Source of the DNA: Spirosoma panaciterrae DSM 21099
GTDB taxonomy: Bacteria; Bacteroidota; Bacteroidia; Cytophagales; Spirosomataceae
NCBI RefSeq assembly: GCF_000374025.1
Contig: NZ_KB893182.1
Coordinates: forward strand, 1 to 64,000
Direction of reading: 5' to 3'
DNA: 64,000 bases
In this document: positions 1 to 64,000 of the stretch, one piece after another
Layout: the number at the start of each line of letters is the position of its first letter
Numbering within the stretch: position 1 is the first letter of the stretch
Made by a program: the position numbers and the translations under genes
Notes under the pieces: model-generated
What the model saw: only the letters and a program-made list of their open reading frames with translations
Database searches by the model: none
Told to the model about the DNA's origin: nothing

Positions 1-204
1 TTTCCACTGGTCAAAATAATAGTATACGGCTTGCCAGTGCGGAAAGCTAGGCGGCAGGTTTCGCCATTGACAGCCGGTGCGTAACATCCAGAAGATGGCA
101 TCCATGACGGCACGTAATTGGTGTTTACGCTTGCGTTGAAGGTTAAAAAAAGGCGAAATTGCTGCCCACTGGTAGTCGGTCAGTGGTTGCCACTGCTTAG
201 TCAT
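1..204 (-). CDS. IS5-family transposase, N-terminal part (runs off the window)
   Basis: Reading leftward from an ATG at 204, the frame stays open for 68 codons to the edge. It gives a protein starting MTKQWQPLTDYQW and continuing with RAVMDAIFWMLRTGCQWR and LPPSFPHWQAVYYYFDQW. This is the N-terminal DUF4096-type helical region of IS5/IS402-like DDE transposases; the catalytic part lies outside the window. An 11-bp inverted repeat (168-178 with 237-247, ACTGGTAGTCG) sits just inside and outside the start codon, and the outer copy may be part of the IS terminus. The other IS end is not visible, so the boundary cannot be fixed and it is unknown whether the copy is intact. Confidence 0.8.
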   Translation of the reverse strand, partial: MTKQWQPLTDYQWAAISPFFNLQRKRKHQLRAVMDAIFWMLRTGCQWRNLPPSFPHWQAVYYYFDQWK

Positions 205-332
205 TACTTTGTTTCTTGGTCGATACAAAGTTGACTCGACTACCAGTCCTTATCAATTCCCCAACAAGCTCTTAGCAAATGACTATCGCATGACTTAGTC
301 AGTTCTTTCACAGATTTAACGCGTACATTCCA

Positions 333-575
333 ATGAACAAAAATGATAAAATTGTAGAAGGTAAAAACGACCTTCGTAATTACCAGTTTGAGCATGTAAA
401 AAAAGGGAAACGAATTTACAGCCAGATTTTTCCCGGTAGCTACCAAGAGTTTACCAACTTCTTTTACACAAAAAAGTGTCTATATTGTGGTAAGGAGTTT
501 GAAGGTAAGAGAGTTGATGCTACTTTTTGCTGTCAAGGATGTCAAAAGGCGCGTATGAGGCTCAGAAGAAAATAA
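333..575 (+). CDS. small cysteine-rich (zinc-ribbon-like) protein
   Basis: An 80-residue basic protein. The C-terminal half has a CxxC pair (KKCLYCGKEF) and a CCxxC group (ATFCCQGCQKARMRLRRK), which is the spacing of a small zinc-binding ribbon ending in an arginine/lysine-rich tail. Small bacterial proteins of this kind are often nucleic-acid binding, but no particular family is recognised. It is a single-gene unit converging on the gene at 632-2023 with a shared terminator between them. It lies between an IS element and the tRNA-Asn island junction, so it is probably accessory DNA. The ATG at 333 is the only reasonable start. Confidence 0.6.
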   Translation: MNKNDKIVEGKNDLRNYQFEHVKKGKRIYSQIFPGSYQEFTNFFYTKKCLYCGKEFEGKRVDATFCCQGCQKARMRLRRK

Positions 576-576
576 T

Positions 577-615
577 AATAAAAGGATAGACTATAGTAGC
601 ATCTATCCTTTTATT
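577..615. terminator. bidirectional hairpin terminator
   Basis: The 14-nt arms AATAAAAGGATAGA (577-590) and TCTATCCTTTTATT (602-615) are perfect complements around an 11-nt loop, and the A/T-rich flanks give U-runs in both directions. It sits between the convergent genes ending at 575 and 632. Confidence 0.8.
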
Positions 616-631
616 ATTTAACATATAGGCA

Positions 632-2023
632 TTAATTTCTCCTAGCTTCTTCAATATATTGGTTAATCAAATTATTATGCGTTTCTGAATCAATATAATT
701 AAATATTGTCTCTGCTAATATTTTTTGAAACCCTCTTAATACCTCTGTTTTAGAATTTGCACTTAAATCGATTTCAAATTCTTTACAAATGACATGACTT
801 AGATTTTCTTCATCAATAAAATAATTATATATTAATGGCTGTTTAAACGTTATTTCCATGCCACTAATATTCAAGTAATTTACAGATAGCTCTACTTGAG
901 CTTCTTCCCTTTGAAAAAGAATATTCTCATTCATGGTTTTCTTTCCAAATGAAATTACACCATCTTTCTCCGTAACTTCAACTATTACATTTAAAATTTT
1001 CTTTTTTTCAATACTGTCAGGATTAGGTGGGCTAGTTTTTATTATTTCTTTATAAGTTTTTCTACTAATAGAAGGGTGGATTTTTTTATAATCACCGTTG
1101 GCACTACGAGTCTCTAATTTATAATCCTTACTAACTAGAATGTCCATAACGGGTTTTATAATTCTACGCCTAGTAGCTTCATTAGGAAAACGTTCTTCCA
1201 ATTTAGCAATAGCCTCCTTAGAATTGTAATCTATATTAATTACATCTTCATGGTAATTTTTCATTAAATTTTTTCTCCAATTCCGATATTCTGTTTTTTC
1301 TCCATCATAGCCCATATACCGATCAATACTAAGCATAACTTCAAAGCTGCTAAACTTTGCATCAACAACTAAAGGCTCAGCAAATTCTCCAACATTAGAC
1401 ACAGCCTTTTCAAGTTGTTTTAAATCTGTAAAATCATCTTTGTATTTATTATAAAAATCATTCCTAGCGTATTCATGAGCAGATAGACTAATGTCTACCA
1501 AAAAATAGCCAGCATCATGTAATCTCACGGCTCTACCGTAACGCAGATTGACGTTGGTTGTTTTTAAAGCAAAATAGTAACCCGTTTCCCGCATTGATTT
1601 TAAAATCTGAGTTGGGGAATATAGAGGTTTAGGTAAATTATATATTTCTGGAATATCAAAGGAATATAGACTGTCTTCCTCTGGAATATAAATTGAGGGT
1701 ATTTCATCAAGTGTAAGTATAGTGATATTGTTATAATTAGTCTCTCTATCTATTTCTACGCTAAAGAATATAGGAGTTTCGAGGAATACTTTGTGAAGAG
1801 ACATTTCCCCATGAATGTAGTCGTATAAGGAAGTAGTATTAATACTCCAAACTAACCATCTATTAAAATAGTCGTTATAATCAACCCAATAAAATAATAT
1901 ATCTTTATCCATGGAATCTCTAAAATGGGATAATAGAGGCCCATCATATTCCATAAGATCAGATACCTTGCGAAGCTCTTTGTAAGGTAGATCGGGTATA
2001 GCCATACCATTTATTGCTTCCAT
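632..2023 (-). CDS. hypothetical protein, second gene of an unrecognised pair
   Basis: A 463-residue soluble protein with no signal peptide or membrane segment. The first 70 residues (LMEYDGPLLSHF, ILFYWVDYNDYFNRWLV) loosely recall DUF6575-type proteins, but this is only a resemblance. The rest is rich in Ile, Asn, Lys and acidic residues with no catalytic motif I can name. It lies 29 bp downstream of the gene at 2053-2463 on the same strand, so the two are probably co-transcribed. The low-GC composition differs from the chromosomal genes to the right and suggests horizontal acquisition. The short stretch to the tRNA-Asn junction and the neighbouring IS element place the pair in an accessory zone. 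A defence or toxin-immunity role is possible from context only. Confidence 0.7.
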   Translation of the reverse strand: MEAINGMAIPDLPYKELRKVSDLMEYDGPLLSHFRDSMDKDILFYWVDYNDYFNRWLVWSINTTSLYDYIHGEMSLHKVFLETPIFFSVEIDRETNYNNITILTLDEIPSIYIPEEDSLYSFDIPEIYNLPKPLYSPTQILKSMRETGYYFALKTTNVNLRYGRAVRLHDAGYFLVDISLSAHEYARNDFYNKYKDDFTDLKQLEKAVSNVGEFAEPLVVDAKFSSFEVMLSIDRYMGYDGEKTEYRNWRKNLMKNYHEDVINIDYNSKEAIAKLEERFPNEATRRRIIKPVMDILVSKDYKLETRSANGDYKKIHPSISRKTYKEIIKTSPPNPDSIEKKKILNVIVEVTEKDGVISFGKKTMNENILFQREEAQVELSVNYLNISGMEITFKQPLIYNYFIDEENLSHVICKEFEIDLSANSKTEVLRGFQKILAETIFNYIDSETHNNLINQYIEEARRN

Positions 2024-2052
2024 ATTACAAAGTATCGATAATATTAAACTTT

Positions 2053-2463
2053 TTAGCTCAGATCACAACCTACATATTCATAAAAAAGGAAATGCCCTTT
2101 ATTATTTACAGAACTCATTATGCCATCTGATTTTGATAATGGGCCAGTTGCTACATGAGTATAGCCAAGCTTACTACGGGTATTAAGGGGATATTTATTA
2201 AATTGTTTTTTTGCATTTAATAAGCTATCAAAGAATGAAAGGGCACATACTCCACAGTGATATTCATCGCCCTTTAAAAGTCTTCTGGGCTTATTTTTTG
2301 CCTCGTCTTCAAGAAGATTAGGTAAAAAATTGATCTCGTCTGTTACAGGTTCACAACACCATCTGAAAGATTCTTTTTCGTCCTCAAAAAGAGAAGGATC
2401 AGGGCAAGGGATAGTGAACGATTGGCTATCAATAAGCAGTTGGTGTTTTAAAGGAGGGTTCAT
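2053..2463 (-). CDS. hypothetical protein, first gene of an unrecognised pair
   Basis: A 136-residue soluble protein of unknown function. Visible features are a Trp-Cys-Cys motif near residue 35 (FRWCCEPV) and a second cysteine cluster (EYHCGVCALSFF); the four cysteines could bind a metal, which is a guess. The start ATG at 2463 gives MNPPLKHQLLIDS. It is followed after 29 bp by the 463-residue protein at 632-2023, so the pair forms an operon. The upstream gap is A/T-rich and may hold the promoter, but I see no clear TANNTTTG box. Not recognised. Confidence 0.65.
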   Translation of the reverse strand: MNPPLKHQLLIDSQSFTIPCPDPSLFEDEKESFRWCCEPVTDEINFLPNLLEDEAKNKPRRLLKGDEYHCGVCALSFFDSLLNAKKQFNKYPLNTRSKLGYTHVATGPLSKSDGIMSSVNNKGHFLFYEYVGCDLS

Positions 2464-2612
2464 TGGGTGGAGGTATTTTTAAAAACTCTACATTAAAAGA
2501 CCAAAGATTTTGTTACGCATAATCTATTCAAAAGTTTTAATAAAATTTCAAATTTAGAATTCATGTAACTCAATAAATGTGCAAAGATGTTACAGACTGT
2601 TACAGAAAAACT
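2464..2612. other. A/T-rich intergenic stretch with a short direct repeat
   Basis: No gene is visible. TGTTACAGA occurs twice in tandem (2589-2597 and 2599-2607) just outside the left attachment site. The promoter of the minus-strand pair must lie in this stretch. Confidence 0.4.
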
Positions 2613-2647
2613 AAAAAAGCCCCAAATCGTGAGATTTGAGGCTTTTT
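2613..2647 (-). terminator. original terminator of the interrupted tRNA-Asn gene
   Basis: The stem AAAAAGCC-C-CAAATC / GATTTG-A-GGCTTTTT closes on a GTGA loop, with one mismatch and A/T-rich flanks. It directly abuts the 45-bp tRNA-Asn 3' fragment. Before integration it would have terminated tRNA-Asn, which is transcribed leftward; the restored tRNA at 19397 now uses a different hairpin supplied by the element. Confidence 0.75.
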
Positions 2648-2692
2648 GCTCCCGAAGCTGGGCTCGAACCAGCGACCCTCTGATTAACAGTC
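2648..2692 (-). repeat. left attachment site: 45-bp fragment of tRNA-Asn 3' part
   Basis: Identical over 45 bp to 19396-19440. It carries the 3' part of tRNA-Asn from the anticodon loop to the discriminator base, and diverges at 2693. The 5' half is absent, so it is not a functional tRNA. It is the displaced remnant left when the element integrated. Identity ending in the anticodon stem-loop fits a crossover there, as is common for tyrosine integrases. Confidence 0.95.
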
Positions 2693-2818
2693 GTATCCAA
2701 TAGCTTTTTATATATTAATAGAATGCTTATTTAGGTACTTTAAATATATTGATAGTCAGTAAGTTATATTGAATGATTTTATTTCTAATTATTGGTTTTA
2801 TGCGTTGATTCTTTATTT

Positions 2819-2864
2819 TTGTATTGCAAGTTGTATTGCAACTTATGGCCAACTTGCAATACAA
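2819..2864. promoter_or_regulatory. left-end integrase arm-type sites overlapping the integrase start
   Basis: Three copies of an 11-bp unit are present: TTGTATTGCAA at 2819-2829 and 2831-2841 in direct orientation, and its reverse complement at 2854-2864. They end one base before the integrase ATG at 2866. Two further copies lie near the other end (19324-19346). Recurrence at both ends is what is expected for arm-type binding sites of integrase or excisionase. The overlap with the gene start suggests autoregulation. Confidence 0.7.
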
Positions 2865-2865
2865 T

Positions 2866-4275
2866 ATGAGCAGAGCAACCGTAAACCTTTTCTTTGACAA
2901 ACGAGCCAGCAAAGACGGGCAAGGTGTAATAAAATGGCTTGTCTGCCTTGATCGTAAGCAACGGCTTTTTAGTACTGGGCGTAAGATTTTACTGTCTGAA
3001 TGGGATTTCCTACAGACTAATAAAAATAAGCTGGATAACCGAATCAAGGATGAGGGTAAAATACGGCTCTGGCATGAGTTTTACGGTGAAACGTTTAGGG
3101 ATGAGTTAACAGGTAAAACGCAAACAAGCTACCTGAAACGGGCGCAAATTGTCATCGGTCAGTTAGTAGATCATTTCACGTTCGATGCATTTGCCGAAAC
3201 TATTGCCAACTATGGCAAAGAGCCAGAGAGACCCGCCGAACAAACCGACCTCATTGCAGCACTATTAGCGAAAGCTGACAGTATGAGTAGTGCCGGGCGT
3301 ATCGGTAATGCCATTAATTACGAATTAGCCGCAAAGTCACTACGTCGGTTTGTGGATTCGTTCACAGATGAGGAACGAAAAGAGTTTTTAAACTTACCTC
3401 TCCCTCGTCGATTTAGCCAACCCCGCCCAGTTGCCGTATTGTATTTTGAGCATCTTACATCGAACTTTCTGACAACTTATGAGCACTGGATGCAACATTA
3501 TGGCAAAGCCCCACAGAGCAAGCTAAAGGCCGCAACAGGGGCGAGCTTGACCACCGTAGGAATTTACCTACGGCACGTGCGGGCCGTTGTCAATGATGCA
3601 ATAGAAGCTGGATTAATGAGTCGGGATAATTACCCGTTCGGACGTAATCGGTATGTGATACCCGCTGGAGCCAACGTTAAGAAAGCCCTGCCCAAATCCG
3701 ATATTGACAAGCTGAAAGCCTACCAACCCATAACTGGTACGACGGAGCAACGGAGCCATGATTTATGGCTATTTTCCTACTTCTGCAACGGAGCCAATCT
3801 CACTGACATTTGTCGCTTGACGTGGGGCCGGGTTGACCTCAAAGACGGTAAACTAACCTTTGTTCGGCAGAAGACAGCTAGGAGTAAAAAACATAGCCAA
3901 ACTCCTATAGTAGCACATCTACGGCCCGAAACCCTCGCCATTATTGAGCGATGGGGAACTGCCGACCGACGCGCCAGTAACTTCGTTTTCCCATTCCTCA
4001 ATGCTGATATGAATGAACGGCAAAGGAAACAGGCAGTACATCAGATAGTGAAAATGACGAATAAATGGATGGGCAAAATTGCCGAACAGTTAGGTATAGT
4101 AGGTGATGTAAACACTTACTCGGCTCGACACTCGTTTGCAACCAGTTTACTTAAGAGTAAAGCTCCACTTGCTTTCATTTCCAAGTCGTTAGGGCATACT
4201 AATCTCAAAACGACGGAAAGCTATCTAGGATCATTCGATGATGAAGAAGCAAAATCATTTTTAAATGCTCTTTAA
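2866..4275 (+). CDS. tyrosine-type site-specific integrase
   Basis: A phage-integrase-type tyrosine recombinase of 469 residues, expected to integrate and excise the element at tRNA-Asn. An N-terminal arm-binding region (MSRATVNLFFDKRASKDG) and a core-binding helical domain precede the C-terminal catalytic domain. The visible catalytic elements are Arg421 in YSARHSFAT, His in SLGHTNLKTTESYLG and nucleophile Tyr453. The usual first Arg (in a CRG/TGAR motif) appears as Asn308 in FCNGANLTD, and the usual His of HxxR is Tyr. I chose ATG 2866 (MSRATVN) because conserved sequence begins there; ATG 2845 and TTG 2824 are in frame but overlap the repeat sites. The gene is the first next to the left attachment site and reads inward. 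Confidence 0.93.
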   Translation: MSRATVNLFFDKRASKDGQGVIKWLVCLDRKQRLFSTGRKILLSEWDFLQTNKNKLDNRIKDEGKIRLWHEFYGETFRDELTGKTQTSYLKRAQIVIGQLVDHFTFDAFAETIANYGKEPERPAEQTDLIAALLAKADSMSSAGRIGNAINYELAAKSLRRFVDSFTDEERKEFLNLPLPRRFSQPRPVAVLYFEHLTSNFLTTYEHWMQHYGKAPQSKLKAATGASLTTVGIYLRHVRAVVNDAIEAGLMSRDNYPFGRNRYVIPAGANVKKALPKSDIDKLKAYQPITGTTEQRSHDLWLFSYFCNGANLTDICRLTWGRVDLKDGKLTFVRQKTARSKKHSQTPIVAHLRPETLAIIERWGTADRRASNFVFPFLNADMNERQRKQAVHQIVKMTNKWMGKIAEQLGIVGDVNTYSARHSFATSLLKSKAPLAFISKSLGHTNLKTTESYLGSFDDEEAKSFLNAL

Positions 4276-4278
4276 TAT

Positions 4279-4362
4279 ATGTCTGCTACCGAAGCACTTG
4301 CTAATCTAGAACCTCTGGTAGCTGTTGGCCAACTATTTGACAAAACAGATGAATGGAAGTGA
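4279..4362 (+). CDS. possible 27-residue small ORF between integrase and next gene
   Basis: An ATG at 4279, three bases after the integrase stop, opens 27 codons (MSATEALANLEPLVAVGQLF then DKTDEWK) that end inside the next gene, overlapping its ATG at 4353 by 10 bp in another frame. The tight spacing on both sides could mean translational coupling or a leader peptide. It could equally be a chance ORF or a remnant of an older start of the next gene. No family recognised. Confidence 0.3.
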   Translation: MSATEALANLEPLVAVGQLFDKTDEWK

Positions 4363-5348
4363 TAAATCTTACAGAATCTGAAAGCTACGAAAACCGACGA
4401 GCCCGCGCTTGGGAGTTAAAACAACAATTAGACAAATTGTCTTCTTTCAGCTTTAAATTAAAGTTCTGGCTGGAAAATATTGGCTCCTACCCTTGTCCTG
4501 TTACATTTCAAGATGGAGAAAATGCACCGTTTACATTGAGCCTTGATCCTGAAACGGACGACGATTTACGAGAACTACACCGAGTTTGGATGGACTTTCA
4601 TAGGAAGAAATATGCATTAGAAAAAAGAGAGGTAAATAAATTCGGCTGGCGATGGAGTGAAGCTGAAAAGGTAAAAATTGCGTACCATATTCAATCATTA
4701 GAAACACTCCTTTCGGATTTAGAAATAAGGTTATCTACTACAACACGTCGGAACGATTTATTACAGAAAGAACTAACCAACGTAACTGCTGCCATTGATG
4801 CCGTTAGTAGAAAAGTCAATGGAGCTTTCTCAACACTGGCTGATGAGATTAAAGAACTACGAGACACGTTAGAAACGAACCGAGAATATGATTTTGTTTT
4901 TGTAAATGAGCATTTTCCTGGAACCAAAACCGCGCGTTTAGCTGAGGTTTGGGACATTGTGCATTATGAAAAGTACCTGAAAGACAGGTTGGCGAGTTGG
5001 CAAATTAACCCAGAATCCTCAGTGCTACCAGTCAATGATAAACGAAGTAACCCCAAACGCAATGAAGATACGGAGCGTAAAGCAAGACAAGCTGTCACGC
5101 TTTATGAAGATCAAATAGAATCAATTTTACAACGAGAGAGAGGGAAGCAATTTCCACTTACAGAGAAAGAGATAGTTAAAATGGCGATAAAAAAATTTAT
5201 AGAATTAGCAACAGGGCGCAATTTAGGAGCTACACAAAGAAGCCTTGACCGTTATTTGGAAGACATTGGTAAAGTAGAAACATCCTTAAAATATGGTAGA
5301 CAACTTGTCAGACAATTTAAGAAAGGAAATATTCTGAATGACAGGTAG
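4353..5348 (+). CDS. coiled-coil hypothetical protein
   Basis: A 331-residue soluble protein with no recognised catalytic domain. Residues roughly 110-180 (IQSLETLLSDLEIRL, LQKELTNVTAAIDAVSRKV, LADEIKELRDTLE) are heptad-rich and predict a coiled coil. The C-terminal third is basic (KRSNPKRNEDTERKAR, EKEIVKMAIKKFIELA) and could bind nucleic acid. It lies between the integrase and the excisionase-like gene, where integrative elements of Bacteroidota often carry such unnamed proteins. AGACAA/TTGTCT palindromes occur inside both ends of the gene (4430-4442 and 5298-5310) and again downstream. Function unknown. Confidence 0.7.
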   Translation: MEVINLTESESYENRRARAWELKQQLDKLSSFSFKLKFWLENIGSYPCPVTFQDGENAPFTLSLDPETDDDLRELHRVWMDFHRKKYALEKREVNKFGWRWSEAEKVKIAYHIQSLETLLSDLEIRLSTTTRRNDLLQKELTNVTAAIDAVSRKVNGAFSTLADEIKELRDTLETNREYDFVFVNEHFPGTKTARLAEVWDIVHYEKYLKDRLASWQINPESSVLPVNDKRSNPKRNEDTERKARQAVTLYEDQIESILQRERGKQFPLTEKEIVKMAIKKFIELATGRNLGATQRSLDRYLEDIGKVETSLKYGRQLVRQFKKGNILNDR

Positions 5349-5360
5349 TTATGTGTATTT

Positions 5361-5384
5361 TTAGACAAATTGAAAATTGTCTAA
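5361..5384. promoter_or_regulatory. inverted repeat, candidate operator upstream of the HTH gene
   Basis: TTAGACAA (5361-5368) and TTGTCTAA (5377-5384) form an 8-bp inverted repeat around an 8-nt spacer. The same half-site makes compact palindromes at 4430-4442 and 5298-5310. It precedes the HTH protein gene at 5470, so it may be an operator; it could also be the upper part of a transcript hairpin. Confidence 0.5.
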
Positions 5385-5402
5385 TTTCTTGGAAGCAGAA
5401 AT

Positions 5403-5441
5403 AGCCTGAACCTTGATTTATTGCGGTTGCAGGCTTTTTTA
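5403..5441 (+). terminator. rho-independent terminator
   Basis: AGCCTG-AACC (5403-5412) pairs with GGTTGCAGGCT (5425-5435) with one bulged base, followed by a run of six T. It would end transcription from the integrase/coiled-coil genes ahead of the HTH gene. Confidence 0.75.
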
Positions 5442-5469
5442 TTTGTGGTCGAACTCAAAGAAACAAGTT

Positions 5470-5775
5470 ATGACCATAGCAGAAAATCATTTGAAGATAT
5501 GGGTTGATCAAACTTTACGGCCCGTATTACGTGAAATGTTACGTGATGAATTAGCGGACATTTTATCTAGTCTAAAAGTACAACCAACATCAGTAGATGA
5601 GGAAACAATCTTAACTGTTTCGCAAGCTGCGGACTTTTTAGGGATTACGCCACAAACAGTTTACCAACGCATTAAAGATCTTCCACATAAAAAGCGGTTC
5701 GGTCGATTGTATTTTCTTAAAAGTGAACTGGTCGCTTATCTTCAAGCCGGGACACAAAATCAGGAAATGATATGA
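5470..5775 (+). CDS. helix-turn-helix DNA-binding protein (excisionase-like)
   Basis: A protein of 101 residues. The N-terminal half is a short helical region (HLKIWVDQTLRPVLREML). The C-terminal 50 residues form a MerR/excisionase-type winged helix-turn-helix: LTVSQAADFLGITPQTVYQR followed by KRFGRLYFLKSELVAYL. Proteins of this family act as recombination directionality factors or as repressors in integrative elements; either role fits here. I chose ATG 5470 (MTIAENHL) because the in-frame codons from 5413 overlap the terminator at 5403-5441. The gene overlaps the next one by 4 bp (ATGA), so the two are translationally coupled. Confidence 0.8.
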   Translation: MTIAENHLKIWVDQTLRPVLREMLRDELADILSSLKVQPTSVDEETILTVSQAADFLGITPQTVYQRIKDLPHKKRFGRLYFLKSELVAYLQAGTQNQEMI

Positions 5776-6098
5776 GCGCACTACAAGACATCCGCCAACT
5801 TGTTGACGCTCGCAAAACCGCACTAAAGCCCAACTTCCCAACTCGTTGTATACCTCGAAGCAAATACAACGATAAGGATGCAAATGTATTAACTCGTTGT
5901 GTTGTCGGCTACTTTAATCTATCTGGCTATTTTGCTACTAGACTACAACCAACTGAAACATACCATGAAGATATAAACTGGTATATACCCTCGCAGCAAG
6001 GTATAGGGTTACCTGATTTGTTATATATCGTCAATGGTTGTGCAGTAGTTGTTGAGATAAAGATCGGTAAAGATCGCCCGCCAGAAGTTCAAAAATAA
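5772..6098 (+). CDS. VRR-NUC-like nuclease fold protein, apparently truncated
   Basis: A 108-residue protein whose end, GLPDLLYIVNGCAVVVEIKI then GKDRPPEVQK, resembles the core of VRR-NUC/PD-(D/E)XK proteins common in phages and integrative elements: GxPD, hydrophobic strand, ExK, then a basic GKDR segment. Family members usually continue for another 25-40 residues after the EVQK point. Here a TAA stops the frame, although the same frame reads on as LARHINRLKPVF before losing similarity. The gene therefore may be a nonsense-truncated or decayed nuclease. Asp and Glu/Lys of the motif are retained. The start overlaps the HTH gene by 4 bp. Confidence 0.6.
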   Translation: MSALQDIRQLVDARKTALKPNFPTRCIPRSKYNDKDANVLTRCVVGYFNLSGYFATRLQPTETYHEDINWYIPSQQGIGLPDLLYIVNGCAVVVEIKIGKDRPPEVQK

Positions 6099-6275
6099 CT
6101 CGCAAGACACATAAATAGGTTGAAGCCAGTATTTAATCGCTCGTCCGTTTCAGGACTTCTGCGAATGGCCTACCGATTTTCGTGCATCGTATCCACGTCA
6201 GCCTTGTTTGCTTAAGCTATATGCAACAAAACGGGCTGATGCCCCTAGCATCAGCCCGTTCTAAATATTACCAAT
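6099..6275. other. intergenic stretch with a strong hairpin
   Basis: A perfect 13-bp inverted repeat (6230-6242 with 6248-6260, AACGGGCTGATGC) encloses a 5-nt loop and lies 16 bp before the RepA start. The T-run is poor on the plus strand and better on the minus strand (CCCGTTTTGTT). It may be an attenuator, a terminator or part of the RepA control region. Confidence 0.55.
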
Positions 6276-7367
6276 ATGAACGAAGAACATAACAAAAATA
6301 CGTCCATTTTGCAAAATATCCACATCAGCGATGGAACAGATTTAAATAATCTTGCCAGCGAAATGCAGATTGGTATGTTTCGCATACGAACTGCGCAGGA
6401 TGTCTTAGATTATGCCTCACAACTACCTGCGCCGGTTGAGCTTTATCCAAATCTCATTATCGAGAATGAGCTAACCATCTTATTTGCCGATACAGGAATA
6501 GGCAAGACGGTTTTTGCTACTCAAGTTGGTATCGACATTGCCACTGGCGCCAGTAAGACAGTGTTGTATGTGGATTTAGAGTTGAACGACCGGCAGTTCT
6601 TAAAGCGGTACCAAGGGCAGGATGGGCTTTTGTTTCGATTTCCTCCTAACTTCTACAGAGCCGACTTTACACCACAATTTCAGGCTCCCAACGGCTTGAG
6701 CTATCTGGATTACTTCATACAAAGTCTGGAACAGGCTATTGATGACACTGGGGCTGAGGTAATCATTATCGACAATCAAACCAAACTGGTTGCAGGGGAC
6801 ACTGATTCAGCTAAGACAGCTATTCCTGTACTGGAACATTTGACCCGCCTGAAGCTTAACAAAGGTATAACCATTATTATACTGGAACACAACAAAAAGG
6901 TCGATTCTTCCCGTCCTATCAGCCTAAACGACCTGCAAGGGTCAAAGATGAAATCCAACTTTGCGGATGCCGTTTTCTCAATTGGCCGTAGCCTGACTGA
7001 CAAAAATTTGCGCTATATAAAGCAACTCAAAGCACGTAGCGCTGAACTGGTTTATGACACCGAGAATGTGGCCACTTACGAAATTACCAAGGAGGACGGC
7101 TATCTACATTTTGCCCACATTGGCTTCAGTAGCGAGTTTGAGCATCTCAGACAACCAAACAGAGACGAGGGAAAAAACGATACGCTAACCGAGCAATACA
7201 ATTGTATACAGGATTTAAAGCGGGCTGGCTATAGGGGTGATTCACTTGCCCGTAAGATGGGGATGAGTAAAGGAAATATCAGCAAGATCGAGAAGAAATA
7301 TGAAACCGAACTTTCCTGCGCACTTTCAAATCAATTTATAGCAGAAACTATGCAGGAAACCTATTAA
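6276..7367 (+). CDS. RepA-type AAA ATPase (replicative helicase-like)
   Basis: A 363-residue P-loop ATPase of the RepA/AAA_25 type. The Walker A motif ADTGIGKT is at residues 71-78, Walker B (VIIIDN) at 162-167, and a sensor-like LEHNKK follows near 205. The C-terminal 60 residues carry a helix-turn-helix (YRGDSLARKMGMSKGNISKI). Such proteins act as hexameric DNA helicases or replication ATPases in plasmids, satellites and integrative elements. The next gene encodes a primase-like protein, so together they probably replicate the excised element. A 17-bp inverted repeat starts 4 bp after the stop codon. The N-terminal 30 residues are probably disordered. Confidence 0.85.
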   Translation: MNEEHNKNTSILQNIHISDGTDLNNLASEMQIGMFRIRTAQDVLDYASQLPAPVELYPNLIIENELTILFADTGIGKTVFATQVGIDIATGASKTVLYVDLELNDRQFLKRYQGQDGLLFRFPPNFYRADFTPQFQAPNGLSYLDYFIQSLEQAIDDTGAEVIIIDNQTKLVAGDTDSAKTAIPVLEHLTRLKLNKGITIIILEHNKKVDSSRPISLNDLQGSKMKSNFADAVFSIGRSLTDKNLRYIKQLKARSAELVYDTENVATYEITKEDGYLHFAHIGFSSEFEHLRQPNRDEGKNDTLTEQYNCIQDLKRAGYRGDSLARKMGMSKGNISKIEKKYETELSCALSNQFIAETMQETY

Positions 7368-7370
7368 TCA

Positions 7371-7418
7371 AAGTTTCCAGAGTTTCCTGTACTATCAGTA
7401 TGGAAACTCTGGAAACTT
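7371..7418. repeat. 17-bp perfect inverted repeat with iteron-like units, candidate origin or operator
   Basis: AAGTTTCCAGAGTTTCC (7371-7387) and GGAAACTCTGGAAACTT (7402-7418) are perfect complements with a 14-nt spacer. Each arm holds two copies of GGAAACT spaced 9 bp apart, and GAAACTCTGGAAACAA recurs inside the next gene near 8184-8199. It lies between repA-like and primase-like genes, a typical place for a replication origin or autoregulatory site. No T-run follows on either strand, which argues against a simple terminator. Confidence 0.6.
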
Positions 7419-7443
7419 GGAACCTATTAAGAACTTGGCTTCT

Positions 7444-8682
7444 ATGAAATCCATATTAGACGTTACTGTGAGTTGTTTTGCAAACTTTAAAGCCGCTGGC
7501 AATCCACAACCCGTAAACCTGCTACAGTGGTTAAGATCGGATAAATATGCTAACCGAGTGGTCAATATCCGAACTATTGCCGATAAGAAGGAACGAGATG
7601 CGCTAAAGGCCACTTTACCGGCAATTACACCAAGTGGTCAGTTTACTTACCGTGAAGCATCGTCATTGGTACAACACAGTGGGCTAATCTGTCTTGATAT
7701 TGATTTTAAAGGAAATGAGCAAATCAGCAACTACAACTACTTGAAAAAAGAACTCAGCCACATTCGCAACGTAGCCTATTGCGGTCTATCAGTGAGTGGC
7801 ACAGGGTTATTTCTGCTGGTGCCTATTGCTTACCCTGAGCAGCATGTCAGTCAATTCAACGCCCTGCAACAACTGTTCAAAAGTCATTTTAGCGTTCGAA
7901 TAGATAATACACCCGATGTGGCTCGTTTGCGTGGCTACTCGTTCGATGCCGAGGGATATTATAATCACTATGCAACGCCCTTCACAGGCCTATACAAAGC
8001 ACCGGTAATAACGCGTCGTAGTGTACCTACTATTACAGCTAGCGATGCGGGCGAAATCTTATCTCATTGTATAAAGTTGGTCGAAACAGCCTCTGAAGGA
8101 CAACGACACCAACAACTATTAAAGGCAGCAAGATTGGCAGGTGGCTTTGTTGCGGGTGGTTTCATTGATGAGAACCTCGTTGTTGAAACTCTGGAAACAA
8201 TAGTGAGTAAGTGGCCGAACTTTACAAAATCTCGAAAAACGATTCGTGATGGACTCAGTAACGGTAAACAAAGCCCATTGCATATTGATGGATGGCGCTG
8301 CTCTCAACAGTATAGTACAGGGTATAAATCCGTAGTCGGCACCATAACCAAACAATATTCCAATTCAGGCAATATGCAACGAGTGTCAGCCGCTGAAGTC
8401 GATCTATCACCAGATATTAAAGCCGCCGAACACTCTGTCGGAAGTAACGAATACTTATCAGATATTGCGGCCACTTCAACTTACAATCAGGACGCATCAG
8501 TGGCACCTACACGAATTAAGGATCAGGTTAACCCGCCGATTCTGACTGACGATTTGCCACTGACAATGACTGAACTGGCGTTACAACGGATGAACCAGCG
8601 CAACCCAGCCTTACAAAGATTAGTTGAAACACTTGACTTGGTGGATAAAGAAACCGGGAGATCGATTCGATTTACAAACTAA
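7444..8682 (+). CDS. BT4734/VirE N-terminal domain protein (primase-like)
   Basis: A protein of 412 residues. Its first 200 residues match the BT4734/VirE-N domain frequent in Bacteroidota mobile elements: an N-terminal ADKKERDALKATLPAITPSG segment, then SGLICLDIDFKG with the acidic DxD pair, then LSVSGTGLFLLVPI, and RLRGYSFDAEGYYNHYA. This fold is related to archaeo-eukaryotic primases, and the DxD and SGxG motifs are compatible with an active site. Residues about 210-300 form a helical VirE-like region ending LHIDGWRCSQ. The remainder is low in motifs. I chose ATG 7444 (MKSILDVTVSCF); the TTG at 7417 overlaps the inverted repeat. The product probably works with the RepA ATPase in element replication. 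Confidence 0.75.
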   Translation: MKSILDVTVSCFANFKAAGNPQPVNLLQWLRSDKYANRVVNIRTIADKKERDALKATLPAITPSGQFTYREASSLVQHSGLICLDIDFKGNEQISNYNYLKKELSHIRNVAYCGLSVSGTGLFLLVPIAYPEQHVSQFNALQQLFKSHFSVRIDNTPDVARLRGYSFDAEGYYNHYATPFTGLYKAPVITRRSVPTITASDAGEILSHCIKLVETASEGQRHQQLLKAARLAGGFVAGGFIDENLVVETLETIVSKWPNFTKSRKTIRDGLSNGKQSPLHIDGWRCSQQYSTGYKSVVGTITKQYSNSGNMQRVSAAEVDLSPDIKAAEHSVGSNEYLSDIAATSTYNQDASVAPTRIKDQVNPPILTDDLPLTMTELALQRMNQRNPALQRLVETLDLVDKETGRSIRFTN

Positions 8683-8698
8683 AGACAGGTTATAAGCA

Positions 8699-9006
8699 GG
8701 TTATACTTCTACAATAATACGAGACGATATTTACCGGGATGGTCAAGAATATCAATTCAAGTAGGGGCAAAGTGGTAACTCAAAGGGGCGGCCGAAAGGA
8801 GTCGGAGATAAAGCTAAACTAATTCTGCAATGCTTGGACTCGGAACTGTTAACCAATCCATGTCTATTACAAGCACTCTTAGTTTAGAGGAGATGATTCC
8901 ATTAGCAATTATCCAGAAAGCGTTGAAAGGCAATACAGCTGCCTATAAAGCAAGTATTGATACAGCTTACGGTAAAAATCGAAAAGTCTATGAAGTCGAT
9001 GAATAA
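8699..9006 (+). pseudogene. broken DUF5681-type gene
   Basis: Frame-by-frame reading recovers one degraded protein. From 8699 the frame gives DGQEYQFK, a TAG stop at 8762-8764, then GQSGNSKGRPKGVGDKAKL, which is the diagnostic FKxGQSGNPxGRPKG signature of DUF5681 proteins. The frame continues LILQCLDSELLTNPCL, then a frameshift near 8860-8875 is needed to reach LEEMIPLAIIQKALKGNTAA and AYGKNRKVYEVDE, ending at 9004-9006. The DUF5681 family is usually found next to terminase small subunits. The tail overlaps the TerS-like start in ATGAATAA style, so the two were once coupled. At least one nonsense and one frameshift change make it a pseudogene unless the stop and shift are recoded. Confidence 0.65.
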
Positions 9007-9532
9007 AGGTAGTAAGCCAGAGCGTCGAAAGTATAATGGTCAGGAAACATTGGACTTGATTTACGAAGCTGTTTTTGCGGGTAAAACCAACAAAGAAATT
9101 GCTTCTTTACTACTGATTAATCCTGATACATTCTATGAATGGAAAAAAAATATACCCGATATATCCGAGACAATAAAAAGAGCCGAAGCTAATCATCGTG
9201 AAGAGATTCGAAATGCAGCTCGTATATCTCTGCTAAAACGAATTGAAGGGTATACTGTTGAAGACAGGCAAACTACGGAACGTCATGACAAAGATGGTAA
9301 TATTGTAGCTAAGACGACGAAAACGACCATCAGGTATATAATGCCTGACACAATGTTGCTCATGTTTGTATTGAACAATCTTGATAGTGAAAATTTTTCA
9401 AACAGCCAGAGAGTAAAAGTGCCTGAAGAGATTTCTGCTGGTGAAAGTATATTTTTAGAGGTAACGGAACAGGAAGCTGAATTAATCCGGCAGTTAAATG
9501 AATTAAACGGGCAAAACCTGACTTCGCTTTGA
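8990..9532 (+). CDS. terminase small-subunit-like HTH protein
   Basis: A protein of 180 residues. The N-terminal helix-turn-helix (EAVFAGKTNKEIASLLLINP then DTFYEWKKN) is followed by helical segments and a beta-rich part (VEDRQTTERHDKDGNIVAKT). This arrangement is seen in phage terminase small subunits and related phBC6A51-type proteins, which bind packaging sites on DNA. No large terminase gene is present, so the element cannot package itself alone. In phage satellites such as PICIs a lone TerS redirects helper phage packaging; that role here is inferred. I chose ATG 8990 because it overlaps the end of the upstream DUF5681 remnant; ATG 8999 is also possible. Confidence 0.65.
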   Translation: MKSMNKGSKPERRKYNGQETLDLIYEAVFAGKTNKEIASLLLINPDTFYEWKKNIPDISETIKRAEANHREEIRNAARISLLKRIEGYTVEDRQTTERHDKDGNIVAKTTKTTIRYIMPDTMLLMFVLNNLDSENFSNSQRVKVPEEISAGESIFLEVTEQEAELIRQLNELNGQNLTSL

Positions 9533-9809
9533 ACTGATATTATATTCCGTAAGAATATTACATTTGCAAAAACTTGAAATTATCGAATAAACAGCGGAAA
9601 CACTGACATATTGAATAGCGTTTAACGAAACTTCCTGCCGTCGAAATCTGGTAAATTTTATTGTGCAAGGGAGTGAGGTTGAACGCCCCGCGTCATGGCG
9701 TGGGGTGTTTGCTTCATTCTTGCATATAGGCTTACCAGAGCCTCGACGGCGGAATGAGTGCAGCCCCGCGCTATTTTTTTGTGTTGGTACAATTTACCCT
9801 CACAAGCTC
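9533..9809. other. intergenic region with a strong GC-rich hairpin
   Basis: A hairpin at 9683-9708 has a 10-bp stem (ACGCCCCGCG against CGTGGGGTGT, two G-T pairs) in an otherwise A/T-rich region. The next bases are GTTTGC, so termination is possible but weak. A second G/C-rich patch (9745-9770) precedes a run of seven T at 9774-9780. In-frame codons from 9663 exist but run through the hairpin and are probably not translated. Confidence 0.5.
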
Positions 9810-10268
9810 ATGAAAACATTTCTATGCCTTCTGATTACCATTGTTGTTAGTTCATCTAATTCAACTCAGGAACGATATAAGCTTAAGCCTAATACAACTG
9901 TAGAAGGTGCATTGAAAGAGTTTTGGTCAGGCCGGATAAAATTAGCCGAAGATCAACAGTCTAGTGATTTACAAGTGTTCTGGGCAAAGCATAAGGACGA
10001 AATCCTGAACAATATGGTTGTCGCAGATAAATATGTTTCTTCCAAGGGCGATCTATGCTTGGTTATGTATAGAATTACAGTTGGCGACAAGATATCTAGG
10101 AAGACACAATGGTTTCGTAAGCTAGATGATAACTGGGCAGCAAGTAATTTATATGCTTCTTCGCTTGACGATGATCCGTTACATGACGGGAAAGGTGAGT
10201 TAGTAAAAAAGTGGCTGGCCAAGGCTGAAGCTTGGGAGCAAGAAGATTCTTCTGAAGTGTGGTGGTAA
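9810..10268 (+). CDS. small exported protein of unknown function
   Basis: A protein of 152 residues starting MKTFLCLLITIVVSSSNSTQ, a short hydrophobic signal sequence. The mature part is charged (EGALKEFWSGRIKLAEDQQS, KHKDEILNNMVVADKY) and ends with an acidic, Trp-rich tail (AEAWEQEDSSEVWW). No catalytic motif or family is recognised. I chose ATG 9810 because the signal sequence starts there. It is the last rightward gene before the convergent defence operon, a place where satellites and islands carry cargo. Confidence 0.6.
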   Translation: MKTFLCLLITIVVSSSNSTQERYKLKPNTTVEGALKEFWSGRIKLAEDQQSSDLQVFWAKHKDEILNNMVVADKYVSSKGDLCLVMYRITVGDKISRKTQWFRKLDDNWAASNLYASSLDDDPLHDGKGELVKKWLAKAEAWEQEDSSEVWW

Positions 10269-10406
10269 ATGGAGTATTTAGCTATTTGAATTTTTAAAAT
10301 TGGTTAAGTACTAGCTACTACAGCTAAAAACAAGTAAGTAAATTGACCAAGGGGACACGAAATAAAATCTTCAAATACTCTCAGTATTAAGAGCAACTTT
10401 GGTATC

Positions 10407-11420
10407 TTATGTATAAACAGCAAGCCACTCTGGCTTATTCAGCATTTCCTGCAAAAATGAGGCTTTTAGAAACTTTCGATCATCATACCTATCTATGTTA
10501 TAATTTTCGATCTCATCGTTTAGAATCTCCTCGTAGGTAGCCCCATGTTTTCTCCTTGTGTTTCGATTGAATCTATTAGCCAGTGTCCTCAGTTCCGTTT
10601 TCGAAAATTGTCTAACTTCTTCATTGTAACGGGTTGTTATTTCAAACAGCCAGTCCCAGGTAGCAACCTTGTGAGAATCATTATTAAATGACATCGATAT
10701 TTCGTCTTGGCTAAGTTCTCCATAATTAGTTGCATCTGTATTATTAATAGTTATAACAATCTCAAACTCTTGATCCAATGCTTTAAAGGCATAAAATGAT
10801 TTTCGCCTATTCTCAAACGGATTCTTCGAGGATTTACACTTTTTATTACATTTACTACAGAGTGGAACAAGATTTGAGAAATTAACTGAGGCAAAAGGAT
10901 ATTCTGCTTTTGGGCCATAATGATCATTATCTTCTCTGTATCGTGACTCGGTACTTTCAACAGGAAGAATTCCACAGCAGGGACAAAATTTATAATTTGC
11001 CTTTTGATGTTCAATTAGCTTATTGTAATAGTCTAGCTTCTCCTTTGCGGTAATAAGATCACTGTAACACTTAATTAAAAAAGTTTTCATTTTTTTCTCT
11101 ACAACATCAGGTAATATATCGAGGCCAATAGGTTCTTTTTGTGCTTCGCATAATTCCTCGATATTATTATTTACAAAGAATGCTTCTTTGATGTCAGCCC
11201 GTTCTTCATCTGTTAATTTCTTACAGATTTCATAGATTTCATCAACAGCTGTCTTTACCCAATCGCGTTCCCAATAAATTTCTTCGAATTCATTACTAAG
11301 TAGGTCTGTACAAAGTATTTCATCTTGAGCTTGGCACCAGACCTCACAAATCAGATGTTGAAAATACTGCTGATAGACAAATACGGGATGTTCGTCCAAA
11401 GGCTTATAAGTTCTTAACAT
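10407..11420 (-). CDS. HNH endonuclease, last gene of the type I RM/ATPase/HNH operon
   Basis: A 337-residue protein with a zinc-supported HNH nuclease core in the middle. CPCC (Cys146, Cys149) starts the knuckle, DNDHYG places the catalytic His at 167, and NLVPLCSKCNKKC gives Asn183 and Cys188/Cys191/Cys195. The N-terminal 140 residues are helical (LTDEERADIKEAFF, KCYSDLITAKEKLDYYN) and the C-terminal 130 may be a partner-binding part. The start overlaps the ATPase stop by 17 bp, so expression is coupled. An ABC/OLD-type ATPase gene followed by an HNH gene is the layout of Septu (PtuA-PtuB) defence. Here the pair sits at the end of a type I restriction operon, and this HNH protein appears longer than a simple PtuB. 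Function in phage defence is inferred. Confidence 0.8.
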   Translation of the reverse strand: MLRTYKPLDEHPVFVYQQYFQHLICEVWCQAQDEILCTDLLSNEFEEIYWERDWVKTAVDEIYEICKKLTDEERADIKEAFFVNNNIEELCEAQKEPIGLDILPDVVEKKMKTFLIKCYSDLITAKEKLDYYNKLIEHQKANYKFCPCCGILPVESTESRYREDNDHYGPKAEYPFASVNFSNLVPLCSKCNKKCKSSKNPFENRRKSFYAFKALDQEFEIVITINNTDATNYGELSQDEISMSFNNDSHKVATWDWLFEITTRYNEEVRQFSKTELRTLANRFNRNTRRKHGATYEEILNDEIENYNIDRYDDRKFLKASFLQEMLNKPEWLAVYT

Positions 11421-13158
11421 CTGGTTCGCTCTTTAATTTTTTATTCAAACGGGATAATACTAAATCCTTTTCTATAGATTCTCCTAGCTTACGCAATTCT
11501 GCTTTAGCTTTTTCGATCTGAGCAACACCTTGAATCGAATCTATATCAAGAGCTTCAATTTGTGAAAACGATAAATCACCGATAGATTGCGTGTATCCAA
11601 ATAATCTGTCCAATATCAATTCCACAGAAGTGCCATAAGTATTAAAGGTATTTTCTAGCTCCGAAACCTTCATAGCTGTCGTTTTTCCCATACCATCTTT
11701 TTCAAACAGTATCACATTGTCGGGCAAACAATCTGAAATAATAAATGGCGAATGTGAGGTGAGTAATATATCCTTCAGTAAATGAACGTTGAAATTAACA
11801 AGAACAGAAGCTTCAGGACTTCCGGCAGAGATACTATCATTAAGTACTTTTACAAACTTGGCACGCCAGCTGGGGTTGAAATGTGTTTCAGGTTCATCTA
11901 ACAGTAGGATAGAACGCTTGTTTTTTAGCAGTAGGCAAATACCCATAGTGTGGATAAATTGGTGTTCTCCATCCGAAAAGCTACGCAAAAGTAAATCTTT
12001 CTTCTCTCCGGTTTTCTTTAATTCTTTAGTGATATAGAAGTCCAGAAAGTGGAAAACATCTTGCTGCGCACTACCCACCGGAAGTTTACCATCGGTGTAT
12101 ACTCCTTTGGAGCGATACACTTCTTCTTTTGCTTTTTCGTTCACAAAATGTGAATTCAGTTCATACAAAAGTCGAAAGCACTGAAAGCATTCAAAAGAAG
12201 TTTTGAAGTGCTTTTGGAATGCCTGTTTTGTGGCATCGTTTACAAAAAAGTCCAGCCATAAGGTTTTTTCTTTTTCATCGTAAAACAACGCAGTAGCACA
12301 TTTCTTCAGGCTATCCAACTGATGTTTTTCAATCAGTTTAAGAATGGATATATTTCTTTCTTTCCCTTTGTCATCTTTAAACACAAAATCGTGCAGGCGA
12401 ATATTCATCCGGAAGCTGCGAAGACCTAGGATACCTGTGTTATCTACATCTCGAAATGGTGCTAATGTATCTTCCTTTTCAAATAATAAACACGATAATA
12501 ATACCGCCTGACTCATGTTGCTGTCGATGTAAATCAGACTGTTCTCTGGTTCATCGTAACGCTCATAATTATCACGCGTAGCTTGGCGGTATTCATCCAG
12601 ATGGATAAGACGACTTTTGATGAAAGGCAAGCTCAAGATTTCATTCTCACCAGAAGAGTAACCCACGATATGTTGTGGTAGGTACTGCTTGCCTTCCGCT
12701 GCCTCTTGTTTGTTAATGGAAGGTAATAAGGAAACTCTCCTTACCTCTACCGTATCATCGAACGGATAAGGCTGAATAAACAATTGCGGTTCTTCGCTTT
12801 CTTTTTTTATTATAGTGACTTTTTCGAAAGAATGAACAGCATAAGCATTATTATTCTGCTGGCCAATCAGATATTCCAATGTAAATGCATCAGGAGTGCA
12901 TTTAGCACGTTCGAAGTTACCTGGATCTTTTATGCTTTCTGGTAGATAACGGGCTACACAAAGCTCCAAGTGAAAAAAAATATTGGCCAACGCTTCCAAC
13001 ACATTCGACTTGCCGCTGCCATTTAAGCCCGCGAAACAAAATGGGCGAAACTGCTTCATAGACTCCGTATCTTCAAGTGTATGGAACTTGATCTCAAAGC
13101 CTTTTTGTAGGCTCCGGAAACCTTCGTTGTTTTCTATCTTGAGCCTAAGGAGTTTCAT
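11404..13158 (-). CDS. restriction-associated AAA/ABC-type ATPase
   Basis: A 584-residue SMC/OLD-like ATPase. Walker A GLNGSGKS is at residues 44-51, the ABC signature-like SFSDGEHQ at 393-400, and Walker B with catalytic Glu (LLLDEPETHF) at about 418-427. A switch His lies in LLTSHSPF near 469. The insert between (about 60-390) is long and lacks an SMC hinge or TOPRIM domain, so it is not an OLD nuclease by itself. It matches the family annotated as restriction-system-associated AAA ATPase. The ATG at 13158 overlaps the hsdS stop by 4 bp, and its own end overlaps the HNH gene. It probably senses infection or DNA ends and activates the HNH partner, as PtuA does; this is inference. Confidence 0.85.
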   Translation of the reverse strand: MKLLRLKIENNEGFRSLQKGFEIKFHTLEDTESMKQFRPFCFAGLNGSGKSNVLEALANIFFHLELCVARYLPESIKDPGNFERAKCTPDAFTLEYLIGQQNNNAYAVHSFEKVTIIKKESEEPQLFIQPYPFDDTVEVRRVSLLPSINKQEAAEGKQYLPQHIVGYSSGENEILSLPFIKSRLIHLDEYRQATRDNYERYDEPENSLIYIDSNMSQAVLLSCLLFEKEDTLAPFRDVDNTGILGLRSFRMNIRLHDFVFKDDKGKERNISILKLIEKHQLDSLKKCATALFYDEKEKTLWLDFFVNDATKQAFQKHFKTSFECFQCFRLLYELNSHFVNEKAKEEVYRSKGVYTDGKLPVGSAQQDVFHFLDFYITKELKKTGEKKDLLLRSFSDGEHQFIHTMGICLLLKNKRSILLLDEPETHFNPSWRAKFVKVLNDSISAGSPEASVLVNFNVHLLKDILLTSHSPFIISDCLPDNVILFEKDGMGKTTAMKVSELENTFNTYGTSVELILDRLFGYTQSIGDLSFSQIEALDIDSIQGVAQIEKAKAELRKLGESIEKDLVLSRLNKKLKSEPDVKNL

Positions 13159-14546
13159 GCAACGACAAGATTAACACTTTTGGTTAGTTCATCAAATACC
13201 TGTTGCACTTTGCCTTCTTTCAATAGTTCGAATACGAAGTTCTTAGCTTTATCGTAGATGACAGTATCGTAAAGCCTCTTGTCATTCAATTCATTTTTAT
13301 CAAGCCGATCTATGAGTAATTGAATAGCTGTTTCGCTGCTATTTTGCTTGAAAAATTCGTAATCATTTTCAAGTAATACTTCAAGATCTACGGCTGTGTT
13401 AAAAGTTAATTCGCCTGCAAAAGCAAGTTGGGCGATGTTGATATTCAGATTCCTTATATAATTTAAATTTACTTCTAGCGATTTTTTTATTGATTCTATC
13501 TTTAAAGCAATTTTAGCAAACTTTATTTGTAGGACTTCCGGAGGGAGATATACAGGAAACTTTTTCAGCTGAGTTGAATTTATTGAAGCAATGCCTGTTG
13601 TTTGCTTCGCGGACTTTAAAAAGTAACTTTTTCCGTATGCACTCGATGTTTGATAAGACAAGAAGACAGGATTTAATTTTTCTTTATCCTTAATCCTAAC
13701 ACGAAAAATGTGATTTTGAAAAATGCAATCTTCAATTTCGTTTTTCCATAGTGATCCTCTTCCTAGTTTATCAGGATCACCTCCCTCGGTTAATAATAAG
13801 TCATCCACCTGCAGATTATAACGAGCTATTTCTTCTTCCGTAGCTTCAATCTCTTTAATCTCAGATAAATCAAGATAGCCATCCTGAACGTTAGCAACGC
13901 GCATGTAAGGTGCATAGACCGTAGTTTTGTTAGAGTAGTCTTTGCCCTTAGTTATACCAGAAGTTACGTCTGCGATATCTGATAAATTGATTACATCTTT
14001 ACCTTCATACTCCCCAAACATTTTCCAAAAAGTACTTCTCAGTAATTCGTCATATTTAAGAATGGTTTCGATTCGCTTATACAGAATAGCTTTTGACTTA
14101 TCTAAGATTGCTACAATTTTGTTTTGTGTCTCGAAATCAGGAAGATTTACTTCAAAGTCTTTTATATCACTTACAGAGACATTTTTGATTGTTGCACTTT
14201 TTGCTTTGTTAATTATTTCCTCAATAGAATGTGCTATTTTATAATATATCCAATCAATATTGACACCAGCTTTGGGCTCTATCTTGACAATTCTTTGATT
14301 TAACAAAGCTGAATTTCCATGCCATTTGTAGATTTTAATTGTCCCTGATAGGCTTAAAAGAATGTCGCCTTTATTTATGATGTATTTTTTGTCGTAGTCT
14401 AGATTCCAATAAACAAAGTCATTAGCATGAAGATCAAGGTTATTTATTCTAATTATTGGAATACCTTGCTCAGAAAAATCGTTTGACTTCCAAGCATTGC
14501 CCGATATAAAGGTGCAAATCTGATTTAACTTTACTCTCTCCATCAC
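13155..14546 (-). CDS. hsdS: type I restriction-modification specificity subunit HsdS
   Basis: A 463-residue HsdS that sets the DNA sequence recognised by the methylase and restriction complex. Two target-recognition domains are visible: the first starts VKLNQICTFISGNAWKSNDF, and the second starts INLSDIADVTSGITKGKDYS. Each is followed by a conserved helix (FETQNKIVAILDKSKAILYK and LKIESIKKSLEVNLNYI). The usual end motif LAFAGEL is at about 373-380, yet the protein continues for some 83 more residues (LEVLLENDYEFFKQ to VQQVFDELTKSVNLVVA), an unusual tail. Both ends overlap neighbours by 4 bp (HsdM and ATPase), so subunits are made in step. Target sequence cannot be predicted. Confidence 0.9.
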   Translation of the reverse strand: MMERVKLNQICTFISGNAWKSNDFSEQGIPIIRINNLDLHANDFVYWNLDYDKKYIINKGDILLSLSGTIKIYKWHGNSALLNQRIVKIEPKAGVNIDWIYYKIAHSIEEIINKAKSATIKNVSVSDIKDFEVNLPDFETQNKIVAILDKSKAILYKRIETILKYDELLRSTFWKMFGEYEGKDVINLSDIADVTSGITKGKDYSNKTTVYAPYMRVANVQDGYLDLSEIKEIEATEEEIARYNLQVDDLLLTEGGDPDKLGRGSLWKNEIEDCIFQNHIFRVRIKDKEKLNPVFLSYQTSSAYGKSYFLKSAKQTTGIASINSTQLKKFPVYLPPEVLQIKFAKIALKIESIKKSLEVNLNYIRNLNINIAQLAFAGELTFNTAVDLEVLLENDYEFFKQNSSETAIQLLIDRLDKNELNDKRLYDTVIYDKAKNFVFELLKEGKVQQVFDELTKSVNLVVA

Positions 14547-16156
14547 CCAATTAAAATTTTAAGCTCATCCATATCTTTTTTAATTTCTTTTTCCAATTCT
14601 ATTAATGCATCCAATATTTTTTGTGGCGGCTCGTAAGCTTGCTCTTGATACTCGAATTTTTTGTAGCGATTGTAGCTCAAGTCTAACCCATTGTCTTTTA
14701 TCTCGGCTAAGGGTACATAAAAATGATTGGAGCGCTCAATCGGTGTTTGCATGGCTCGTTGCTTATATATATCGACTGCTATCGGTAAGGGATTTACTGC
14801 TAGCTTCCTGCGGTTGTCATCAAGGCTATAGCCATCGTTCTTCAATTCATAGAACCAGACTTTTTCAGTATGCCAAGTGGTGCTGCCTTCTTCTGCCTTC
14901 GTAAATACCAGAATGGCAGTTTTTACTCCTGTGTAGGGCTTAAATGCTCCGCTAGGTAAGGAGATTATTGCCTCGAGTTGGTTGTCTCTCAATAATACCT
15001 CACGTGTTTGTTTTTGATTTTTGCTTCCCCCAAATAACACACCTTCTGGAATGATTACCGCAGCCTTACCACCAGGACGAAGCATTTTTGAAATTCGGAT
15101 GAGAAACAACAGCTCACTTTGTGTACCATTAATCTTTAGCTTGTCGCTCATACCTCCTTTATCGATACGTCCTGTAAAAGGCGGATTTGCCATCACAACA
15201 GAGTATTCACCGTCTGGGTATTCCTGATCGTACTTTTTGGAAAGCGTATCCACATTTTCAATCTGTGGTATCTTAATGCCATGTAGCATTAGGTTCATCA
15301 AACCAATCCGCACCATAGTCTGATCCATATCAAAACCAAAGAAGGCTTTTTCGTTTAGATGATCCCAAACGTCTTGTCTCGTAATCAAATCGCCTCCGTA
15401 CTTCTTAAAACGTTTCAGTCCGTTCTCATCTAGCACAATTTCCTCTGGACTGCTGTGTTTGGTGAGAATATGCTGATAAGCACCTAGCAAAAAACCGCCA
15501 GTCCCGCATGCAGGGTCGCAAATTGTGTCTGTCCAATCTGGGTCAATTATCTCGCACATGAATTGAATCAGGTGGCGAGGTGTACGAAACTGACCATTTT
15601 TACCTGATTGGCTGAGTTCTTTTAATAGGTATTCGTACACATCGCCCTGCGTGTCCTGAAACTGTTGTCCTTTGTTTTGTTGTTTTTTTATCTCTTCAAA
15701 TATTTCATCAATTGCACTTACTGCTTCATCCAGCAACGCAGAATTGTTGATAATGAAGAATGCATTTTTCATGTGACGTGCGTATGGCTGCGAAGGATCA
15801 TTTAGATCCTTTATAAAAGGAAATGCCTTCTTCGAAACTGTTTCGAGCATATTATCAGGATCAAGATTTCTAAACTGAGACCAACGGCAATCGTCAGCGT
15901 TTTCATAAACAGGATTCTTATCTTTATCCAAAATAGGTTTTCCATCTTCACCCAGTTTCGGCCGGACAAACAATGTTTTGTATTCAGCACCGGTAAATTC
16001 CGCTATAGTCTTAGCATTTGTATCTGCATCGTCAATCCTCCGCATAAAAAGCAGATAAGAGATTTGCTCAATAGCTGTGACAGGATTCGTGATTCCACGG
16101 CTCCAGAACTTATCCCAAAGATTATTAATCTTCGTTTTTAATTCGTTTGATAACAT
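14543..16156 (-). CDS. hsdM: type I restriction-modification DNA methyltransferase HsdM
   Basis: A 537-residue adenine-N6 methyltransferase subunit. The N-terminal helical domain (TKINNLWDKFWSRGITNPVT) is followed by the SAM-binding motif DPACGTGGF at residues 214-222 and the catalytic NPPF at 324-327. The C-terminal part carries KPYTGVKTAILVF and the tail helices that contact HsdS. The length is normal for HsdM. It is the second gene of the operon, starting 19 bp after hsdR and overlapping hsdS by 4 bp. With two HsdM and one HsdS it forms the protective methylase; with HsdR it forms the restriction complex. Confidence 0.96.
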   Translation of the reverse strand: MLSNELKTKINNLWDKFWSRGITNPVTAIEQISYLLFMRRIDDADTNAKTIAEFTGAEYKTLFVRPKLGEDGKPILDKDKNPVYENADDCRWSQFRNLDPDNMLETVSKKAFPFIKDLNDPSQPYARHMKNAFFIINNSALLDEAVSAIDEIFEEIKKQQNKGQQFQDTQGDVYEYLLKELSQSGKNGQFRTPRHLIQFMCEIIDPDWTDTICDPACGTGGFLLGAYQHILTKHSSPEEIVLDENGLKRFKKYGGDLITRQDVWDHLNEKAFFGFDMDQTMVRIGLMNLMLHGIKIPQIENVDTLSKKYDQEYPDGEYSVVMANPPFTGRIDKGGMSDKLKINGTQSELLFLIRISKMLRPGGKAAVIIPEGVLFGGSKNQKQTREVLLRDNQLEAIISLPSGAFKPYTGVKTAILVFTKAEEGSTTWHTEKVWFYELKNDGYSLDDNRRKLAVNPLPIAVDIYKQRAMQTPIERSNHFYVPLAEIKDNGLDLSYNRYKKFEYQEQAYEPPQKILDALIELEKEIKKDMDELKILIG

Positions 16157-16175
16157 TTTTACTTTCCGATTTTAA

Positions 16176-18986
16176 TTATGCTGCTATTCGATGAATAACG
16201 CCAATAATTTCTTCTATTTCCCTTGGCGAAAACATGCCTAGAATCCCCTGTGGATGTAACTGAGTAAAAGGCGGATTTATCAAGTCTTTCTTCTGCGCTG
16301 TTCCTTTATCAATCAAATACTTCTGCAGCAATTTCACGAATTCGATCTGGTTGTTGGTTAGATTGTTGTGCTGCTGAATGAATACATTGAATGCTGTAGT
16401 GACGGTTTCTTCAAAAGTATGAATAGGCTCTACCTGCAGAATGTGGCGGATGAACTGTAGGAATTTTGCATGCTGGTTTCCATACACACGTTGCAGTAGT
16501 TTTTCAGTCACGAATGGATCACGTTTATTCATCAATTGTGCCAACGCATCTATCTCATGCTCTGTAATGGCCTCACCAGATTTTATTTTCTGCAATACCA
16601 AATGGGTTTTTGCTAACTGTTGAACCATATTTTCCACCATTTCTTTGTAGCGGCTTACGCTCACTAATTCATTTTCAGGGCCAAACTCAATCATTTCTTT
16701 TTTGTAGGTAACATCCTGCAGATTGAGGCTCGCCTGTTCATCACCCCAATCAAAGCGCTGACGGTAGCGCATAAGGGGGGCTATTTTTTCAATCGCTTGT
16801 TTGAGATCCTCTTCAGAAGTGTTAGTCCAGAAACTGTTTTTTAAAGCACGTTGAACAAGCTCTTTTTCCTTTGCTACTACACCTATGTTCAAGGGTAATT
16901 CTGCTATTTGGGTAACGATAAGTTCACGAAGGTTTTCTATTGCCTGTTCATCGGTTTTCAACTGAGCAATAGAAAATTCCACTATGTCCTTCTCAAAACG
17001 CATAGCTTTAAAATCTAGCGATGAAAGCGCTCTTAGCAAGGGAGCAATGGTTTGATCCAGAAATTGAATCTTATCGTCATTGAGATGTTCCCAGAAAGCG
17101 GGATCTGCTACTATTTGCAAGTGCGTGGCATTATCTAGTACCAGCACATTGTTTTGGGGAAGTGCATTAATAAGTTTTTCTAATTCAAACTTCTCTGACT
17201 GCGCAATATCGGAATTTCTTTCACGCGCGAGCTTTAGTTTTTCCAGCCGCATTTTGAAAAGTCGCACAGGTAGTGCAAGCTGAGATTTGTTCTCTTTTCC
17301 TTTCGGCTTAAGTTTAAAGTATTCAAAATTGTCCCAGCAATCTATGATGAGGAACTTATCCTTTTCATGGCACCAGCTTCTTCGGTCTTTTTTATCTAGT
17401 ACGCGTGTACCTCTTCCAATCATCTGCCAGAATTTGGTGTAGGAAAAGATAGGTTTGGCAAATACAAGGTTCACCAACTGCGGAATGTCGATGCCTGTAT
17501 CGAGCATGTCCACACTGATCGCGACTCGTGGGAGGTCGTTATTTTTGAACTGATCCAGCAATCCACCTTTGCCATACACGCGAGGATCATCCGATACAAT
17601 CACTTTAGCAATTTCACCTGCACCCTGCGGATAGAACTGATCGAAAATTTCTTTAATCCTTCTTGCATGGGTCATGGTCATACAGAAAAAAATAGTCTTT
17701 CCTGGCAATACTCCATTGGGATCTTTAATACATTCCTCCCAAAATTCACGAACAATCAGCGCATTCGTTCCTTTGTTAGTGACTGTCTTTTCAATATCAG
17801 TTCCTTCAAAGTTAATTTCAGCCGGGTCTTTATTTTCAACCATCAGCTTGTGTTGATCTTCTTCGCTGATAGTATGAATATGTATACCCTCCTGCTGAAA
17901 TTTAGTGGTTAGCTTCATCACCTCGAAGTTAGAGAGATATGGTGGTTTGTTGTTTACCGCATCTTCGAATGTATATGCAAAAGTGGGAAGGCCATCCTCA
18001 CAGTCGAAAAGCTGAAAGGTATTGTGGTCAACAGTCTCAGTAGGTGTTGCGGTTAGGCCAAGCACAGCCGAGTCAAAGTAGCTTAGTATATTTTGGTACA
18101 CATTGTAGATCGAGCGATGGCTTTCATCAATAATAATCAGATCAAAAAAGTGTGGTGACAAACTTTCCTTTTCACCCTCGATGATATTCAGTATTGTTGG
18201 GTATGTAGACACGTAAACACGTCTGTCTGTGGTTAATTTCGCTTCACCCGTTTGTGGCCATACAGAATATTGCGGTACATATTCTTTGAACGCTTCCACA
18301 GCTTGGTCCCGTAATGCAATTCTATCTACCAGAAATAATACCCTTGAAATCCATCCTGCTCGCATCAGCCCATCGATCATCGCAATACAAGTTCTGGTTT
18401 TGCCAGTTCCTGTTGCCATGGTAAGGAGGAATTTTCTTTTCTTTTGTTCTATGGCTTCAAACACTGCACGGATAGCTTGTATTTGATATGTTCTACCTGC
18501 AATACCAACATTAATCAATTCATTCGCAAGCGGTTTTCTGTTTTTGCGAATAAATGCCATACGTTCAAGATCGGAGCGGGTTGGAAAGGCATGGATCTTT
18601 CGGGGTGAATAATTTCCTAAATCCCAGAGCCAGATGTCATTTCCATTAGTATACATACAAAACGGAAGCTCGCTGTTGAATTGCTTCTGGATGTTATAAG
18701 CATATTGCTTGGCTTGCTCTTCACCTACACGAGCATCTTTAGTAGATCTCTTTGCCTCCACAACGGCCAAAGGCTTACTGTCTTTACCGAGCAAAACATA
18801 ATCACTGAATTCGGAACTGTACTTTATTAATAGCTCATCAACAGCACTTGCATTACTAGAAATATAAAACTCTTCAATTACCTGAGTACGGTCAACAACA
18901 TTCCATCCTGCTTTTTTCAAATTCAGATCGATTTGCCTTCGCGTAAGTTTTTCGGGTTCCATTTCTATATTCAGACTATTGATCAC
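16176..18986 (-). CDS. hsdR: type I restriction-modification endonuclease/translocase HsdR
   Basis: A 936-residue motor and nuclease subunit. The N-terminal PD-(D/E)XK nuclease is visible as Asp62 and Glu77-x-Lys79 (FSDYVLL ... AVVEAKR). Helicase motifs follow: Walker A ATGTGKT at 191-197, DESH at 287-290, GLTATPTETVDHNTF soon after, and a QMIGRGTRVLDKKDRR motif VI. The length and motifs match EcoEI/EcoR124-like HsdR proteins, and no internal stop or frameshift is visible. It is the first gene of the five-gene operon. The promoter must be between 18987 and 19200; a CAACATTTG sequence near 19025-19033 on the minus strand is a weak candidate -7 box. Confidence 0.96.
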   Translation of the reverse strand: MINSLNIEMEPEKLTRRQIDLNLKKAGWNVVDRTQVIEEFYISSNASAVDELLIKYSSEFSDYVLLGKDSKPLAVVEAKRSTKDARVGEEQAKQYAYNIQKQFNSELPFCMYTNGNDIWLWDLGNYSPRKIHAFPTRSDLERMAFIRKNRKPLANELINVGIAGRTYQIQAIRAVFEAIEQKKRKFLLTMATGTGKTRTCIAMIDGLMRAGWISRVLFLVDRIALRDQAVEAFKEYVPQYSVWPQTGEAKLTTDRRVYVSTYPTILNIIEGEKESLSPHFFDLIIIDESHRSIYNVYQNILSYFDSAVLGLTATPTETVDHNTFQLFDCEDGLPTFAYTFEDAVNNKPPYLSNFEVMKLTTKFQQEGIHIHTISEEDQHKLMVENKDPAEINFEGTDIEKTVTNKGTNALIVREFWEECIKDPNGVLPGKTIFFCMTMTHARRIKEIFDQFYPQGAGEIAKVIVSDDPRVYGKGGLLDQFKNNDLPRVAISVDMLDTGIDIPQLVNLVFAKPIFSYTKFWQMIGRGTRVLDKKDRRSWCHEKDKFLIIDCWDNFEYFKLKPKGKENKSQLALPVRLFKMRLEKLKLARERNSDIAQSEKFELEKLINALPQNNVLVLDNATHLQIVADPAFWEHLNDDKIQFLDQTIAPLLRALSSLDFKAMRFEKDIVEFSIAQLKTDEQAIENLRELIVTQIAELPLNIGVVAKEKELVQRALKNSFWTNTSEEDLKQAIEKIAPLMRYRQRFDWGDEQASLNLQDVTYKKEMIEFGPENELVSVSRYKEMVENMVQQLAKTHLVLQKIKSGEAITEHEIDALAQLMNKRDPFVTEKLLQRVYGNQHAKFLQFIRHILQVEPIHTFEETVTTAFNVFIQQHNNLTNNQIEFVKLLQKYLIDKGTAQKKDLINPPFTQLHPQGILGMFSPREIEEIIGVIHRIAA

Positions 18987-19214
18987 CTAGAAAAAGATTT
19001 ACTTCCCTTTGTATACTCTAGAGCAAATGTTGTTCAAGTTTATTTTTGTCAAGGTACACTGAATTTTAAGGCCAACAAATGATTCAATGCTTCAAATAAT
19101 TACCTATTTTCTCCGGCCCTCAGAAGGGGTACAACGCACGAAAATGAGAAGCGAGAATCTAAAGCCCGTTTTAGTATGCCAAAATTTCATTTTACCAACT
19201 AGTTAAAACAAAAT
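18987..19214. other. upstream region of the defence operon
   Basis: No gene is visible. The region is A/T-rich, has no strong repeat and should contain the hsdR promoter. Its sequence is distinct from the chromosomal DNA right of the tRNA. Confidence 0.4.
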
Positions 19215-19250
19215 AAAAAAGCACTTATCGTTATTGGTAAGTGCTTTTTT
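19215..19250. terminator. symmetrical hairpin terminator near the right end of the element
   Basis: AAAAAAGCACTTA (19215-19227) pairs perfectly with TAAGTGCTTTTTT (19238-19250) around a 10-nt loop, giving T-runs on both strands. It insulates the defence operon promoter region from tRNA-Asn read-through. The same AAGCACTTA stem recurs at 19358 and after tRNA-Val at 62279. Confidence 0.85.
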
Positions 19251-19323
19251 AAGTTAGGAGTTGATGAAGTTCAACCAACGATCCGCCGTCTGTAAGGCAA
19301 TTGCACCATATTAACCAATAAGA

Positions 19324-19346
19324 ATGTATTGCAAGTTGTATTGCAA
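19324..19346. promoter_or_regulatory. right-end integrase arm-type sites
   Basis: ATGTATTGCAA (19324-19334) and TTGTATTGCAA (19336-19346) are tandem copies of the 11-bp unit found three times at 2819-2864, with a single mismatch in one copy. The 22-bp block TGTATTGCAAG-TTGTATTGCAA is the same at both ends. They are probably integrase or excisionase binding arms of the right attachment site. Confidence 0.7.
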
Positions 19347-19353
19347 TGAACAT

Positions 19354-19385
19354 AAAAAAGCACTTACCATTTATGATAAGTGCTT
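19354..19385 (-). terminator. element-borne terminator of tRNA-Asn
   Basis: AAGCACTTA (19358-19366) and TAAGTGCTT (19377-19385) form a 9-bp stem followed on the minus strand by TTTTTTATG. It lies 11 bp beyond the 3' end of the restored tRNA-Asn and replaces the original terminator now stranded at 2613. Confidence 0.8.
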
Positions 19386-19395
19386 GATTTACAGG

Positions 19396-19440
19396 GCTCC
19401 CGAAGCTGGGCTCGAACCAGCGACCCTCTGATTAACAGTC
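19396..19440 (-). repeat. right attachment site: 45-bp direct repeat inside tRNA-Asn
   Basis: Identical to 2648-2692. It forms the 3' part of the intact tRNA-Asn, which means the element brought a copy of the tRNA 3' end and restored the gene on integration. The shared sequence ends within the anticodon stem at 19440. Confidence 0.95.
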
Positions 19441-19470
19441 AGATGCTCTAACCGACTGAGCTATTCGGGA
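19397..19470 (-). tRNA. tRNA-Asn (anticodon GTT)
   Basis: A 74-nt cloverleaf. The acceptor stem is TCCCGAA/TTCGGGA with G as discriminator. The D arm is GCTCAGTCGGTTAGAGC, the anticodon stem TCTGA/TCAGA with loop CTGTTAA, and the T arm contains GGTTCGAGCC. CCA is not encoded. The gene serves as the attachment site of the element to its left and is intact because the element carries the missing 3' half. Confidence 0.97.
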
Positions 19471-19479
19471 ATTGTGGTG

Positions 19480-19510
19480 CAAAACTAAGGGCTTTTTACA
19501 TACTACGCAA
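19480..19510 (-). promoter_or_regulatory. Bacteroidota-type promoter of tRNA-Asn
   Basis: On the minus strand a TTG (19510-19508) is followed after 20 nt by TAGTTTTG (19487-19480), matching the TANNTTTG -7 box of the Bacteroidota primary sigma factor. Transcription would start about 5-6 nt upstream of the tRNA 5' end. Confidence 0.75.
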
Positions 19511-19589
19511 GCATTTGCCATGAAAAAAGACTTTTTTTTGCGACCATTTCAGGTAACTCCATGGGAATCAATTGCCCCGCCATCGCACT

Positions 19590-19895
19590 TTATCGGAAAG
19601 CGTCGGGCCGATGGTTGGGTACGTTCTCCAATATCAACTCCTTGATGCGTCGGGCATCCGCTTTGGAGAAGTTTCGGATAACAATCTCCGGGCGAGCGCG
19701 GGGAATAACCCGGATCGTGGAAAAAAAGAGCCCGTTATCGATTTCAACACCGGATATGTCCGAAAAGAAGACGAAGTTATCAGTACCGCCAATTAGCTTG
19801 CGAGACCGAAATGTGACGCCTTTGTCGTTGAATGCTACCTCGTCGGGGGTAAGCGGATCTTTAAAGCTGCTGCTGCGGAATTTTTCGTTTGGCAT
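19590..19895 (-). CDS. small PH-like domain protein
   Basis: A protein of 101 residues from ATG 19895 (MPNEKFRSSSF). The sequence reads as one bacterial pleckstrin-homology-like barrel: VAFNDKGVTFRSRKLIGGTD, FVFFSDISGVEI, FFSTIRVIPRARPEIVIRNF and a final helix KADARRIKELI. Such domains usually mediate protein or membrane contacts, and no partner is evident. Upstream in-frame codons to 19943 encode a His/Pro-rich stretch that looks non-conserved, so I used the shorter start. It lies just outside the mobile element and is downstream of, but not tightly linked to, rsmG. Confidence 0.6.
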   Translation of the reverse strand: MPNEKFRSSSFKDPLTPDEVAFNDKGVTFRSRKLIGGTDNFVFFSDISGVEIDNGLFFSTIRVIPRARPEIVIRNFSKADARRIKELILENVPNHRPDAFR

Positions 19896-19996
19896 ATGTG
19901 GGAGGCAGTCGTGCGTAGGTAGAAGAGAAGGGCGAGAATCCATTTAGCAGTCCTATTCCTGCGCCAGCATTCTCACTTCTCGCTCCTGGCTACTCA

Positions 19997-20626
19997 CTAC
20001 TTTTTAGGTATATAAATCACTTTTTTGGTTTCGAAAAAAGGCTCCTTAAAATAGTCGGATAAGTCGTAAACCCGGTATCGGTCCGGAATCTCGGCTAACT
20101 CTTCGGTCAGGTCGCCCCCTTTGAGGTACAAAACACCATTGGGCCGGTCGTTGTTGCCCGCTTTATGGATTTTATAACGTACCCAGCCCAAAAAGGGCTT
20201 TAGTCGCGTAACAGCCCGGCTCACCACAAAGTCGTAGGTGGTATTCAGTTGCTCAACACGCGCCTGCTCGGCTTTTATATTTTTTAGCCCTAATGCATCG
20301 GCCACCTCCTGCACCACCTTTATTTTCTTGCCAATGCTATCGACCAGGTGAAAATCGACCAGCGGATACAGAATCGCCAATGGAATACCCGGAAACCCGC
20401 CCCCCGTACCCACATCCAGAATTTCAGTACCCGGTTTAAAGTCCACAATTTTGGCAATGCCCAACGAATGAAGCACATGCTTTTCGTAAAGCGCATCAAT
20501 ATCCTGTCGCGAAATTACGTTGATTTTCGCGTTCCAGTCCCGGTAGAGTCCATCCAGGGCCGCAAATTGCTCCTTTTGTTCAGCGGTCAGGCCCGGAAAA
20601 TAGTTTAAAAGCAGGTCAATGTTCAT
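19997..20626 (-). CDS. rsmG: 16S rRNA (guanine527-N7)-methyltransferase RsmG (GidB)
   Basis: A 209-residue class I SAM methyltransferase that makes m7G527 in 16S rRNA. The SAM loop EILDVGTGGGFPGIPLAILY starts near residue 65, preceded by the family signature KINVISRQDIDALYEKHVLH. FVVSRAVTRL is the conserved motif around the catalytic region, and the end has the Bacteroidota-style FFETKKVIYIPKK. Length and motifs are normal. It is followed leftward, after about 100 bp, by the PH-like protein gene. Confidence 0.96.
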   Translation of the reverse strand: MNIDLLLNYFPGLTAEQKEQFAALDGLYRDWNAKINVISRQDIDALYEKHVLHSLGIAKIVDFKPGTEILDVGTGGGFPGIPLAILYPLVDFHLVDSIGKKIKVVQEVADALGLKNIKAEQARVEQLNTTYDFVVSRAVTRLKPFLGWVRYKIHKAGNNDRPNGVLYLKGGDLTEELAEIPDRYRVYDLSDYFKEPFFETKKVIYIPKK

Positions 20627-20716
20627 CCGTAAATGCGATAGCCTGATGTATATATTGCCCTGGTGGTAGATGGGTGGTGTCCAGACGTACCAGTCGACGT
20701 TGTTATATAAATCAGT

Positions 20717-21907
20717 TTATTTCCAGTAAAGTCGTTTTTTGCGCCGTATAAACAGGGTTGTTAGCCCCGATAATCCGTAATAGATCGCTAACATCACATC
20801 CATTACAGGCATGATAGCCCAATGTACGGTATGCGCCAAACGATAACTGATTCGCCCAACGATACCCCAGAACGCTATAAGCCGAAGCAGAAAAGCGCCC
20901 GTTGCCGTCAGCAAAAATAACCATTCGTGGCTGGTAAACGAACGATGCTGCCATTCGTGTATAAGAACAACAAGGCCAGCAGCCATTGCCAGTACCCACG
21001 AGAGAACGTGTGAACCGAGGAGCAGCGCCAGCCGTAGTTTATGCCCTGGCTTGTAATACTTACCCGCGTTGAGGTGCCGACGCTTCTGTTGCCGCCATTC
21101 GCTCCAGGTTTCTTTAGGGGCCGACCAGGTGAAGGTATCGGGGTGCAGGCAGACCGCCGTATTTTTACCCGTGGCTACTTCATTCACAAAAAGATCGTCG
21201 TCGCCACCCATTACGTTCATGTGCGAATAAAACCCCCGGTTCGCAAAAAACAGGCTGATTCGGTAGGCCAGGTTCCGGCCAACTCCCATATAAGGCGAAC
21301 CCGCCAGGGCTAACGAAACATACTGAACGGCGGTAAACAAGGTTTCGGAGCGGATAAGCAGGTTTAGCAACCCCGGCTGCTGATAATAAGGTGAAAAGCC
21401 CAGCGTAAGCTCCTTCTGATCGGTTGCCAGGGGCGCTACCATTCCTGCCAGCCAGTTGGTTGAAGCGGGGCGGCAATCGGCATCGGTAAAAAGAGCAATC
21501 GGGTAAGTTGCTTTTTTGAGCGCTATGGTAATGGCATATTTTTTCGGGGTTACATGCTCATGCTCTTTATCGATTCGGATAAACCGTACCCGGTCGAGGT
21601 GGGCAATGTCATTTTCCAGAAAAAGGAGTGTGCCATCCGTTGAACGGTCGTCCATAACCAGCACGTCGAAATGTGGATAATCCTGCTCATTTAAGAGGGG
21701 GAGAAGTTCCTGTAGGTTGTCGAGTTCATTGCGGGCGCATACCACCACCGTAACCCCAACCGTTGAGCCGCTCGAAAGTGGCTGTTGCCTGTTAACATCA
21801 CCTGGTTCAGATTGTCGATAGAGCGCTGTTCTGGAGTAAACAAAGAAGATGTAAATAAGCTGAATGCCGACCATAATCAGCCAGGCTATCAGTAGGACCG
21901 TAATCAC
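20717..21907 (-). CDS. membrane-anchored family 2 glycosyltransferase
   Basis: A GT2 enzyme of about 396 residues. An N-terminal transmembrane helix (LLIAWLIMVGIQLIYIFFVY) is followed by the GT-A domain: VTVVVCARNELDNL, LVMDDRSTDGT, LFTDADC, the acceptor motif NVMGGDDDLF and a QQKRRH motif in place of QxxRW. Two or three C-terminal transmembrane helices end with a basic RRKKRLYWK. It probably adds sugars to a membrane-linked substrate. The start is uncertain: a consensus promoter puts the transcript start near 21950, so I take GTG 21907; ATG 21874 and the upstream ATG 22045 are in frame, but the latter lies above the promoter. Confidence 0.8.
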   Translation of the reverse strand: MITVLLIAWLIMVGIQLIYIFFVYSRTALYRQSEPGDVNRQQPLSSGSTVGVTVVVCARNELDNLQELLPLLNEQDYPHFDVLVMDDRSTDGTLLFLENDIAHLDRVRFIRIDKEHEHVTPKKYAITIALKKATYPIALFTDADCRPASTNWLAGMVAPLATDQKELTLGFSPYYQQPGLLNLLIRSETLFTAVQYVSLALAGSPYMGVGRNLAYRISLFFANRGFYSHMNVMGGDDDLFVNEVATGKNTAVCLHPDTFTWSAPKETWSEWRQQKRRHLNAGKYYKPGHKLRLALLLGSHVLSWVLAMAAGLVVLIHEWQHRSFTSHEWLFLLTATGAFLLRLIAFWGIVGRISYRLAHTVHWAIMPVMDVMLAIYYGLSGLTTLFIRRKKRLYWK

Positions 21908-21954
21908 CAGGAGTAAATGTTTATTCGTTAATGCGTTGATTTTTAATGAAGCCG

Positions 21955-21985
21955 CAAAGATAGGTGGCAAAGGGCAGAGAGCAAA
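21955..21985 (-). promoter_or_regulatory. Bacteroidota consensus promoter for the GT2 gene
   Basis: On the minus strand TTTG (21985-21982) is followed by exactly 19 nt and TATCTTTG (21962-21955). The sequence TTGCCACCTATCTTTG is shared with the divergent tgt promoter at 22106-22121. Confidence 0.75.
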
Positions 21986-22090
21986 GGGCAGAGTGGTTAG
22001 GGCATGGAGCAGGGTTGACTCAGAGTAGTCGGAATTGTGTGACAACTATAACCGAGTTATGCCCTAACCCTCCGCCCCTGCCCAAATCCC

Positions 22091-22121
22091 TTTGCCCCAT
22101 GCCCCTTGCCACCTATCTTTG
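22091..22121 (+). promoter_or_regulatory. Bacteroidota consensus promoter for tgt
   Basis: TTTG (22091-22094), 19 nt, TATCTTTG (22114-22121). The tgt ATG is at 22126, only 4 nt after the -7 box, so the transcript would be leaderless or nearly so. Confidence 0.8.
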
Positions 22122-22125
22122 TACC

Positions 22126-23256
22126 ATGACATTTTCTATTACTGCTCATGATCCGCAGTCGAAGGCCCGAACAGGCAGCCTGACAACGGATCATGGTCTT
22201 ATTCAAACACCAATTTTTATGCCAGTCGGAACGGCTGGCACGGTGAAAGCCGTTCATCAGCGCGAACTGGAAACCGACATCAATGCCGAAATTATTCTGG
22301 GCAATACCTATCACCTGTACCTTCGGCCGGGATTGGATATTCTCCTTCAGGCGGGTGGATTGCACGCGTTCAATGGCTGGCAGCGGCCCATTCTGACCGA
22401 TTCAGGTGGCTACCAGGTCTACTCCTTGTCGGGAACGCGTAAGATCAAAGAAGAAGGGGTTACGTTTAAATCGCATATCGATGGCTCAAAGCATACCTTC
22501 ACGCCCGAAGGCGTTATGGATATTCAGCGGATCATTGGGGCGGATATCATCATGGCGTTCGACGAGTGTACGCCCTATCCCTGTGACTATGGCTATGCCC
22601 GGCAGTCGATGGACATGACGCACCGATGGCTTGATCGATGCATTGCCCGCTTCGACGGCAGCGATGGGCTGTATGGGTATCGTCAAACGTTGTTTCCAAT
22701 TGTACAGGGGAGCACCTATGCCGATTTACGCCGACAGTCGGCTGATTATGTAGCCAGTAAAGAACGGGACGGCAATGCGATTGGAGGATTGGCGGTAGGT
22801 GAACCTGCCGAAGAAATGTATAAAACCATTGAGCTGGTCAATAGCATATTGCCTGTCGATAAACCCCGCTATCTGATGGGGGTGGGAACACCCGCCAATA
22901 TCCTGGAAGCGATCGCCCTGGGTATCGATATGTTCGATTGTGTCATGCCAACCCGCAATGCTCGTCATGGTATTCTGTTTACGACAGAGGGCATAATTAA
23001 TATCAAAAACGAAAAATGGAGCCGCGACTTTAGTCCGATCGATTCGGCCCTGGGGGGATATGCCAGTACATTTTATACGAAAGCGTATCTGCGGCATTTG
23101 TTCAAAGCCGAAGAACTGCTAAGTGGGCAGATTGCCAGCCTGCATAATCTGACTTTTTATTTGTGGCTTGTTCGGCAGGCACGGGCGCATATCGAAGCGG
23201 GTGATTTTGTGGGCTGGAAAAATGAGGTGGTGAACAAGTTTATGCGTCGATTATAA
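22126..23256 (+). CDS. tgt: tRNA-guanine(34) transglycosylase Tgt
   Basis: A 376-residue enzyme that exchanges G34 of tRNA-Asp, -Asn, -His and -Tyr for a queuine precursor. The family signatures are present: VKAVHQRELETDINAEIILG then NTYHLYLRPG, TDSGGYQVYSL with the catalytic Asp, GGLAVGEP and FDCVMPTRNARHG with the nucleophile Asp. The usual zinc site CxCxxC before the YLRHL helix is absent; the region reads SPIDSALGGYASTFYTKAYL. The later His in SLHNLTFY is kept. I chose ATG 22126 because homologous sequence begins there and the promoter ends 4 nt before it; the extra in-frame N-terminus from 21964 crosses the promoters. Confidence 0.95.
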   Translation: MTFSITAHDPQSKARTGSLTTDHGLIQTPIFMPVGTAGTVKAVHQRELETDINAEIILGNTYHLYLRPGLDILLQAGGLHAFNGWQRPILTDSGGYQVYSLSGTRKIKEEGVTFKSHIDGSKHTFTPEGVMDIQRIIGADIIMAFDECTPYPCDYGYARQSMDMTHRWLDRCIARFDGSDGLYGYRQTLFPIVQGSTYADLRRQSADYVASKERDGNAIGGLAVGEPAEEMYKTIELVNSILPVDKPRYLMGVGTPANILEAIALGIDMFDCVMPTRNARHGILFTTEGIINIKNEKWSRDFSPIDSALGGYASTFYTKAYLRHLFKAEELLSGQIASLHNLTFYLWLVRQARAHIEAGDFVGWKNEVVNKFMRRL

Positions 23257-23280
23257 GCCAGATAGTCAATTGGTTAGCTA

Positions 23281-23320
23281 AAAAAAGTCTCCTAAGCGTA
23301 CAGCTTAGGAGACTTTTTTT
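23281..23320. terminator. bidirectional terminator after tgt
   Basis: AAAAAAGTCTCCTAAGC pairs with GCTTAGGAGACTTTTTTT around a short GTACA loop, with 11 G/C-containing pairs and strong A/T runs on both flanks. It separates tgt from the exopolysaccharide operon. Confidence 0.9.
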
Positions 23321-23397
23321 ATGTTTTGTCGTCATACTGTATGATTAAGGCCACTTCGGGCCTTCTGGAAGGATGCTAACTCCTGGACGATTTCGGT

Positions 23398-24486
23398 ATG
23401 GTCACATCGACGAAGTTTGAGCCCCCCACACAGCCCAATTGGTGGTTTTTGCCCGCCGATCGGGTGGTACGACTGGTATGGCTGGCCCGAAACCGTGTCC
23501 TGCTGCTTACGTTTCTCTTTGCTCTCCTTGGGCTGGTAACCGCCTTTTTACTACCTCAGGAATTTAGGGCAGAGGCACGGATTATGCCCGAAATGAATAC
23601 GAGTGCCGGGAGTTTATTTAAGCGACTATCGTCGGTAGCCGCGTTTGCCGATTTGGATCTTTCTGATACGGAGGGCATGGATGCTGTTCGGCCTGATCTC
23701 TATCCTAATGTCTTACAGAGTACCCCTTTTGCTTTGTACCTGATCAGCCAGACGGTTTATCCGAATGATGGGCTTGCGACAACAGTTGGGCGGTTTTTGC
23801 TGCCTGATTCGACGGGCTGGTCATTCAGACACTGGTTTTCATCCAGGAAAGAAGTCGCCGGGCCATCGGTTTCGAACCGGCTTAAAGGCCCTATACGCTT
23901 ATCGGATCGGCAGCAGGAACTGGTTGAGGAAATCGGTGAGCGAGTGAGTGCCCGGCTGGATACACGTTCGGGGATTATTACGATTGTGTCGCAAATGCCC
24001 GATGCCGAAGTAGCTGCGCAGGTAGCGCAGAAGGCCATGACGTATCTGACGCTTTACGTAACCGACTATCGTACAGAAAAGGCCAGAGCCGATTTTGCTT
24101 TTTATAGCCGTCAATTGGCCGAAGCCCGTCAGCGTTACCAGGATGCCCAGTTCAAAGTATTTCAGTACAACGACAATCACCGGAATGTAATACTCCAGAC
24201 CGTAGCAATGGAGCGGTATCGGTTAGATGCTGACGTGACCACGACCGAGACGGTATTTACCGAGTTATCGCGTCAGTACGAACAGGCAAAGCTTAAAGTA
24301 CAGGAGCAAACGCCCGTTTTCAAAGTACTTGAACCACCCAGAGTACCACATCAGCGAGCCTCTCCCAAACGAACCGTTGTATTACTCGCTTTTATCCTGC
24401 TGGGCCTGATCGTGAGTGTATTGTCGGTGCTGGCCGAACAGCCTGGTTTAAAAGCGCGTGTACGAACGATGATAACCGATGTATAG
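23398..24486 (+). CDS. Wzz/GumC-like polysaccharide chain-length protein
   Basis: A 362-residue inner-membrane protein with the polysaccharide co-polymerase layout. The first transmembrane helix lies at about 32-53 (LLLTFLFALLGLVTAFLL) and is followed by a LPQEFRAEARIMPE motif as in Wzz proteins. The long periplasmic part has a predicted coiled coil near residues 210-290 (RADFAFYSRQLAEARQRYQD), and a second helix at about 325-346 follows a proline-rich LEPPRVPHQRASPKR. There is no fused tyrosine kinase. It probably controls the length of the chain made by the polymerase at 25538. It opens an eight-gene rightward operon. Confidence 0.8.
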   Translation: MVTSTKFEPPTQPNWWFLPADRVVRLVWLARNRVLLLTFLFALLGLVTAFLLPQEFRAEARIMPEMNTSAGSLFKRLSSVAAFADLDLSDTEGMDAVRPDLYPNVLQSTPFALYLISQTVYPNDGLATTVGRFLLPDSTGWSFRHWFSSRKEVAGPSVSNRLKGPIRLSDRQQELVEEIGERVSARLDTRSGIITIVSQMPDAEVAAQVAQKAMTYLTLYVTDYRTEKARADFAFYSRQLAEARQRYQDAQFKVFQYNDNHRNVILQTVAMERYRLDADVTTTETVFTELSRQYEQAKLKVQEQTPVFKVLEPPRVPHQRASPKRTVVLLAFILLGLIVSVLSVLAEQPGLKARVRTMITDV

Positions 24487-24503
24487 CTGATGGAGGGAGC
24501 CAT

Positions 24504-25541
24504 ATGAACATAGTGATTGTAGGGAGCCACCTTGCCGATTCCTTGGAACAGCACCTGTGCGATTCGTTTCGGGTGTTGGGCCACGATGCTTTTCTCATTG
24601 ATGTCGTTGGGCTGGCTCCTATGGGCGGGCGAGGTGCCTATTGGCTGTCTCGTTTTGTTGGTTTATACGACCGATTCGTTGGTAAACAGCTAGCGGCTAA
24701 AATTGTAAGTCACCGGCCCGATCTGGTACTGGTAGTCTATCGGTACATGAATCCGATACTGGTAGAGGAGGTGAAGGCCCAATTGCCCAATACACCCATT
24801 GTTCAGATCAATCCAGATGCCTTATCGAATCTGGAAAGGCAACAGATCATAGCGGCCGATTTTGATTATTACTTCTCGAAAGAGCCCTACATCGTCGATG
24901 TGCTGCGGCATAAAGCTGGCCTGAACGCGCATTATTTACCAGAAGGTTTTAACCCACGCTATCACCAGAAGCCGCCCGTCGAAAAGGCCGTTGCTGAATG
25001 GCTCACCGATATCGATGTATTGGTATTTGGCAATTTGTATGCCTATCGGGTTCGGATGATCGAGCAACTGATTCGGGCTGGGGTTAAAGTGGTCGTATAT
25101 GGGACGAAAGGTCCTTACATGCGTCCAGATATTCGTAGGGTTTTTCAGCGCCAACGACTGGTTGGGCAATCAAAAAATCGCCTGCTCTACGGGGCCAGGA
25201 TCGTTTTTAATAATTTCCATTATGCCGAAGTGACGTCGGTCAATCAAAAATATTTCGAGATCAACGGGATTGGAGGTTTCCAGCTTTGTGACTACAAACC
25301 GACCGTAGACGCCTATACGGGGGTCCCGGCCGACCTGGTTACCTACCAAACGATGAATGACGCCATCGACAAGATTCGGTATTACCTGGCCCGGCCAGCC
25401 CGACGACACGAACTGGCGGCCAAACAGTACCGCCATTTTCAGGAACACCATACGTTCGACCATCGGGTTTCGCAGCTTTTGCAAACCGTCGGGTTGGTTC
25501 CGTCAATCGACCTGCCCCAACCAAAACCTGCTGACCGATGA
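24504..25541 (+). CDS. CgeB-like glycosyltransferase
   Basis: A 345-residue cytosolic protein with a GT-B-type layout related to CgeB spore-coat proteins. The N-terminal Rossmann half starts MNIVIVGSHLADSLEQHL and has RPDLVLVVYRYMNP. The C-terminal half contains VLVFGNLYAYRVRMIEQLI, VVVYGTKGPYM and FEINGIGGFQLCDYKP, the last resembling the nucleotide-sugar-binding segment of the family. It is the second gene of the polysaccharide operon and overlaps the polymerase gene by 4 bp (ATGA). Sugar specificity cannot be read from sequence. Confidence 0.75.
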   Translation: MNIVIVGSHLADSLEQHLCDSFRVLGHDAFLIDVVGLAPMGGRGAYWLSRFVGLYDRFVGKQLAAKIVSHRPDLVLVVYRYMNPILVEEVKAQLPNTPIVQINPDALSNLERQQIIAADFDYYFSKEPYIVDVLRHKAGLNAHYLPEGFNPRYHQKPPVEKAVAEWLTDIDVLVFGNLYAYRVRMIEQLIRAGVKVVVYGTKGPYMRPDIRRVFQRQRLVGQSKNRLLYGARIVFNNFHYAEVTSVNQKYFEINGIGGFQLCDYKPTVDAYTGVPADLVTYQTMNDAIDKIRYYLARPARRHELAAKQYRHFQEHHTFDHRVSQLLQTVGLVPSIDLPQPKPADR

Positions 25542-26869
25542 ATCGTCTTCTGCTTCCGTCCGTAGCTGTTCTGGGGTCGCTCTGGCCTATCGATGGTTCG
25601 CTTTATGAAGCGATGGCTGCGGGTTTTTCGGTCTATACCTTTCAGCGCTTCTTCAATGAGATTGGCCAGCGCATTGCTATTGTCGAAGGGATAGGAGCCA
25701 TTGCGGCATTTGAGATTCTATTTATTCCGGTCATTACCTACTGGGTGTTTCCGGCCTCTATGCCTGTCGAATCAACGACCTATTTGGGCTATGCGCTACC
25801 CGCTTGCTGTCTGTTTTATATAGGGCTCAATGGCTCGAAACTTCATCGAGCCGAGCCCACTCATCAGATAAGTCTGGAATGGGTGTCCAGTTATCTTCAG
25901 GATCGACAAGCGGCTGCCCCGGTTCTGTTCTGTGTTGGGCTGGCTGGATTTATAACCAAGCGATTTTGGCCCGATGCGCCAACGTTTATGGGAGCCTTGC
26001 CCATGAATTGTCTGCTTACCAGTGTCCTATATGCCCGGTATGCCAATAGCCCGTTTCGGTGGCCGCTGATTGGTCTGGTTGTTATGCTGTGGCTGGTCAA
26101 CATGGTGCAAACCGGGATGTTTGGCGAGTTGTTCTTTTGGCTTTTCTTCTGGTTACTGATGGGTTGTGTTGATCGGGTCCGGCCCCTGACAGCTTCTGTC
26201 AAACTGTTTGCTGTGGGACTGGGTTTGGCCGCCCTGCTTTTGATCCAATCCATAAAAGGGGAATACCGATACAAGACCTGGGGGTACTGGCGTACCGAAC
26301 GCGCTGCTGATGCCGGCCTGATGGTTGACTTAGTGACAGACCGGCTGGCCCACCCTGCTAAGCTCCTGAATATCGCTCAGTTGTTTCGGGCCACGGTTCG
26401 GTTCAATCAGGGAATTCTGATTGGTAGTGCTATCGGAAAAGTGCCTGTTTATGAAGCGTATGCTCATGGAGAGGTACTCTTGTCATTTATCTATCCCTTT
26501 GTTCCTCGCTTCCTATGGGCCGATAAACCACTGGCAGGTGGATTCGCCAACATCAAACGATTTACGACCCTACCCCAACACGAGAACACCAGTATGAACC
26601 TTTCGCCCATAGGCGAAGGCTATGTCAATTTCGGTTATGGAGGCCTGCTTTTTTCCTGGTTTTATGGCACGATTTTGCGTACCTGTTTTCGTGCTGTTTT
26701 TCAAGTAGCCAGGCAGATACCATCTGTGTTGCTGTGGCTGCCTATGCTGTTTATTGGGTGCATGACCATGGAAACGGATGTGTTTTCGACCTGGGGAAGC
26801 CTGTTGAACAGCGCTGTATTTATAACCATCCTGTATTGGCTGCTGAAGCCAATCGGAGTGAATCTGTAA
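25538..26869 (+). CDS. O-antigen/exopolysaccharide polymerase-like membrane protein
   Basis: A 443-residue protein with about ten hydrophobic helices (for example IGAIAAFEILFIPVITYWVF, LFFWLLFWLLMGCV, FAVGLGLAALLLI) and a large loop between the last helices with FVPRFLWADKPLAGGF and SPIGEGYVNFGYGG. This pattern is typical of Wzy/O-antigen ligase-like polymerases, which show little sequence conservation. Coupled by a 4-bp overlap to the CgeB-like glycosyltransferase. The role as chain polymerase is inferred from topology and context. Confidence 0.65.
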   Translation: MNRLLLPSVAVLGSLWPIDGSLYEAMAAGFSVYTFQRFFNEIGQRIAIVEGIGAIAAFEILFIPVITYWVFPASMPVESTTYLGYALPACCLFYIGLNGSKLHRAEPTHQISLEWVSSYLQDRQAAAPVLFCVGLAGFITKRFWPDAPTFMGALPMNCLLTSVLYARYANSPFRWPLIGLVVMLWLVNMVQTGMFGELFFWLFFWLLMGCVDRVRPLTASVKLFAVGLGLAALLLIQSIKGEYRYKTWGYWRTERAADAGLMVDLVTDRLAHPAKLLNIAQLFRATVRFNQGILIGSAIGKVPVYEAYAHGEVLLSFIYPFVPRFLWADKPLAGGFANIKRFTTLPQHENTSMNLSPIGEGYVNFGYGGLLFSWFYGTILRTCFRAVFQVARQIPSVLLWLPMLFIGCMTMETDVFSTWGSLLNSAVFITILYWLLKPIGVNL

Positions 26870-26909
26870 CCGTAACGAAAACGAAGGAGGTCATCATCCT
26901 TCAGTACTC

Positions 26910-27953
26910 ATGAAAATTACCAATTGCCCAATGCAGATTACCTATTTATTCCGCAGCCCAGGAACCGGGTATAGTATCGAAACAGTATTCGGGCATATCA
27001 GGCAGTCGATGAGCCTGTTGCACGATGTGCAGACGCAGGATGTTCAGATGCCGAACATCAGCCATAACCTGCGGCAGGTGTGGCAGAATCTGCGCTTTGT
27101 ACGACGATTACACGCTGATATTTTTCACATTACCGGCGATGTACACTATGCGGCTCTGGCTTTGCCTGCATCGCGTACCGTGCTTACGATTCACGACTGC
27201 GGTCCTCTCAAAAAGTTTCGGCATCGTCCCTTCCGATACGTTGCGTTCTGGTTGCTCTGGTATTATTTACCCGTACGTCGGGCACGATACGTAACCGTTG
27301 TCTCGGAGAAGACTCGTCAGGAATTGATTCGCTACCTGGGCCGGATTGGTGAAAAGGCGATAGTCGTGCCTAATGGGTATGACCCCAGTATGGTTTATAC
27401 CCCAGCTCGTTTCAAAGCCGAACGCCCAGTTTTACTACAGGTAGGTACGGCTTCAAACAAAAACCTGCTTAGGCTGATAAACGCGCTCTATGGTATCCCC
27501 TGCACACTAGTGATCGTAGGAACGCTGACAGACGACATCATAGCCTATCTGCAGACGCACCAGATCGACTATCGGCATTACGTCAATTTGAGTCGGGAGG
27601 CCCTTATCGACTGCTATATCAACTGCGATATGGTTACATTTTTATCAACTTACGAAGGGTTTGGGATGCCCATACTGGAGGCCAACGCCATAGGGCGGGT
27701 AGTGCTTGCATCGGCCCTTGAACCCCTGTTGAGCATTGCCCCTGGGGCAGCTCATTTTGTTGACCCAACCGATACAATCGCCATTCGCCAGGGGGTTTTG
27801 CGGTTGATGGACGATGAGTACTACCGGAACAGGCTTATTGAGGCAGGTCTCGATACTGTACGACGGTATTCGATCGATAAAGCCACTGAACACTATGCCG
27901 CTATTTACCAGAAAGCATTCCGTAATACCCCCCTGGCTGAAGTAGTCGCATGA
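26910..27953 (+). CDS. family 4 glycosyltransferase
   Basis: A GT-B glycosyltransferase of 347 residues. The N-terminal domain includes FHITGDVHYAALALPASRTV and LTIHDCGPL. The C-terminal domain shows KAIVVPNGYDPSMVY, PVLLQVGTASNKNLLRLINA and the GT4 motif FLSTYEGFGMPILEANAIGR, whose Glu-x7-Glu contacts the donor nucleotide. The start at 26910 adds seven residues before MQITYLFRSPGTGYS at 26931, and either is possible. Overlaps the next gene by 4 bp. It is one of four sugar transferases expected to build the repeat unit. Confidence 0.85.
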   Translation: MKITNCPMQITYLFRSPGTGYSIETVFGHIRQSMSLLHDVQTQDVQMPNISHNLRQVWQNLRFVRRLHADIFHITGDVHYAALALPASRTVLTIHDCGPLKKFRHRPFRYVAFWLLWYYLPVRRARYVTVVSEKTRQELIRYLGRIGEKAIVVPNGYDPSMVYTPARFKAERPVLLQVGTASNKNLLRLINALYGIPCTLVIVGTLTDDIIAYLQTHQIDYRHYVNLSREALIDCYINCDMVTFLSTYEGFGMPILEANAIGRVVLASALEPLLSIAPGAAHFVDPTDTIAIRQGVLRLMDDEYYRNRLIEAGLDTVRRYSIDKATEHYAAIYQKAFRNTPLAEVVA

Positions 27954-29074
27954 AGATCGTTCTGTCGGCCGATTACTTTTACCCCTCGCAAATGGGTGGC
28001 CCCAGCAATTCGATTTACTGGCTGGCAAAAGCATTAAAACAGGCTGGGCATGACGTAACCGTAGTGGCTACTTCCCAGGCGTTGATATCGGTGCCCGTCA
28101 ATACCTGGATTACGCGGGATTGCGGACGGGTGATCTATACCCAAAACCCTCACGCTTACCTACCCATAAACCATATCTGGTACGGTTGGCAGGCGATTCG
28201 AAATGCCGACATCGTTCATATCAACAGTTTTTTTTATCCTGCCTCTGTAGCCTGGGTGCTCATGAGTCGCATTACGGGTAAACCAATTATATGGACTCCG
28301 CATGGTGAGCTCAATCCGGCCGTTTTAGCCATCAAGCCCCTTCGCAAATGGCTGATAGTACAACTCATTAAGCTTACGAAGCCACGGCTTTGTTTTCATG
28401 CGGCCAGTGCTCCCGAAGCAGAGTGTATCCAACAGCATTTTGGCGCCGGGACTGTTGTCCATACCATTCGAAATCGCCTGGAAATGCCGGTGTTACTAAC
28501 CCCTGACTCCATCGAGCGGTCGTATCTGCTTTTTATTGGTCGATTACATCCCGTTAAAGCCATCGATCGCTTGCTGAAAGCAATCAGTACCTCCAACGTA
28601 TTTCTGGAAGGTAATTTTCAGCTATTGATTGCCGGGCCGAACACGCACAGAGTTTATGCGCATACCCTGAAGCGCTTAGTAAAAACATTGGGGCTTTCGG
28701 CCAAAGTATCCTTCATCGGGTTCGTTGGGGAGCCGCAGAAGCAACACTTGTATGCCAATGCTTTGCTCACGGTCTTGCCGTCGCATTCGGAGAGCTTTGG
28801 CAACGTTGTGATGGAATCACTGGCGCAGGGAACACCAGTCGTTGCCTCTATTCATACGCCCTGGCAATTGCTCGAAATGGAACGCGTAGGAGCCTGGGTC
28901 GATAATGCCCCTGATACGTTACGACAAGCCATTGAGCAGTATCTGTTGATGCCTTCAAAAGAATACCAGGCTTGCCGCGAACGCGCGGTTCATCTTGCCC
29001 AACAGACGTTTTCGATTGGCGATTCCATAAGCGAATGGACACAGATTTACGATCAGTTACTCGCTTCCAGTTAG
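27950..29074 (+). CDS. family 4 glycosyltransferase
   Basis: A 374-residue GT-B enzyme. The first half starts MKIVLSADYFYPSQMGGPSN with SIYWLAKALKQAGHDVTVV, the donor/acceptor cleft typical of GT4, and IIWTPHGELNP. The second half has YLLFIGRLHPVKAIDRLLKA, KVSFIGFVGEPQKQHLYANA, and VLPSHSESFGNVVMESLAQG with the Glu-x7-Glu motif. All motifs are intact. The ATG overlaps the previous stop (ATGA) and the next gene starts 12 bp later. Confidence 0.88.
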   Translation: MKIVLSADYFYPSQMGGPSNSIYWLAKALKQAGHDVTVVATSQALISVPVNTWITRDCGRVIYTQNPHAYLPINHIWYGWQAIRNADIVHINSFFYPASVAWVLMSRITGKPIIWTPHGELNPAVLAIKPLRKWLIVQLIKLTKPRLCFHAASAPEAECIQQHFGAGTVVHTIRNRLEMPVLLTPDSIERSYLLFIGRLHPVKAIDRLLKAISTSNVFLEGNFQLLIAGPNTHRVYAHTLKRLVKTLGLSAKVSFIGFVGEPQKQHLYANALLTVLPSHSESFGNVVMESLAQGTPVVASIHTPWQLLEMERVGAWVDNAPDTLRQAIEQYLLMPSKEYQACRERAVHLAQQTFSIGDSISEWTQIYDQLLASS

Positions 29075-29086
29075 CGGCCATCCGGT

Positions 29087-30184
29087 ATGAAAATCATGAA
29101 TGTTGTGGGTACCAGGCCCAATTTTATCAAGCTTGCCCCCTTGTATCGGGCGTTCTCCAGTGAACCAGAGATGTGTTCGAAGATTGTGCATACAGGCCAG
29201 CATAACAGCCTGTCGATGAGTGATGTATTTTTTCAGCAGCTTGCTCTGCCACAACCTGATTATAACCTGTGTATAAAGGCTGGAAATGCTACGCAACAGA
29301 CAGCCGATATACTGGTCAAATTTGAGCGGGTACTGGCCAAAGAAAGACCCGATTGGGTATTGGTGATCGGTGATGTGACCAGCACGCTGGCCTGTGCGCT
29401 GGCAGCCGCTCAGCAGGGCATCCGCGTTGTGCATGTCGAAGCCGGGTTACGGTCGGGGGATCGGCAAATGCCGGAGGAGCGTAACCGGATACTTACCGAT
29501 GCCCTATCCGAACTTTTATTCGTAACGGAGCCGGCGGGTGTTCAGAATCTCCAGCGCGAGGGCATAGCGGCCCATAAAGTGCATTGGGTAGGTAATGTTC
29601 TGATCGATGCGCTGATTCAGTACCGTTCGCAGGCTGCCGAATTGAACACGATTGAGCACCTGGGGCTATCGGGCAAAAGCTACGTAGTCTGTACCCTCCA
29701 TCGCCCCTTTAATGTCGATACCGAAACCAGTCTGCGGAACGTGCTGGAATTGATCGAAACGGTATCTGTACTCAAAACCGTAATCTTTCCTGTACATCCA
29801 CGTACTCAAGCTAACCTGTTGAAGTTTGGTCTGGAAGGCCAGCTTATGGCTATGCCGAATGTTCGCTTACTAGGGCCCCTGAGTTACCTTGACTTTCTGA
29901 ATCTGATGGAAAACGCGGCTGCTGTCATTACCGACTCGGGTGGTGTTCAGGAAGAAACCACGTATCTGCAAATTCCCTGTTTAACCGTACGCCCGTCGAC
30001 CGAACGCCCGATTACCCTAACCCTGGGCACCAATCAACTCATCGACGATCTGAGTAAACAATCGATCGGGCAGTTTATACGCGAGTCGTCAGATTCGAAA
30101 AAGGCCTATAAAAGCTCTCCGGTCTTATGGGATGGAAGAAGTGCAAACCGCATCGCCAAAATAATACTGGCAGCTCACGGCTAA
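29087..30184 (+). CDS. wecB: UDP-N-acetylglucosamine 2-epimerase (non-hydrolysing)
   Basis: A 365-residue enzyme that interconverts UDP-GlcNAc and UDP-ManNAc and so supplies a ManNAc-type precursor for the polymer. The signatures are GTRPNFIKLAPL at the N-terminus, VIGDVTSTLACALAAAQQGI, VVHVEAGLRSGDRQMPEERN with the catalytic acidic and basic residues, VIFPVHPRTQ and ITDSGGVQEET in the UDP-binding half. The length is normal. The end overlaps the next ATG in TAATG. A dehydrogenase (wecC) is not adjacent, so the sugar may be used as ManNAc. Confidence 0.9.
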   Translation: MKIMNVVGTRPNFIKLAPLYRAFSSEPEMCSKIVHTGQHNSLSMSDVFFQQLALPQPDYNLCIKAGNATQQTADILVKFERVLAKERPDWVLVIGDVTSTLACALAAAQQGIRVVHVEAGLRSGDRQMPEERNRILTDALSELLFVTEPAGVQNLQREGIAAHKVHWVGNVLIDALIQYRSQAAELNTIEHLGLSGKSYVVCTLHRPFNVDTETSLRNVLELIETVSVLKTVIFPVHPRTQANLLKFGLEGQLMAMPNVRLLGPLSYLDFLNLMENAAAVITDSGGVQEETTYLQIPCLTVRPSTERPITLTLGTNQLIDDLSKQSIGQFIRESSDSKKAYKSSPVLWDGRSANRIAKIILAAHG

Positions 30185-31833
30185 TGACGTCAAAAAAACA
30201 GTTTGTCCGGCAGAGCCCGGATAACACTATCGCTATTCATTCTTTCAATCGTATTGGGCTGATCTGGCGGACGGTGCGGCACTTGTCGGGCTGGCAGATT
30301 ATGCATCTGGTATGGCATCGACTACGTGGCCGGGCACGGTTAACGTTTTCCAGTCGGCTCCGGCAAGGCCATTTTTTACAGGTTCCGGATGCCGATAAAC
30401 CTGTATCGTGGCAGTCAGGGACATTTACATTTTTGAATCAATCCGTTTCGTTTCTACCCTGGATCAATTGGAATTTCAGCCAGTCAGGTAAACTTTGGAC
30501 GTACCATCTCAACTACTTCGATTTTCTGAATCAGCCGCATATAAGCCAGAGTGGTGGCCTGAGACTGATACGGGATTTTATAGCCCAGACTCCCTGGTTA
30601 AAAGATGGGTTAGAGGCTTATCCAACATCGATACGGATCGTAAACTGGATTTACTTTTTGAGTCGCCACCAGATTCAGGATGATGTTGTTAACCGACATT
30701 TGTTTGCTCAGGCGACCTTGCTTAATCGCCGGATAGAGTACCATTTAGGGGGTAATCATGTGATTGAGAATGGGACTGCCTTACTTACCGCCGGGCTGTT
30801 TTTTAGGTATATGCACTGGCTCGGAAAGGCAGAACGGCTACTCCGAAAAGAACTATCCGGACAGGTTTTGCCGGATGGAGGGCATGATGAGCGTAGCCCG
30901 GTTTATCACCAGCTACTGCTCAATCGATTGCTCGATACGTTGACGGTTTTACGGGCAGATGCCTGGTACGATAACGCTGATTTTATTCTGTTCCTGAGCG
31001 TAACCGCATCCCGTATGCTGGCCTGGTTAAGTGCGGTTACGTTCCGTAATGGCGATGTACCTATGATGAATGACAGTGCCGTAGAAATGGCTCCGTCAAC
31101 ACCACAATTGCTTAACAAGGCCAGAACGGTTCTATCGGGTTCTGTTTGGCAAGAAAATAGATTACAGGAAAGTGGCTTTCGTATGTTCCGGCAGAACCGA
31201 TATGAGCTTTTGGCAAACGTAGGCGGTATTGGTAAGGCGTATCGATCGGGTCATGCTCATGCCGACACCTTTTCGTTTGTCTTATACGTCGATGATCAGC
31301 CCATTCTTGTAGATGCGGGTACATCGACTTATGAGGTTAGTAAGCAACGACTCTGGGAGCGAAGTACCGAAGCCCATAATACGGTAACGATCAAGGATCG
31401 AAACTCCTCCGAAGTATGGGCAAGTTTTCGGGTTGGGCGCCGGGCGACGGTGAGCCTGCAAGTCGATTCGGAAACAGAGTTAACTGCCTGGCATGATGGA
31501 TACAGGAGAGTCGATGTACTTCATCAGCGAACCTGGCTTATAGCACCCGACCGGATCCTGATTACCGACACATTGCTGAACACGCATACCCAAACTGTGG
31601 CCGGACAGCGTGGGACGGCACGTTTCCATTTTCATCCAGGTATTGCGTTACAGTTGATAGGAGATACCATTCAGGCTGATTCAATAAAAATAAACGTAAA
31701 ATCCGATACCAAACCAACGTATCACGTCTCAACGTTTTCCAGAGCCGAGGGTTTCAATCGTCTTATTCCAGGACAGTGCCTTGAAGTCGTCTTTACGGAT
31801 AGGCTGGAGACCTCTTTCCTACTCAGTGGATGA
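30184..31833 (+). CDS. heparinase II/III-like protein in a polysaccharide operon
   Basis: A 549-residue protein with the alginate-lyase/heparinase II/III layout. An N-terminal alpha-toroid has LWTYHLNYFDFLNQP and YHLGGNHVIENGTALLTAGL, with HxxxN-type catalytic candidates. The C-terminal beta domain has YRSGHAHADTFSFVLYVDD and ILVDAGTSTYEVS. No signal peptide is visible, as is common for members inside polysaccharide biosynthesis clusters. It may trim or edit the polymer. I chose ATG 30184, overlapping the wecB stop by one base, rather than 30127, which would overlap by 58 bp. Confidence 0.8.
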   Translation: MTSKKQFVRQSPDNTIAIHSFNRIGLIWRTVRHLSGWQIMHLVWHRLRGRARLTFSSRLRQGHFLQVPDADKPVSWQSGTFTFLNQSVSFLPWINWNFSQSGKLWTYHLNYFDFLNQPHISQSGGLRLIRDFIAQTPWLKDGLEAYPTSIRIVNWIYFLSRHQIQDDVVNRHLFAQATLLNRRIEYHLGGNHVIENGTALLTAGLFFRYMHWLGKAERLLRKELSGQVLPDGGHDERSPVYHQLLLNRLLDTLTVLRADAWYDNADFILFLSVTASRMLAWLSAVTFRNGDVPMMNDSAVEMAPSTPQLLNKARTVLSGSVWQENRLQESGFRMFRQNRYELLANVGGIGKAYRSGHAHADTFSFVLYVDDQPILVDAGTSTYEVSKQRLWERSTEAHNTVTIKDRNSSEVWASFRVGRRATVSLQVDSETELTAWHDGYRRVDVLHQRTWLIAPDRILITDTLLNTHTQTVAGQRGTARFHFHPGIALQLIGDTIQADSIKINVKSDTKPTYHVSTFSRAEGFNRLIPGQCLEVVFTDRLETSFLLSG

Positions 31834-33041
31834 ATATACTTTATCTGACGTTTTATTTTGAACCGGATCTGGGCCCAGGAGCTACCCGCAATACCTCGGT
31901 AGTCAATGAACTGGCCAGCCAGTTAGCTCCCAGCGATTCCATCCATGTCGTTACAACGCATCCCAATCGGTATAGCTTATACCATTCCCCCGCTACCAGT
32001 CATGAACAATGGTACCACGGAGGAGCTGCGATCACGGTGCAGCGGGTTAAAGTTCTGGAACACAAAGGCCGCTATGTGGGTCAACTGGCTGCGTTTTATA
32101 GCTACTACCGACAGGTCTGGCAGCTAACGAAAGAGCGGCCATACGATTTAGTAATAGCCTCATCGTCGCGTTTATTTACGGCATTTTTAGGGGCACGAAT
32201 CAGTCGGCGCAAGCACATTGCTTTGTTCCTGGATATTCGCGACCTCTTTCGGGAAGCCATCCTGGAGATACTAAAGCGTCGTTGGTGTACTGCCCCTGCC
32301 GCCTGGATGATCGATGGGGTGCTACAAGTCGTTGAGCGGTACACATTCGGATACGCCCAGCATATTAATCTGGTTTCAGAAGGGTTTGCCGATTACTTCA
32401 GGCCATTTGACCAGGCTACCTACAGCTATTATACCCAGGGTATAGACGACCTGTTTATCAATATGCCGCATTCCGAAAAACGAACGGATAGTGCCGTTAA
32501 AACCATCCTTTACGCGGGCAACATTGGCGAAGGGCAGGGGCTCGATACCATTATTCCGCAAGCGGCTCAGCAATTGGGAGACGGGTATCGTTTTGTGATT
32601 ATTGGCGATGGGAGCGCTCGATCGAAGCTGGAAAAAGCCATTCGTCGGAGTACCCGATCGAACATCGAATGGCATCCGCCAATCAGCCGGGCCAACCTGG
32701 TCAATGCCTATCAAATGGCCGATTACCTGTTTGTGCACCTGAATAATTTGGAGGCTTTTAAACGGGTAATTCCGTCTAAATTGTTTGAATACGGAGCTAC
32801 TGATAAGCCTATACTTGCCGGCGTGTCTGGCTATGCGGCATCATTTATAGAAAAATACCTGCCCAATACGCTTGTGTTTCCGTCGGGTGATGTAAACAGG
32901 TTAGTTGAGCAATTGCGCCAAACGCCTTATGTCAGGTTAGCAAGAGATCGGTTTGTTCGGCAATTTAAACGTCGGACCATCAATGCCGCCATGGCGCGTC
33001 AGATTCGGCAGGTCCTGACAAACAGTACGGCTCACGTATGA
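31830..33041 (+). CDS. family 4 glycosyltransferase (WbuB-like)
   Basis: A 403-residue GT-B enzyme. The start MNILYLTFYFEPDLGPGATR is typical of WbuB-type transferases. LFLDIRDLFREAILEI gives the conserved D-x-RD motif. The donor domain has KTILYAGNIGEGQGLDTIIP, FVIIGDGSARSKLEKAI and VIPSKLFEYGATDKPILAGV with the conserved Glu. It is the last gene of the operon, coupled to the heparinase-like gene by ATGA, and followed at once by a terminator. Confidence 0.88.
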   Translation: MNILYLTFYFEPDLGPGATRNTSVVNELASQLAPSDSIHVVTTHPNRYSLYHSPATSHEQWYHGGAAITVQRVKVLEHKGRYVGQLAAFYSYYRQVWQLTKERPYDLVIASSSRLFTAFLGARISRRKHIALFLDIRDLFREAILEILKRRWCTAPAAWMIDGVLQVVERYTFGYAQHINLVSEGFADYFRPFDQATYSYYTQGIDDLFINMPHSEKRTDSAVKTILYAGNIGEGQGLDTIIPQAAQQLGDGYRFVIIGDGSARSKLEKAIRRSTRSNIEWHPPISRANLVNAYQMADYLFVHLNNLEAFKRVIPSKLFEYGATDKPILAGVSGYAASFIEKYLPNTLVFPSGDVNRLVEQLRQTPYVRLARDRFVRQFKRRTINAAMARQIRQVLTNSTAHV

Positions 33042-33077
33042 CAAGAGGTCGGCTTTATCAAGCCGACCTCTTGTTTT
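33041..33077 (+). terminator. terminator of the exopolysaccharide operon
   Basis: ACAAGAGGTCGGCTT and AAGCCGACCTCTTGT form a perfect 15-bp stem with a TATC loop, followed by TTTT. It begins on the last base of the stop codon of the preceding gene. Confidence 0.92.
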
Positions 33078-33105
33078 CTGAAACGCTGAATCAGTCTGCC
33101 GAGGT

Positions 33106-33591
33106 TTACATAGAGGCTGACTTAACACTCTTGCCAATGGCAATCAGGTCTTCGGGCGATTGATAGCCTAATACTTTTTTCAACACTTTACCATTGCCGT
33201 CAATAAACAGCAACGTAGGGTAGGCTTCGAGCGGATATACCTGCGACAACGCAGGGCCTTCGCCTTTTTCCATATCCATTTTTACGTTGATAAATTTGCT
33301 GTTGTAGAAATCACCCACCGCTTTCTTCGTAAACACATTCTTCTGCAACATCTTACAGGGGCCACACCAGCTAGCGTAGGCATCGAGGAAGATCACCTTT
33401 TTTTCGGCCTTGGCCTTTTTCAGGACTTCTTTCCAGGAGGTTTCTGTAAACTGAATACCTTCTGCGTCATTTTTAGGAGCAATATTGGGGTTGCCAGCTC
33501 GGTTAGTACGGGTCGGATGGGAGCCAGCCTGAGTTGGTAAAGAAGAAAATCCTACCAGTAAAAGCGCAAGTAGCCAAAAAACTTTTTTCAT
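33106..33591 (-). CDS. exported thioredoxin-family protein
   Basis: A protein of 161 residues. The signal peptide is MKKVFWLLALLLVGFSSLPT, followed by QAG. The thioredoxin fold contains the redox motif YASWCGPCKMLQKNVF with both cysteines, then YPLEAYPTLLFIDGNGKV with the cis-proline. It probably keeps periplasmic disulfides reduced or acts as a DsbD/DsbE-like partner. I chose ATG 33591 because it begins the signal peptide. It converges on the polysaccharide operon. In-frame codons up to 33687 are basic and not signal-like. Confidence 0.88.
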   Translation of the reverse strand: MKKVFWLLALLLVGFSSLPTQAGSHPTRTNRAGNPNIAPKNDAEGIQFTETSWKEVLKKAKAEKKVIFLDAYASWCGPCKMLQKNVFTKKAVGDFYNSKFINVKMDMEKGEGPALSQVYPLEAYPTLLFIDGNGKVLKKVLGYQSPEDLIAIGKSVKSASM

Positions 33592-33865
33592 GATTGAACC
33601 GGCAATCCGGTGGTCTTTAATGGTTTTTCTGAGTCTATAACGCGTCGGCAGGCGATTTTCGTTTCTGATCGCCTGTTTCTGAAGCAAATTAATAGTCTAC
33701 TTCTCAATTTACAAATGGTGTGCCATTCTCGGTAATCTTTCCGAACTTTGCAGCCGTTTCAACCCATGTCTGTCATTTAGGGTCATTCATTATCATTGAT
33801 AAGCCAAAGCGGCCCTCGATGAATGACAACGAATGACGAGCCTTGACGATCAATGACTTCATCGT
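33592..33865. other. intergenic region between divergent genes
   Basis: No gene or tRNA is visible. The segment 33778-33855 contains several GAATGAC/CAATGAC-type short repeats in both orientations, but no clear promoter box. The promoters of the thioredoxin gene and engB should lie here. Confidence 0.4.
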
Positions 33866-34525
33866 ATGCCTGTTAAGCAAGCTGAGTTTTTTGTCAGTAA
33901 CTCCGACCCCGCTAAATGCCCCAGCCCCGATCGGCCTGAGTATGCCTTCATTGGCCGTTCCAATGTTGGCAAATCATCGCTGATCAACATGCTTACGGGC
34001 CGTTCGGGGCTGGCCAAAATTTCGGGCAAGCCGGGTAAAACACAACTAATCAACCATTTCATAATTGATAATGAATGGTATCTGGTCGATTTGCCGGGAT
34101 ATGGGTATGCGCAGGTCAGTAAAACAGAACGAGAAAAATTTGCGGCACTCATTACGGGCTACCTGACCAACCGGCCTAACCTGCTCTGCATTTTTGTGCT
34201 GGTCGATTCGCGAATTGAGCCGCAAAAAATAGATCTCGATTTTATGGAGAATCTGGGCGATCGTGGCCTTCCGTTTGTTGTTGTGTTTACGAAAGCCGAG
34301 AAGCTGGGCCCGATGAAGTTACAGGCTACCCTCGAAACGTACCGGGCAAAGTTGCTGGAAAGCTGGGAAGAAGCCCCCACGTTTTTTGTGACATCGGCCA
34401 TGACCGGAGCGGGTCGGGAAGACATTCTTTCGTTTATTCGGCCCCTGAATGAAGACTATGCAAAAGAACAAAAGAGTGAACGAAAGAAGCGAAATGCCGG
34501 GCCACTTCGAAAAACAGGCAACTAA
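33866..34525 (+). CDS. engB: ribosome biogenesis GTP-binding protein EngB (YsxC/YihA)
   Basis: A 219-residue essential-type GTPase that aids large ribosomal subunit assembly. G1 is GRSNVGKSS, G3 is DLPGYGYAQV, and G4 appears as VVFTKAEKLG, with Glu where the usual TKxD has Asp. The C-terminal TSAMTGAGREDIL is the G5 region, and the tail is Lys/Arg-rich. The length is typical. It stands alone, divergent from the thioredoxin gene. Confidence 0.95.
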   Translation: MPVKQAEFFVSNSDPAKCPSPDRPEYAFIGRSNVGKSSLINMLTGRSGLAKISGKPGKTQLINHFIIDNEWYLVDLPGYGYAQVSKTEREKFAALITGYLTNRPNLLCIFVLVDSRIEPQKIDLDFMENLGDRGLPFVVVFTKAEKLGPMKLQATLETYRAKLLESWEEAPTFFVTSAMTGAGREDILSFIRPLNEDYAKEQKSERKKRNAGPLRKTGN

Positions 34526-34624
34526 TCTTTGAGCCATTCCATCGGTCAGTAGCTCAATCATTCAATTATTGAAACGGGCAATACACCCACCAAAATACGC
34601 GTTACCAAATTACAAAGTCTCTCT

Positions 34625-35146
34625 ATGGAAGCATTAAAACAGATTGCTAATGTGGCTGGCTACAGCGGCCTTTACCGAATTCTGAAACCCGGCCGGGCTG
34701 GCGTTATTGTTGAATCACTCGACGACAAAAAGGCTAAAACCATGATGGGGCCCACCGCACGGGTGTCGGTCCTTAACGATATTTCTATTTATGTCGATGA
34801 CGGCAGCAAAGAACAGTCCATTCCATTGAGCGAAGTTCTGCTGGCCATCCACGAAAAATATGGCGATACATTATCCGTTGATCCGAAAGGTTCGCCCGAC
34901 GAACTGGCGGAGTTCATGGCGTCGGTAGTGCCAGCTTACGATCGTGAGCGTGTTCGTCAGGCCGACATCAAAAAACTCATAAGCTGGTATGGTATTTTGA
35001 GCCAGTATGCTCCCGAATTATTTGAGGTAACGGCTGAAGCTGAAGCAGCATCGGACGAAAAATCTGACGCTTCGGAAGGCGTAGAAGAGGCTCCCGAAGC
35101 CCCTGTTGCCGAAAAAACGGCCAAGCCGAAAAAACAAAAGGCATAG
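34625..35146 (+). CDS. DUF5606-type conserved protein
   Basis: A 173-residue protein conserved in Bacteroidota. It begins MEALKQIANVAGYSGLYRIL, followed by KPGRAGVIVESLDDKK, the DUF5606 fold, and VSVLNDISIYVDDGS. After about residue 135 the tail is acidic then Ala/Pro/Lys-rich (EAAEA-, APVAEKTAKPKKQKA) and probably disordered. The function is not known. Downstream of engB by 99 bp and followed by a terminator. Confidence 0.8.
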   Translation: MEALKQIANVAGYSGLYRILKPGRAGVIVESLDDKKAKTMMGPTARVSVLNDISIYVDDGSKEQSIPLSEVLLAIHEKYGDTLSVDPKGSPDELAEFMASVVPAYDRERVRQADIKKLISWYGILSQYAPELFEVTAEAEAASDEKSDASEGVEEAPEAPVAEKTAKPKKQKA

Positions 35147-35206
35147 GTTTGGGCTTTATGTAAGCACAGCTATTGTTACCAACGTTCTTATTTTCAGTAA
35201 GAACCG

Positions 35207-35241
35207 AAAAGCCGCGATGACCTTTGGTTTCGCGGCTTTTT
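35207..35241. terminator. bidirectional terminator
   Basis: AAAAGCCGCGA (35207-35217) and TCGCGGCTTTT (35230-35240) form an 11-bp stem with T-runs on both strands. It lies between the convergent genes ending at 35146 and 35240. Confidence 0.88.
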
Positions 35242-36103
35242 AGATGGGTAATACATCGACCTCCACCTGAAAGGTGTGCCTGCCTGTGCTGAAAATGATC
35301 CCTTTCAAGGGCGAAACATCGCCGAAATCACGCCCCCAGGCGGTTGTGATGTGCCGTTCCTGCGGAATCAGGTCGTTGGTAGGGTCGAAATCACACCAGC
35401 CAATTTCGGGAACGTAGACAGATACCCAGGCATGAGTAGCATCGGAACCCTGTAGCTTGGCCGCACCCGGTAAGGGTTGCGTTTCCAGATAGCCGCTAAC
35501 GTATCGGGCCGCAAAACCTAAGCTGCGCAGACAGGCAATGGTGAGGTGTGAAAAGTCCTGACAGACCCCTTTCCGTTCACGCAGTACGGTTTTTAACGGA
35601 GTATAAATAGTCGTAAAGCCGGGTACGTAAGTGAACGCCTTGTAAATTTTATGACACAGAAGCCGGGCACTTTCATAAAACGGATTCTGGTCATTAAAGC
35701 AATCGGCTCCAAACAGTCTGATTTCGTCGTCCCACTGCACAAACGGACTGGGAAGTATATAATCCAGTAACTCATTGCGGAGCGCCCGATCCGTTTGCAA
35801 TCGTTTCCGTACCGCTTCATTGGTTAACAACGAATCCGGCGAGCTCACGGCCTGGGTTTGAAGTGTGCTTTTGGCAATAATAACGAGTTTGTTATGGGGT
35901 CTGTAAATCGAGAAATAGTGCGTGGTATTGCCATAAAAATCGGTGCGGGCGTCAATCTCGTCGGGCGTGGGGTAAATGGCCAGTGAAAAGTCAAGGCAGG
36001 TCTGATACCCTATGGTTTTTGGCATTACACACGCCAGTCCATGGTAATTATTGACGTTCTCGCTGTAATCATATTGGGTTTTATGGAATACTCTATAATT
36101 CAT
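35240..36103 (-). CDS. transglutaminase-like protease/amidotransferase
   Basis: A 287-residue protein with an N-terminal bacterial transglutaminase-associated domain (MNYRVFHKTQYDYSENVNNY) and a transglutaminase-like core. The catalytic triad is visible as RKGVCQDFSHLTIACLRSLG (Cys), DATHAWVSVYVPEIGW (His) and FDPTNDL (Asp). Its start overlaps the stop of the ATP-grasp/alpha-E gene by 11 bp. Together these families form a conserved cluster predicted to make and cleave peptide-like bonds. The role in peptide tagging is a published prediction for such clusters, not shown for this gene. Confidence 0.9.
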   Translation of the reverse strand: MNYRVFHKTQYDYSENVNNYHGLACVMPKTIGYQTCLDFSLAIYPTPDEIDARTDFYGNTTHYFSIYRPHNKLVIIAKSTLQTQAVSSPDSLLTNEAVRKRLQTDRALRNELLDYILPSPFVQWDDEIRLFGADCFNDQNPFYESARLLCHKIYKAFTYVPGFTTIYTPLKTVLRERKGVCQDFSHLTIACLRSLGFAARYVSGYLETQPLPGAAKLQGSDATHAWVSVYVPEIGWCDFDPTNDLIPQERHITTAWGRDFGDVSPLKGIIFSTGRHTFQVEVDVLPI

Positions 36104-38651
36104 TTACAATGTCAACGATGGTTTCGGTAATGGAATGCTGCGTGGCGGTGTGGTTGAAATATTGATTGGCCGTATAGCTCGAAACATCGGCAATCAAACC
36201 GTACACCTGCGAAAGTATATTGCTAAGTTTTTCGTACGTCTGCGTACTGGGTTCAACAGCCGTAATGTCGGAGACATCAATGAGTTTGATTTGCGTAACC
36301 GCTTCCAGAATGGCTTTCCGGGATTTACTCAGCCGTTCGGATGCCTGCGGCAACTGGCTGATGCTATAATCCAGCGAATCCAGTAAATAGGCCAGCGAAG
36401 AGGGGATCTGCCGATCCAGCAAAATCATGTCCAGCACATACTCCTTGTCGTAATTGGTTTTATAGATCGACCGATAGTGTGATAGCGCAAAATGATTCAT
36501 CAGTACCACTTCCATCAATTCACTTTCGATGATCGGTTCGGTTCTGATGCTGAAAATGGACTGCAGAATGGTAATTTTTGATAGGATACGCTCGATTAAT
36601 TTTCCTGTTTCGAACAAGTAATAGCCATGGTTTCGAGGGATCGATTCGTTTACGATTCCATAAAAGGTAAACAGATGACTCTGCAAACTATTGAGGGTAT
36701 TCTGAATATCGTTGGGGTTGTGGCTAGCCTGAATTTGCTGAAGTTTCTGATTGATATGTTCAATAACATCGATCGTTCGCCAGGTTACGTTGTTCCAGCG
36801 TTCGCGGACGGCCATCATAGCCCTTAAAAACGAATTTACCGATGCGGCTACCGTACCGGCTTTGTTGCTATTGGCAATACTATCGGCAATGATCGGAAAC
36901 GGATTTTTAAAGTCCTCTTTAGTTTCATCCGAAAAGCAAGGCTGAATCTGAATGAGGTTGGATACCGTTTTCAGCAATATTTCGAGGTGCTGCGTCTTAT
37001 TCTGACTGCCAAAATTACGTTGAAGGCTCAAGGCATTAAGCGTAAACATCAGAAAAGTGGCGGCATTCATACTCCGCTCACTGTAGCGGGCAGCCCAATA
37101 AAGATTTTCGGCACTACGGCTGGGCAGCGAAGTCTGCGTTTGATGATAAACAGTACCGGGCACTTTAACCCGTTCGCGGATCACGTCGGCCTCATCCGAA
37201 ATAATCCAGGTATCCTTGGACACACTACCGTACTGGTTCGAAAACGTGAATTTGTCTTTCAGGGCCGAACTTCGGGTTAGTCCACCTTCCATCACCTGAT
37301 ACCCATTGGGCGTAGCAGTCAGGAAGGCGCGTATAGCCGCATACCGAGGCTCAATCTGCCCATCAACGAAGGTAGGGGTAGTGGAAAAACTAACTTCTTC
37401 CTGGGCCACATACTCGGTCGGATTTTGCAGAATCTGTTCCCGTAGCTGCTGAAGCTGCGCTTTTGTAAGCTCTTTGCCGTATACCGATCGGAAAACCTGC
37501 TTCCGGTTGGCTTTTTTGATAATCAGGCTGTCTAGATGATCGAGCGTATTCTGAAGCTCCTTAGGCTGACCGCACCACCACGTAGCTACCGATGGCAGAA
37601 TCAGTTCTTCGCCCAGAAAATAACGGCATAGTGATGGCATAAACGCATTGAACGCCGAATTTTCGACCGCACTGGTACCGGGTGGATTAATGACCATCAC
37701 ATTACCGTTGCGGATGACCTGCAACAAACCGGGAACGCCCAATTTAGAATCGATGCGTAATTCGAGTGGGTCGCACCATTCGTCATCAATTCGTCGGATA
37801 ATAATGTCGACCCGCTGAAGGCCGTCTATCGCTTTCACCCAGACACACCCGTTCTTCACCACCAGATCGTCGCCCTGAACCAGTGTATAGCCCAGATAAG
37901 ATGCCAGATAGGCCTGCTCAAAGTATGTCTCATTGTTGGGCCCAGGGGTTAAATAAACGACGTTCAGATACGTTGACTTTTCGCGAAATACTTTAAAAAT
38001 GGATTGCTGTGCCTGGGTAAAAAAGGGAGAAAGCCGACCAACGTACATATCCCGCGCCAGTTCAGGCATGATTTTGCTGATAATGGCGCGGTTTTCCAGG
38101 GCGTAGCCTGAGCCCGATGGAGCCTGCGTTCGATTATCGACTACCCACATGCGTCCGTCAGGACCGCGTGCCATATCGGCTGCGTACATGACCAGTTGGT
38201 TCTGGGTGGGTAGTTTTACATCGTAGCAGGAGCGAAAAAATCCGGTATTTGTATAAATCAATTCGGCAGGAAGTACCCGATCTTTCAGCATCTTCCGTTC
38301 GCCGTAGATGTCCCGCAGAATCAGATCCAGCAGGATCGCTCGTTGCTGCAACCCTTTCGAGATAGTCTGCCACTCCCGTTGTTCGATCAGGAAAGGAATC
38401 AGGTCCAGTTTCCAGGGGGTATTGAGGCCGTCGGGATGCTGGTAAATGTTGTACGTAACGCCATTTTCCCGAATCTTATTTTTAATCTCCTGTGCCCGGT
38501 TGGTCAGCTCCTGAAGGCCAATTTTTTCCAGTGACGTAAAGAGTTTCTGCCAATGAAACCTGGTTGTACCCTGGCTGCCCAATACCTCATCGTAGGTGTT
38601 TAGCTTTGTGCGGTATACGTCGAGCAAAGTACTGACAGATTCAGAAACCAT
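36093..38651 (-). CDS. circularly permuted ATP-grasp protein fused to an alpha-E domain
   Basis: An 852-residue fusion. The first part (about 1-480) is the circularly permuted type 2 ATP-grasp: NGVTYNIYQHPDGLNTPWKL, ERKMLKDRVLPAELIY, ADMARGPDGRMWVVDNRTQA and LTPGPNNETYFEQAYLASYL. The second part, from about residue 510, is the alpha-E helical domain (RSAENLYWAARYSERSMNAA) often encoded as a separate gene. ATP-grasp ligases of this type are predicted to form amide bonds. Overlap with the transglutaminase gene suggests a ligase-peptidase pair. Nothing is missing in the motifs I can see. Confidence 0.9.
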   Translation of the reverse strand: MVSESVSTLLDVYRTKLNTYDEVLGSQGTTRFHWQKLFTSLEKIGLQELTNRAQEIKNKIRENGVTYNIYQHPDGLNTPWKLDLIPFLIEQREWQTISKGLQQRAILLDLILRDIYGERKMLKDRVLPAELIYTNTGFFRSCYDVKLPTQNQLVMYAADMARGPDGRMWVVDNRTQAPSGSGYALENRAIISKIMPELARDMYVGRLSPFFTQAQQSIFKVFREKSTYLNVVYLTPGPNNETYFEQAYLASYLGYTLVQGDDLVVKNGCVWVKAIDGLQRVDIIIRRIDDEWCDPLELRIDSKLGVPGLLQVIRNGNVMVINPPGTSAVENSAFNAFMPSLCRYFLGEELILPSVATWWCGQPKELQNTLDHLDSLIIKKANRKQVFRSVYGKELTKAQLQQLREQILQNPTEYVAQEEVSFSTTPTFVDGQIEPRYAAIRAFLTATPNGYQVMEGGLTRSSALKDKFTFSNQYGSVSKDTWIISDEADVIRERVKVPGTVYHQTQTSLPSRSAENLYWAARYSERSMNAATFLMFTLNALSLQRNFGSQNKTQHLEILLKTVSNLIQIQPCFSDETKEDFKNPFPIIADSIANSNKAGTVAASVNSFLRAMMAVRERWNNVTWRTIDVIEHINQKLQQIQASHNPNDIQNTLNSLQSHLFTFYGIVNESIPRNHGYYLFETGKLIERILSKITILQSIFSIRTEPIIESELMEVVLMNHFALSHYRSIYKTNYDKEYVLDMILLDRQIPSSLAYLLDSLDYSISQLPQASERLSKSRKAILEAVTQIKLIDVSDITAVEPSTQTYEKLSNILSQVYGLIADVSSYTANQYFNHTATQHSITETIVDIVNEL

Positions 38652-38875
38652 TACGCAAATACGGATTACAGGAGTATATTGCTAAAAAAGCAATTGTGGC
38701 GATAAAATTACCCCTATATTGTATTTAGCCAACTTTTTTAAGGTTATTATTGGATTAAATAAAATTTTGTTTGTGAGAATGCAATTTCTGCACCTCTGAA
38801 AACAGTCGGGCCAGCATTGTCAATATGCTGGCCCGATCAGTTCGTAAAGATGAAATCCGGTATTCGTAAAGTGGT
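38652..38875. other. intergenic region with a 12-bp stem hairpin
   Basis: TCGGGCCAGCAT (38806-38817) and ATGCTGGCCCGA (38824-38835) form a perfect stem just beyond the pyk stop. The minus-strand tail is CTGTTTTC, a weak U-run, so it is a probable but imperfect pyk terminator. The upstream stretch to 38652 is A/T-rich and should contain the promoter of the ATP-grasp operon. Confidence 0.6.
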
Positions 38876-40312
38876 TTAATCGACCATGCTTAATTTGACT
38901 GTATTGGTCCGACGCGACTGGGTAAGCGGCATACTCAGGGTATTGATAAAAATATCACCTGATTGCAGTTTGCCTTGCCCGATCAGGGTTTGTTTGATGC
39001 CTTCCACCGTTTGATCGACCGTCAGGTCCAGATTTGGTTCATAGGGCATCACCTGAACCCCCCAGTACAGCCCCAGCGTATTTCGTAACTGTGCATCGTT
39101 CGAGAACACATACAAATCAGCTTTTGGGCGGTGATGCGAGATTCGTACGGCCGTGTAGCCTGAGTTGGTAATGCCGATAATCGCTTTGGCTTTGGTATCG
39201 CGGGCCAGTCGGCAGGCACTCATAACCACATTGTCGTTCAGGACATTATCGGTTGGCTCCTCGTTGACGTGCGCATGGTAGCGATAATAAATTTTGTCGG
39301 AGGTGGCTTCTACCTGCCGGATCGTGTTGGCCATGCTTTCAACCGCCAGGATGGGGTATTTGCCGGATGCGGTTTCGGCACTGAGCATAACGGCATCGGC
39401 TCCATCGAGTACCGAGTTGGCAATGTCGTTGATTTCAGCGCGGGTTGGCCGTGGGGCGTCGATCATGCTTTCGAGCATCTGCGTGGCCACGATAACAGGT
39501 TTGGCTGCCTTGTTGCATTTCTCAACCAGCATTTTCTGAATCATCGGAACCTCTTCGGCCGGCAGCTCAACACCCAGGTCACCACGGGCAACCATGAGGC
39601 CGTCGGTAGCGGCAATGATGGAATCGATGTTCTGAATGGCTTCGGGCTTCTCAATTTTAGCCACTACGCGGCTTCTTTTGCCCTGCGATTTGATGTATTC
39701 CTTGATTTCCAGAATTTCAGAGGCTTCCCGCACAAAGGAGAGCGCAATCCACTCTACCTCATGTTCAAGTCCGAATTTAAGATCGGTCCAGTCTTTTTCG
39801 GTAACGGCGGGCATCGACACTTTTGTATTCGGCAGGTTCACACCCTTTTTGGATTTCATAGGCCCACCGTACACTACCTCAGTGACTACGTCAGTTCCTT
39901 CAGTGCGCAACACCCGAACTTCCAGCTTGCCATCGTCCATCAGAATACGTTCGCCCGGATGCACATCCTTATACATATCTTTATAGGGTGTACTGACGCG
40001 TTCGGCCGTTCCCAGGATATCGTCGTTGGTAAAGACCAGTTCCTGACCGGGCACAATCATGACACCATCTTTATTCTCCACGTTGCCGATTCGGATTTTC
40101 GGGCCTTGCAAGTCCTGGAGTACGCAGAGGTTCAGGTTGTATTCCTGGTTGATTTCGCGGATACGGTTCAGCCGCATCAGATGGTCTTCGTGAGTACCGT
40201 GGGAGAAATTGAGTCGGAACACATTCACCCCGGCTTTGGCTAATGCCAGCAATTGCTCTTTGGTTTCGGAAGCCGGGCCAATGGTGGCCACAATTTTGGT
40301 TTTCTTAGACAT
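38876..40312 (-). CDS. pyk: pyruvate kinase
   Basis: A 478-residue glycolytic enzyme converting phosphoenolpyruvate and ADP to pyruvate and ATP. Motifs: TKIVATIGPASETKEQLLAL, VFRLNFSHGTHEDHL, VVAKIEKPEAIQNI with the catalytic Lys, MVARGDLGVELPAEEVP, and TRAEINDIANSVLDGADAVM. The C-terminal domain is of normal length. I chose ATG 40312 (MSKKTKIVATIG) since the 14 residues from 40354 are not conserved. A TATTTTTG box on the minus strand lies about 45 nt upstream. Confidence 0.97.
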   Translation of the reverse strand: MSKKTKIVATIGPASETKEQLLALAKAGVNVFRLNFSHGTHEDHLMRLNRIREINQEYNLNLCVLQDLQGPKIRIGNVENKDGVMIVPGQELVFTNDDILGTAERVSTPYKDMYKDVHPGERILMDDGKLEVRVLRTEGTDVVTEVVYGGPMKSKKGVNLPNTKVSMPAVTEKDWTDLKFGLEHEVEWIALSFVREASEILEIKEYIKSQGKRSRVVAKIEKPEAIQNIDSIIAATDGLMVARGDLGVELPAEEVPMIQKMLVEKCNKAAKPVIVATQMLESMIDAPRPTRAEINDIANSVLDGADAVMLSAETASGKYPILAVESMANTIRQVEATSDKIYYRYHAHVNEEPTDNVLNDNVVMSACRLARDTKAKAIIGITNSGYTAVRISHHRPKADLYVFSNDAQLRNTLGLYWGVQVMPYEPNLDLTVDQTVEGIKQTLIGQGKLQSGDIFINTLSMPLTQSRRTNTVKLSMVD

Positions 40313-40415
40313 AGGATGGGAAAAATTGGGCAAAATTGGCCAAAGCCGGTGCAAAAATAACCGGATGCCCTAAAAAACGGTGGTATTCATCGAAATTTTA
40401 CAGCAATGAGCCCCA

Positions 40416-42941
40416 TTACAGGCAATCTACGTCGGCTACGATGCTTACCTGACGGAGCCCTTTGTCGGTCAGGATGTCGTTGATTCGATCCTGAATATAG
40501 GTTTTGACGGCTTTGATGTTGACTTTATCCCGCTCAATTTTAATCAGAATGTCGAACAAAAACTGGTTACGAATTCGCTCGACCAGGGGTTCTTCCGGGC
40601 CCAGCACGCGACTACTGCCCAGTACATCCGTTAGCTCGGCGGCTAGTCGCTCGGCCGCCTGATGGCTGATGAGTTTATCGGTATGCCGGATGGTTAGTTT
40701 GATAAGCCGGGAGAAAGGAGGGTAGTTGAAGTCCTGCCGCTCCTGAATCTCTTCTTCATATAGCCCCTTATAATCATTGGTAATGATCTTTTGCAGAATG
40801 GGCTGCTGCGGATTATTCGTCTGGATGAGTACGGTTCCCTGTCGTCCGGCCCGTCGCCCGGCCCGACCACTTACCTGGGTCAGCATCTGGAAGGCCCGTT
40901 CGGTAGCCCGAAAATCCGGGAAGTGAATCAGACGATCGGCGTCGAAAATACCGACCAGACTGACATTGTCGAAGTCGAGACCTTTGGTAATCATTTGCGT
41001 ACCTACCAGAACATCAACCTGCCCCCCTTCAAACTCCTGAATGATTTGCTGGTAAGCGTTTTTGGCGCGAGTCGTATCCAGATCCATTCGCAACACCCGC
41101 GACGATGGAAAAATGATCTGAAGCTGGTCTTCCAGCTTTTCCGTTCCGAAACCTATGGTACGCACTTTGGTAGAGCCACAGGTAGGGCAGGTACGGGGCA
41201 CGGCCTCTTTATGACCACAGTAATGACAACGCAGTTCGGCATCGCGCTGGTGGTAGGTCAGGCTAACGGCACAGTTCTGGCATTCGGCTGTCCAGTCGCA
41301 ATCTTCGCATTGCATATAGGGCGAATAGCCCCGCCGATTCTGAAACAGAATGCTTTGTTCCTTTCGCTCCAGATTCATCTCCAGCGCCCCGAGCAGGGCC
41401 GACGAGAATTCGTTCTTCATCGTCTTTTGCCGCTTTTCCTGCTGGGTGTTGACCAGCACAATATTGGGCAATGTGGCTTCTCCGAATCGCTGGAATAGTT
41501 CGACCAGCCCATAGCGCCCCTGCTTAGCCTGAAAATAGGTTTCGAGCGACGGTGTGGCCGATCCCAGCAGCACTTTGGCCTGTTGCCAGTGGGCCAGCAT
41601 AATTGCTACATCACGGGCATGGTAGCGAGGAGCCGGGTCGTGCTGCTTATAACTCGTTTCGTGCTCTTCATCAACAATAATCAGGCCCAGGTTATCGAAA
41701 GGCAGAAATACCGACGATCGGACACCCACCACAAACTGGTACTGCCCCGATACGACGCCTTTCCAGACCTCGACCCGCTCATTGTCCGAAAATTTGGAGT
41801 GATAAATTCCCATTTTATCCCCGAAAACCCGCTGGAGCCGCACCACTATCTGGGCTGTCAGGGCAATTTCGGGCAGGAGGTAAAGTACCTGTGAACCACC
41901 CAGTAACGCCTGTTGAATGAGGTCGATGTAGATTTCGGTTTTGCCGCTACCCGTAATCCCGTGAAACAGCACAATGTTCTGACGGGCAAACTGCTGCATG
42001 ATCTGGTTGGAAGCTGCCTGTTGGGCATCGGTCAGGCGGATTTCTACCTGAGGAGCCAGATTGTCTGAAAAACGGGGCTGAATAACCTCGAAGGTTTCAA
42101 AAACACCATTTTTGATAAGCGTCGACAGCGACGATTGCGAAAGCTCATCGTCCTGATTAAGAATCGTTTTGTCCAGCCCTTTCTGGTTCAGCGACGGGTC
42201 ACGCTGCATGGGTACATGGCGCAGGTACCGCATCACTACTTCCTGTTGTTTGGGGAGTTTATCGAGCCGTTGAATCAGAGCCAGCATTTGCTCCCGCTCT
42301 TCGTAGTTGCGGTGCAGCCTGATTTTCCGAATCATTTTAGGAATGTATTTTTCCCGAACTTCTTCGAAAACAATAACGGCTTTCTTGCCCACCAGCGATT
42401 TGATCAGAGCAGGTACGTTGGTGCTCTCACCCGCCAGACGTCCTAATTCTTCGTAAGAGAGGGCAGGATGCTTTTTGAGTTCGGTAAGCAGTACTTCCTC
42501 AAACTCGGTAAGCAGTTCAGGATAATCGAAATCGGGATTAAACTGCACCTTCGATTGACTCGATATTTTAAGCCCCGACGGCAGGGCTACATTCATGACA
42601 TCCCCAATGCAACACATATAGTAGTCAGCCATCCATCGGAACAGTTCCAGTTGATAGCCAGTCACCAGCGGGTATTCATCCAGCACTTCACTGATATAAC
42701 GTGCCTGATAGGCCGTAGGTGGTGAATTGTGCAATTTGGCCACTACCGCAGTCAGAACCCGGCTATTTTTTTTACCAAAAGGCACGATTACTCTGGCACC
42801 AATTTTGAGAATGTCGGCCATTGCTCGAGGAACCCGATAGGTAAACAATTTTGGGACCGGAATAGGCAGAATTAAGTCGGCGAAGAAGGTAATTTCTTCA
42901 CTGTCAAACGACGAAAATAACGTATTGAGCTGATTTTCCAC
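40416..42941 (-). CDS. priA: primosomal replication restart helicase PriA
   Basis: An 841-residue superfamily 2 helicase that reloads the replisome at stalled forks. The N-terminal 3'-end-binding domain is seen as FADLILPIPVPKLFTYRVPR. Helicase motifs are GITGSGKTEIYIDLIQ (Walker A), LIIVDEEHETSYKQHDPAPR, and LGSATPSLETY. Two zinc-binding clusters follow (CEDCDWTAECQNC, CHYC, CPTCGS), then VSGRAGRRAGRQG (motif VI). All eight cysteines are visible. Divergent from the SdrD-domain gene at 43151. Confidence 0.96.
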   Translation of the reverse strand: MENQLNTLFSSFDSEEITFFADLILPIPVPKLFTYRVPRAMADILKIGARVIVPFGKKNSRVLTAVVAKLHNSPPTAYQARYISEVLDEYPLVTGYQLELFRWMADYYMCCIGDVMNVALPSGLKISSQSKVQFNPDFDYPELLTEFEEVLLTELKKHPALSYEELGRLAGESTNVPALIKSLVGKKAVIVFEEVREKYIPKMIRKIRLHRNYEEREQMLALIQRLDKLPKQQEVVMRYLRHVPMQRDPSLNQKGLDKTILNQDDELSQSSLSTLIKNGVFETFEVIQPRFSDNLAPQVEIRLTDAQQAASNQIMQQFARQNIVLFHGITGSGKTEIYIDLIQQALLGGSQVLYLLPEIALTAQIVVRLQRVFGDKMGIYHSKFSDNERVEVWKGVVSGQYQFVVGVRSSVFLPFDNLGLIIVDEEHETSYKQHDPAPRYHARDVAIMLAHWQQAKVLLGSATPSLETYFQAKQGRYGLVELFQRFGEATLPNIVLVNTQQEKRQKTMKNEFSSALLGALEMNLERKEQSILFQNRRGYSPYMQCEDCDWTAECQNCAVSLTYHQRDAELRCHYCGHKEAVPRTCPTCGSTKVRTIGFGTEKLEDQLQIIFPSSRVLRMDLDTTRAKNAYQQIIQEFEGGQVDVLVGTQMITKGLDFDNVSLVGIFDADRLIHFPDFRATERAFQMLTQVSGRAGRRAGRQGTVLIQTNNPQQPILQKIITNDYKGLYEEEIQERQDFNYPPFSRLIKLTIRHTDKLISHQAAERLAAELTDVLGSSRVLGPEEPLVERIRNQFLFDILIKIERDKVNIKAVKTYIQDRINDILTDKGLRQVSIVADVDCL

Positions 42942-43150
42942 TTGTTGGATACGGATGGACAGTAAATATACACAGAAACCCGAAGCGGTCTGGCAAGGCT
43001 TTTGTCGTATGCACGTCTATTGATTTTCTTTTTGTAAACAAAAATTTAAATAAAGAAAATCAAAAAAAAAGATGTCACTAGATGGGTCTGATCGTGTATT
43101 TGTCTGGTACTCAGTACGCATTCCTTTTTCCAACAAAAATTTCTTAAATT
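42942..43150. other. intergenic region between priA and the SdrD-domain gene
   Basis: An A/T-rich stretch (43020-43075 is mainly A, with TTTGTAAACAAAAATTT). No gene or perfect promoter box is visible. Promoters for both divergent genes must lie here. Confidence 0.4.
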
Positions 43151-46100
43151 ATGAAGCTTGTCTACAGACTAATATCTGACCTGTATGGGCGATGGTTAGT
43201 TCTTTGTTTCCTCTATTTTATTAGTACGCTAACTACGCAGGCTCAGGTAAAAGGGGTTGTGTTCCGAGACTTCGACTTAAACGGTGTTCGGTCCGATACA
43301 CTACCTATTGAAGTAGGGCTGTCGGGAGTTGTGGTGCTGGCTTTTGTCGATCAGAGCAATACGCCCGTATCGACCACAACAACTGCCGACGGTTCGTATG
43401 CCTTTAGCAGCAGTGACGTACCGGCTGGGCAGCCCGTTCGGGTCGAATTCAGAAATTTCGCTTCGGGCGATTACAATGGCCCTTATGGAGCCGGTAGCGG
43501 AACCAGTGTGCAATTTGCAAAAGCACCAGCGGAGCATGTTAATCTTGGGGTCAACTACCCCGCCGATTACTGCCAGCCGACCGGCTTACAGTTAGTGACG
43601 CCCTGTTACGTAAACGGTAATTCGCAAATCACCACCGATAAGGATGGCAATCCGGTGCCAGCCGATAAGCAGGCGGCTCATGCCGACGCCTTAGTTCGTT
43701 TCGCTTATGAGTCGTCGGGTATGGCCGGGCCAGGTAATTTTATGCCTACCCACCTGGCATCGGCTGGCGAAGTAGGAACGATCTGGGCGCTGGCCTACCA
43801 GCGCCGGAATAAGGCTGTTTTCAGCGCTGCGGTTGTCAAGCGACATGCCAGTTTTGGTCCGGCAGGTCCCGGAGGTATTTACAAAACAGACATCACGTCT
43901 GGTACGACCAGTACCTTTATGTCGGTCAGTTCGGTAGGAATCGATGTAGGCGATGACCCACACCAGGATCCGTTAGCCAATTTGTTTGGCGATAAAACCG
44001 AAGCCAGTACCGATCCCAGTTCCATGTCGGCCATGGGACGCATGAGTTTTGGAGGAATGGATATGTCGGAAGACGATAAAACCCTCTATTTTGTTAATCT
44101 GAAAGACCGGAAAGTATATAGCTTATTTGTTGGATCGCCAGCGGTTGTGCCTACGTCGGCTGCAGCCGTCAAGTCATGGGATATTCCAAACCCGGGATGT
44201 TCGAATGGTGATTTTCGCCCCTGGGCATTAAAGGTATATCATGGCGCGGTATATGTTGGGGTGATTTGTTCGGCCGAAACGTCGCAGTTGCAAAGTGATT
44301 TGAAAGCGACCATCTACCGTTTTGATCCAACTGCGGCTACGCCCACATTTACAGAGGTACTTTCGTTTCCTCTTGATTTTCGCCGTGGCTCGGCCGACCT
44401 CACCGGCACCTGCATTCAGTACGATCACTGGCTTCCCTGGACTGAAAACTGGCCTGCTGCCTGTGGTATCGGTCCTGATCCAAAATTTGTCATGTACCCT
44501 CAGCCGATTCTGTCGGATCTGGCTTTTGACGACGATGGCTCCATGCTCATCGGTTTTCTGGATCGTTTTGGGCACTTATCCGGTGTGGCCAACCATGACC
44601 CCAGTGGCAACGGATTGTATGATGGCTTTACGGGTGGCGATCTACTCCGGGCTTATAACGATAATGGTACATTCAGGCTGGAGCAGAATGGGAAAGCTGG
44701 TAATCTGACGGGCTCAGGTGTGGGCAACAATGAAGGACCCGGCGGAGGGGAGTTTTATGGAAATGATAAATGGTGGTTCTTTGGTAACGTAGCCCATGCC
44801 GAAATCACAAACGGGGCCTTAACGAAAGTGCCGGGTTACGACGATATTATAACATCGGCGTTCGACCCTATCACGGATGTGTATCAGTCAGGGGGATTGA
44901 AAGTCTTTAATGTCAAAACGGGGGCTGAAAATCGGAATTATGTTTTGTACACGATCAACCCGGGTTCATTCGGGAAAGCAGCAGGGCTGGGCGATAATCA
45001 ACCACTTTGCGATCCGGCTCCTGTCGAGATTGGCAACCGCCTGTGGTTCGATGACAACCGCGATGGGATTCAGGATGCGTACGAACCCGGTATCGACGGC
45101 ATTGTACTCACCCTGCACGACATGCAGGCGGGTGGCGCACAGATAGCCTCTCAAAAAACGCATGATGGCGGTCAGTTTTATTTCAATAGTACCACGGTTC
45201 CCGGTGGGCTCCAGTTTGGACATAGTTACGAGATTCGGATGGATACGACTCAGTTACCGCTGCTGGACATAACCCTGGCCGGAACCAAACCCATAACCCC
45301 AGCCGCTTCGGGTGGCCGCTTGGCCGCGCGTGGGGCTCGGCTGTCGTCTCCGACCTCACAGCGTTACTATTCGTTGTCGCCAGCTAATCGCGGCAACTTT
45401 ACCGATCCCGACCTCCGGGATTCCGATGCGAGCCTGGTTGGCGGTTCGGCAGTAATTGCGGTAACGACGCTCGATGCGGGACAGAATGACTTTACCAATG
45501 ACCTGTCCATTTACTCCTGCCCGCAGTTAAAAAATGAAAAAGACACCATTGCGGTCTGTACGGGTGTGCCTATTGATTCTATAGCTGCTGTTGGCAATTA
45601 TTTCAGTCGTGTCGATTCGGTTCGGTTTGTCCTGTTCACGACCCCTCAATCGGGAACGGCTATGTATAGTAATACGGGTACTGTGCTGGGAACGGTTAAG
45701 CCAGACGCCAATAACCGGGCGGTGTTGCATAATCCGGGCATCAGTACGGCCAATAATACGGCTGGCATTTCCCGGCAGTACGTGTATGCGATCATTTACC
45801 CAATGCCCGAAAATCCGGCCTGTCGTCAGGAAGGCGAAACGGTCATTGAAATCACCCCTGCCCTCGCTGTAACAGCTACCGGAGGCAAACTGACCTGCTC
45901 CGTCAACTCCGTAACGCTAACAGCACAGGCTATTTATAAAGACGGATCGGCAGCTCCCCATGCAACCTATTCGTGGGCAGGCCCTGCTGGATTTAGCAGC
46001 GCGGTTCAGAATCCAGTGGTATCGGAAGCAGGAACCTATACCGTAACGATCAGTAGCATCGATTGCCCCAGTGCGTTTACAACGGCTATTGCCGAAGTGA

Positions 46101-46894
46101 CGGCCGATACAACCAAACCTGTATTGGAGGCTTTTGGAGCCGCTTTAGCCTGTAAAGGCTGTACAGCTACTTTATTTGCCGATGCGCCTGGAGCTACTTT
46201 GTTCTGGACGGGGCCTAACGGTTTTACCAGCACCGCAGCAGAGCCCGAAGTAACGGTAGCGGGCGATTACACCGTTGTGGCTACAGGCGTAAATGGTTGC
46301 AAGATCGATCTTTCGGTTGAAGTCCAGCCGATTACTGATGACCCCTGCCCACCGTTATCCATCACCGCTACAGGTGGCAAATTGACCTGTTCCGTTGTAT
46401 CAGCCACTCTGACAGCCCAGGCCAGCCTACTGGATGGAACAGTGCCACCAAATTTGGTTTATAAATGGACTGGACCGAACAGTTTTAGCACTACTGCTCA
46501 GAATCCGGCTATAGCTGTGCCGGGGAATTATACGGTTATCGCCTATACGCTCGATTGCCCGGATGTCATTGCGTCTGCTACAGTTGTTGTGACGGCCGAT
46601 ACAACCAAACCCGTTCTGGAAGCATATGGGGCGGCTATACCCTGCAAAGGCTGTAGCGCTACATTATTTGCCGATGCGCCTGGAGCTACTTTGCTCTGGA
46701 CGGGGCCTAACGGTTTTACCAGCACCGCAGCAGAGCCCGAAGTAACGGTAGCAGGCGATTACACCGTTGTGGCTACAGGAACCAATGGCTGTAAAATTGA
46801 CCTTAGTGTCGAAGTGTCACCGCCCGATGGCGACGACCCCTGTACAGGTAGGGAGCCCCGGTGTTTGCCAATATTGGTGCGACGGGTACGATAA
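43151..46894 (+). CDS. large secreted SdrD-B and Ig-like repeat surface protein
   Basis: A 1247-residue secreted protein. The signal sequence ends LYFISTLTTQAQ. An SdrD-B-like domain follows at once (VKGVVFRDFDLNGVRSD), then a region of about 450 residues resembling a propeller (MDMSEDDKTLYFVNLKDRKV, YRFDPTAATPTF). A second SdrD-B domain (IGNRLWFDDNRDGIQDAYEP) begins near residue 625. The C-terminal part is two tandem 164-residue Ig-like units (VTATGGKLTCS and ITATGGKLTCS). The end PCTGREPRCLPILVRRVR looks out of frame; other frames read on as SPGVCQYWCDGYDNSPGYH and VFANIGATGTITRQG, so a frameshift may have removed the natural terminus. No T9SS sorting domain is visible. Confidence 0.85.
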   Translation: MKLVYRLISDLYGRWLVLCFLYFISTLTTQAQVKGVVFRDFDLNGVRSDTLPIEVGLSGVVVLAFVDQSNTPVSTTTTADGSYAFSSSDVPAGQPVRVEFRNFASGDYNGPYGAGSGTSVQFAKAPAEHVNLGVNYPADYCQPTGLQLVTPCYVNGNSQITTDKDGNPVPADKQAAHADALVRFAYESSGMAGPGNFMPTHLASAGEVGTIWALAYQRRNKAVFSAAVVKRHASFGPAGPGGIYKTDITSGTTSTFMSVSSVGIDVGDDPHQDPLANLFGDKTEASTDPSSMSAMGRMSFGGMDMSEDDKTLYFVNLKDRKVYSLFVGSPAVVPTSAAAVKSWDIPNPGCSNGDFRPWALKVYHGAVYVGVICSAETSQLQSDLKATIYRFDPTAATPTFTEVLSFPLDFRRGSADLTGTCIQYDHWLPWTENWPAACGIGPDPKFVMYPQPILSDLAFDDDGSMLIGFLDRFGHLSGVANHDPSGNGLYDGFTGGDLLRAYNDNGTFRLEQNGKAGNLTGSGVGNNEGPGGGEFYGNDKWWFFGNVAHAEITNGALTKVPGYDDIITSAFDPITDVYQSGGLKVFNVKTGAENRNYVLYTINPGSFGKAAGLGDNQPLCDPAPVEIGNRLWFDDNRDGIQDAYEPGIDGIVLTLHDMQAGGAQIASQKTHDGGQFYFNSTTVPGGLQFGHSYEIRMDTTQLPLLDITLAGTKPITPAASGGRLAARGARLSSPTSQRYYSLSPANRGNFTDPDLRDSDASLVGGSAVIAVTTLDAGQNDFTNDLSIYSCPQLKNEKDTIAVCTGVPIDSIAAVGNYFSRVDSVRFVLFTTPQSGTAMYSNTGTVLGTVKPDANNRAVLHNPGISTANNTAGISRQYVYAIIYPMPENPACRQEGETVIEITPALAVTATGGKLTCSVNSVTLTAQAIYKDGSAAPHATYSWAGPAGFSSAVQNPVVSEAGTYTVTISSIDCPSAFTTAIAEVTADTTKPVLEAFGAALACKGCTATLFADAPGATLFWTGPNGFTSTAAEPEVTVAGDYTVVATGVNGCKIDLSVEVQPITDDPCPPLSITATGGKLTCSVVSATLTAQASLLDGTVPPNLVYKWTGPNSFSTTAQNPAIAVPGNYTVIAYTLDCPDVIASATVVVTADTTKPVLEAYGAAIPCKGCSATLFADAPGATLLWTGPNGFTSTAAEPEVTVAGDYTVVATGTNGCKIDLSVEVSPPDGDDPCTGREPRCLPILVRRVR
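45871..46830 (+). repeat. two tandem 492-bp repeat units in the surface protein gene
   Basis: Unit starts are 492 bp apart. The cores 46172-46287 and 46664-46779 are 116 bp with only two differences, while the rest of the units is much less alike. This mosaic points to local gene conversion or recent duplication of the core. Confidence 0.85.
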
Positions 46895-46918
46895 CTCGCC
46901 AGGGTATCATACAATCAA

Positions 46919-46954
46919 CGAAAAGGGGGTGCGCCTAGGCGCACCCCCTTTTCG
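46919..46954. terminator. strong symmetrical terminator
   Basis: CGAAAAGGGGGTGCGC and GCGCACCCCCTTTTCG are perfect complements with only CTAG between them. T-runs are short (four). It lies 25 bp after the surface protein stop and could serve both this gene and the convergent protease gene. Confidence 0.85.
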
Positions 46955-47004
46955 TTGACCAATTACGCTCGTACATCTATGGATATTATGAGCACTGTAC
47001 TCAA

Positions 47005-47859
47005 CTAAGGATACATGGAGAGTACAGTTTGAATATCAGTTTCCGATAGGCCGTTCCGTTGGCTGACAAAGGTCGACCCATCTTTTTTGGTAATAGTAGG
47101 CAGCCCGTTTTTAGAGAAATCGTACGAGCCGTACATCATAACGGAACCGAAGTCGAGTCCACCGGGCGAATCGAAGCCATCTGTCCCTCGTTGCACGTAA
47201 GTCTGGAAATCGGACTCATAGCCCGTGATGATATTGCCCGTATTGATGTCTACATAGGTATCGCGGTCGGCGCGGCTGTGTTCATGCCATAACCCAATCG
47301 TATGGCCTATTTCATGGATGGTGTTTCCAGTTGTACAGGCACTGGCCAGATTGACATACTGAACACTCCCTACGTACCCCACATTCGCTGAGCATCCTGA
47401 ACCGGTCTGAAACAGTACATACCCTCGCTGGGTTGTTCGCTGAACAAAGCGGATCGGGGTATTCGCTTCCCAATGGGCAATGGCGTCCAGCACACGCGAC
47501 TGATTGGGCAGAGACGGGCTGATGGAGTAATACACGATTTTGTTGGGCCAGCGTGAGGAAGCTTTGGTCCGACCGGTGCCCTCCACCTGTAAATCGTCGT
47601 CCTGACGTAAATCTCGCTCCGACAGCAGAATGTCGCTCTCGAATACCGCCTGATCGCCAAACAACTGATAAATAACGGTTTGCCCGTTAAGCTTGGTAGT
47701 TTGGAGAGCCCCCCGCTGGTTCGGGAAAGCCTCTTCAGGGCGGGTTGTGGCCGAGGCCGGTTTTACATTCTGTGAACCCTGTTCGTTGACTTCGGGCGAA
47801 CAACTGATTGAGAGAATGGTTAGTGTGTAAAAAACTGAATAGGATAGTTTGTTTTTCAT
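47005..47859 (-). CDS. astacin-type (M12A) zinc metalloprotease, putative lipoprotein
   Basis: A 284-residue secreted protease. The N-terminus MKNKLSYSVFYTLTILSISC ends in a lipobox-like Cys20. The catalytic zinc motif HEIGHTIGLWHEH (His182, Glu183, His186, His192) followed by SRADRD matches the astacin HExxHxxGxxHExxR signature, and SVMMYGSYDF is the Met-turn with the Tyr ligand. A propeptide of about 95 residues precedes the core (SSRWPNKIVYYSISPSLPNQ). It is convergent with the large surface protein gene. Confidence 0.92.
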   Translation of the reverse strand: MKNKLSYSVFYTLTILSISCSPEVNEQGSQNVKPASATTRPEEAFPNQRGALQTTKLNGQTVIYQLFGDQAVFESDILLSERDLRQDDDLQVEGTGRTKASSRWPNKIVYYSISPSLPNQSRVLDAIAHWEANTPIRFVQRTTQRGYVLFQTGSGCSANVGYVGSVQYVNLASACTTGNTIHEIGHTIGLWHEHSRADRDTYVDINTGNIITGYESDFQTYVQRGTDGFDSPGGLDFGSVMMYGSYDFSKNGLPTITKKDGSTFVSQRNGLSETDIQTVLSMYP

Positions 47860-48194
47860 ATATGTGTAGTATTAACGTTGTAGTCCCCAAATAACATTAA
47901 TGACATAATAAATGTTAGTATATATATTAAGCGGTTAATAAATCGTATATGTTATTACTTATAAGTTACCACTAAAAAGATATATTTATATATGAGTATT
48001 TTATTGTTATATCTATAAAGCTTACTTAAGGCGTGCCTGTCGCTTTATACCTTTCACTTAATCAGGTATCTTACAACCAGAACAGGAATTTTTGCAAAGT
48101 CCTCTTCGTTGCCTTTTTGACTGCCATTACTTACGATTGGAAGCAGGTCATTGGATTGGTTGATCAGAAAAGGACAGATTCTCTTACGTAAATC
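47860..48194. other. A/T-rich intergenic region
   Basis: 335 bp with long A/T runs (47900-48010). No gene, tRNA or clear repeat is visible. It must hold the promoters of the astacin-type protease gene and ypdA. Confidence 0.4.
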
Positions 48195-49199
48195 ATGCAA
48201 TTGTTCGACGTCATTATTGTTGGCGGTGGTCCTTGTGGACTAGCGGCTGGTATCGAAGCAACCAAAGCGGGGTTGAGTCATTTAATTCTGGAGAAGGGAA
48301 GTCTTACGGAGTCGATTCGGCAGTATCCCCGACGAATGCGCTTTTTCTCGACAGCCGAAAATATTGAAATTGGTGGGCTCCCTTTCTCCATTTCGGATGT
48401 AAAGGCGAGCCGTAACGAAGCCTTGCAGTACTACCGGAAAGCAGCCGCGTATTACAAGCTGAATTTTAACGTGTTTGAGGAGGTTTGGGACGTTCAGAAA
48501 CAGGGTGAGGTTTTTACCGTTACGACAACAACCGGCAAGTCGTACCAGGCTCGCAAAGTGATTATGGCTACGGGCTATTTTACGCGCCCACGCTGGCTCA
48601 ACATTCCGGGCGAAAATCTGCCGCATGTGTCGCATTATTACGATGAACCCTTCAAGTATTCGTTTACGAAGGTGGTCATTATTGGAGCATCGAATTCGGC
48701 CGTCGAAGCAGCACTGGAACTGTATCGGCATGATGTCGACGTAACGGTGGTGCACCGTGGTGAAGACTTTCGCAGCACGGTAAAGTACTGGCTGGTGCCT
48801 GATGTGAAGAACCGGATAAAAGAAGGAAAAATCAAGACGGTATTTAGCTGCTGTGTCACGCAGATCGACGAGCATTCGGTAACCGTCAACGATCTGAAAA
48901 CGGGTGAGGAAATACGCTTACCAGCCGATTTCGTGTTTATTCTGACGGGGTACATCCCCGATGCTGATCTACTGGCTCGCTGCGGTATTGAGCTGAACCC
49001 CGAAACGCAGGTGCCTGTCTACAACAAGGAAACGTTTGAAACCAATGTCTCCGGCCTGTATGTCTGTGGTACGGTGCTGGCTGGTATCTATACCGAAAAG
49101 GTATTTATCGAGAATGGTCGTGAACATGCACAGGCTATTATTGATCACATCATGGGCCGCCAGGTCCATAAAGTAGCCGAGCTTATTCAACGGATTTAA
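48195..49199 (+). CDS. ypdA: YpdA-family bacillithiol disulfide reductase-like flavoprotein
   Basis: A 334-residue FAD/NADPH oxidoreductase. The FAD-binding motif FDVIIVGGGPCGLAAGIEAT is at the start. KVIMATGYFTRPRWLNIPGE and the NADPH-binding VVIIGASNSAVEAALELYRH follow, with VFILTGYIPDADLLARCGIE and VCGTVLAGIYTEKVFIENG at the end. The CG pair in the first motif is the YpdA cysteine. Members reduce bacillithiol disulfide, which several Bacteroidota make; the substrate here is inferred. Single gene. Confidence 0.9.
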   Translation: MQLFDVIIVGGGPCGLAAGIEATKAGLSHLILEKGSLTESIRQYPRRMRFFSTAENIEIGGLPFSISDVKASRNEALQYYRKAAAYYKLNFNVFEEVWDVQKQGEVFTVTTTTGKSYQARKVIMATGYFTRPRWLNIPGENLPHVSHYYDEPFKYSFTKVVIIGASNSAVEAALELYRHDVDVTVVHRGEDFRSTVKYWLVPDVKNRIKEGKIKTVFSCCVTQIDEHSVTVNDLKTGEEIRLPADFVFILTGYIPDADLLARCGIELNPETQVPVYNKETFETNVSGLYVCGTVLAGIYTEKVFIENGREHAQAIIDHIMGRQVHKVAELIQRI

Positions 49200-49208
49200 C
49201 TACATAGA

Positions 49209-49273
49209 GTGTGATTGATCGGGCTAGTGATTGAGTGGTATAACCGCCAAATTACTAGCCCGATCAATCACAC
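49209..49273. terminator. 20-bp perfect inverted repeat, bidirectional terminator
   Basis: GTGTGATTGATCGGGCTAGT (49209-49228) and its exact complement (49254-49273) flank a 25-nt loop. It sits between the convergent ypdA and DUF1080 genes. The T-run is weak on both strands (CCATTTTA on the plus side), so it may act as an mRNA end-stabiliser as much as a terminator. Confidence 0.75.
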
Positions 49274-49277
49274 CATT

Positions 49278-49973
49278 TTACCGAAGCGGCTTTACCGAAA
49301 CTTCTTTAAAGTAAACAATATCGTGGTCGCCGTGATTCTGCAGACCTATATAGCCTGAATTGGGGCGGATACCCCGATAGGGTTCAAAATCAAATTTACG
49401 GGCAGGAACTGGCTCCCCTTCCCGGTAATCGGTCACTTTCACCCCATTCACATATACGATTGTACGAGGACCATCCAGGGTAATATCCATGGTGTTCCAT
49501 TGCGGACCTGGTTTGCCGGGCTTGGCTAGGGGTTTGGTCAGCGAATACAGGGTGCCTGTTACATGGTATTCGTCTTCGTCGGAGGTTTCGGGATGGTTAT
49601 CAATCTGCACCTCATAGCCATAGTGTACGGGCATCCATTCTTCACGCGGTTCAACGGGGATTCGGATAAAAACGCCCGCATTGCTATTCTCTTTCTGCAT
49701 TTTATAAACAACGCGCAGGGTGCAATTACCGAATTTTTCCTTCGTATAGTATAGCAGACCCATCCCTCCTTTTCCATGAATCAACCCCTTTTCAACCAGC
49801 ATACTTCCTTTGCCAACGTGTTTCCAGCCAGCCAGGTCCTTACCATTGAATAGAGGTCGCCAGCCCGAATTAGTAGTAGGCTGATTCGGTTGCTGAAGCC
49901 GGGAAAGCGAGGGGCCTGACGAAAAGAAGGCACTGCTTAGCAGAAAGAGAGAAATCAGAATTCCGTAGGGCAT
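49278..49973 (-). CDS. DUF1080 (3-keto-disaccharide hydrolase-like) exported protein
   Basis: A protein of 231 residues. The signal peptide MPYGILISLFLLSSAFFSSG starts at ATG 49973. The mature part is a concanavalin-like jelly roll with the DUF1080 signatures WRPLFNGKDLAGWKHVGKGS, NSNAGVFIRIP and GYIGLQNHGDHDIVYFKEVS. Family members hydrolyse 3-keto-glycosides made by oxidoreductases of the Gfo/Idh/MocA type, two of which are encoded at 51628 and 53179. The in-frame upstream codons to 50051 contain a Cys-rich stretch that I do not think is translated. Confidence 0.88.
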   Translation of the reverse strand: MPYGILISLFLLSSAFFSSGPSLSRLQQPNQPTTNSGWRPLFNGKDLAGWKHVGKGSMLVEKGLIHGKGGMGLLYYTKEKFGNCTLRVVYKMQKENSNAGVFIRIPVEPREEWMPVHYGYEVQIDNHPETSDEDEYHVTGTLYSLTKPLAKPGKPGPQWNTMDITLDGPRTIVYVNGVKVTDYREGEPVPARKFDFEPYRGIRPNSGYIGLQNHGDHDIVYFKEVSVKPLR

Positions 49974-50115
49974 CGCTGTGGGTTTAGAGTGGTACGTTTG
50001 ACAGCATAATAAGCGAAGGATGGTGACGAATTTACTGTCGAAGCCATCCATAGTATTTTTAGGCCCACAGGTGCTTACTAGAGGAGTGCTCAGATAGACA
50101 GCGCTTTACATTCGT

Positions 50116-51039
50116 TTGGGTATGTATACAGATTCGGCACAATCGGACCGACGTACGTTTCTTAAAATGGCTTTGGCCAGTACCGTGGCCGTGATCGCTC
50201 CACAGAGATATGCGGAGGCAACGCAATTACCAAGTCGGGTTCGGCTTAGCTGTAATCTGTATTCATTCAATGAGCCATTGATGAGCAGGCAGATGACGCT
50301 TGATGACGTATTGACCTATTGTGCAGAACTGGGTTTTGATGCTGTTGATCCTACTGGCTATTACTTTCCGGGCTACCCAACTCCGCCCAGCGATGCCTAC
50401 CTGTACCAGATTAAGCAGAAAGCGTTTCGGCTGGGGCTCGATATCAGTGGAACGGGAGTGCGCAATGATTTTACCCTGCCTGACCCTGTCCGTCGAAAGG
50501 CCGAAGTAGATCTGGTCATGAAATGGACCGATGTGGCGGCTCGTCTGGGCGCTCCTGTTGTGCGGGTTTTTGCGGGTTTGGGTAAAGAATTACCAGCCCA
50601 ATACAATCGTGACGAGGTAACCGGATGGGTCGTCGAATCCATTCGTGCATGTACCGACTATGCAGCCCGGCAAGGGGTGATGATTGTCTTGCAAAACCAT
50701 GCTGATTTTATACAGACGGCCGATCATGTACTGGACATTATTCGCAAGGTCGACTCCAGTTGGCTGGCGGTCAATCTGGATATTGGAAGTTTTAAAGTGG
50801 GGGACCCCTATGTACAGATTGCCCGTGTGGCTCCGTATGCGGCAACCTGGCAACTCAAAGAAAATCTATTTGTCGATGGAAAGGAGGTTCGGACCGATCT
50901 GGTGCGTATTGCACAAATCGTGCGCGATTCGGGCTATCGGGGTTATTTGCCGATTGAAACCCTCGGAAAAGGTGACCCCAAAGTGAAGGTGGCAGCCTTC
51001 CTCGATAAGGTTAAAAAGGCATTAGCGACGAACGGCTGA
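50116..51039 (+). CDS. exported sugar phosphate isomerase/epimerase-like TIM barrel
   Basis: A 307-residue protein with a twin-arginine signal (SDRRTFLKMALASTVAVIAP). The rest is an AP-endonuclease-2/xylose-isomerase-like TIM barrel: VLTYCAELGFDAVDPTGYYF, APVVRVFAGLGKELP, VLQNHADFIQTADHVLDIIR, SWLAVNLDIGSFK and GYLPIETLGKGDPKVKVAAF. The conserved Glu and His metal ligands are in place. Such exported isomerase-like proteins are frequent in Bacteroidota near DUF1080 and Gfo/Idh/MocA proteins and probably act on keto-sugars; the substrate is unknown. Confidence 0.86.
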   Translation: MGMYTDSAQSDRRTFLKMALASTVAVIAPQRYAEATQLPSRVRLSCNLYSFNEPLMSRQMTLDDVLTYCAELGFDAVDPTGYYFPGYPTPPSDAYLYQIKQKAFRLGLDISGTGVRNDFTLPDPVRRKAEVDLVMKWTDVAARLGAPVVRVFAGLGKELPAQYNRDEVTGWVVESIRACTDYAARQGVMIVLQNHADFIQTADHVLDIIRKVDSSWLAVNLDIGSFKVGDPYVQIARVAPYAATWQLKENLFVDGKEVRTDLVRIAQIVRDSGYRGYLPIETLGKGDPKVKVAAFLDKVKKALATNG

Positions 51040-51178
51040 ACGAATCTGCCTGTTTATTCGTAGCGTACACTAAGATTGTTATTGTTCTTTAAGTAAATTT
51101 AACTAAACTAGTTGCCTTTTATTTCGTTTGAAGAACGGGTAACCCTTAAGATTGACATAGAGAAATCGTTATTCCCTC

Positions 51179-51595
51179 ATGACAACACAGAATCAATCAT
51201 TTGATGTTTTAGTAGTGGATGATGATCCATCTATTTACGACCTGTTGCATATGGTAGGCCAACGGGAATTTTCTGAAGCTACCTTCAGAAGTGCCGCTAC
51301 TCCTCAGGATGCCATTAATATAACCGGAGAAGAACTCCCTCATCTGGTTTTGTTAGATATCGATTTTCATCAGGAAAAGGATGGTATCGATTGGTTGCCA
51401 ATGTTGCACGCCCGGTTTCAGAAGAAAGTTCCTGTTGTTATTTTCTCGCAGTCCGATAGCCAGCAGCATATCCAGCAGGCCTATCAGGCGGGTGCGGTGG
51501 CCTATACGCAGAAGCCGGACGAACTGAAAGGCTGGAAAGAGTATGTAACGGCCATGAAGAAGTTCTGGTACGAAACGGCCACCATTCCTCAGTAA
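51179..51595 (+). CDS. orphan response-regulator receiver protein
   Basis: A 138-residue protein that is a single CheY-like receiver domain. Asp14-Asp16 form the acidic pocket (LVVDDDPS), Asp60 is the phosphoacceptor (VLLDIDF), Ser90 and Lys112 (TQKPDE) complete the site. There is no output domain and no kinase gene nearby, so the signal partner is elsewhere. It lies between two unrelated metabolic genes. Confidence 0.9.
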   Translation: MTTQNQSFDVLVVDDDPSIYDLLHMVGQREFSEATFRSAATPQDAINITGEELPHLVLLDIDFHQEKDGIDWLPMLHARFQKKVPVVIFSQSDSQQHIQQAYQAGAVAYTQKPDELKGWKEYVTAMKKFWYETATIPQ

Positions 51596-51627
51596 ATAAA
51601 CAAACGATTTTTCCTGCGCTGGGATAT

Positions 51628-52944
51628 TCAGGATAGCTTAGGTAAGACCCAGGGGGCTCGGTAATGGGCTTTGGTGAGCGCCTGTGCCGACGTATCTCCA
51701 ACAATACCGCCCTGGTCGTTGTGCCAGGTGAGCTTTTTTCCGGTCCGATAGGCAATGTTGCCCAGATGCGAATGTAAGGCCACGTTGCGCCCAACCTCTG
51801 CCGGGCAGTTAGGCTGTTGTCTCGATCGAATACATTCCAGAAAATTTCGGGTATGACTGTCCAAATCCCGGCCACTGCCATACTGGATTGGCTGAGCCGG
51901 GACCAGATAACGGCCCTGTTCTACCTCAGGCAGTACTTCCCATTTGCTACGATCAATCACCACGGTACCCAGATTCCCAATAAAGGCAACGCCATGATCG
52001 CGATCGTAGGGGCCGCGCATTGTACCCAGCGATTGCTCCCACAGGATCGAAAAGTTGCCATAATCATATACCACCTGCATGGTATCGGGCGTATCGCCAT
52101 CCTGATCGGGGAAGCCAAATTTACCTCCCGTAGCCACGACAGAGTTGGGGGCAGTAACGTTCATGCCCCAAAGCGCAATGTCGATCATGTGGGCTCCCCA
52201 GTCGGTCATGAGTCCACCCGCATAATCCCAGTAGTAGCGGAAGGTTCCATGAAATCGATTTCGGTTGAATGGCCGACCTGGGGCCGGGCCCAGCCACATA
52301 TCGTAATCGACCCCGGCCGGAACAGGTTCGTTGGGGCGCGGTGGAAATTCTTTTCCGTAATTCATGAAGGCCCAGGTTTTCACCGACCTCACCCGGCCAA
52401 TTTTCCCCGACTGAACATAGTCCAGTGCTGCTTTCCAATGGGGGCCACTCCGTTGCCATTGTCCCACCTGAACAATTCGGTTATAGCGTTTGGCGGCTGC
52501 TACGATCAGATCGCACTCTTCAATGGTCGTAGCCAGAGGTTTTTCGACATATACATCTTTTCCGGCCTGGCAGGCATATACGGCAGGCAGACAATGCCAG
52601 TGATCGGGAGTGCCTACGATTACGGCATCGACGGTTTTATCATCGATCAGTTTCCGAAAGTCGTTGTACAGCGTAACTTTTTTGCCGGTTTGTTTTTCCA
52701 GTTCATCCGAGCGCTTTTTCAATACGTTACTGTCTACATCGCATAACGCAACACAAACGGCTCCGGCATTTTTCAACATCGACGTCAGGTCGGCCCAACC
52801 CATATTGTTGACACCAATCAACCCGATCCGGATGGTATCGGATGGAGCTACTGAACGGCCTAGTTCGGGCAGTGTGGCCGACAGGCCCAACCCAGCCGCC
52901 AGGTGCGTTGACTGGTGAAGAAAATCGCGTCTTGATGAAGGCAT
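51628..52944 (-). CDS. exported Gfo/Idh/MocA-family oxidoreductase
   Basis: A protein of 438 residues from ATG 52944 with a twin-arginine-type start (MPSSRRDFLHQSTHLAAGL). The NAD-binding half has TIRIGLIGVNNMGWADLTSM and DAVIVGTPDHWHCLPAVYA, then the active-site motif CQAGKDVYVEKPLATTIEEC. The second half contains YYWDYAGGLMTDWGAHMIDI, the substrate-binding His region. It probably oxidises a sugar or inositol derivative in the periplasm. It is convergent with the receiver gene and about 230 bp downstream of the paralogue at 53179 on the same strand. Confidence 0.9.
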   Translation of the reverse strand: MPSSRRDFLHQSTHLAAGLGLSATLPELGRSVAPSDTIRIGLIGVNNMGWADLTSMLKNAGAVCVALCDVDSNVLKKRSDELEKQTGKKVTLYNDFRKLIDDKTVDAVIVGTPDHWHCLPAVYACQAGKDVYVEKPLATTIEECDLIVAAAKRYNRIVQVGQWQRSGPHWKAALDYVQSGKIGRVRSVKTWAFMNYGKEFPPRPNEPVPAGVDYDMWLGPAPGRPFNRNRFHGTFRYYWDYAGGLMTDWGAHMIDIALWGMNVTAPNSVVATGGKFGFPDQDGDTPDTMQVVYDYGNFSILWEQSLGTMRGPYDRDHGVAFIGNLGTVVIDRSKWEVLPEVEQGRYLVPAQPIQYGSGRDLDSHTRNFLECIRSRQQPNCPAEVGRNVALHSHLGNIAYRTGKKLTWHNDQGGIVGDTSAQALTKAHYRAPWVLPKLS

Positions 52945-53129
52945 TGTGTTCAAGTAGAAAAGGCTAAGGGCCACCTAAAAAAGACAAGAGTGAATCGAAA
53001 CTACTACCGCCCCGAACGGCAATCGGTCAGTAACGGCTTATCGATAAATGACTAGCCGGAAAGAGCGCAACATAGGCAACGCTCTAAAGTTGTACGATCA
53101 ACGGCTTAGAGGCAAAGCCAAGACCAGAA

Positions 53130-53160
53130 AAAATAAAAGCCGACTCTTGGAGCCAGCTTT
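53130..53160 (-). terminator. terminator after the upstream Gfo/Idh/MocA gene
   Basis: On the minus strand AAAGCTGGCT (53160-53151) pairs with AGTCGGCTTT (53145-53136), including two G-T pairs, and TTATTTTTT follows. It separates the two paralogous oxidoreductase genes. Confidence 0.7.
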
Positions 53161-53178
53161 CTGATAATAAATACTATC

Positions 53179-54486
53179 CTAAACCGGATATTGCCATTCT
53201 CCGCGATAGGCCCGACTGAGTAATTTGTTCGCTTCGGGGTCGTTCGGAATCTGGCTACCATCCCATTCAACGCTTCGGCCGAGTTTCAGCGACAGCATTC
53301 CCAGCAGGGCCATGTTTGTGGAGCGATGACCGATCTCAATATCGCAAACGGGGAGTTTGTTGGATTTGATGCTTTGCAGAAAATTGGCCCAGAGCAGGGC
53401 AATGTTCTGATCATCGGGTTTGTCGAGCTGGGCATCCTGATGGATAATAGGCTTTTTCGAGTCGGCGGGATAGAATGTCCAGCCATCAAGCCAGCCCATG
53501 TGAAAGGTGCCTTCCGTTCCGTAGAAATATACGCCCACAGCCTGTTGGGGATGGGTCTTTTCGGCGTTATTGCCGGCAAAAGTCCGATGCTCCCAAACCG
53601 CCGTGAAGTTTTCGAATTCAAACGTAGCCACCTGATGATCGGGCGCATCAGTGTTGTCTTGTTTGATGGCCCGTCCGCCCGTCGAATAGACCTTTCGCGG
53701 ATGCTTTTCTTCGGTAATCCATAAGATTTGGTCCATCCAGTGAATACCCCAGTCGCCCAGCGTTCCATTGGCATAATTCAAAAAATTACGCCAGCTTCGG
53801 GGGTGCATTGCTTTGTTGTAGGCATGAAGCGGGGCCGGGCCGCACCACATGTTCCAGTCAATCTCAGGGGGCGTCTCGCTATCGGGGGTAGGCTGTCCGG
53901 CTCCCCCTGCGTAATGCACAAACGCCCGTGCCATCCCAATTTTGCCTGCCTTTCCTGACCTCAAAAACTCCATACCCGATACATTGTGGGGCGATACCCG
54001 GCGGTGCATCCCAACCTGACAGATCCGACCCGTTTGCCGGGCGGCTTTTACCATGGCCTTCCCTTCGTTGATGGTGTGGCTGATGGGTTTTTCGACGTAC
54101 ACGTGGGCACCTGCCTGCATGGCTGCAATAGCCGCCAGAGGGTGCCAGTGATCGGGTGTGGCCACAATCACAATCTGGGGTTTTTCGGCGGCCAGCATTT
54201 CCCGGTAGTCCCGATAGAGTTTTGGTTTGTCGGTCGTGAGTTTGCTTAGTTCTTCACTTGTCTTCTGAAGCTGGCGGCTATCTACATCACACAACGCCAC
54301 TATTTTCGATTCGCCCGCCTGGACGGCACAACGCAGTATATTGTTGCCCCACCATCCGGTCCCGATTAGGGCGGTACGGTATTTCTGGGCGGGTTGTCGG
54401 GTAATAAACGCCCGTACCTGGGTGGGGTCAGTAATCAGGGTAGCACCGGCAAGAGCAGACGTTTTCAGGAAATCGGAGCGGTTCAT
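53179..54486 (-). CDS. exported Gfo/Idh/MocA-family oxidoreductase
   Basis: A protein of 435 residues from ATG 54486 (MNRSDFLKTSALAGATLITD), a signal resembling Tat but with a single Arg before SDFLK. The Rossmann part has YRTALIGTGWWGNNILRCAV and PQIVIVATPDHWHPLAAIAA, then MQAGAHVYVEKPISHTINEG with the catalytic Lys. NYANGTLGDWGIHWMDQI is the conserved second-domain motif. It is a paralogue of the gene at 51628 and likely works on related substrates. In-frame codons to 54540 would add 18 residues before the signal sequence. Confidence 0.9.
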   Translation of the reverse strand: MNRSDFLKTSALAGATLITDPTQVRAFITRQPAQKYRTALIGTGWWGNNILRCAVQAGESKIVALCDVDSRQLQKTSEELSKLTTDKPKLYRDYREMLAAEKPQIVIVATPDHWHPLAAIAAMQAGAHVYVEKPISHTINEGKAMVKAARQTGRICQVGMHRRVSPHNVSGMEFLRSGKAGKIGMARAFVHYAGGAGQPTPDSETPPEIDWNMWCGPAPLHAYNKAMHPRSWRNFLNYANGTLGDWGIHWMDQILWITEEKHPRKVYSTGGRAIKQDNTDAPDHQVATFEFENFTAVWEHRTFAGNNAEKTHPQQAVGVYFYGTEGTFHMGWLDGWTFYPADSKKPIIHQDAQLDKPDDQNIALLWANFLQSIKSNKLPVCDIEIGHRSTNMALLGMLSLKLGRSVEWDGSQIPNDPEANKLLSRAYRGEWQYPV

Positions 54487-54578
54487 CGGAAAACAGGGTT
54501 TCAGTGGTCTCAGTAAAAGCCCGACAGGCAGGCCTTCCAATTGTCAAAGATGAAATCCTTGTTTTTTTACCGTCGATT

Positions 54579-55349
54579 TTATAAACCCGATAGCAACGGC
54601 CTGGCTCCTAAAGCCTCCAGCAACAGAAAGGAAACGACGCCGATATAAACCGTGGTGAAAAGAAAAACCTGAATCGGTCGTCGGGCAATGTAGTACCCAA
54701 ACAGGGGAATCAACTGAAGGGCATGCATACCAAAAAAGTGACCAATACGCAGATCGCCGTAGCGGGTAGACCAGTTCAGGATGGGTAACCCTGCCCCACC
54801 ATCGGGAGCGCCTACCGTATGGCCAAGCCGAGTGGCCATCATAAATCCTTCAAACGCAAAAACGACGAAGGTCAGAATGCCGATCCGAATGGCCCATAAA
54901 TAGCTGGCACTCAACTGGGGGGTATGAAGGCGAAAGAATAGGTATCCGATGTAGCCCGTCCAGCCCGTCAGCACTGTAATTGCGATCCCCATGATGCTAA
55001 AAAGCATACCATCAAGAGCTGAATTGACGTTGAAGTGCGATAGCTTTCCCAGGGTAGCCTGTCCGGTTATGATGATGAGCTCGATGGCCATGGCCACTAC
55101 AACCACCCAGTTATAGATCGTTATGGTACGCGTCGGGCTCAGATACCCCGTGTACCAACTCATAGTCCAGCAGAAGATCGTGATCGACACGAAAAACTTC
55201 ATGGGCTTGATAAACGCATTGATTCCCAGTACCTGCACGTTGGTAGCCAGCGCCAGTATAGCACAGACAAACGTACCGGCCAGACATAGCCAGCCGAAAC
55301 GATAGAGCAGCGCATTGCGTTTTTTTAGCGTTTCCAGAAAATAGCTCAT
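54579..55349 (-). CDS. multi-spanning membrane protein, unknown function
   Basis: A 256-residue protein with about seven hydrophobic helices (for example LCLAGTFVCAILALA, WVVVVAMAIELIIITG, MLFSIMGIAITVLTGWTGYI, FLFTTVYIGVVSFLLLEALG). A conserved-looking GHTVGAPDGGAGLPILNWST loop precedes a helix with RIGHFFGMHALQLIPLFGYY, whose two His residues could bind a cofactor. I do not recognise the family. It lies 88 bp downstream of an ABA4-like membrane protein gene on the same strand. Confidence 0.7.
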   Translation of the reverse strand: MSYFLETLKKRNALLYRFGWLCLAGTFVCAILALATNVQVLGINAFIKPMKFFVSITIFCWTMSWYTGYLSPTRTITIYNWVVVVAMAIELIIITGQATLGKLSHFNVNSALDGMLFSIMGIAITVLTGWTGYIGYLFFRLHTPQLSASYLWAIRIGILTFVVFAFEGFMMATRLGHTVGAPDGGAGLPILNWSTRYGDLRIGHFFGMHALQLIPLFGYYIARRPIQVFLFTTVYIGVVSFLLLEALGARPLLSGL

Positions 55350-55437
55350 GTATCGGTTAGTTCGCTGAAACGTATCAGACCTTCTTGATTGAACGACATA
55401 AACGCTGACAAGTTTTTGTACAGCTCTTAAAATGCGA

Positions 55438-55869
55438 TTAGATCGACAGTCGACGTGTCCGAATCAAACGGACGATCCAGTACAGCAGCAGCCCGACCGG
55501 GCCGAGCATAAAACAGAAAAACAGCGGAAGTACGATGAGCCAGTGGGGAATGTTCTTCGCCTGCGCATCCCGGACAATAACGCTGCCAACAACCAGATCG
55601 AAGGCAAGGTAATGCACCCAGGCGGCCAGTATAACCCCACTGCTCCCGGTAGCAAATAACCGTTTGATACCGGCCAGCGAACCGAATGCACCAAAGTCGA
55701 TGGCTCCATCGCTAAACAGGTAAACGAGATAAATAACAGCAATACACACCGGAATCAGGTAGCTGTTCATCAGCCAGCGCGTTACGTTCCAGCGTGGGGC
55801 AACGGCCATCAGCAGCCACTGAGGTAGTACGAGGGTACTGGCAACCTGAAAGGCGATTTCGGGCGACAT
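55438..55869 (-). CDS. ABA4-like (DUF4281) membrane protein
   Basis: A 143-residue protein with four predicted helices. The features match ABA4-like proteins: MSPEIAFQVASTLVLPQWLL at the start, GSLAGIKRLFATGSSGVILA, WVHYLAFDLVVGSVIVRDAQ and GPVGLLLYWIVRLIR. In plants ABA4 is needed for neoxanthin synthesis; the bacterial role is unknown. Probably co-transcribed with the membrane protein at 54579. Confidence 0.85.
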   Translation of the reverse strand: MSPEIAFQVASTLVLPQWLLMAVAPRWNVTRWLMNSYLIPVCIAVIYLVYLFSDGAIDFGAFGSLAGIKRLFATGSSGVILAAWVHYLAFDLVVGSVIVRDAQAKNIPHWLIVLPLFFCFMLGPVGLLLYWIVRLIRTRRLSI

Positions 55870-55951
55870 AGGCGTTCATGCGTTTATAACGGCGGATACG
55901 GATTGCTGCCTCAGCTACTTTTTGTTTGGCAAGCCTGTATACGCCAAAAAC

Positions 55952-57160
55952 TTATTGAGAAACTTTCGCCTGCCCCAGTACCCGCAGGAGATTACCGCCC
56001 CAGATTTTGGCAATGTCGGCTTCCGAGTAGTTACGCCGGACCAGTTCGGCAGTCAGGTTTTCGATCTGGCTGACGTCTTCCAGGCCATTCACCCCACCAC
56101 CGCCGTCAAAATCGGAGCCAATACCGACATGGTCGATACCTACCAGCTTCACAATATGATCGATGTGATCAACAATGTCGGATAGGCTGGCTCGTTCTGA
56201 GGCATACACTTTGGAGACCGAATCGCTCATCGCCTGAATACGGGCTTCCATGTCAGGGGTAGCTACTTTACCCACCCGCGACATCCGAATTTTGGTTTTA
56301 GCCGCCCGGTGCTCATCCGACGGTTTTTTCAGGTAATCGCTTACAAAATTGACTTGTACCACACCCCCTTTAGCGGCCAGTGCTTTGATCATCTCGTCGG
56401 TCATATTCCGGGGAAAATCGCAAATGGCCCGGCAGTTGGAGTGCGAAGCGATCATGGGTGCTTTCGACAGCGCCAGCGCGTCGTAAAAGGTGCTATCGGC
56501 CACGTGCGAAACGTCGATCAGGATACCGAGTCGGTTCATTTCGGCCACTACTTTTTTACCAAACTCGCTAAGGCCGCCGTACATCGGCCCATCTGGATCG
56601 GTGGATGAATCCCCGATGAGGTTGTTGGCAAAGTGGGTGAGGGTAATGTAGCGTGCGCCTAGGTCATAGTATTTCTGGAGCATCGACAGATCATCGCCAA
56701 CCGGATAGCCATTTTCCATACCGATAAAGACAGCACGCTTGCCCGCTTTCTGAATTCGGTAGGCATCGGCAGGAGAGGTGGCTAGCTCGGCCAGATTGGG
56801 GTACTTTTTCAGAGCCTGATGAATCAGATCGAACTGGTTCAGCGCATCACGTTTCGCATCGGCATGGCCTTCGGGGGTTCGGGGGCCCTGTGAAGTATAT
56901 ACGGCAAAGAACATGGCATCCATACCGCCCTGCTTCATGCGTGGAAAATCGATCTGCGATCCGTCGCGTTTGGTATCGTGCGTCTGACCGACATCGAATC
57001 CCTCTTTTTTCATCATAATCGGGGCATCGGCATGTGTATCGAGCGTCAGCACGCGCTGGTGAATCTTATGGACTTTTTTCGCCACAGGATCATCGCCACC
57101 GAACGGACGGGGGCTGATGACGTTCAGTACAAGCAGCGTAGACAAAGCAATTGGAAGCAT
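55952..57160 (-). CDS. membrane (renal-type) dipeptidase, M19 family
   Basis: A 402-residue zinc dipeptidase. The N-terminus MLPIALSTLLVLNVISPRPF is signal-like. VLTLDTHADAPIMMKKEG carries the first metal-binding His and Asp. FIGMENGYPVGDDLSML, LIDVSHVADSTFYDALALSK and MIASHSNCRAICDFPRNMTD contain the bridging Glu and the His ligands, and VGIGSDFDGGGG closes the site. All are intact. It probably degrades dipeptides in the periplasm. Confidence 0.94.
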   Translation of the reverse strand: MLPIALSTLLVLNVISPRPFGGDDPVAKKVHKIHQRVLTLDTHADAPIMMKKEGFDVGQTHDTKRDGSQIDFPRMKQGGMDAMFFAVYTSQGPRTPEGHADAKRDALNQFDLIHQALKKYPNLAELATSPADAYRIQKAGKRAVFIGMENGYPVGDDLSMLQKYYDLGARYITLTHFANNLIGDSSTDPDGPMYGGLSEFGKKVVAEMNRLGILIDVSHVADSTFYDALALSKAPMIASHSNCRAICDFPRNMTDEMIKALAAKGGVVQVNFVSDYLKKPSDEHRAAKTKIRMSRVGKVATPDMEARIQAMSDSVSKVYASERASLSDIVDHIDHIVKLVGIDHVGIGSDFDGGGGVNGLEDVSQIENLTAELVRRNYSEADIAKIWGGNLLRVLGQAKVSQ

Positions 57161-57258
57161 AATCAGTCAGGTTGTATAGATACGAAGAGGATTGTTTCGA
57201 AACTACGCATTGCCCTCCGAAATGACAAACTTTCGACGGAAAGCTCCTGTTATGGCAC

Positions 57259-57352
57259 TATCTTTGTCAAAGAGCGAAAGAGCGAAAGAATGAAAGAGTG
57301 AATTACGGACATCTTTTATTCGCTCTTTCGCTCTTTCACTCTTTCACTCTTT
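57259..57352 (+). promoter_or_regulatory. ubiE promoter box and long 5' hairpin of octamer repeats
   Basis: TATCTTTG at 57259-57266 matches the -7 box; no exact TTTG lies 19 nt upstream. The leader starts with (AAAGAGCG-type) octamers at 57269-57305, whose near-complement (CGCTCTTT/CACTCTTT octamers) fills 57316-57352. Mismatches are C/T type and pair as G-U, so a hairpin of about 37 bp with a 10-nt loop can form 4 nt before the ATG. Confidence 0.65.
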
Positions 57353-57356
57353 AAAA

Positions 57357-58085
57357 ATGGCTGTTGTTCCTTATAAAGATAAAGATACGTCGAAACGCGA
57401 GCAGGTTGCGGAGATGTTCGATAGCATTTCGCCCAAATATGATTTGCTGAATCATGTTTTGAGTGGAGGGATAGATATTCTCTGGCGTAAACGGGCTATT
57501 CGTGAATTGAAACCATATGCCCCCAAAACGATTCTGGATATTGCTACCGGAACCGGCGATTTTGCACTCGAAGCGCTGGCATTGAAGCCGAAAAAAATTA
57601 TCGGTGTCGATATTTCAGAAGGCATGCTGGCCATCGGGCGAGAAAAAATGAAGAAGCGTGGTGTCGATACAGTTATCGACCTGCGCACCGGCGATTCAGA
57701 ACGTTTGCCCTTTTCAGACAATGAATTTGATGCCGTCATCGTTTCGTTTGGTGTACGCAATTTCGAGAATCTGCTCAAAGGCTTAACCGATATGCACCGC
57801 GTAACGCGTCCGGGTGGTGTTTGTGTGGTACTGGAATTCTCGAATCCACGTCAGTTCCCGTTTAAACAACTTTATTCATTTTACTCCCGAACTATTCTGC
57901 CGCTCATCGGGCGCGTAGTGAGCAAAGACGCATCGGCTTATACCTACCTGCCCGAATCGGTGCAGGCTTTTCCCGATGGTCCCGACTTCCTGCGAATTTA
58001 TGAAGCGGCCGGATTTACAACTACTAAATGGATACCGCTTACTTTTGGCGTTGCCTCAATTTACATAGGTCACAAACAGGCTTAG
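57357..58085 (+). CDS. ubiE: demethylmenaquinone methyltransferase UbiE/MenG
   Basis: A 242-residue SAM-dependent methyltransferase making menaquinone from demethylmenaquinone. Signatures: REQVAEMFDSISPKYDLLNH, LSGGIDILWRKRAIRELKPY, LDIATGTGDFALEALA (SAM motif), IVSFGVRNFENLLKGLTDMH and RPGGVCVVLEFSNPRQFPFK. The length is normal. The porT-like gene starts 5 bp after its stop, a linkage seen in other Bacteroidota. Confidence 0.97.
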   Translation: MAVVPYKDKDTSKREQVAEMFDSISPKYDLLNHVLSGGIDILWRKRAIRELKPYAPKTILDIATGTGDFALEALALKPKKIIGVDISEGMLAIGREKMKKRGVDTVIDLRTGDSERLPFSDNEFDAVIVSFGVRNFENLLKGLTDMHRVTRPGGVCVVLEFSNPRQFPFKQLYSFYSRTILPLIGRVVSKDASAYTYLPESVQAFPDGPDFLRIYEAAGFTTTKWIPLTFGVASIYIGHKQA

Positions 58086-58090
58086 TTCCC

Positions 58091-58810
58091 ATGAATCGGA
58101 TGCACCGAACGGTGCCGGGGTTAAGCCTGGCTATTGTACTAAGCTTTCTGCTGACCATTCAGAGCCAGGCCCAAACATCGTATAAATACGTTCGGAAACA
58201 CCTTGAGCGTTACGATGAAAAGGAGATTCATTACGGATTTTTCTTTGCGGCCCCAGTCACGCGATTCAGCGTAACCTACAGCCCTGAGTTCATGACGGCC
58301 GATTCGGCTTATCGGATTCATTCGCCCAATAAACCGGCCTTTCGGGTAGGTGGCGTAATCAACCTTTTCCTGACGGATCGTTTTGATCTACGCTTTACGC
58401 CCTCGGTATCCCTTTTCAGCCGGGAAGTCCACTACGATTATCCGGGAGGAACATCCAAAACCGAAACCCGCGAATCGACTTGGGTTGACTTTCCCCTGCT
58501 GCTGAAATACAAATCCGAACGGCGCAACAACACACGCATGTATATGGTGGCAGGCGGAACGTTCAGCATTGAAAGTAACGTGCGACGCAAAGAGCTTCAG
58601 GGAGCCAGTCGGCTAAGTACCGGAACGATGGATTTTGCCGTTGAATACGGCATTGGTCTGGAGCAATTTTTTGAATATTTCAAACTAGCCCCCGAACTGC
58701 GTTTTTCGCATGGCCTGGTCAATCTCTTTAATCCAACCAACAATGCCGCTGGCGTCGGAATCAGTAAATTGACTACGCATTCGGTTACCTTATTCCTGAA
58801 TTTTGAATAG
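58091..58810 (+). CDS. porT: PorT-family outer-membrane beta-barrel protein
   Basis: A protein of 239 residues. The signal peptide (LSLAIVLSFLLTIQSQAQ) is followed by a beta-barrel with alternating strands (HYGFFFAAPVTRFSVTYSPE, FRVGGVINLFLTDRFDLRFT, ESTWVDFPLLLKYKSERRNN) and an aromatic C-terminus (HSVTLFLNFE). This is the PorT family, whose founding member is required for type IX secretion and gliding. I chose ATG 58091 just after the ubiE stop since the signal peptide begins there. Confidence 0.88.
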   Translation: MNRMHRTVPGLSLAIVLSFLLTIQSQAQTSYKYVRKHLERYDEKEIHYGFFFAAPVTRFSVTYSPEFMTADSAYRIHSPNKPAFRVGGVINLFLTDRFDLRFTPSVSLFSREVHYDYPGGTSKTETRESTWVDFPLLLKYKSERRNNTRMYMVAGGTFSIESNVRRKELQGASRLSTGTMDFAVEYGIGLEQFFEYFKLAPELRFSHGLVNLFNPTNNAAGVGISKLTTHSVTLFLNFE

Positions 58811-58824
58811 CCTACCTATCTTTA

Positions 58825-58871
58825 AAAGAAGCGGATGATCGGTGTATATCGTGATTCGCTTCTTTGTTTTT
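58825..58871 (+). terminator. terminator after porT
   Basis: AAAGAAGCG (58825-58833) pairs with CGCTTCTTT (58857-58865), with additional inner pairing of GATGATC against GTGATT-type sequence, followed by GTTTTT. Confidence 0.75.
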
Positions 58872-59044
58872 GATTATCCTTAATGAATTGATTTATATTT
58901 CGATAAAATAAATATAAGTTATAAGTTATTTTATTTTTTTGAGCATATGCAAAATTTTGTTTAAAACTATTGGTCAATGATTGTAATTTAGCCGATGTGG
59001 TATTTATTGTTTCTGGCTCCTCACTTAAGGCATACGAATACATC

Positions 59045-62000
59045 ATGGCTAAACTATGCATGCACTACCAGGTCTGCTTTACACTACTTGTCTGGGCACT
59101 GAATTTATTCGGATCAACATCAGTAAAGGCTGAATATGCCGCTGATTCGATCCAGGTTACGGTAACAGAGGGTACCAATATGGCCGCCGATCTGTCGCCC
59201 GATAAGAAAACAATCGTTATCGATCTACAGGGTACACTCTGGCTAGTACCGGCTGCAGGCGGCACCGCCAAACCAATAACCGATGCCCTGGGCGATTGTC
59301 GGCAGCCAAGTTGGTCGCCCGATGGGAGCCAGATTGCCTTTCATGCTTTCTGGGATGGGCGTTATCACATCTGGACAGTGTCGAAAGCCGGTGGAAAGCC
59401 CCGTCAACTGACGAGCGGACTGTCTGACGACCGCGAGCCACACTGGTCGCCCGACGGCAAAACCCTTGTGTTCTCATCAGACCGTGGGGGCAATTATGAC
59501 ATCTGGCAGTTAACCCTGGCCGATGGAAAACTCACCCAACTAACGACCAATCCCGCCAACGACTTCAATCCCGCTTTCTCCCCCGACGGGAAGCAGATCG
59601 CTTTTATTTCCGATCGGCCCGATGCACCCGGCGTGTACACAATGACGCCCGGACGAACAGAAAAGTTAATTTCAGCCTCTAATGACAAACTGGCCAGTCC
59701 GGCCTGGCAACCCGATGGAACAATACTTTACTACAACCTGCTCAACAAATCGCAGAGTGGTTTAGCAGCAGTCAGTGCATCGGCAGGAGCGGCCACCATC
59801 CTCACCGAAACAGCCGAAGATGTGTTCCCGTTTCGAGTGGCCTGGTTTTCGGCAGATGAGTATCTGTACACGGCTGACGGGCTCCTAAAACGGTGTAAAA
59901 TCGGAAGTAAAGGGGCGCAAACTATTCCGTTTCAGGCCATTATCTCACTGCCTCGTACGACTTACAAACGGAAAACATACGACTTCGATGCGAAAGGCCC
60001 ACAGCCGGTGCTAGGTATTAAAGGGCCTACTAGTTCACCCGATGGGAAACAGATTGCCTTTGCCGCTCTGGGCGACATCTGGCTACTCACCAAAGGCGAT
60101 AAAAAGCCCCGTAAGTTGACAAGCGGTTCTTCTATGGAAGTAGACCCGGCCTGGTCGCCCGATGGGACCAAACTAACGTATACATCGGATCGGAACGGGA
60201 CTATGGATATCTGGATTCATGATCTGAACACGGGCCAGGAAAAATGCCTGGTCGATATGGCTGAGGATCTTCACTTTCCAACCTGGTCGCCCGACGGTAG
60301 CAAGATCGCGTTCTACCAAAGTGATCCGCGCAACGCCTGGGGGCGCAGTACATTGTATACGGCCGACGTTACCTACACGGCCGATGTAAATTCGCCCAAA
60401 ATACAGAAAGTGCATGAGTCAGTCTTCGTGCCCAGTCAGGCCAGTTGGTCGCCCGATGGAAAAACGATTGCCGTATCGGCCCTACATCCCTATTCGTCCC
60501 GATATCGGGAAGGTGTCAGTGAAGTACTGTTGATTTCGTTCGATGGTAAAAATGATCGGTATGTATCTCCTGCCCCCGGTCATAGCCTGGGTACACGCAG
60601 CAAAAACGGTCCCGTTTGGTCACCCGATGGCACACAGATGGCCTATATTCTGGATGGCTTACTTTGGGTAACGGCAGTTTTGCCCGATGGCACGCCTACT
60701 GGCCAGCCACGTCAGTTGACCACGGAGCAAGCCGAGGCTCCAACCTGGACGGGCGATTCCAAACACCTGTTATTTCTGGCTACTGAGGTGTTGAAAGAAG
60801 TGTCGCTGGCTGATGGCCATATCGAAACCATTCCCATGGAATTGACCTGGCGACTAAACCAGCCCACTGGTCAGACGGTCGTTCACGCCGGGCGTCTATT
60901 TGATGGTCGTTCCAATACCTATCGACAGAACGTAGATATACTGATTGATGGGCATCGGATTAAAGCCATTTTACCTCACCAGGCGGGGCGTCCGGGTACG
61001 TTCGTTGATGCCTCTGACAAGACGGTAATCCCTGGTTTGTTTGAAATGCATACCCATCAACATGCTATGACGGGTGAGCGCCTGGGGCGGCTATGGCTAT
61101 CCTACGGCATTACTTCCATTCGGGAGCCGGGAGCCGACCCATATGATGCCCTCGAACGCAAAGAATCGTGGGCCAGTGGCGCTCGTTCGGGACCAAGGCA
61201 GTTTTTTACGGGTGGCCTGACCGATGGCACCCGGATTTATTATGGAGCCGCCACGAGCATCAATTCCGACGAGCAGCTTGATCGGGAATTAAACCGTGCC
61301 GTTCGACTCGGTTACGATTTGATTAAAACCTACGTACGCATGCCTGATGCCATGCAGCAGCGTATAACAACCTTTGCCCATGCCCATGGCTTGCCGGTAT
61401 CGTCACATGAGATTTTTCCGGCCATGCGCTATGATGTTGATGCGGTCGAGCATATTGGCGGTACCAGTCGGCGAGGCTATTCGCCTAAGATTACAGCCAT
61501 GAACCGCAGCTATCAGGACGTCATTCAACTATTGGCAAAATCAGGGATGAACATTACGCCCACGGCTTCGTTGCAAGGTGGTTTTTTTGTGATGAGTTCA
61601 AAAAATCCGGCGCTCAATGAGAACTTACAGTACAAAACATTTTTTACCGAAGACTTTCGAAATGCACTTCAGGCTGGAGCTGCCCAGATAACGAAAATCA
61701 ATCCGGGCTATTTGACCAATTTCGGTAATCTACAGCAGGGTGTCAAACGATTGATTGCGGCTGGTGCTCACGTCACGACAGGAACCGACAGCCCTTTTGT
61801 CCCGTATGGATTAAGTCTGCACACCGAGCTTCAGTCTTTTGTTGATGCCGGGTTGACGCCTTACGAAGCCTTACGGTCGGCAACGCTGTGGGCGGCAGAG
61901 ACAGTCGGGGTTAGTAAAGACTTGGGTTCGCTGGAACCGGGTAAGCTGGCAGATCTGGTCATTGTAGAGGGTGATCCACTCAAAACGGTTCAGGATGCAC

Positions 62001-62068
62001 TCAATGTACAGCAGGTAATCAAAAACGGCGAAATTTTTCCAATAGACAGGCTGTTAAAAGGCCGTTGA
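59045..62068 (+). CDS. secreted PD40 beta-propeller and amidohydrolase fusion protein
   Basis: A protein of 1007 residues. The signal segment is MHYQVCFTLLVWALNLFGST. Residues about 35-620 hold at least eight TolB/PD40 repeats of the form WSPDGxxIAF (QPSWSPDGSQIAFHAF, PHWSPDGKTLVFSSDRGGNY, PTWSPDGSKIAFYQ). From about 620 a metal-dependent amidohydrolase follows: VVHAGRLFDGRSNTYRQNVD, VIPGLFEMHTHQHAMTGERL with metal-binding His residues, and GTDSPFVPYGLSLHTELQSF with the catalytic Asp. It probably hydrolyses cyclic amides or peptides outside the cytoplasm. ATG 59045 is chosen because the signal peptide starts there; ATG 58970 would add 25 residues. Confidence 0.9.
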   Translation: MAKLCMHYQVCFTLLVWALNLFGSTSVKAEYAADSIQVTVTEGTNMAADLSPDKKTIVIDLQGTLWLVPAAGGTAKPITDALGDCRQPSWSPDGSQIAFHAFWDGRYHIWTVSKAGGKPRQLTSGLSDDREPHWSPDGKTLVFSSDRGGNYDIWQLTLADGKLTQLTTNPANDFNPAFSPDGKQIAFISDRPDAPGVYTMTPGRTEKLISASNDKLASPAWQPDGTILYYNLLNKSQSGLAAVSASAGAATILTETAEDVFPFRVAWFSADEYLYTADGLLKRCKIGSKGAQTIPFQAIISLPRTTYKRKTYDFDAKGPQPVLGIKGPTSSPDGKQIAFAALGDIWLLTKGDKKPRKLTSGSSMEVDPAWSPDGTKLTYTSDRNGTMDIWIHDLNTGQEKCLVDMAEDLHFPTWSPDGSKIAFYQSDPRNAWGRSTLYTADVTYTADVNSPKIQKVHESVFVPSQASWSPDGKTIAVSALHPYSSRYREGVSEVLLISFDGKNDRYVSPAPGHSLGTRSKNGPVWSPDGTQMAYILDGLLWVTAVLPDGTPTGQPRQLTTEQAEAPTWTGDSKHLLFLATEVLKEVSLADGHIETIPMELTWRLNQPTGQTVVHAGRLFDGRSNTYRQNVDILIDGHRIKAILPHQAGRPGTFVDASDKTVIPGLFEMHTHQHAMTGERLGRLWLSYGITSIREPGADPYDALERKESWASGARSGPRQFFTGGLTDGTRIYYGAATSINSDEQLDRELNRAVRLGYDLIKTYVRMPDAMQQRITTFAHAHGLPVSSHEIFPAMRYDVDAVEHIGGTSRRGYSPKITAMNRSYQDVIQLLAKSGMNITPTASLQGGFFVMSSKNPALNENLQYKTFFTEDFRNALQAGAAQITKINPGYLTNFGNLQQGVKRLIAAGAHVTTGTDSPFVPYGLSLHTELQSFVDAGLTPYEALRSATLWAAETVGVSKDLGSLEPGKLADLVIVEGDPLKTVQDALNVQQVIKNGEIFPIDRLLKGR

Positions 62069-62135
62069 TTGTCAAAGACTTGGGTTTGGCGTGAAAAAAA
62101 AGTGTATTATTTTTTAAAATTTTCTTAGGCTTCTC

Positions 62136-62167
62136 TTGCAAAAGGGCCGAATAGACCGTTATATTTG
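62136..62167 (+). promoter_or_regulatory. Bacteroidota-type promoter of tRNA-Val
   Basis: TTG (62136-62138) and TATATTTG (62160-62167) are separated by 21 nt. The -7 box is a perfect TANNTTTG and the following GCAC matches that of the tRNA-Asn promoter. Confidence 0.75.
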
Positions 62168-62191
62168 CACTCCCAAACGACGGGAAACAAA

Positions 62192-62266
62192 GGGAGTTTA
62201 GCTCAGCTGGTTCAGAGCATCTGCCTTACAAGCAGAGGGTCGGCGGTTCGAACCCGTCAACTCCCA
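62192..62266 (+). tRNA. tRNA-Val (anticodon TAC)
   Basis: A 75-nt cloverleaf: acceptor GGGAGTT/AACTCCC with A as discriminator, D arm GCTCAGCTGGTTCAGAGC, anticodon stem TCTGC/GCAGA with loop CTTACAA, and T arm containing GGTTCGAACC. CCA is not encoded. Confidence 0.97.
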
Positions 62267-62278
62267 CAAATGAAAATC

Positions 62279-62310
62279 AAGCACTTAGCAAATTCTGTTA
62301 AGTGCTTTTC
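62279..62310 (+). terminator. tRNA-Val terminator with the AAGCACTTA stem
   Basis: AAGCACTTA (62279-62287) and TAAGTGCTT (62299-62307) form a 9-bp stem followed by TTC-TCTTTTC. The stem is the same as that of the two hairpins at the right end of the tRNA-Asn element. Confidence 0.8.
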
Positions 62311-62473
62311 TCTTTTCTCCTAACACGTTTACTAACACAAGTGTGTAGGTGTTGATTTTATAAGATATTATAAAAAATGGGGATCAATGCCCAAAGTTGT
62401 GGAGAGCGTTGTATTTTTTTAGGTTTGTGGGGTTAATCAAACTTACTGATTTTGGAGAGTTTCTTGCCTATAG
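62311..62473. other. non-coding stretch with CTAACAC repeats
   Basis: CTAACAC occurs twice (62320-62326 and 62331-62337) next to a loosely inverted GTGT-rich segment, close to the 3' end of tRNA-Val. This looks like an attachment arm of a lost element, but no second copy or integrase gene is visible. The rest is A/T-rich. Confidence 0.35.
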
Positions 62474-62752
62474 TTGAATATCTCCTACCTGATTTTATAC
62501 TGTCGTATTACTAATTGGCTCATCTGCAAAAACGATTCTGAAGCGCTTCATCTGTATCTAAAAGAGAAAGACCATAATGAGTCAGCTATGGCAAAACTCG
62601 TGCTGTTATCCAAAGTTTTTTGCCAGAAATTACTATCCAGGAATTTCCCATTAGAGACAAGCGAGTTTTCATACATATCAAATGTTGTCTCTGGCCACCG
62701 TGGGGCGGCTCAATACAAAAACAAGAAACTTAGAAGTATTCGCGCTTTTTAA
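62474..62752 (+). CDS. hypothetical short ORF, possibly a remnant
   Basis: A 92-codon frame (SEALHLYLKEKDHNESAMAK, KVFCQKLLSRNFPLETSEFS) without a recognised family or strong start signal. It lies in a region with other decayed genes, so it may be a fragment or not translated at all. Confidence 0.3.
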   Translation: MNISYLILYCRITNWLICKNDSEALHLYLKEKDHNESAMAKLVLLSKVFCQKLLSRNFPLETSEFSYISNVVSGHRGAAQYKNKKLRSIRAF

Positions 62753-62779
62753 ATCAGATTACCGGACTCATTGCCCTCA

Positions 62780-63140
62780 TTACCAATAGTCTAGCCCCCA
62801 AGAGCCTCCGTCTCTTTCAGCGTTCTCAATTATTGTTTGAGCCCCAAGATCAGCAATTGGCTTGCTGTAAAGTCTGCTCTAACTCTTAGTTTCGCTGTTC
62901 TAAGGCGGTCATATCATGTTTTTGTGCTTTTTTCATGATTGGTAAAGTTAGCAGACCTATCTTCATTTTCTGGCGATAGAGTTGGACCCAGTTGCCCAGG
63001 GTATGCCACTGTGAATCCTTAAATCATCCATCACCTAGCTTACGTCTTCACCGACAAAGAGGCTACGAAAAAACGGTGGTCTGTCGGAGTTGTTCGTTAT
63101 ACTGGAAGCGACTCAATAGGTCGTGAATGTAGTCTTTCAT
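62780..63140 (-). pseudogene. decayed transposase-like (IS3 OrfA-type) gene
   Basis: Reading the minus strand gives a patchwork: MKDYIHDLLSRFQYNEQLRQ, stop and frame change, then SQWHTLGNWVQLYRQK, MKKAQKHDMTALEQRN, a TAA stop, ELEQTLQQAN, then in another frame LLILGLKQ and LRTLKETEALGG. The ALEQRNxELEQTLQQAN coiled coil followed by a GLK segment resembles the leucine-zipper end of IS3-type OrfA proteins. At least two stops and two frameshifts are needed, so it is not functional. The family assignment is tentative. Confidence 0.4.
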
Positions 63141-63648
63141 GGTTGTCAATTTTTGGTAAAAATCTGATAACCTATTCCAGTGTAAGACGGTCTCGCAAAA
63201 CCCATTTCTTACTTACAGCCTCTATAATACCCCAAAATCGTCTCCTTCCATTCCTACCGAAGCGTCACGGTCCGCCCTTGCAGACTCGGCTCTCTTTTCC
63301 GCTTTTGGCCGAAGACGTACATCGAATGGCGGTTACGAACCGAATTAGGCAAATGATAAACTGAAAATCATCTTTGCTTAAACTGACGTCCGTCAGTTGA
63401 CAGACGCCAGTAGATAACCAACCTATTGACCTAAACTATTTTATTTAAGCTAGTAACTTGCCTCCTTATTAATTCGACTCGGCAATTCCAAGCGGGCTTG
63501 CCTGTTGAAGCACCTGTACAGTTGAATAACCCGTGATTCGCTGATTTTTAGTGGATTACTTCTCGTTCCTACTAGGTACTGACCATCAATTCAGTTGTAA
63601 TAAGGAATCAATACTAGTTAGCAAGTAAGCGACATTAAAGCGTTGGTT
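63141..63648. other. non-coding region with no clear gene
   Basis: Only short frames without recognisable features. A small inverted repeat ACTGACG-TC-CGTCAGT lies at 63384-63399. The rest is unremarkable and probably includes debris of mobile DNA. Confidence 0.4.
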
Positions 63649-64000
63649 TTAGTGGCTTATTGTCCGAAGCCATACGGCTAGTTCACCACCTGTCTGGCCG
63701 GCTTCAGCAAAAGGAACCAGCTTTAAGAGTACTCGCTTGCCATCTATCTTACCCGTTACGCTGTATACTTGCGAGCCAACCCAGCCCACCGGAAGGATCG
63801 TAGCTGGCAGTGATTTCAGGATTGTATCCTCCAAGGTTACTTCCTGTACGTCCGTCAGTCCTGGATTCAGGGCCTGATCGAGGGCCAGCACCTGCGGCCC
63901 GACTTTCAGGGCTATACGGCCCGGATAACTAATTCCGCCGTCCAATACTTGCGGATGATGATCAAACGATACATCAACCGACGCGCTTTTATCCCAAATT
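63649..64000 (-). CDS. C-terminal end of a probable glycoside hydrolase (GH127/DUF1680-like)
   Basis: The minus-strand frame is open from the window edge and ends at 63649, giving 116 residues. DVSFDHHPQVLDGGISYPGR, IALKVGPQVLALDQALNPG, LPVGWVGSQVYSVTGKIDGK and VLLKLVPFAEAGQTGGELAV look like the C-terminal beta domain of DUF1680/GH127-type beta-L-arabinofuranosidases, where RxGPxVLAL and LVPFADAGQTG-type sequences recur. The catalytic part is outside the window, so the assignment is tentative. Confidence 0.5.
   Translation of the reverse strand, partial: IWDKSASVDVSFDHHPQVLDGGISYPGRIALKVGPQVLALDQALNPGLTDVQEVTLEDTILKSLPATILPVGWVGSQVYSVTGKIDGKRVLLKLVPFAEAGQTGGELAVWLRTISH

What the first reader, a model, noticed from the sequence alone, without database searches (positions are those of the whole stretch)
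10407..18986. Five-gene coupled operon: type I restriction-modification plus ATPase/HNH pair
Seen directly: hsdR, hsdM, hsdS, an ABC/OLD-type ATPase gene and an HNH nuclease gene are on one strand with a 19-bp gap and then overlaps of 4, 4 and 17 bp. Known: type I R-M and Septu (PtuA ATPase with PtuB HNH) are separate defence systems, and a restriction-associated AAA ATPase family exists. Inferred: the tight coupling suggests one integrated machine, for example restriction fragments or R-M failure triggering the ATPase/HNH effector. The extended HsdS and the large HNH protein support co-adaptation.
Basis: partly seen in the sequence, partly recalled or inferred. Interest (0 to 1): 0.8.

Follow-up and report, generated by a model that had tools for sequence, protein, structure and literature searches.

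The report
Type I restriction operon with built-in effector
A mobile stretch of bacterial DNA carries a classic virus-cutting enzyme genetically welded to a second, Septu-like nuclease pair, and comparison with relatives suggests that the enzyme's DNA-recognition subunit has grown a special tail that may hold that second weapon.

Summary
The ATPase is NCBIfam TIGR04435, 'restriction system-associated AAA family ATPase', so the link to restriction is already curated; ATPase and HNH look most like Septu PtuA/PtuB. The linkage is not accidental: in 25 loci with an intact ATPase (window included; four phyla) hsdS precedes and an HNH gene follows in 25 of 25. In phylum samples of 390-395 genomes the ATPase, the long HNH and a C-terminal HsdS extension occur in the same 8 genomes. 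New here: the extension was not found on other HsdS of those genomes; hsdR is optional (absent beside hsdM in 6 of 22 decidable loci); the ATPase C-terminus swaps together with the HNH. Best reading: HsdMS is a platform holding a PtuAB-type second effector, analogous to PrrC on EcoprrI; the unit is a four-gene core plus optional hsdR. Docking, trigger and substrate are unproven; no structure could be computed. New variant of a known kind.

The parts
16176..18986 (-). hsdR, EcoEI/EcoAI-type restriction subunit, 936 aa; nuclease and helicase motifs intact; optional component across relatives
   Evidence: motifs; optional:
14543..16156 (-). hsdM, N6-adenine methyltransferase, 537 aa, NPPF motif
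13155..14546 (-). hsdS, specificity subunit, 463 aa, two target-recognition domains plus C-terminal extension
13155..13406 (-). C-terminal extension of HsdS (residues 381-463), the suggested dock for the ATPase; profile A3
11404..13158 (-). ABC-type ATPase, TIGR04435, PtuA-like, 584 aa; Walker A GLNGSGKS, Walker B ILLLDEPE
11404..11673 (-). ATPase C-terminal segment (residues 496-584), exchanged together with the HNH among relatives
10407..11420 (-). HNH nuclease of a long PtuB-like type, 337 aa
10845..10985 (-). zinc-HNH core CxxC...DH...N...CxxCN (C146, C149, D166, H167, N183, C188, C191, N192)
2648..2692 (.). left attachment-like repeat: 45-bp exact copy of part of tRNA-Asn
19396..19440 (.). 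right attachment-like repeat inside tRNA-Asn (19394-19471, minus strand)
2824..4275 (+). tyrosine-recombinase integrase (483 aa, TTG start) just inside the left repeat; Phage_integrase PF00589, 56.9 bits, cut-off 27.1

Best explanation
The operon encodes one machine with two weapons. HsdM-HsdS methylates and reads a DNA site; HsdR, where present, is the usual translocating nuclease. The C-terminal extension of HsdS docks the core of a PtuA-like ATPase onto the methyltransferase, and the ATPase C-terminal segment holds the HNH nuclease. At rest the HsdMS platform keeps the ATPase/HNH pair silent; when HsdMS meets unmodified invading DNA, or is bound by an anti-restriction protein, the ATPase changes state and the HNH cuts, most likely as a back-up or growth-arrest effector, as PrrC does on EcoprrI. 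Shown here: gene order and its conservation, presence of the extension on these HsdS and not on the others examined, co-variation of extension with ATPase core and of HNH with ATPase C-terminus, hsdR-free forms. Inferred: docking, silencing, trigger, substrate.
For: The same 8 genomes hold TIGR04435 over cut-off (8 of 395), the long HNH at E<=1e-30 (8 of 395) and the HsdS extension at E<1e-15 (8 of 390, next hit E 0.007), as neighbours. In 25 intact loci hsdS precedes and HNH follows 25 of 25 (hsdS split in L135, cut by the contig end in L077); hsdM in 23 of 23 where the contig reaches it. 27 other HsdS ORFs of those 8 genomes (my count) gave no hit; 15 of them, tested directly, gave none at E<=10 while 7 of 7 cassette loci did. 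A profile built without the window's clade still finds the window's tail (E 1e-10) and its five clade mates (E 4e-11 to 6e-6). 107 of 107 database proteins found with the extension carry PF01420 (only proteins of similar length are candidates). Pairwise-identity correlations: extension-ATPase core 0.81, against extension-HsdM 0.65, extension-ATPase C-terminus 0.61, extension-HNH 0.59; HNH-ATPase C-terminus 0.88 against HNH-ATPase core 0.73; HsdS TRDs with anything -0.00 to 0.31; bootstrap ranges of the differences lie above zero for Pearson r. L075: HsdR 79%, HsdM 83%, ATPase core 74% identical to the window, ATPase C-terminus 31%, HNH 29%. ATPases with the other C-terminus: 0 of 31 share a contig length with the listed window-type HNH clusters, against 31 of 74. 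Fewest changes of hsdR presence on the HsdM tree: 4. HNH D-H-N kept 25 of 25, Walker A 25 of 25. PrrC precedent: passages of PMC12707154 and PMC11555353.
Against: No experiment, structure or complex model. The extension profile used was built on 17 rows that include all 8 genomes; rows not used found it too (L140 6e-23, L139 8e-19, L135 6e-16, L132 1e-12, L133 5e-6), but L134 and L138 show none and L078, L136, L137 only weak likeness. By rank correlation the part-specific pattern is weaker: HNH-ATPase C-terminus 0.77 against 0.74 for core and HsdM; outside the window's clade extension-core 0.64, extension-HsdM 0.62, extension-ATPase C-terminus 0.67. Such correlations also rise when genes simply travel together. 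Kovacikia (L135) has hsdS in two ORFs yet intact ATPase and HNH, and G666 (L080) keeps an HNH beside an ATPase fragment without recognisable hsdS; a strict 'HsdMS is the antitoxin' model does not predict the first. Other PtuA/PtuB-like pairs lie without recognised hsd genes (L081, L082).
Confidence: 0.5

Rival explanations
1. Methylation-guided DNA restriction: ATPase/HNH is an alternative or additional DNA-cutting arm recruited by HsdMS to unmodified DNA, taking the place of HsdR, and is not a suicide effector.
For: hsdR is not beside the core in L032, L072, L073, L078, L136, L138. Flavobacterium sp. KJJ (G770) shows only weak matches to the window's HsdR (best E 1.6e-6) and its six ResIII-domain ORFs at E<=1e-10 are at most 819 aa. 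Septu PtuAB of E. coli ATCC25922 is reported to act on nicked DNA (PMC11555353 passages).
Against: In 16 of 22 decidable loci hsdR is kept with intact motifs, so a second DNA cutter would be redundant there. Two characterised PtuAB pairs cut tRNA-Tyr (passages of PMC11555353 and PMC13096335).
Confidence: 0.3
2. Hitch-hiking: an ordinary Septu-like pair that merely shares a promoter and a mobile island with a type I system.
For: Defence genes cluster (general knowledge); the cassette lies in a 16.8-kb tRNA-Asn island; PtuA/PtuB-like pairs without recognised hsd genes exist (L081, L082).
Against: 25 of 25 fixed order; HsdS extension found only on these HsdS; correlations specific to parts of proteins; same arrangement in named members of four phyla.
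Confidence: 0.12
3. Toxin-antitoxin-like stabiliser: HsdMS restrains ATPase/HNH so that loss of the island kills the cell; phage defence is secondary.
For: Mobile settings: tRNA island, plasmids, viral contigs.
Against: A locus with split hsdS but intact ATPase/HNH (L135); toxicity untested.
Confidence: 0.08

Closest known systems
PrrC with EcoprrI (and PrrC170)
   Same: ABC-ATPase effector encoded inside a type I R-M operon, activated when the R-M enzyme is inhibited (PMC12707154 passages; hsdR, hsdS, prrC and hsdM cloned together in PMC11555353 passages)
   Different: PrrC is a single chain with its own anticodon-nuclease part (recalled); here two proteins, ATPase plus HNH, an HsdS tail, and optional hsdR
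Septu (PtuA/PtuB) and retron Ec78/Eco7 PtuAB
   Same: ABC ATPase gene followed by HNH gene; best PADLOC models are PtuA and the Septu-like PDC-M01B (PMC11811056 passages treat PDC-M01/M62 calls as duplicates of Septu)
   Different: the sensor here would be HsdMS, not a retron; longer HNH; far below the PtuA equivalog cut-off, and the PtuB equivalog NF041761 is not matched at E<=1
TIGR04435 restriction system-associated AAA ATPase
   Same: the window ATPase is a member, 627.6 bits
   Different: the family name tells neither the HNH partner, the HsdS extension nor the optional hsdR
ABC-ATPase-anchored R-M-like systems (Krishnan et al. 2020, cited in PMC12839542)
   Same: ABC ATPases coupled to HNH and other nucleases in R-M-like loci, as the citing passage says
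   Different: the 2020 paper is not held, so whether this exact layout is in it could not be checked
PARIS (AriA/AriB)
   Same: ABC ATPase that detects an anti-restriction protein (PMC12707154 passages)
   Different: Toprim nuclease partner (PMC12839542 passage); not tied to an hsdMS operon there
MADS
   Same: methyltransferase, S-like subunit and AAA ATPase in one system (family names in NCBIfam)
   Different: window scores: MAD3 13.2 of 420, MAD2 120.4 of 720, MAD5 33.7 of 400

Membership tests
Type I R-M | HsdR with nuclease and helicase motifs, HsdM with NPPF, HsdS with two TRDs | tested here: met
Type I R-M | methylation and restriction activity | not testable with these tools
   needs methylome and plating assays
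TIGR04435 | score over curated cut-off 300 | tested here: met
   627.6 bits
Septu / PtuAB | ATPase gene directly followed by HNH gene | tested here: met
   25 of 25 loci
Septu / PtuAB | PtuA equivalog NF041760 (cut-off 500); HNH subfamily TIGR02646 (cut-off 52.15); PtuB equivalog NF041761 | tested here: not met
   23.9 bits, 16.3 bits, no match at E<=1
Septu / PtuAB | stand-alone two-gene system or retron-linked | tested here: not met
   behind hsdS in 25 of 25 loci
PrrC | ATPase effector inside a type I operon | tested here: met
PrrC | single chain with ABC and anticodon-nuclease parts (recalled) | tested here: not met
   two ORFs, nuclease is HNH
PrrC | silenced by the R-M complex, activated by its inhibition, cuts tRNA-Lys | not testable with these tools
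   -
PARIS | Toprim nuclease partner | tested here: not met
   partner is HNH
MADS | MAD3/MAD2/MAD5 scores over cut-off | tested here: not met

The most novel reading that the evidence does not exclude
HsdS has evolved a dedicated adaptor domain that turns the type I methyltransferase into the sensor of a PtuAB-type effector; in the hsdR-free four-gene form this is a restriction system in its own right, in which an HsdMS-tethered ATPase/HNH replaces HsdR. Exchange of the ATPase C-terminus with the HNH makes the effector end a swappable cartridge.
Probability: 0.35. Interest if true: 0.8.

Novelty: new variant of a known kind. Interest (0 to 1): 0.57.

Why it matters
Type I R-M enzymes are among the first known bacterial immune enzymes. 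If HsdMS doubles as the sensor of a Septu-type effector, it would explain how some bacteria punish phages that block restriction, name a physical link (the HsdS tail) that can be cut and tested, and show that HsdR need not be the only output of a type I specificity complex. It would also answer, for one branch of PtuAB-like pairs, what the sensor is.

Tried and rejected
OLD/Toprim reading of the ATPase: no Toprim hit; best models are TIGR04435 and PtuA. Membership in MADS or PARIS: models far below cut-off or wrong nuclease. Solved-structure relatives by sequence of ATPase, HNH and HsdS extension: none credible (the HNH hit to a designed repeat protein is read as spurious). Phage records: no match to the ATPase. 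Rows left out of the set of 25: L036 (genes in pieces), L080 (ATPase fragment), L133 (ATPase in two ORFs), L134 (98 bits to profile A1), L037 (23 bits), and the weak PtuA-like loci L081-L089 and L141-L144. In one search, 15 of 120 ATPases with other C-termini (6 of them sharing a contig length with an HNH cluster) were left out of the Fisher test. The genome searches score only the best candidates of a loose first look (3 per genome, 5, 13), so second, weaker copies in a genome can be missed.
Full report
Observation. The five ORFs, their order, the 19-bp gap and the 4, 4 and 17-bp overlaps are as stated. HsdR, HsdM and HsdS are recognised by Pfam and PADLOC. The ATPase is TIGR04435, 'restriction system-associated AAA family ATPase', 627.6 bits against a cut-off of 300. 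The HNH protein has no curated family over cut-off; its best PADLOC matches are the candidate models PDC-M01B and PDC-M62B and, weaker, PtuB. PMC11811056 (passages) treats PDC-M01 and PDC-M62 calls as duplicates of Septu.

Is the linkage accidental? In 395 genomes drawn across the phylum, TIGR04435 passes its cut-off in 8; the HNH profile reaches E<=1e-30 in 8 of 395 (the same draw by its handles); the HsdS-extension profile reaches E<1e-15 in 8 of 390. They are the same 8 genomes and the genes are neighbours. Further samples gave 8 of 390 genomes of the order, the window's included, and 2 of 398 of Ramlibacter's phylum. From these samples, genome contigs, plasmids and viral contigs come 25 loci with an intact ATPase ORF, the window included: hsdS precedes in 25 (in L135 split into two ORFs, in L077 cut by the contig end; in L078 and L138 shown by Pfam), an HNH ORF follows in 25, hsdM is present in 23 of 23 where the contig allows a verdict. 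In wider terms, 26 of 27 fetched loci have a long ORF within 150 bp upstream of the ATPase, 23 of the 26 overlapping it by the first possible start codon; the exception, L080, holds only an ATPase fragment. Named hosts are Bacteroidota, Ramlibacter and Sphingobium (Pseudomonadota), Priestia (Bacillota) and Kovacikia (Cyanobacteriota). No phage record matched the ATPase.

hsdR is optional. It stands upstream in 16 loci (with one inserted gene in L067 and L035; in L137 it is a different type, 28% identical), is absent beside the core in 6 (L032, L072, L073, L136, L138, and L078, where the gene upstream of hsdM is a glycine dehydrogenase), and cannot be judged in 3 at contig ends. Without L078, the HsdM tree needs at least 4 changes of this state. 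Flavobacterium sp. KJJ (L032) and G163 (L072) hold only weak helicase matches to the window's HsdR, and the one-contig genome G191 (L073) none. G191 and G163 do hold long ResIII ORFs, some beside other HsdS genes, so help in trans is not excluded there; KJJ has no ResIII ORF longer than 819 aa at E<=1e-10. The two plasmids with L136 and L138 have no ResIII match; their chromosomes were not searched. Where it is present, the cassette HsdR looks like a lineage of its own: on plasmids the Kovacikia cassette HsdR is 58.5% identical to the window's, the 34 other matches 43% or less, and none of those 34 records is among the 4 that match the ATPase.

The HsdS extension. Residues 381-463 lie beyond the best HsdS model. 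A profile of 17 such tails finds only the cassette HsdS at E<1e-15 in 390 genomes. Those 8 genomes carry 27 further HsdS ORFs by my count, fragments and fusions included. Fifteen of the 27 were held as loci and tested directly: none hit at E<=10, while 7 of 7 cassette loci hit. A profile built without the window and its five clade mates still finds all six (window E 1e-10). All 107 database hits of the tail carry PF01420 (only proteins of similar length are candidates). The full profile found tails in 22 of 27 HsdS, five of them not used to build it (L132, L133, L135, L139, L140). Of the other five, L078, L136 and L137 show weak likeness (E 3.4e-5, 2.5e-4, 1.5e-3; best of 35 shuffles 0.013), L134 and L138 none. 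What fold the tail has is unknown; a small winged-helix-like domain is my guess from the pattern.

Which parts go together? Identity matrices over up to 25 loci: HsdM-HsdR 0.95, ATPase core-HsdM 0.88, ATPase core-HsdR 0.87, extension-ATPase core 0.81, ATPase C-terminus-HNH 0.88. The target-recognition domains follow little (-0.00 to 0.31), as expected for parts that are exchanged. Bootstrap over 23 loci, Pearson r: the extension follows the ATPase core better than HsdM, HNH or ATPase C-terminus, and the HNH follows the ATPase C-terminus better than the ATPase core or HsdM (95% ranges above zero). By rank the contrast is smaller: HNH-ATPase C-terminus 0.77 against 0.74 and 0.74; and among the 19 loci outside the window's clade extension-core 0.64, extension-HsdM 0.62, extension-ATPase C-terminus 0.67. 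L075 shows one clear exchange: HsdR, HsdM, TRD2 and ATPase core are 74-83% like the window and the tail 60%, but TRD1 is 15%, ATPase C-terminus 31% and HNH 29%. Among the 120 listed ATPases (of 3932 found), 31 with the alternative C-terminus never share a contig length with the 120 listed (of 160) window-type HNH clusters; of 74 with the window-type C-terminus 31 do (Fisher p 2.7e-6); 15 with other C-termini were left out. Contig length is only a stand-in for neighbourhood and both lists are truncated.

Catalytic parts: Walker A in 25 of 25 ATPases; Walker B by a strict pattern in 22 of 25 (not L067, L078, L138); HsdR nuclease and helicase motifs in 16 of 16; NPP(F/Y) in 23 of 23 HsdM; HNH D-H-N in 25 of 25, one zinc cysteine missing in L078 and L137.

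A wider class. Five ATPases below the TIGR04435 cut-off also follow hsdM-hsdS (L084-L087, L089) and are followed by a shorter gene with PtuB or TIGR02646 likeness, over the TIGR02646 cut-off in L085 and L086 and below it in the other three. L081 and L082 are ATPase-HNH pairs without recognised hsd genes. No HsdS of these loci matches the tail profile. So the window's cassette seems to be one branch of a broader set of HsdMS-linked PtuAB-like pairs.

Mechanism. PMC12707154 calls PrrC and PARIS R-M guardian systems (passages). PrrC170 is cloned with hsdR, hsdS and hsdM and targets tRNA-Lys (PMC11555353 passages). PtuAB of retron Eco7 and of one E. coli Septu cut tRNA-Tyr (PMC11555353, PMC13096335 passages); another Septu is reported to act on nicked DNA. 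I therefore propose an HsdMS-held ATPase/HNH effector, released when HsdMS meets unmodified DNA or an inhibitor. Because hsdR is optional, products of the cognate HsdR are unlikely to be the general trigger. Whether the output is tRNA cleavage and growth arrest, or restriction of DNA, is open.

Setting. The cassette is the right end of a 16.8-kb island between 45-bp exact repeats at 2648-2692 and 19396-19440, the latter inside tRNA-Asn, with a phage-type integrase at 2824-4275. G+C per kb is 0.35-0.48 between 3 and 19 kb and mostly 0.46-0.55 beyond 20 kb.

Novelty. [quoted passage not shown] 2020 (reference seen), which is not held. My searches listed no title or abstract on the HsdS tail or on hsdR-free cassettes; they cover an open-licence library only and several listings were capped. 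Hence: new variant of a known kind.

Noticed in passing
window 2648-19440: Mobile island with 45-bp exact repeats at tRNA-Asn, a phage-type integrase and the defence cassette at its right end; a 22-bp repeat (2820-2841, 19325-19346) lies near both ends.
   Followed up: partly
L084-L087, L089: PtuA-like ATPases below the TIGR04435 cut-off also follow hsdM-hsdS and are followed by shorter PtuB-like genes: a broader class of HsdMS-linked pairs.
   Followed up: partly
L067:3424-4932; L035:6166-6981; L137:5710-7427: Extra genes inside the operon: Schlafen AlbA_2 and KilA-N proteins between hsdR and hsdM (Pfam); a hypothetical protein and an annotated GIY-YIG nuclease between hsdM and hsdS in L137.
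   Followed up: partly
L135:7257-8957: Kovacikia plasmid: hsdS is split into two ORFs while ATPase and HNH are intact.
   Followed up: no
L036:7299-12041: Niabella defluvii chromosome: the recognisable genes of the cassette are all in pieces.
   Followed up: no
window 632-2463: Two minus-strand ORFs (463 and 136 aa) just outside the left repeat in a 32-35% G+C stretch, possibly an older island.
   Followed up: no
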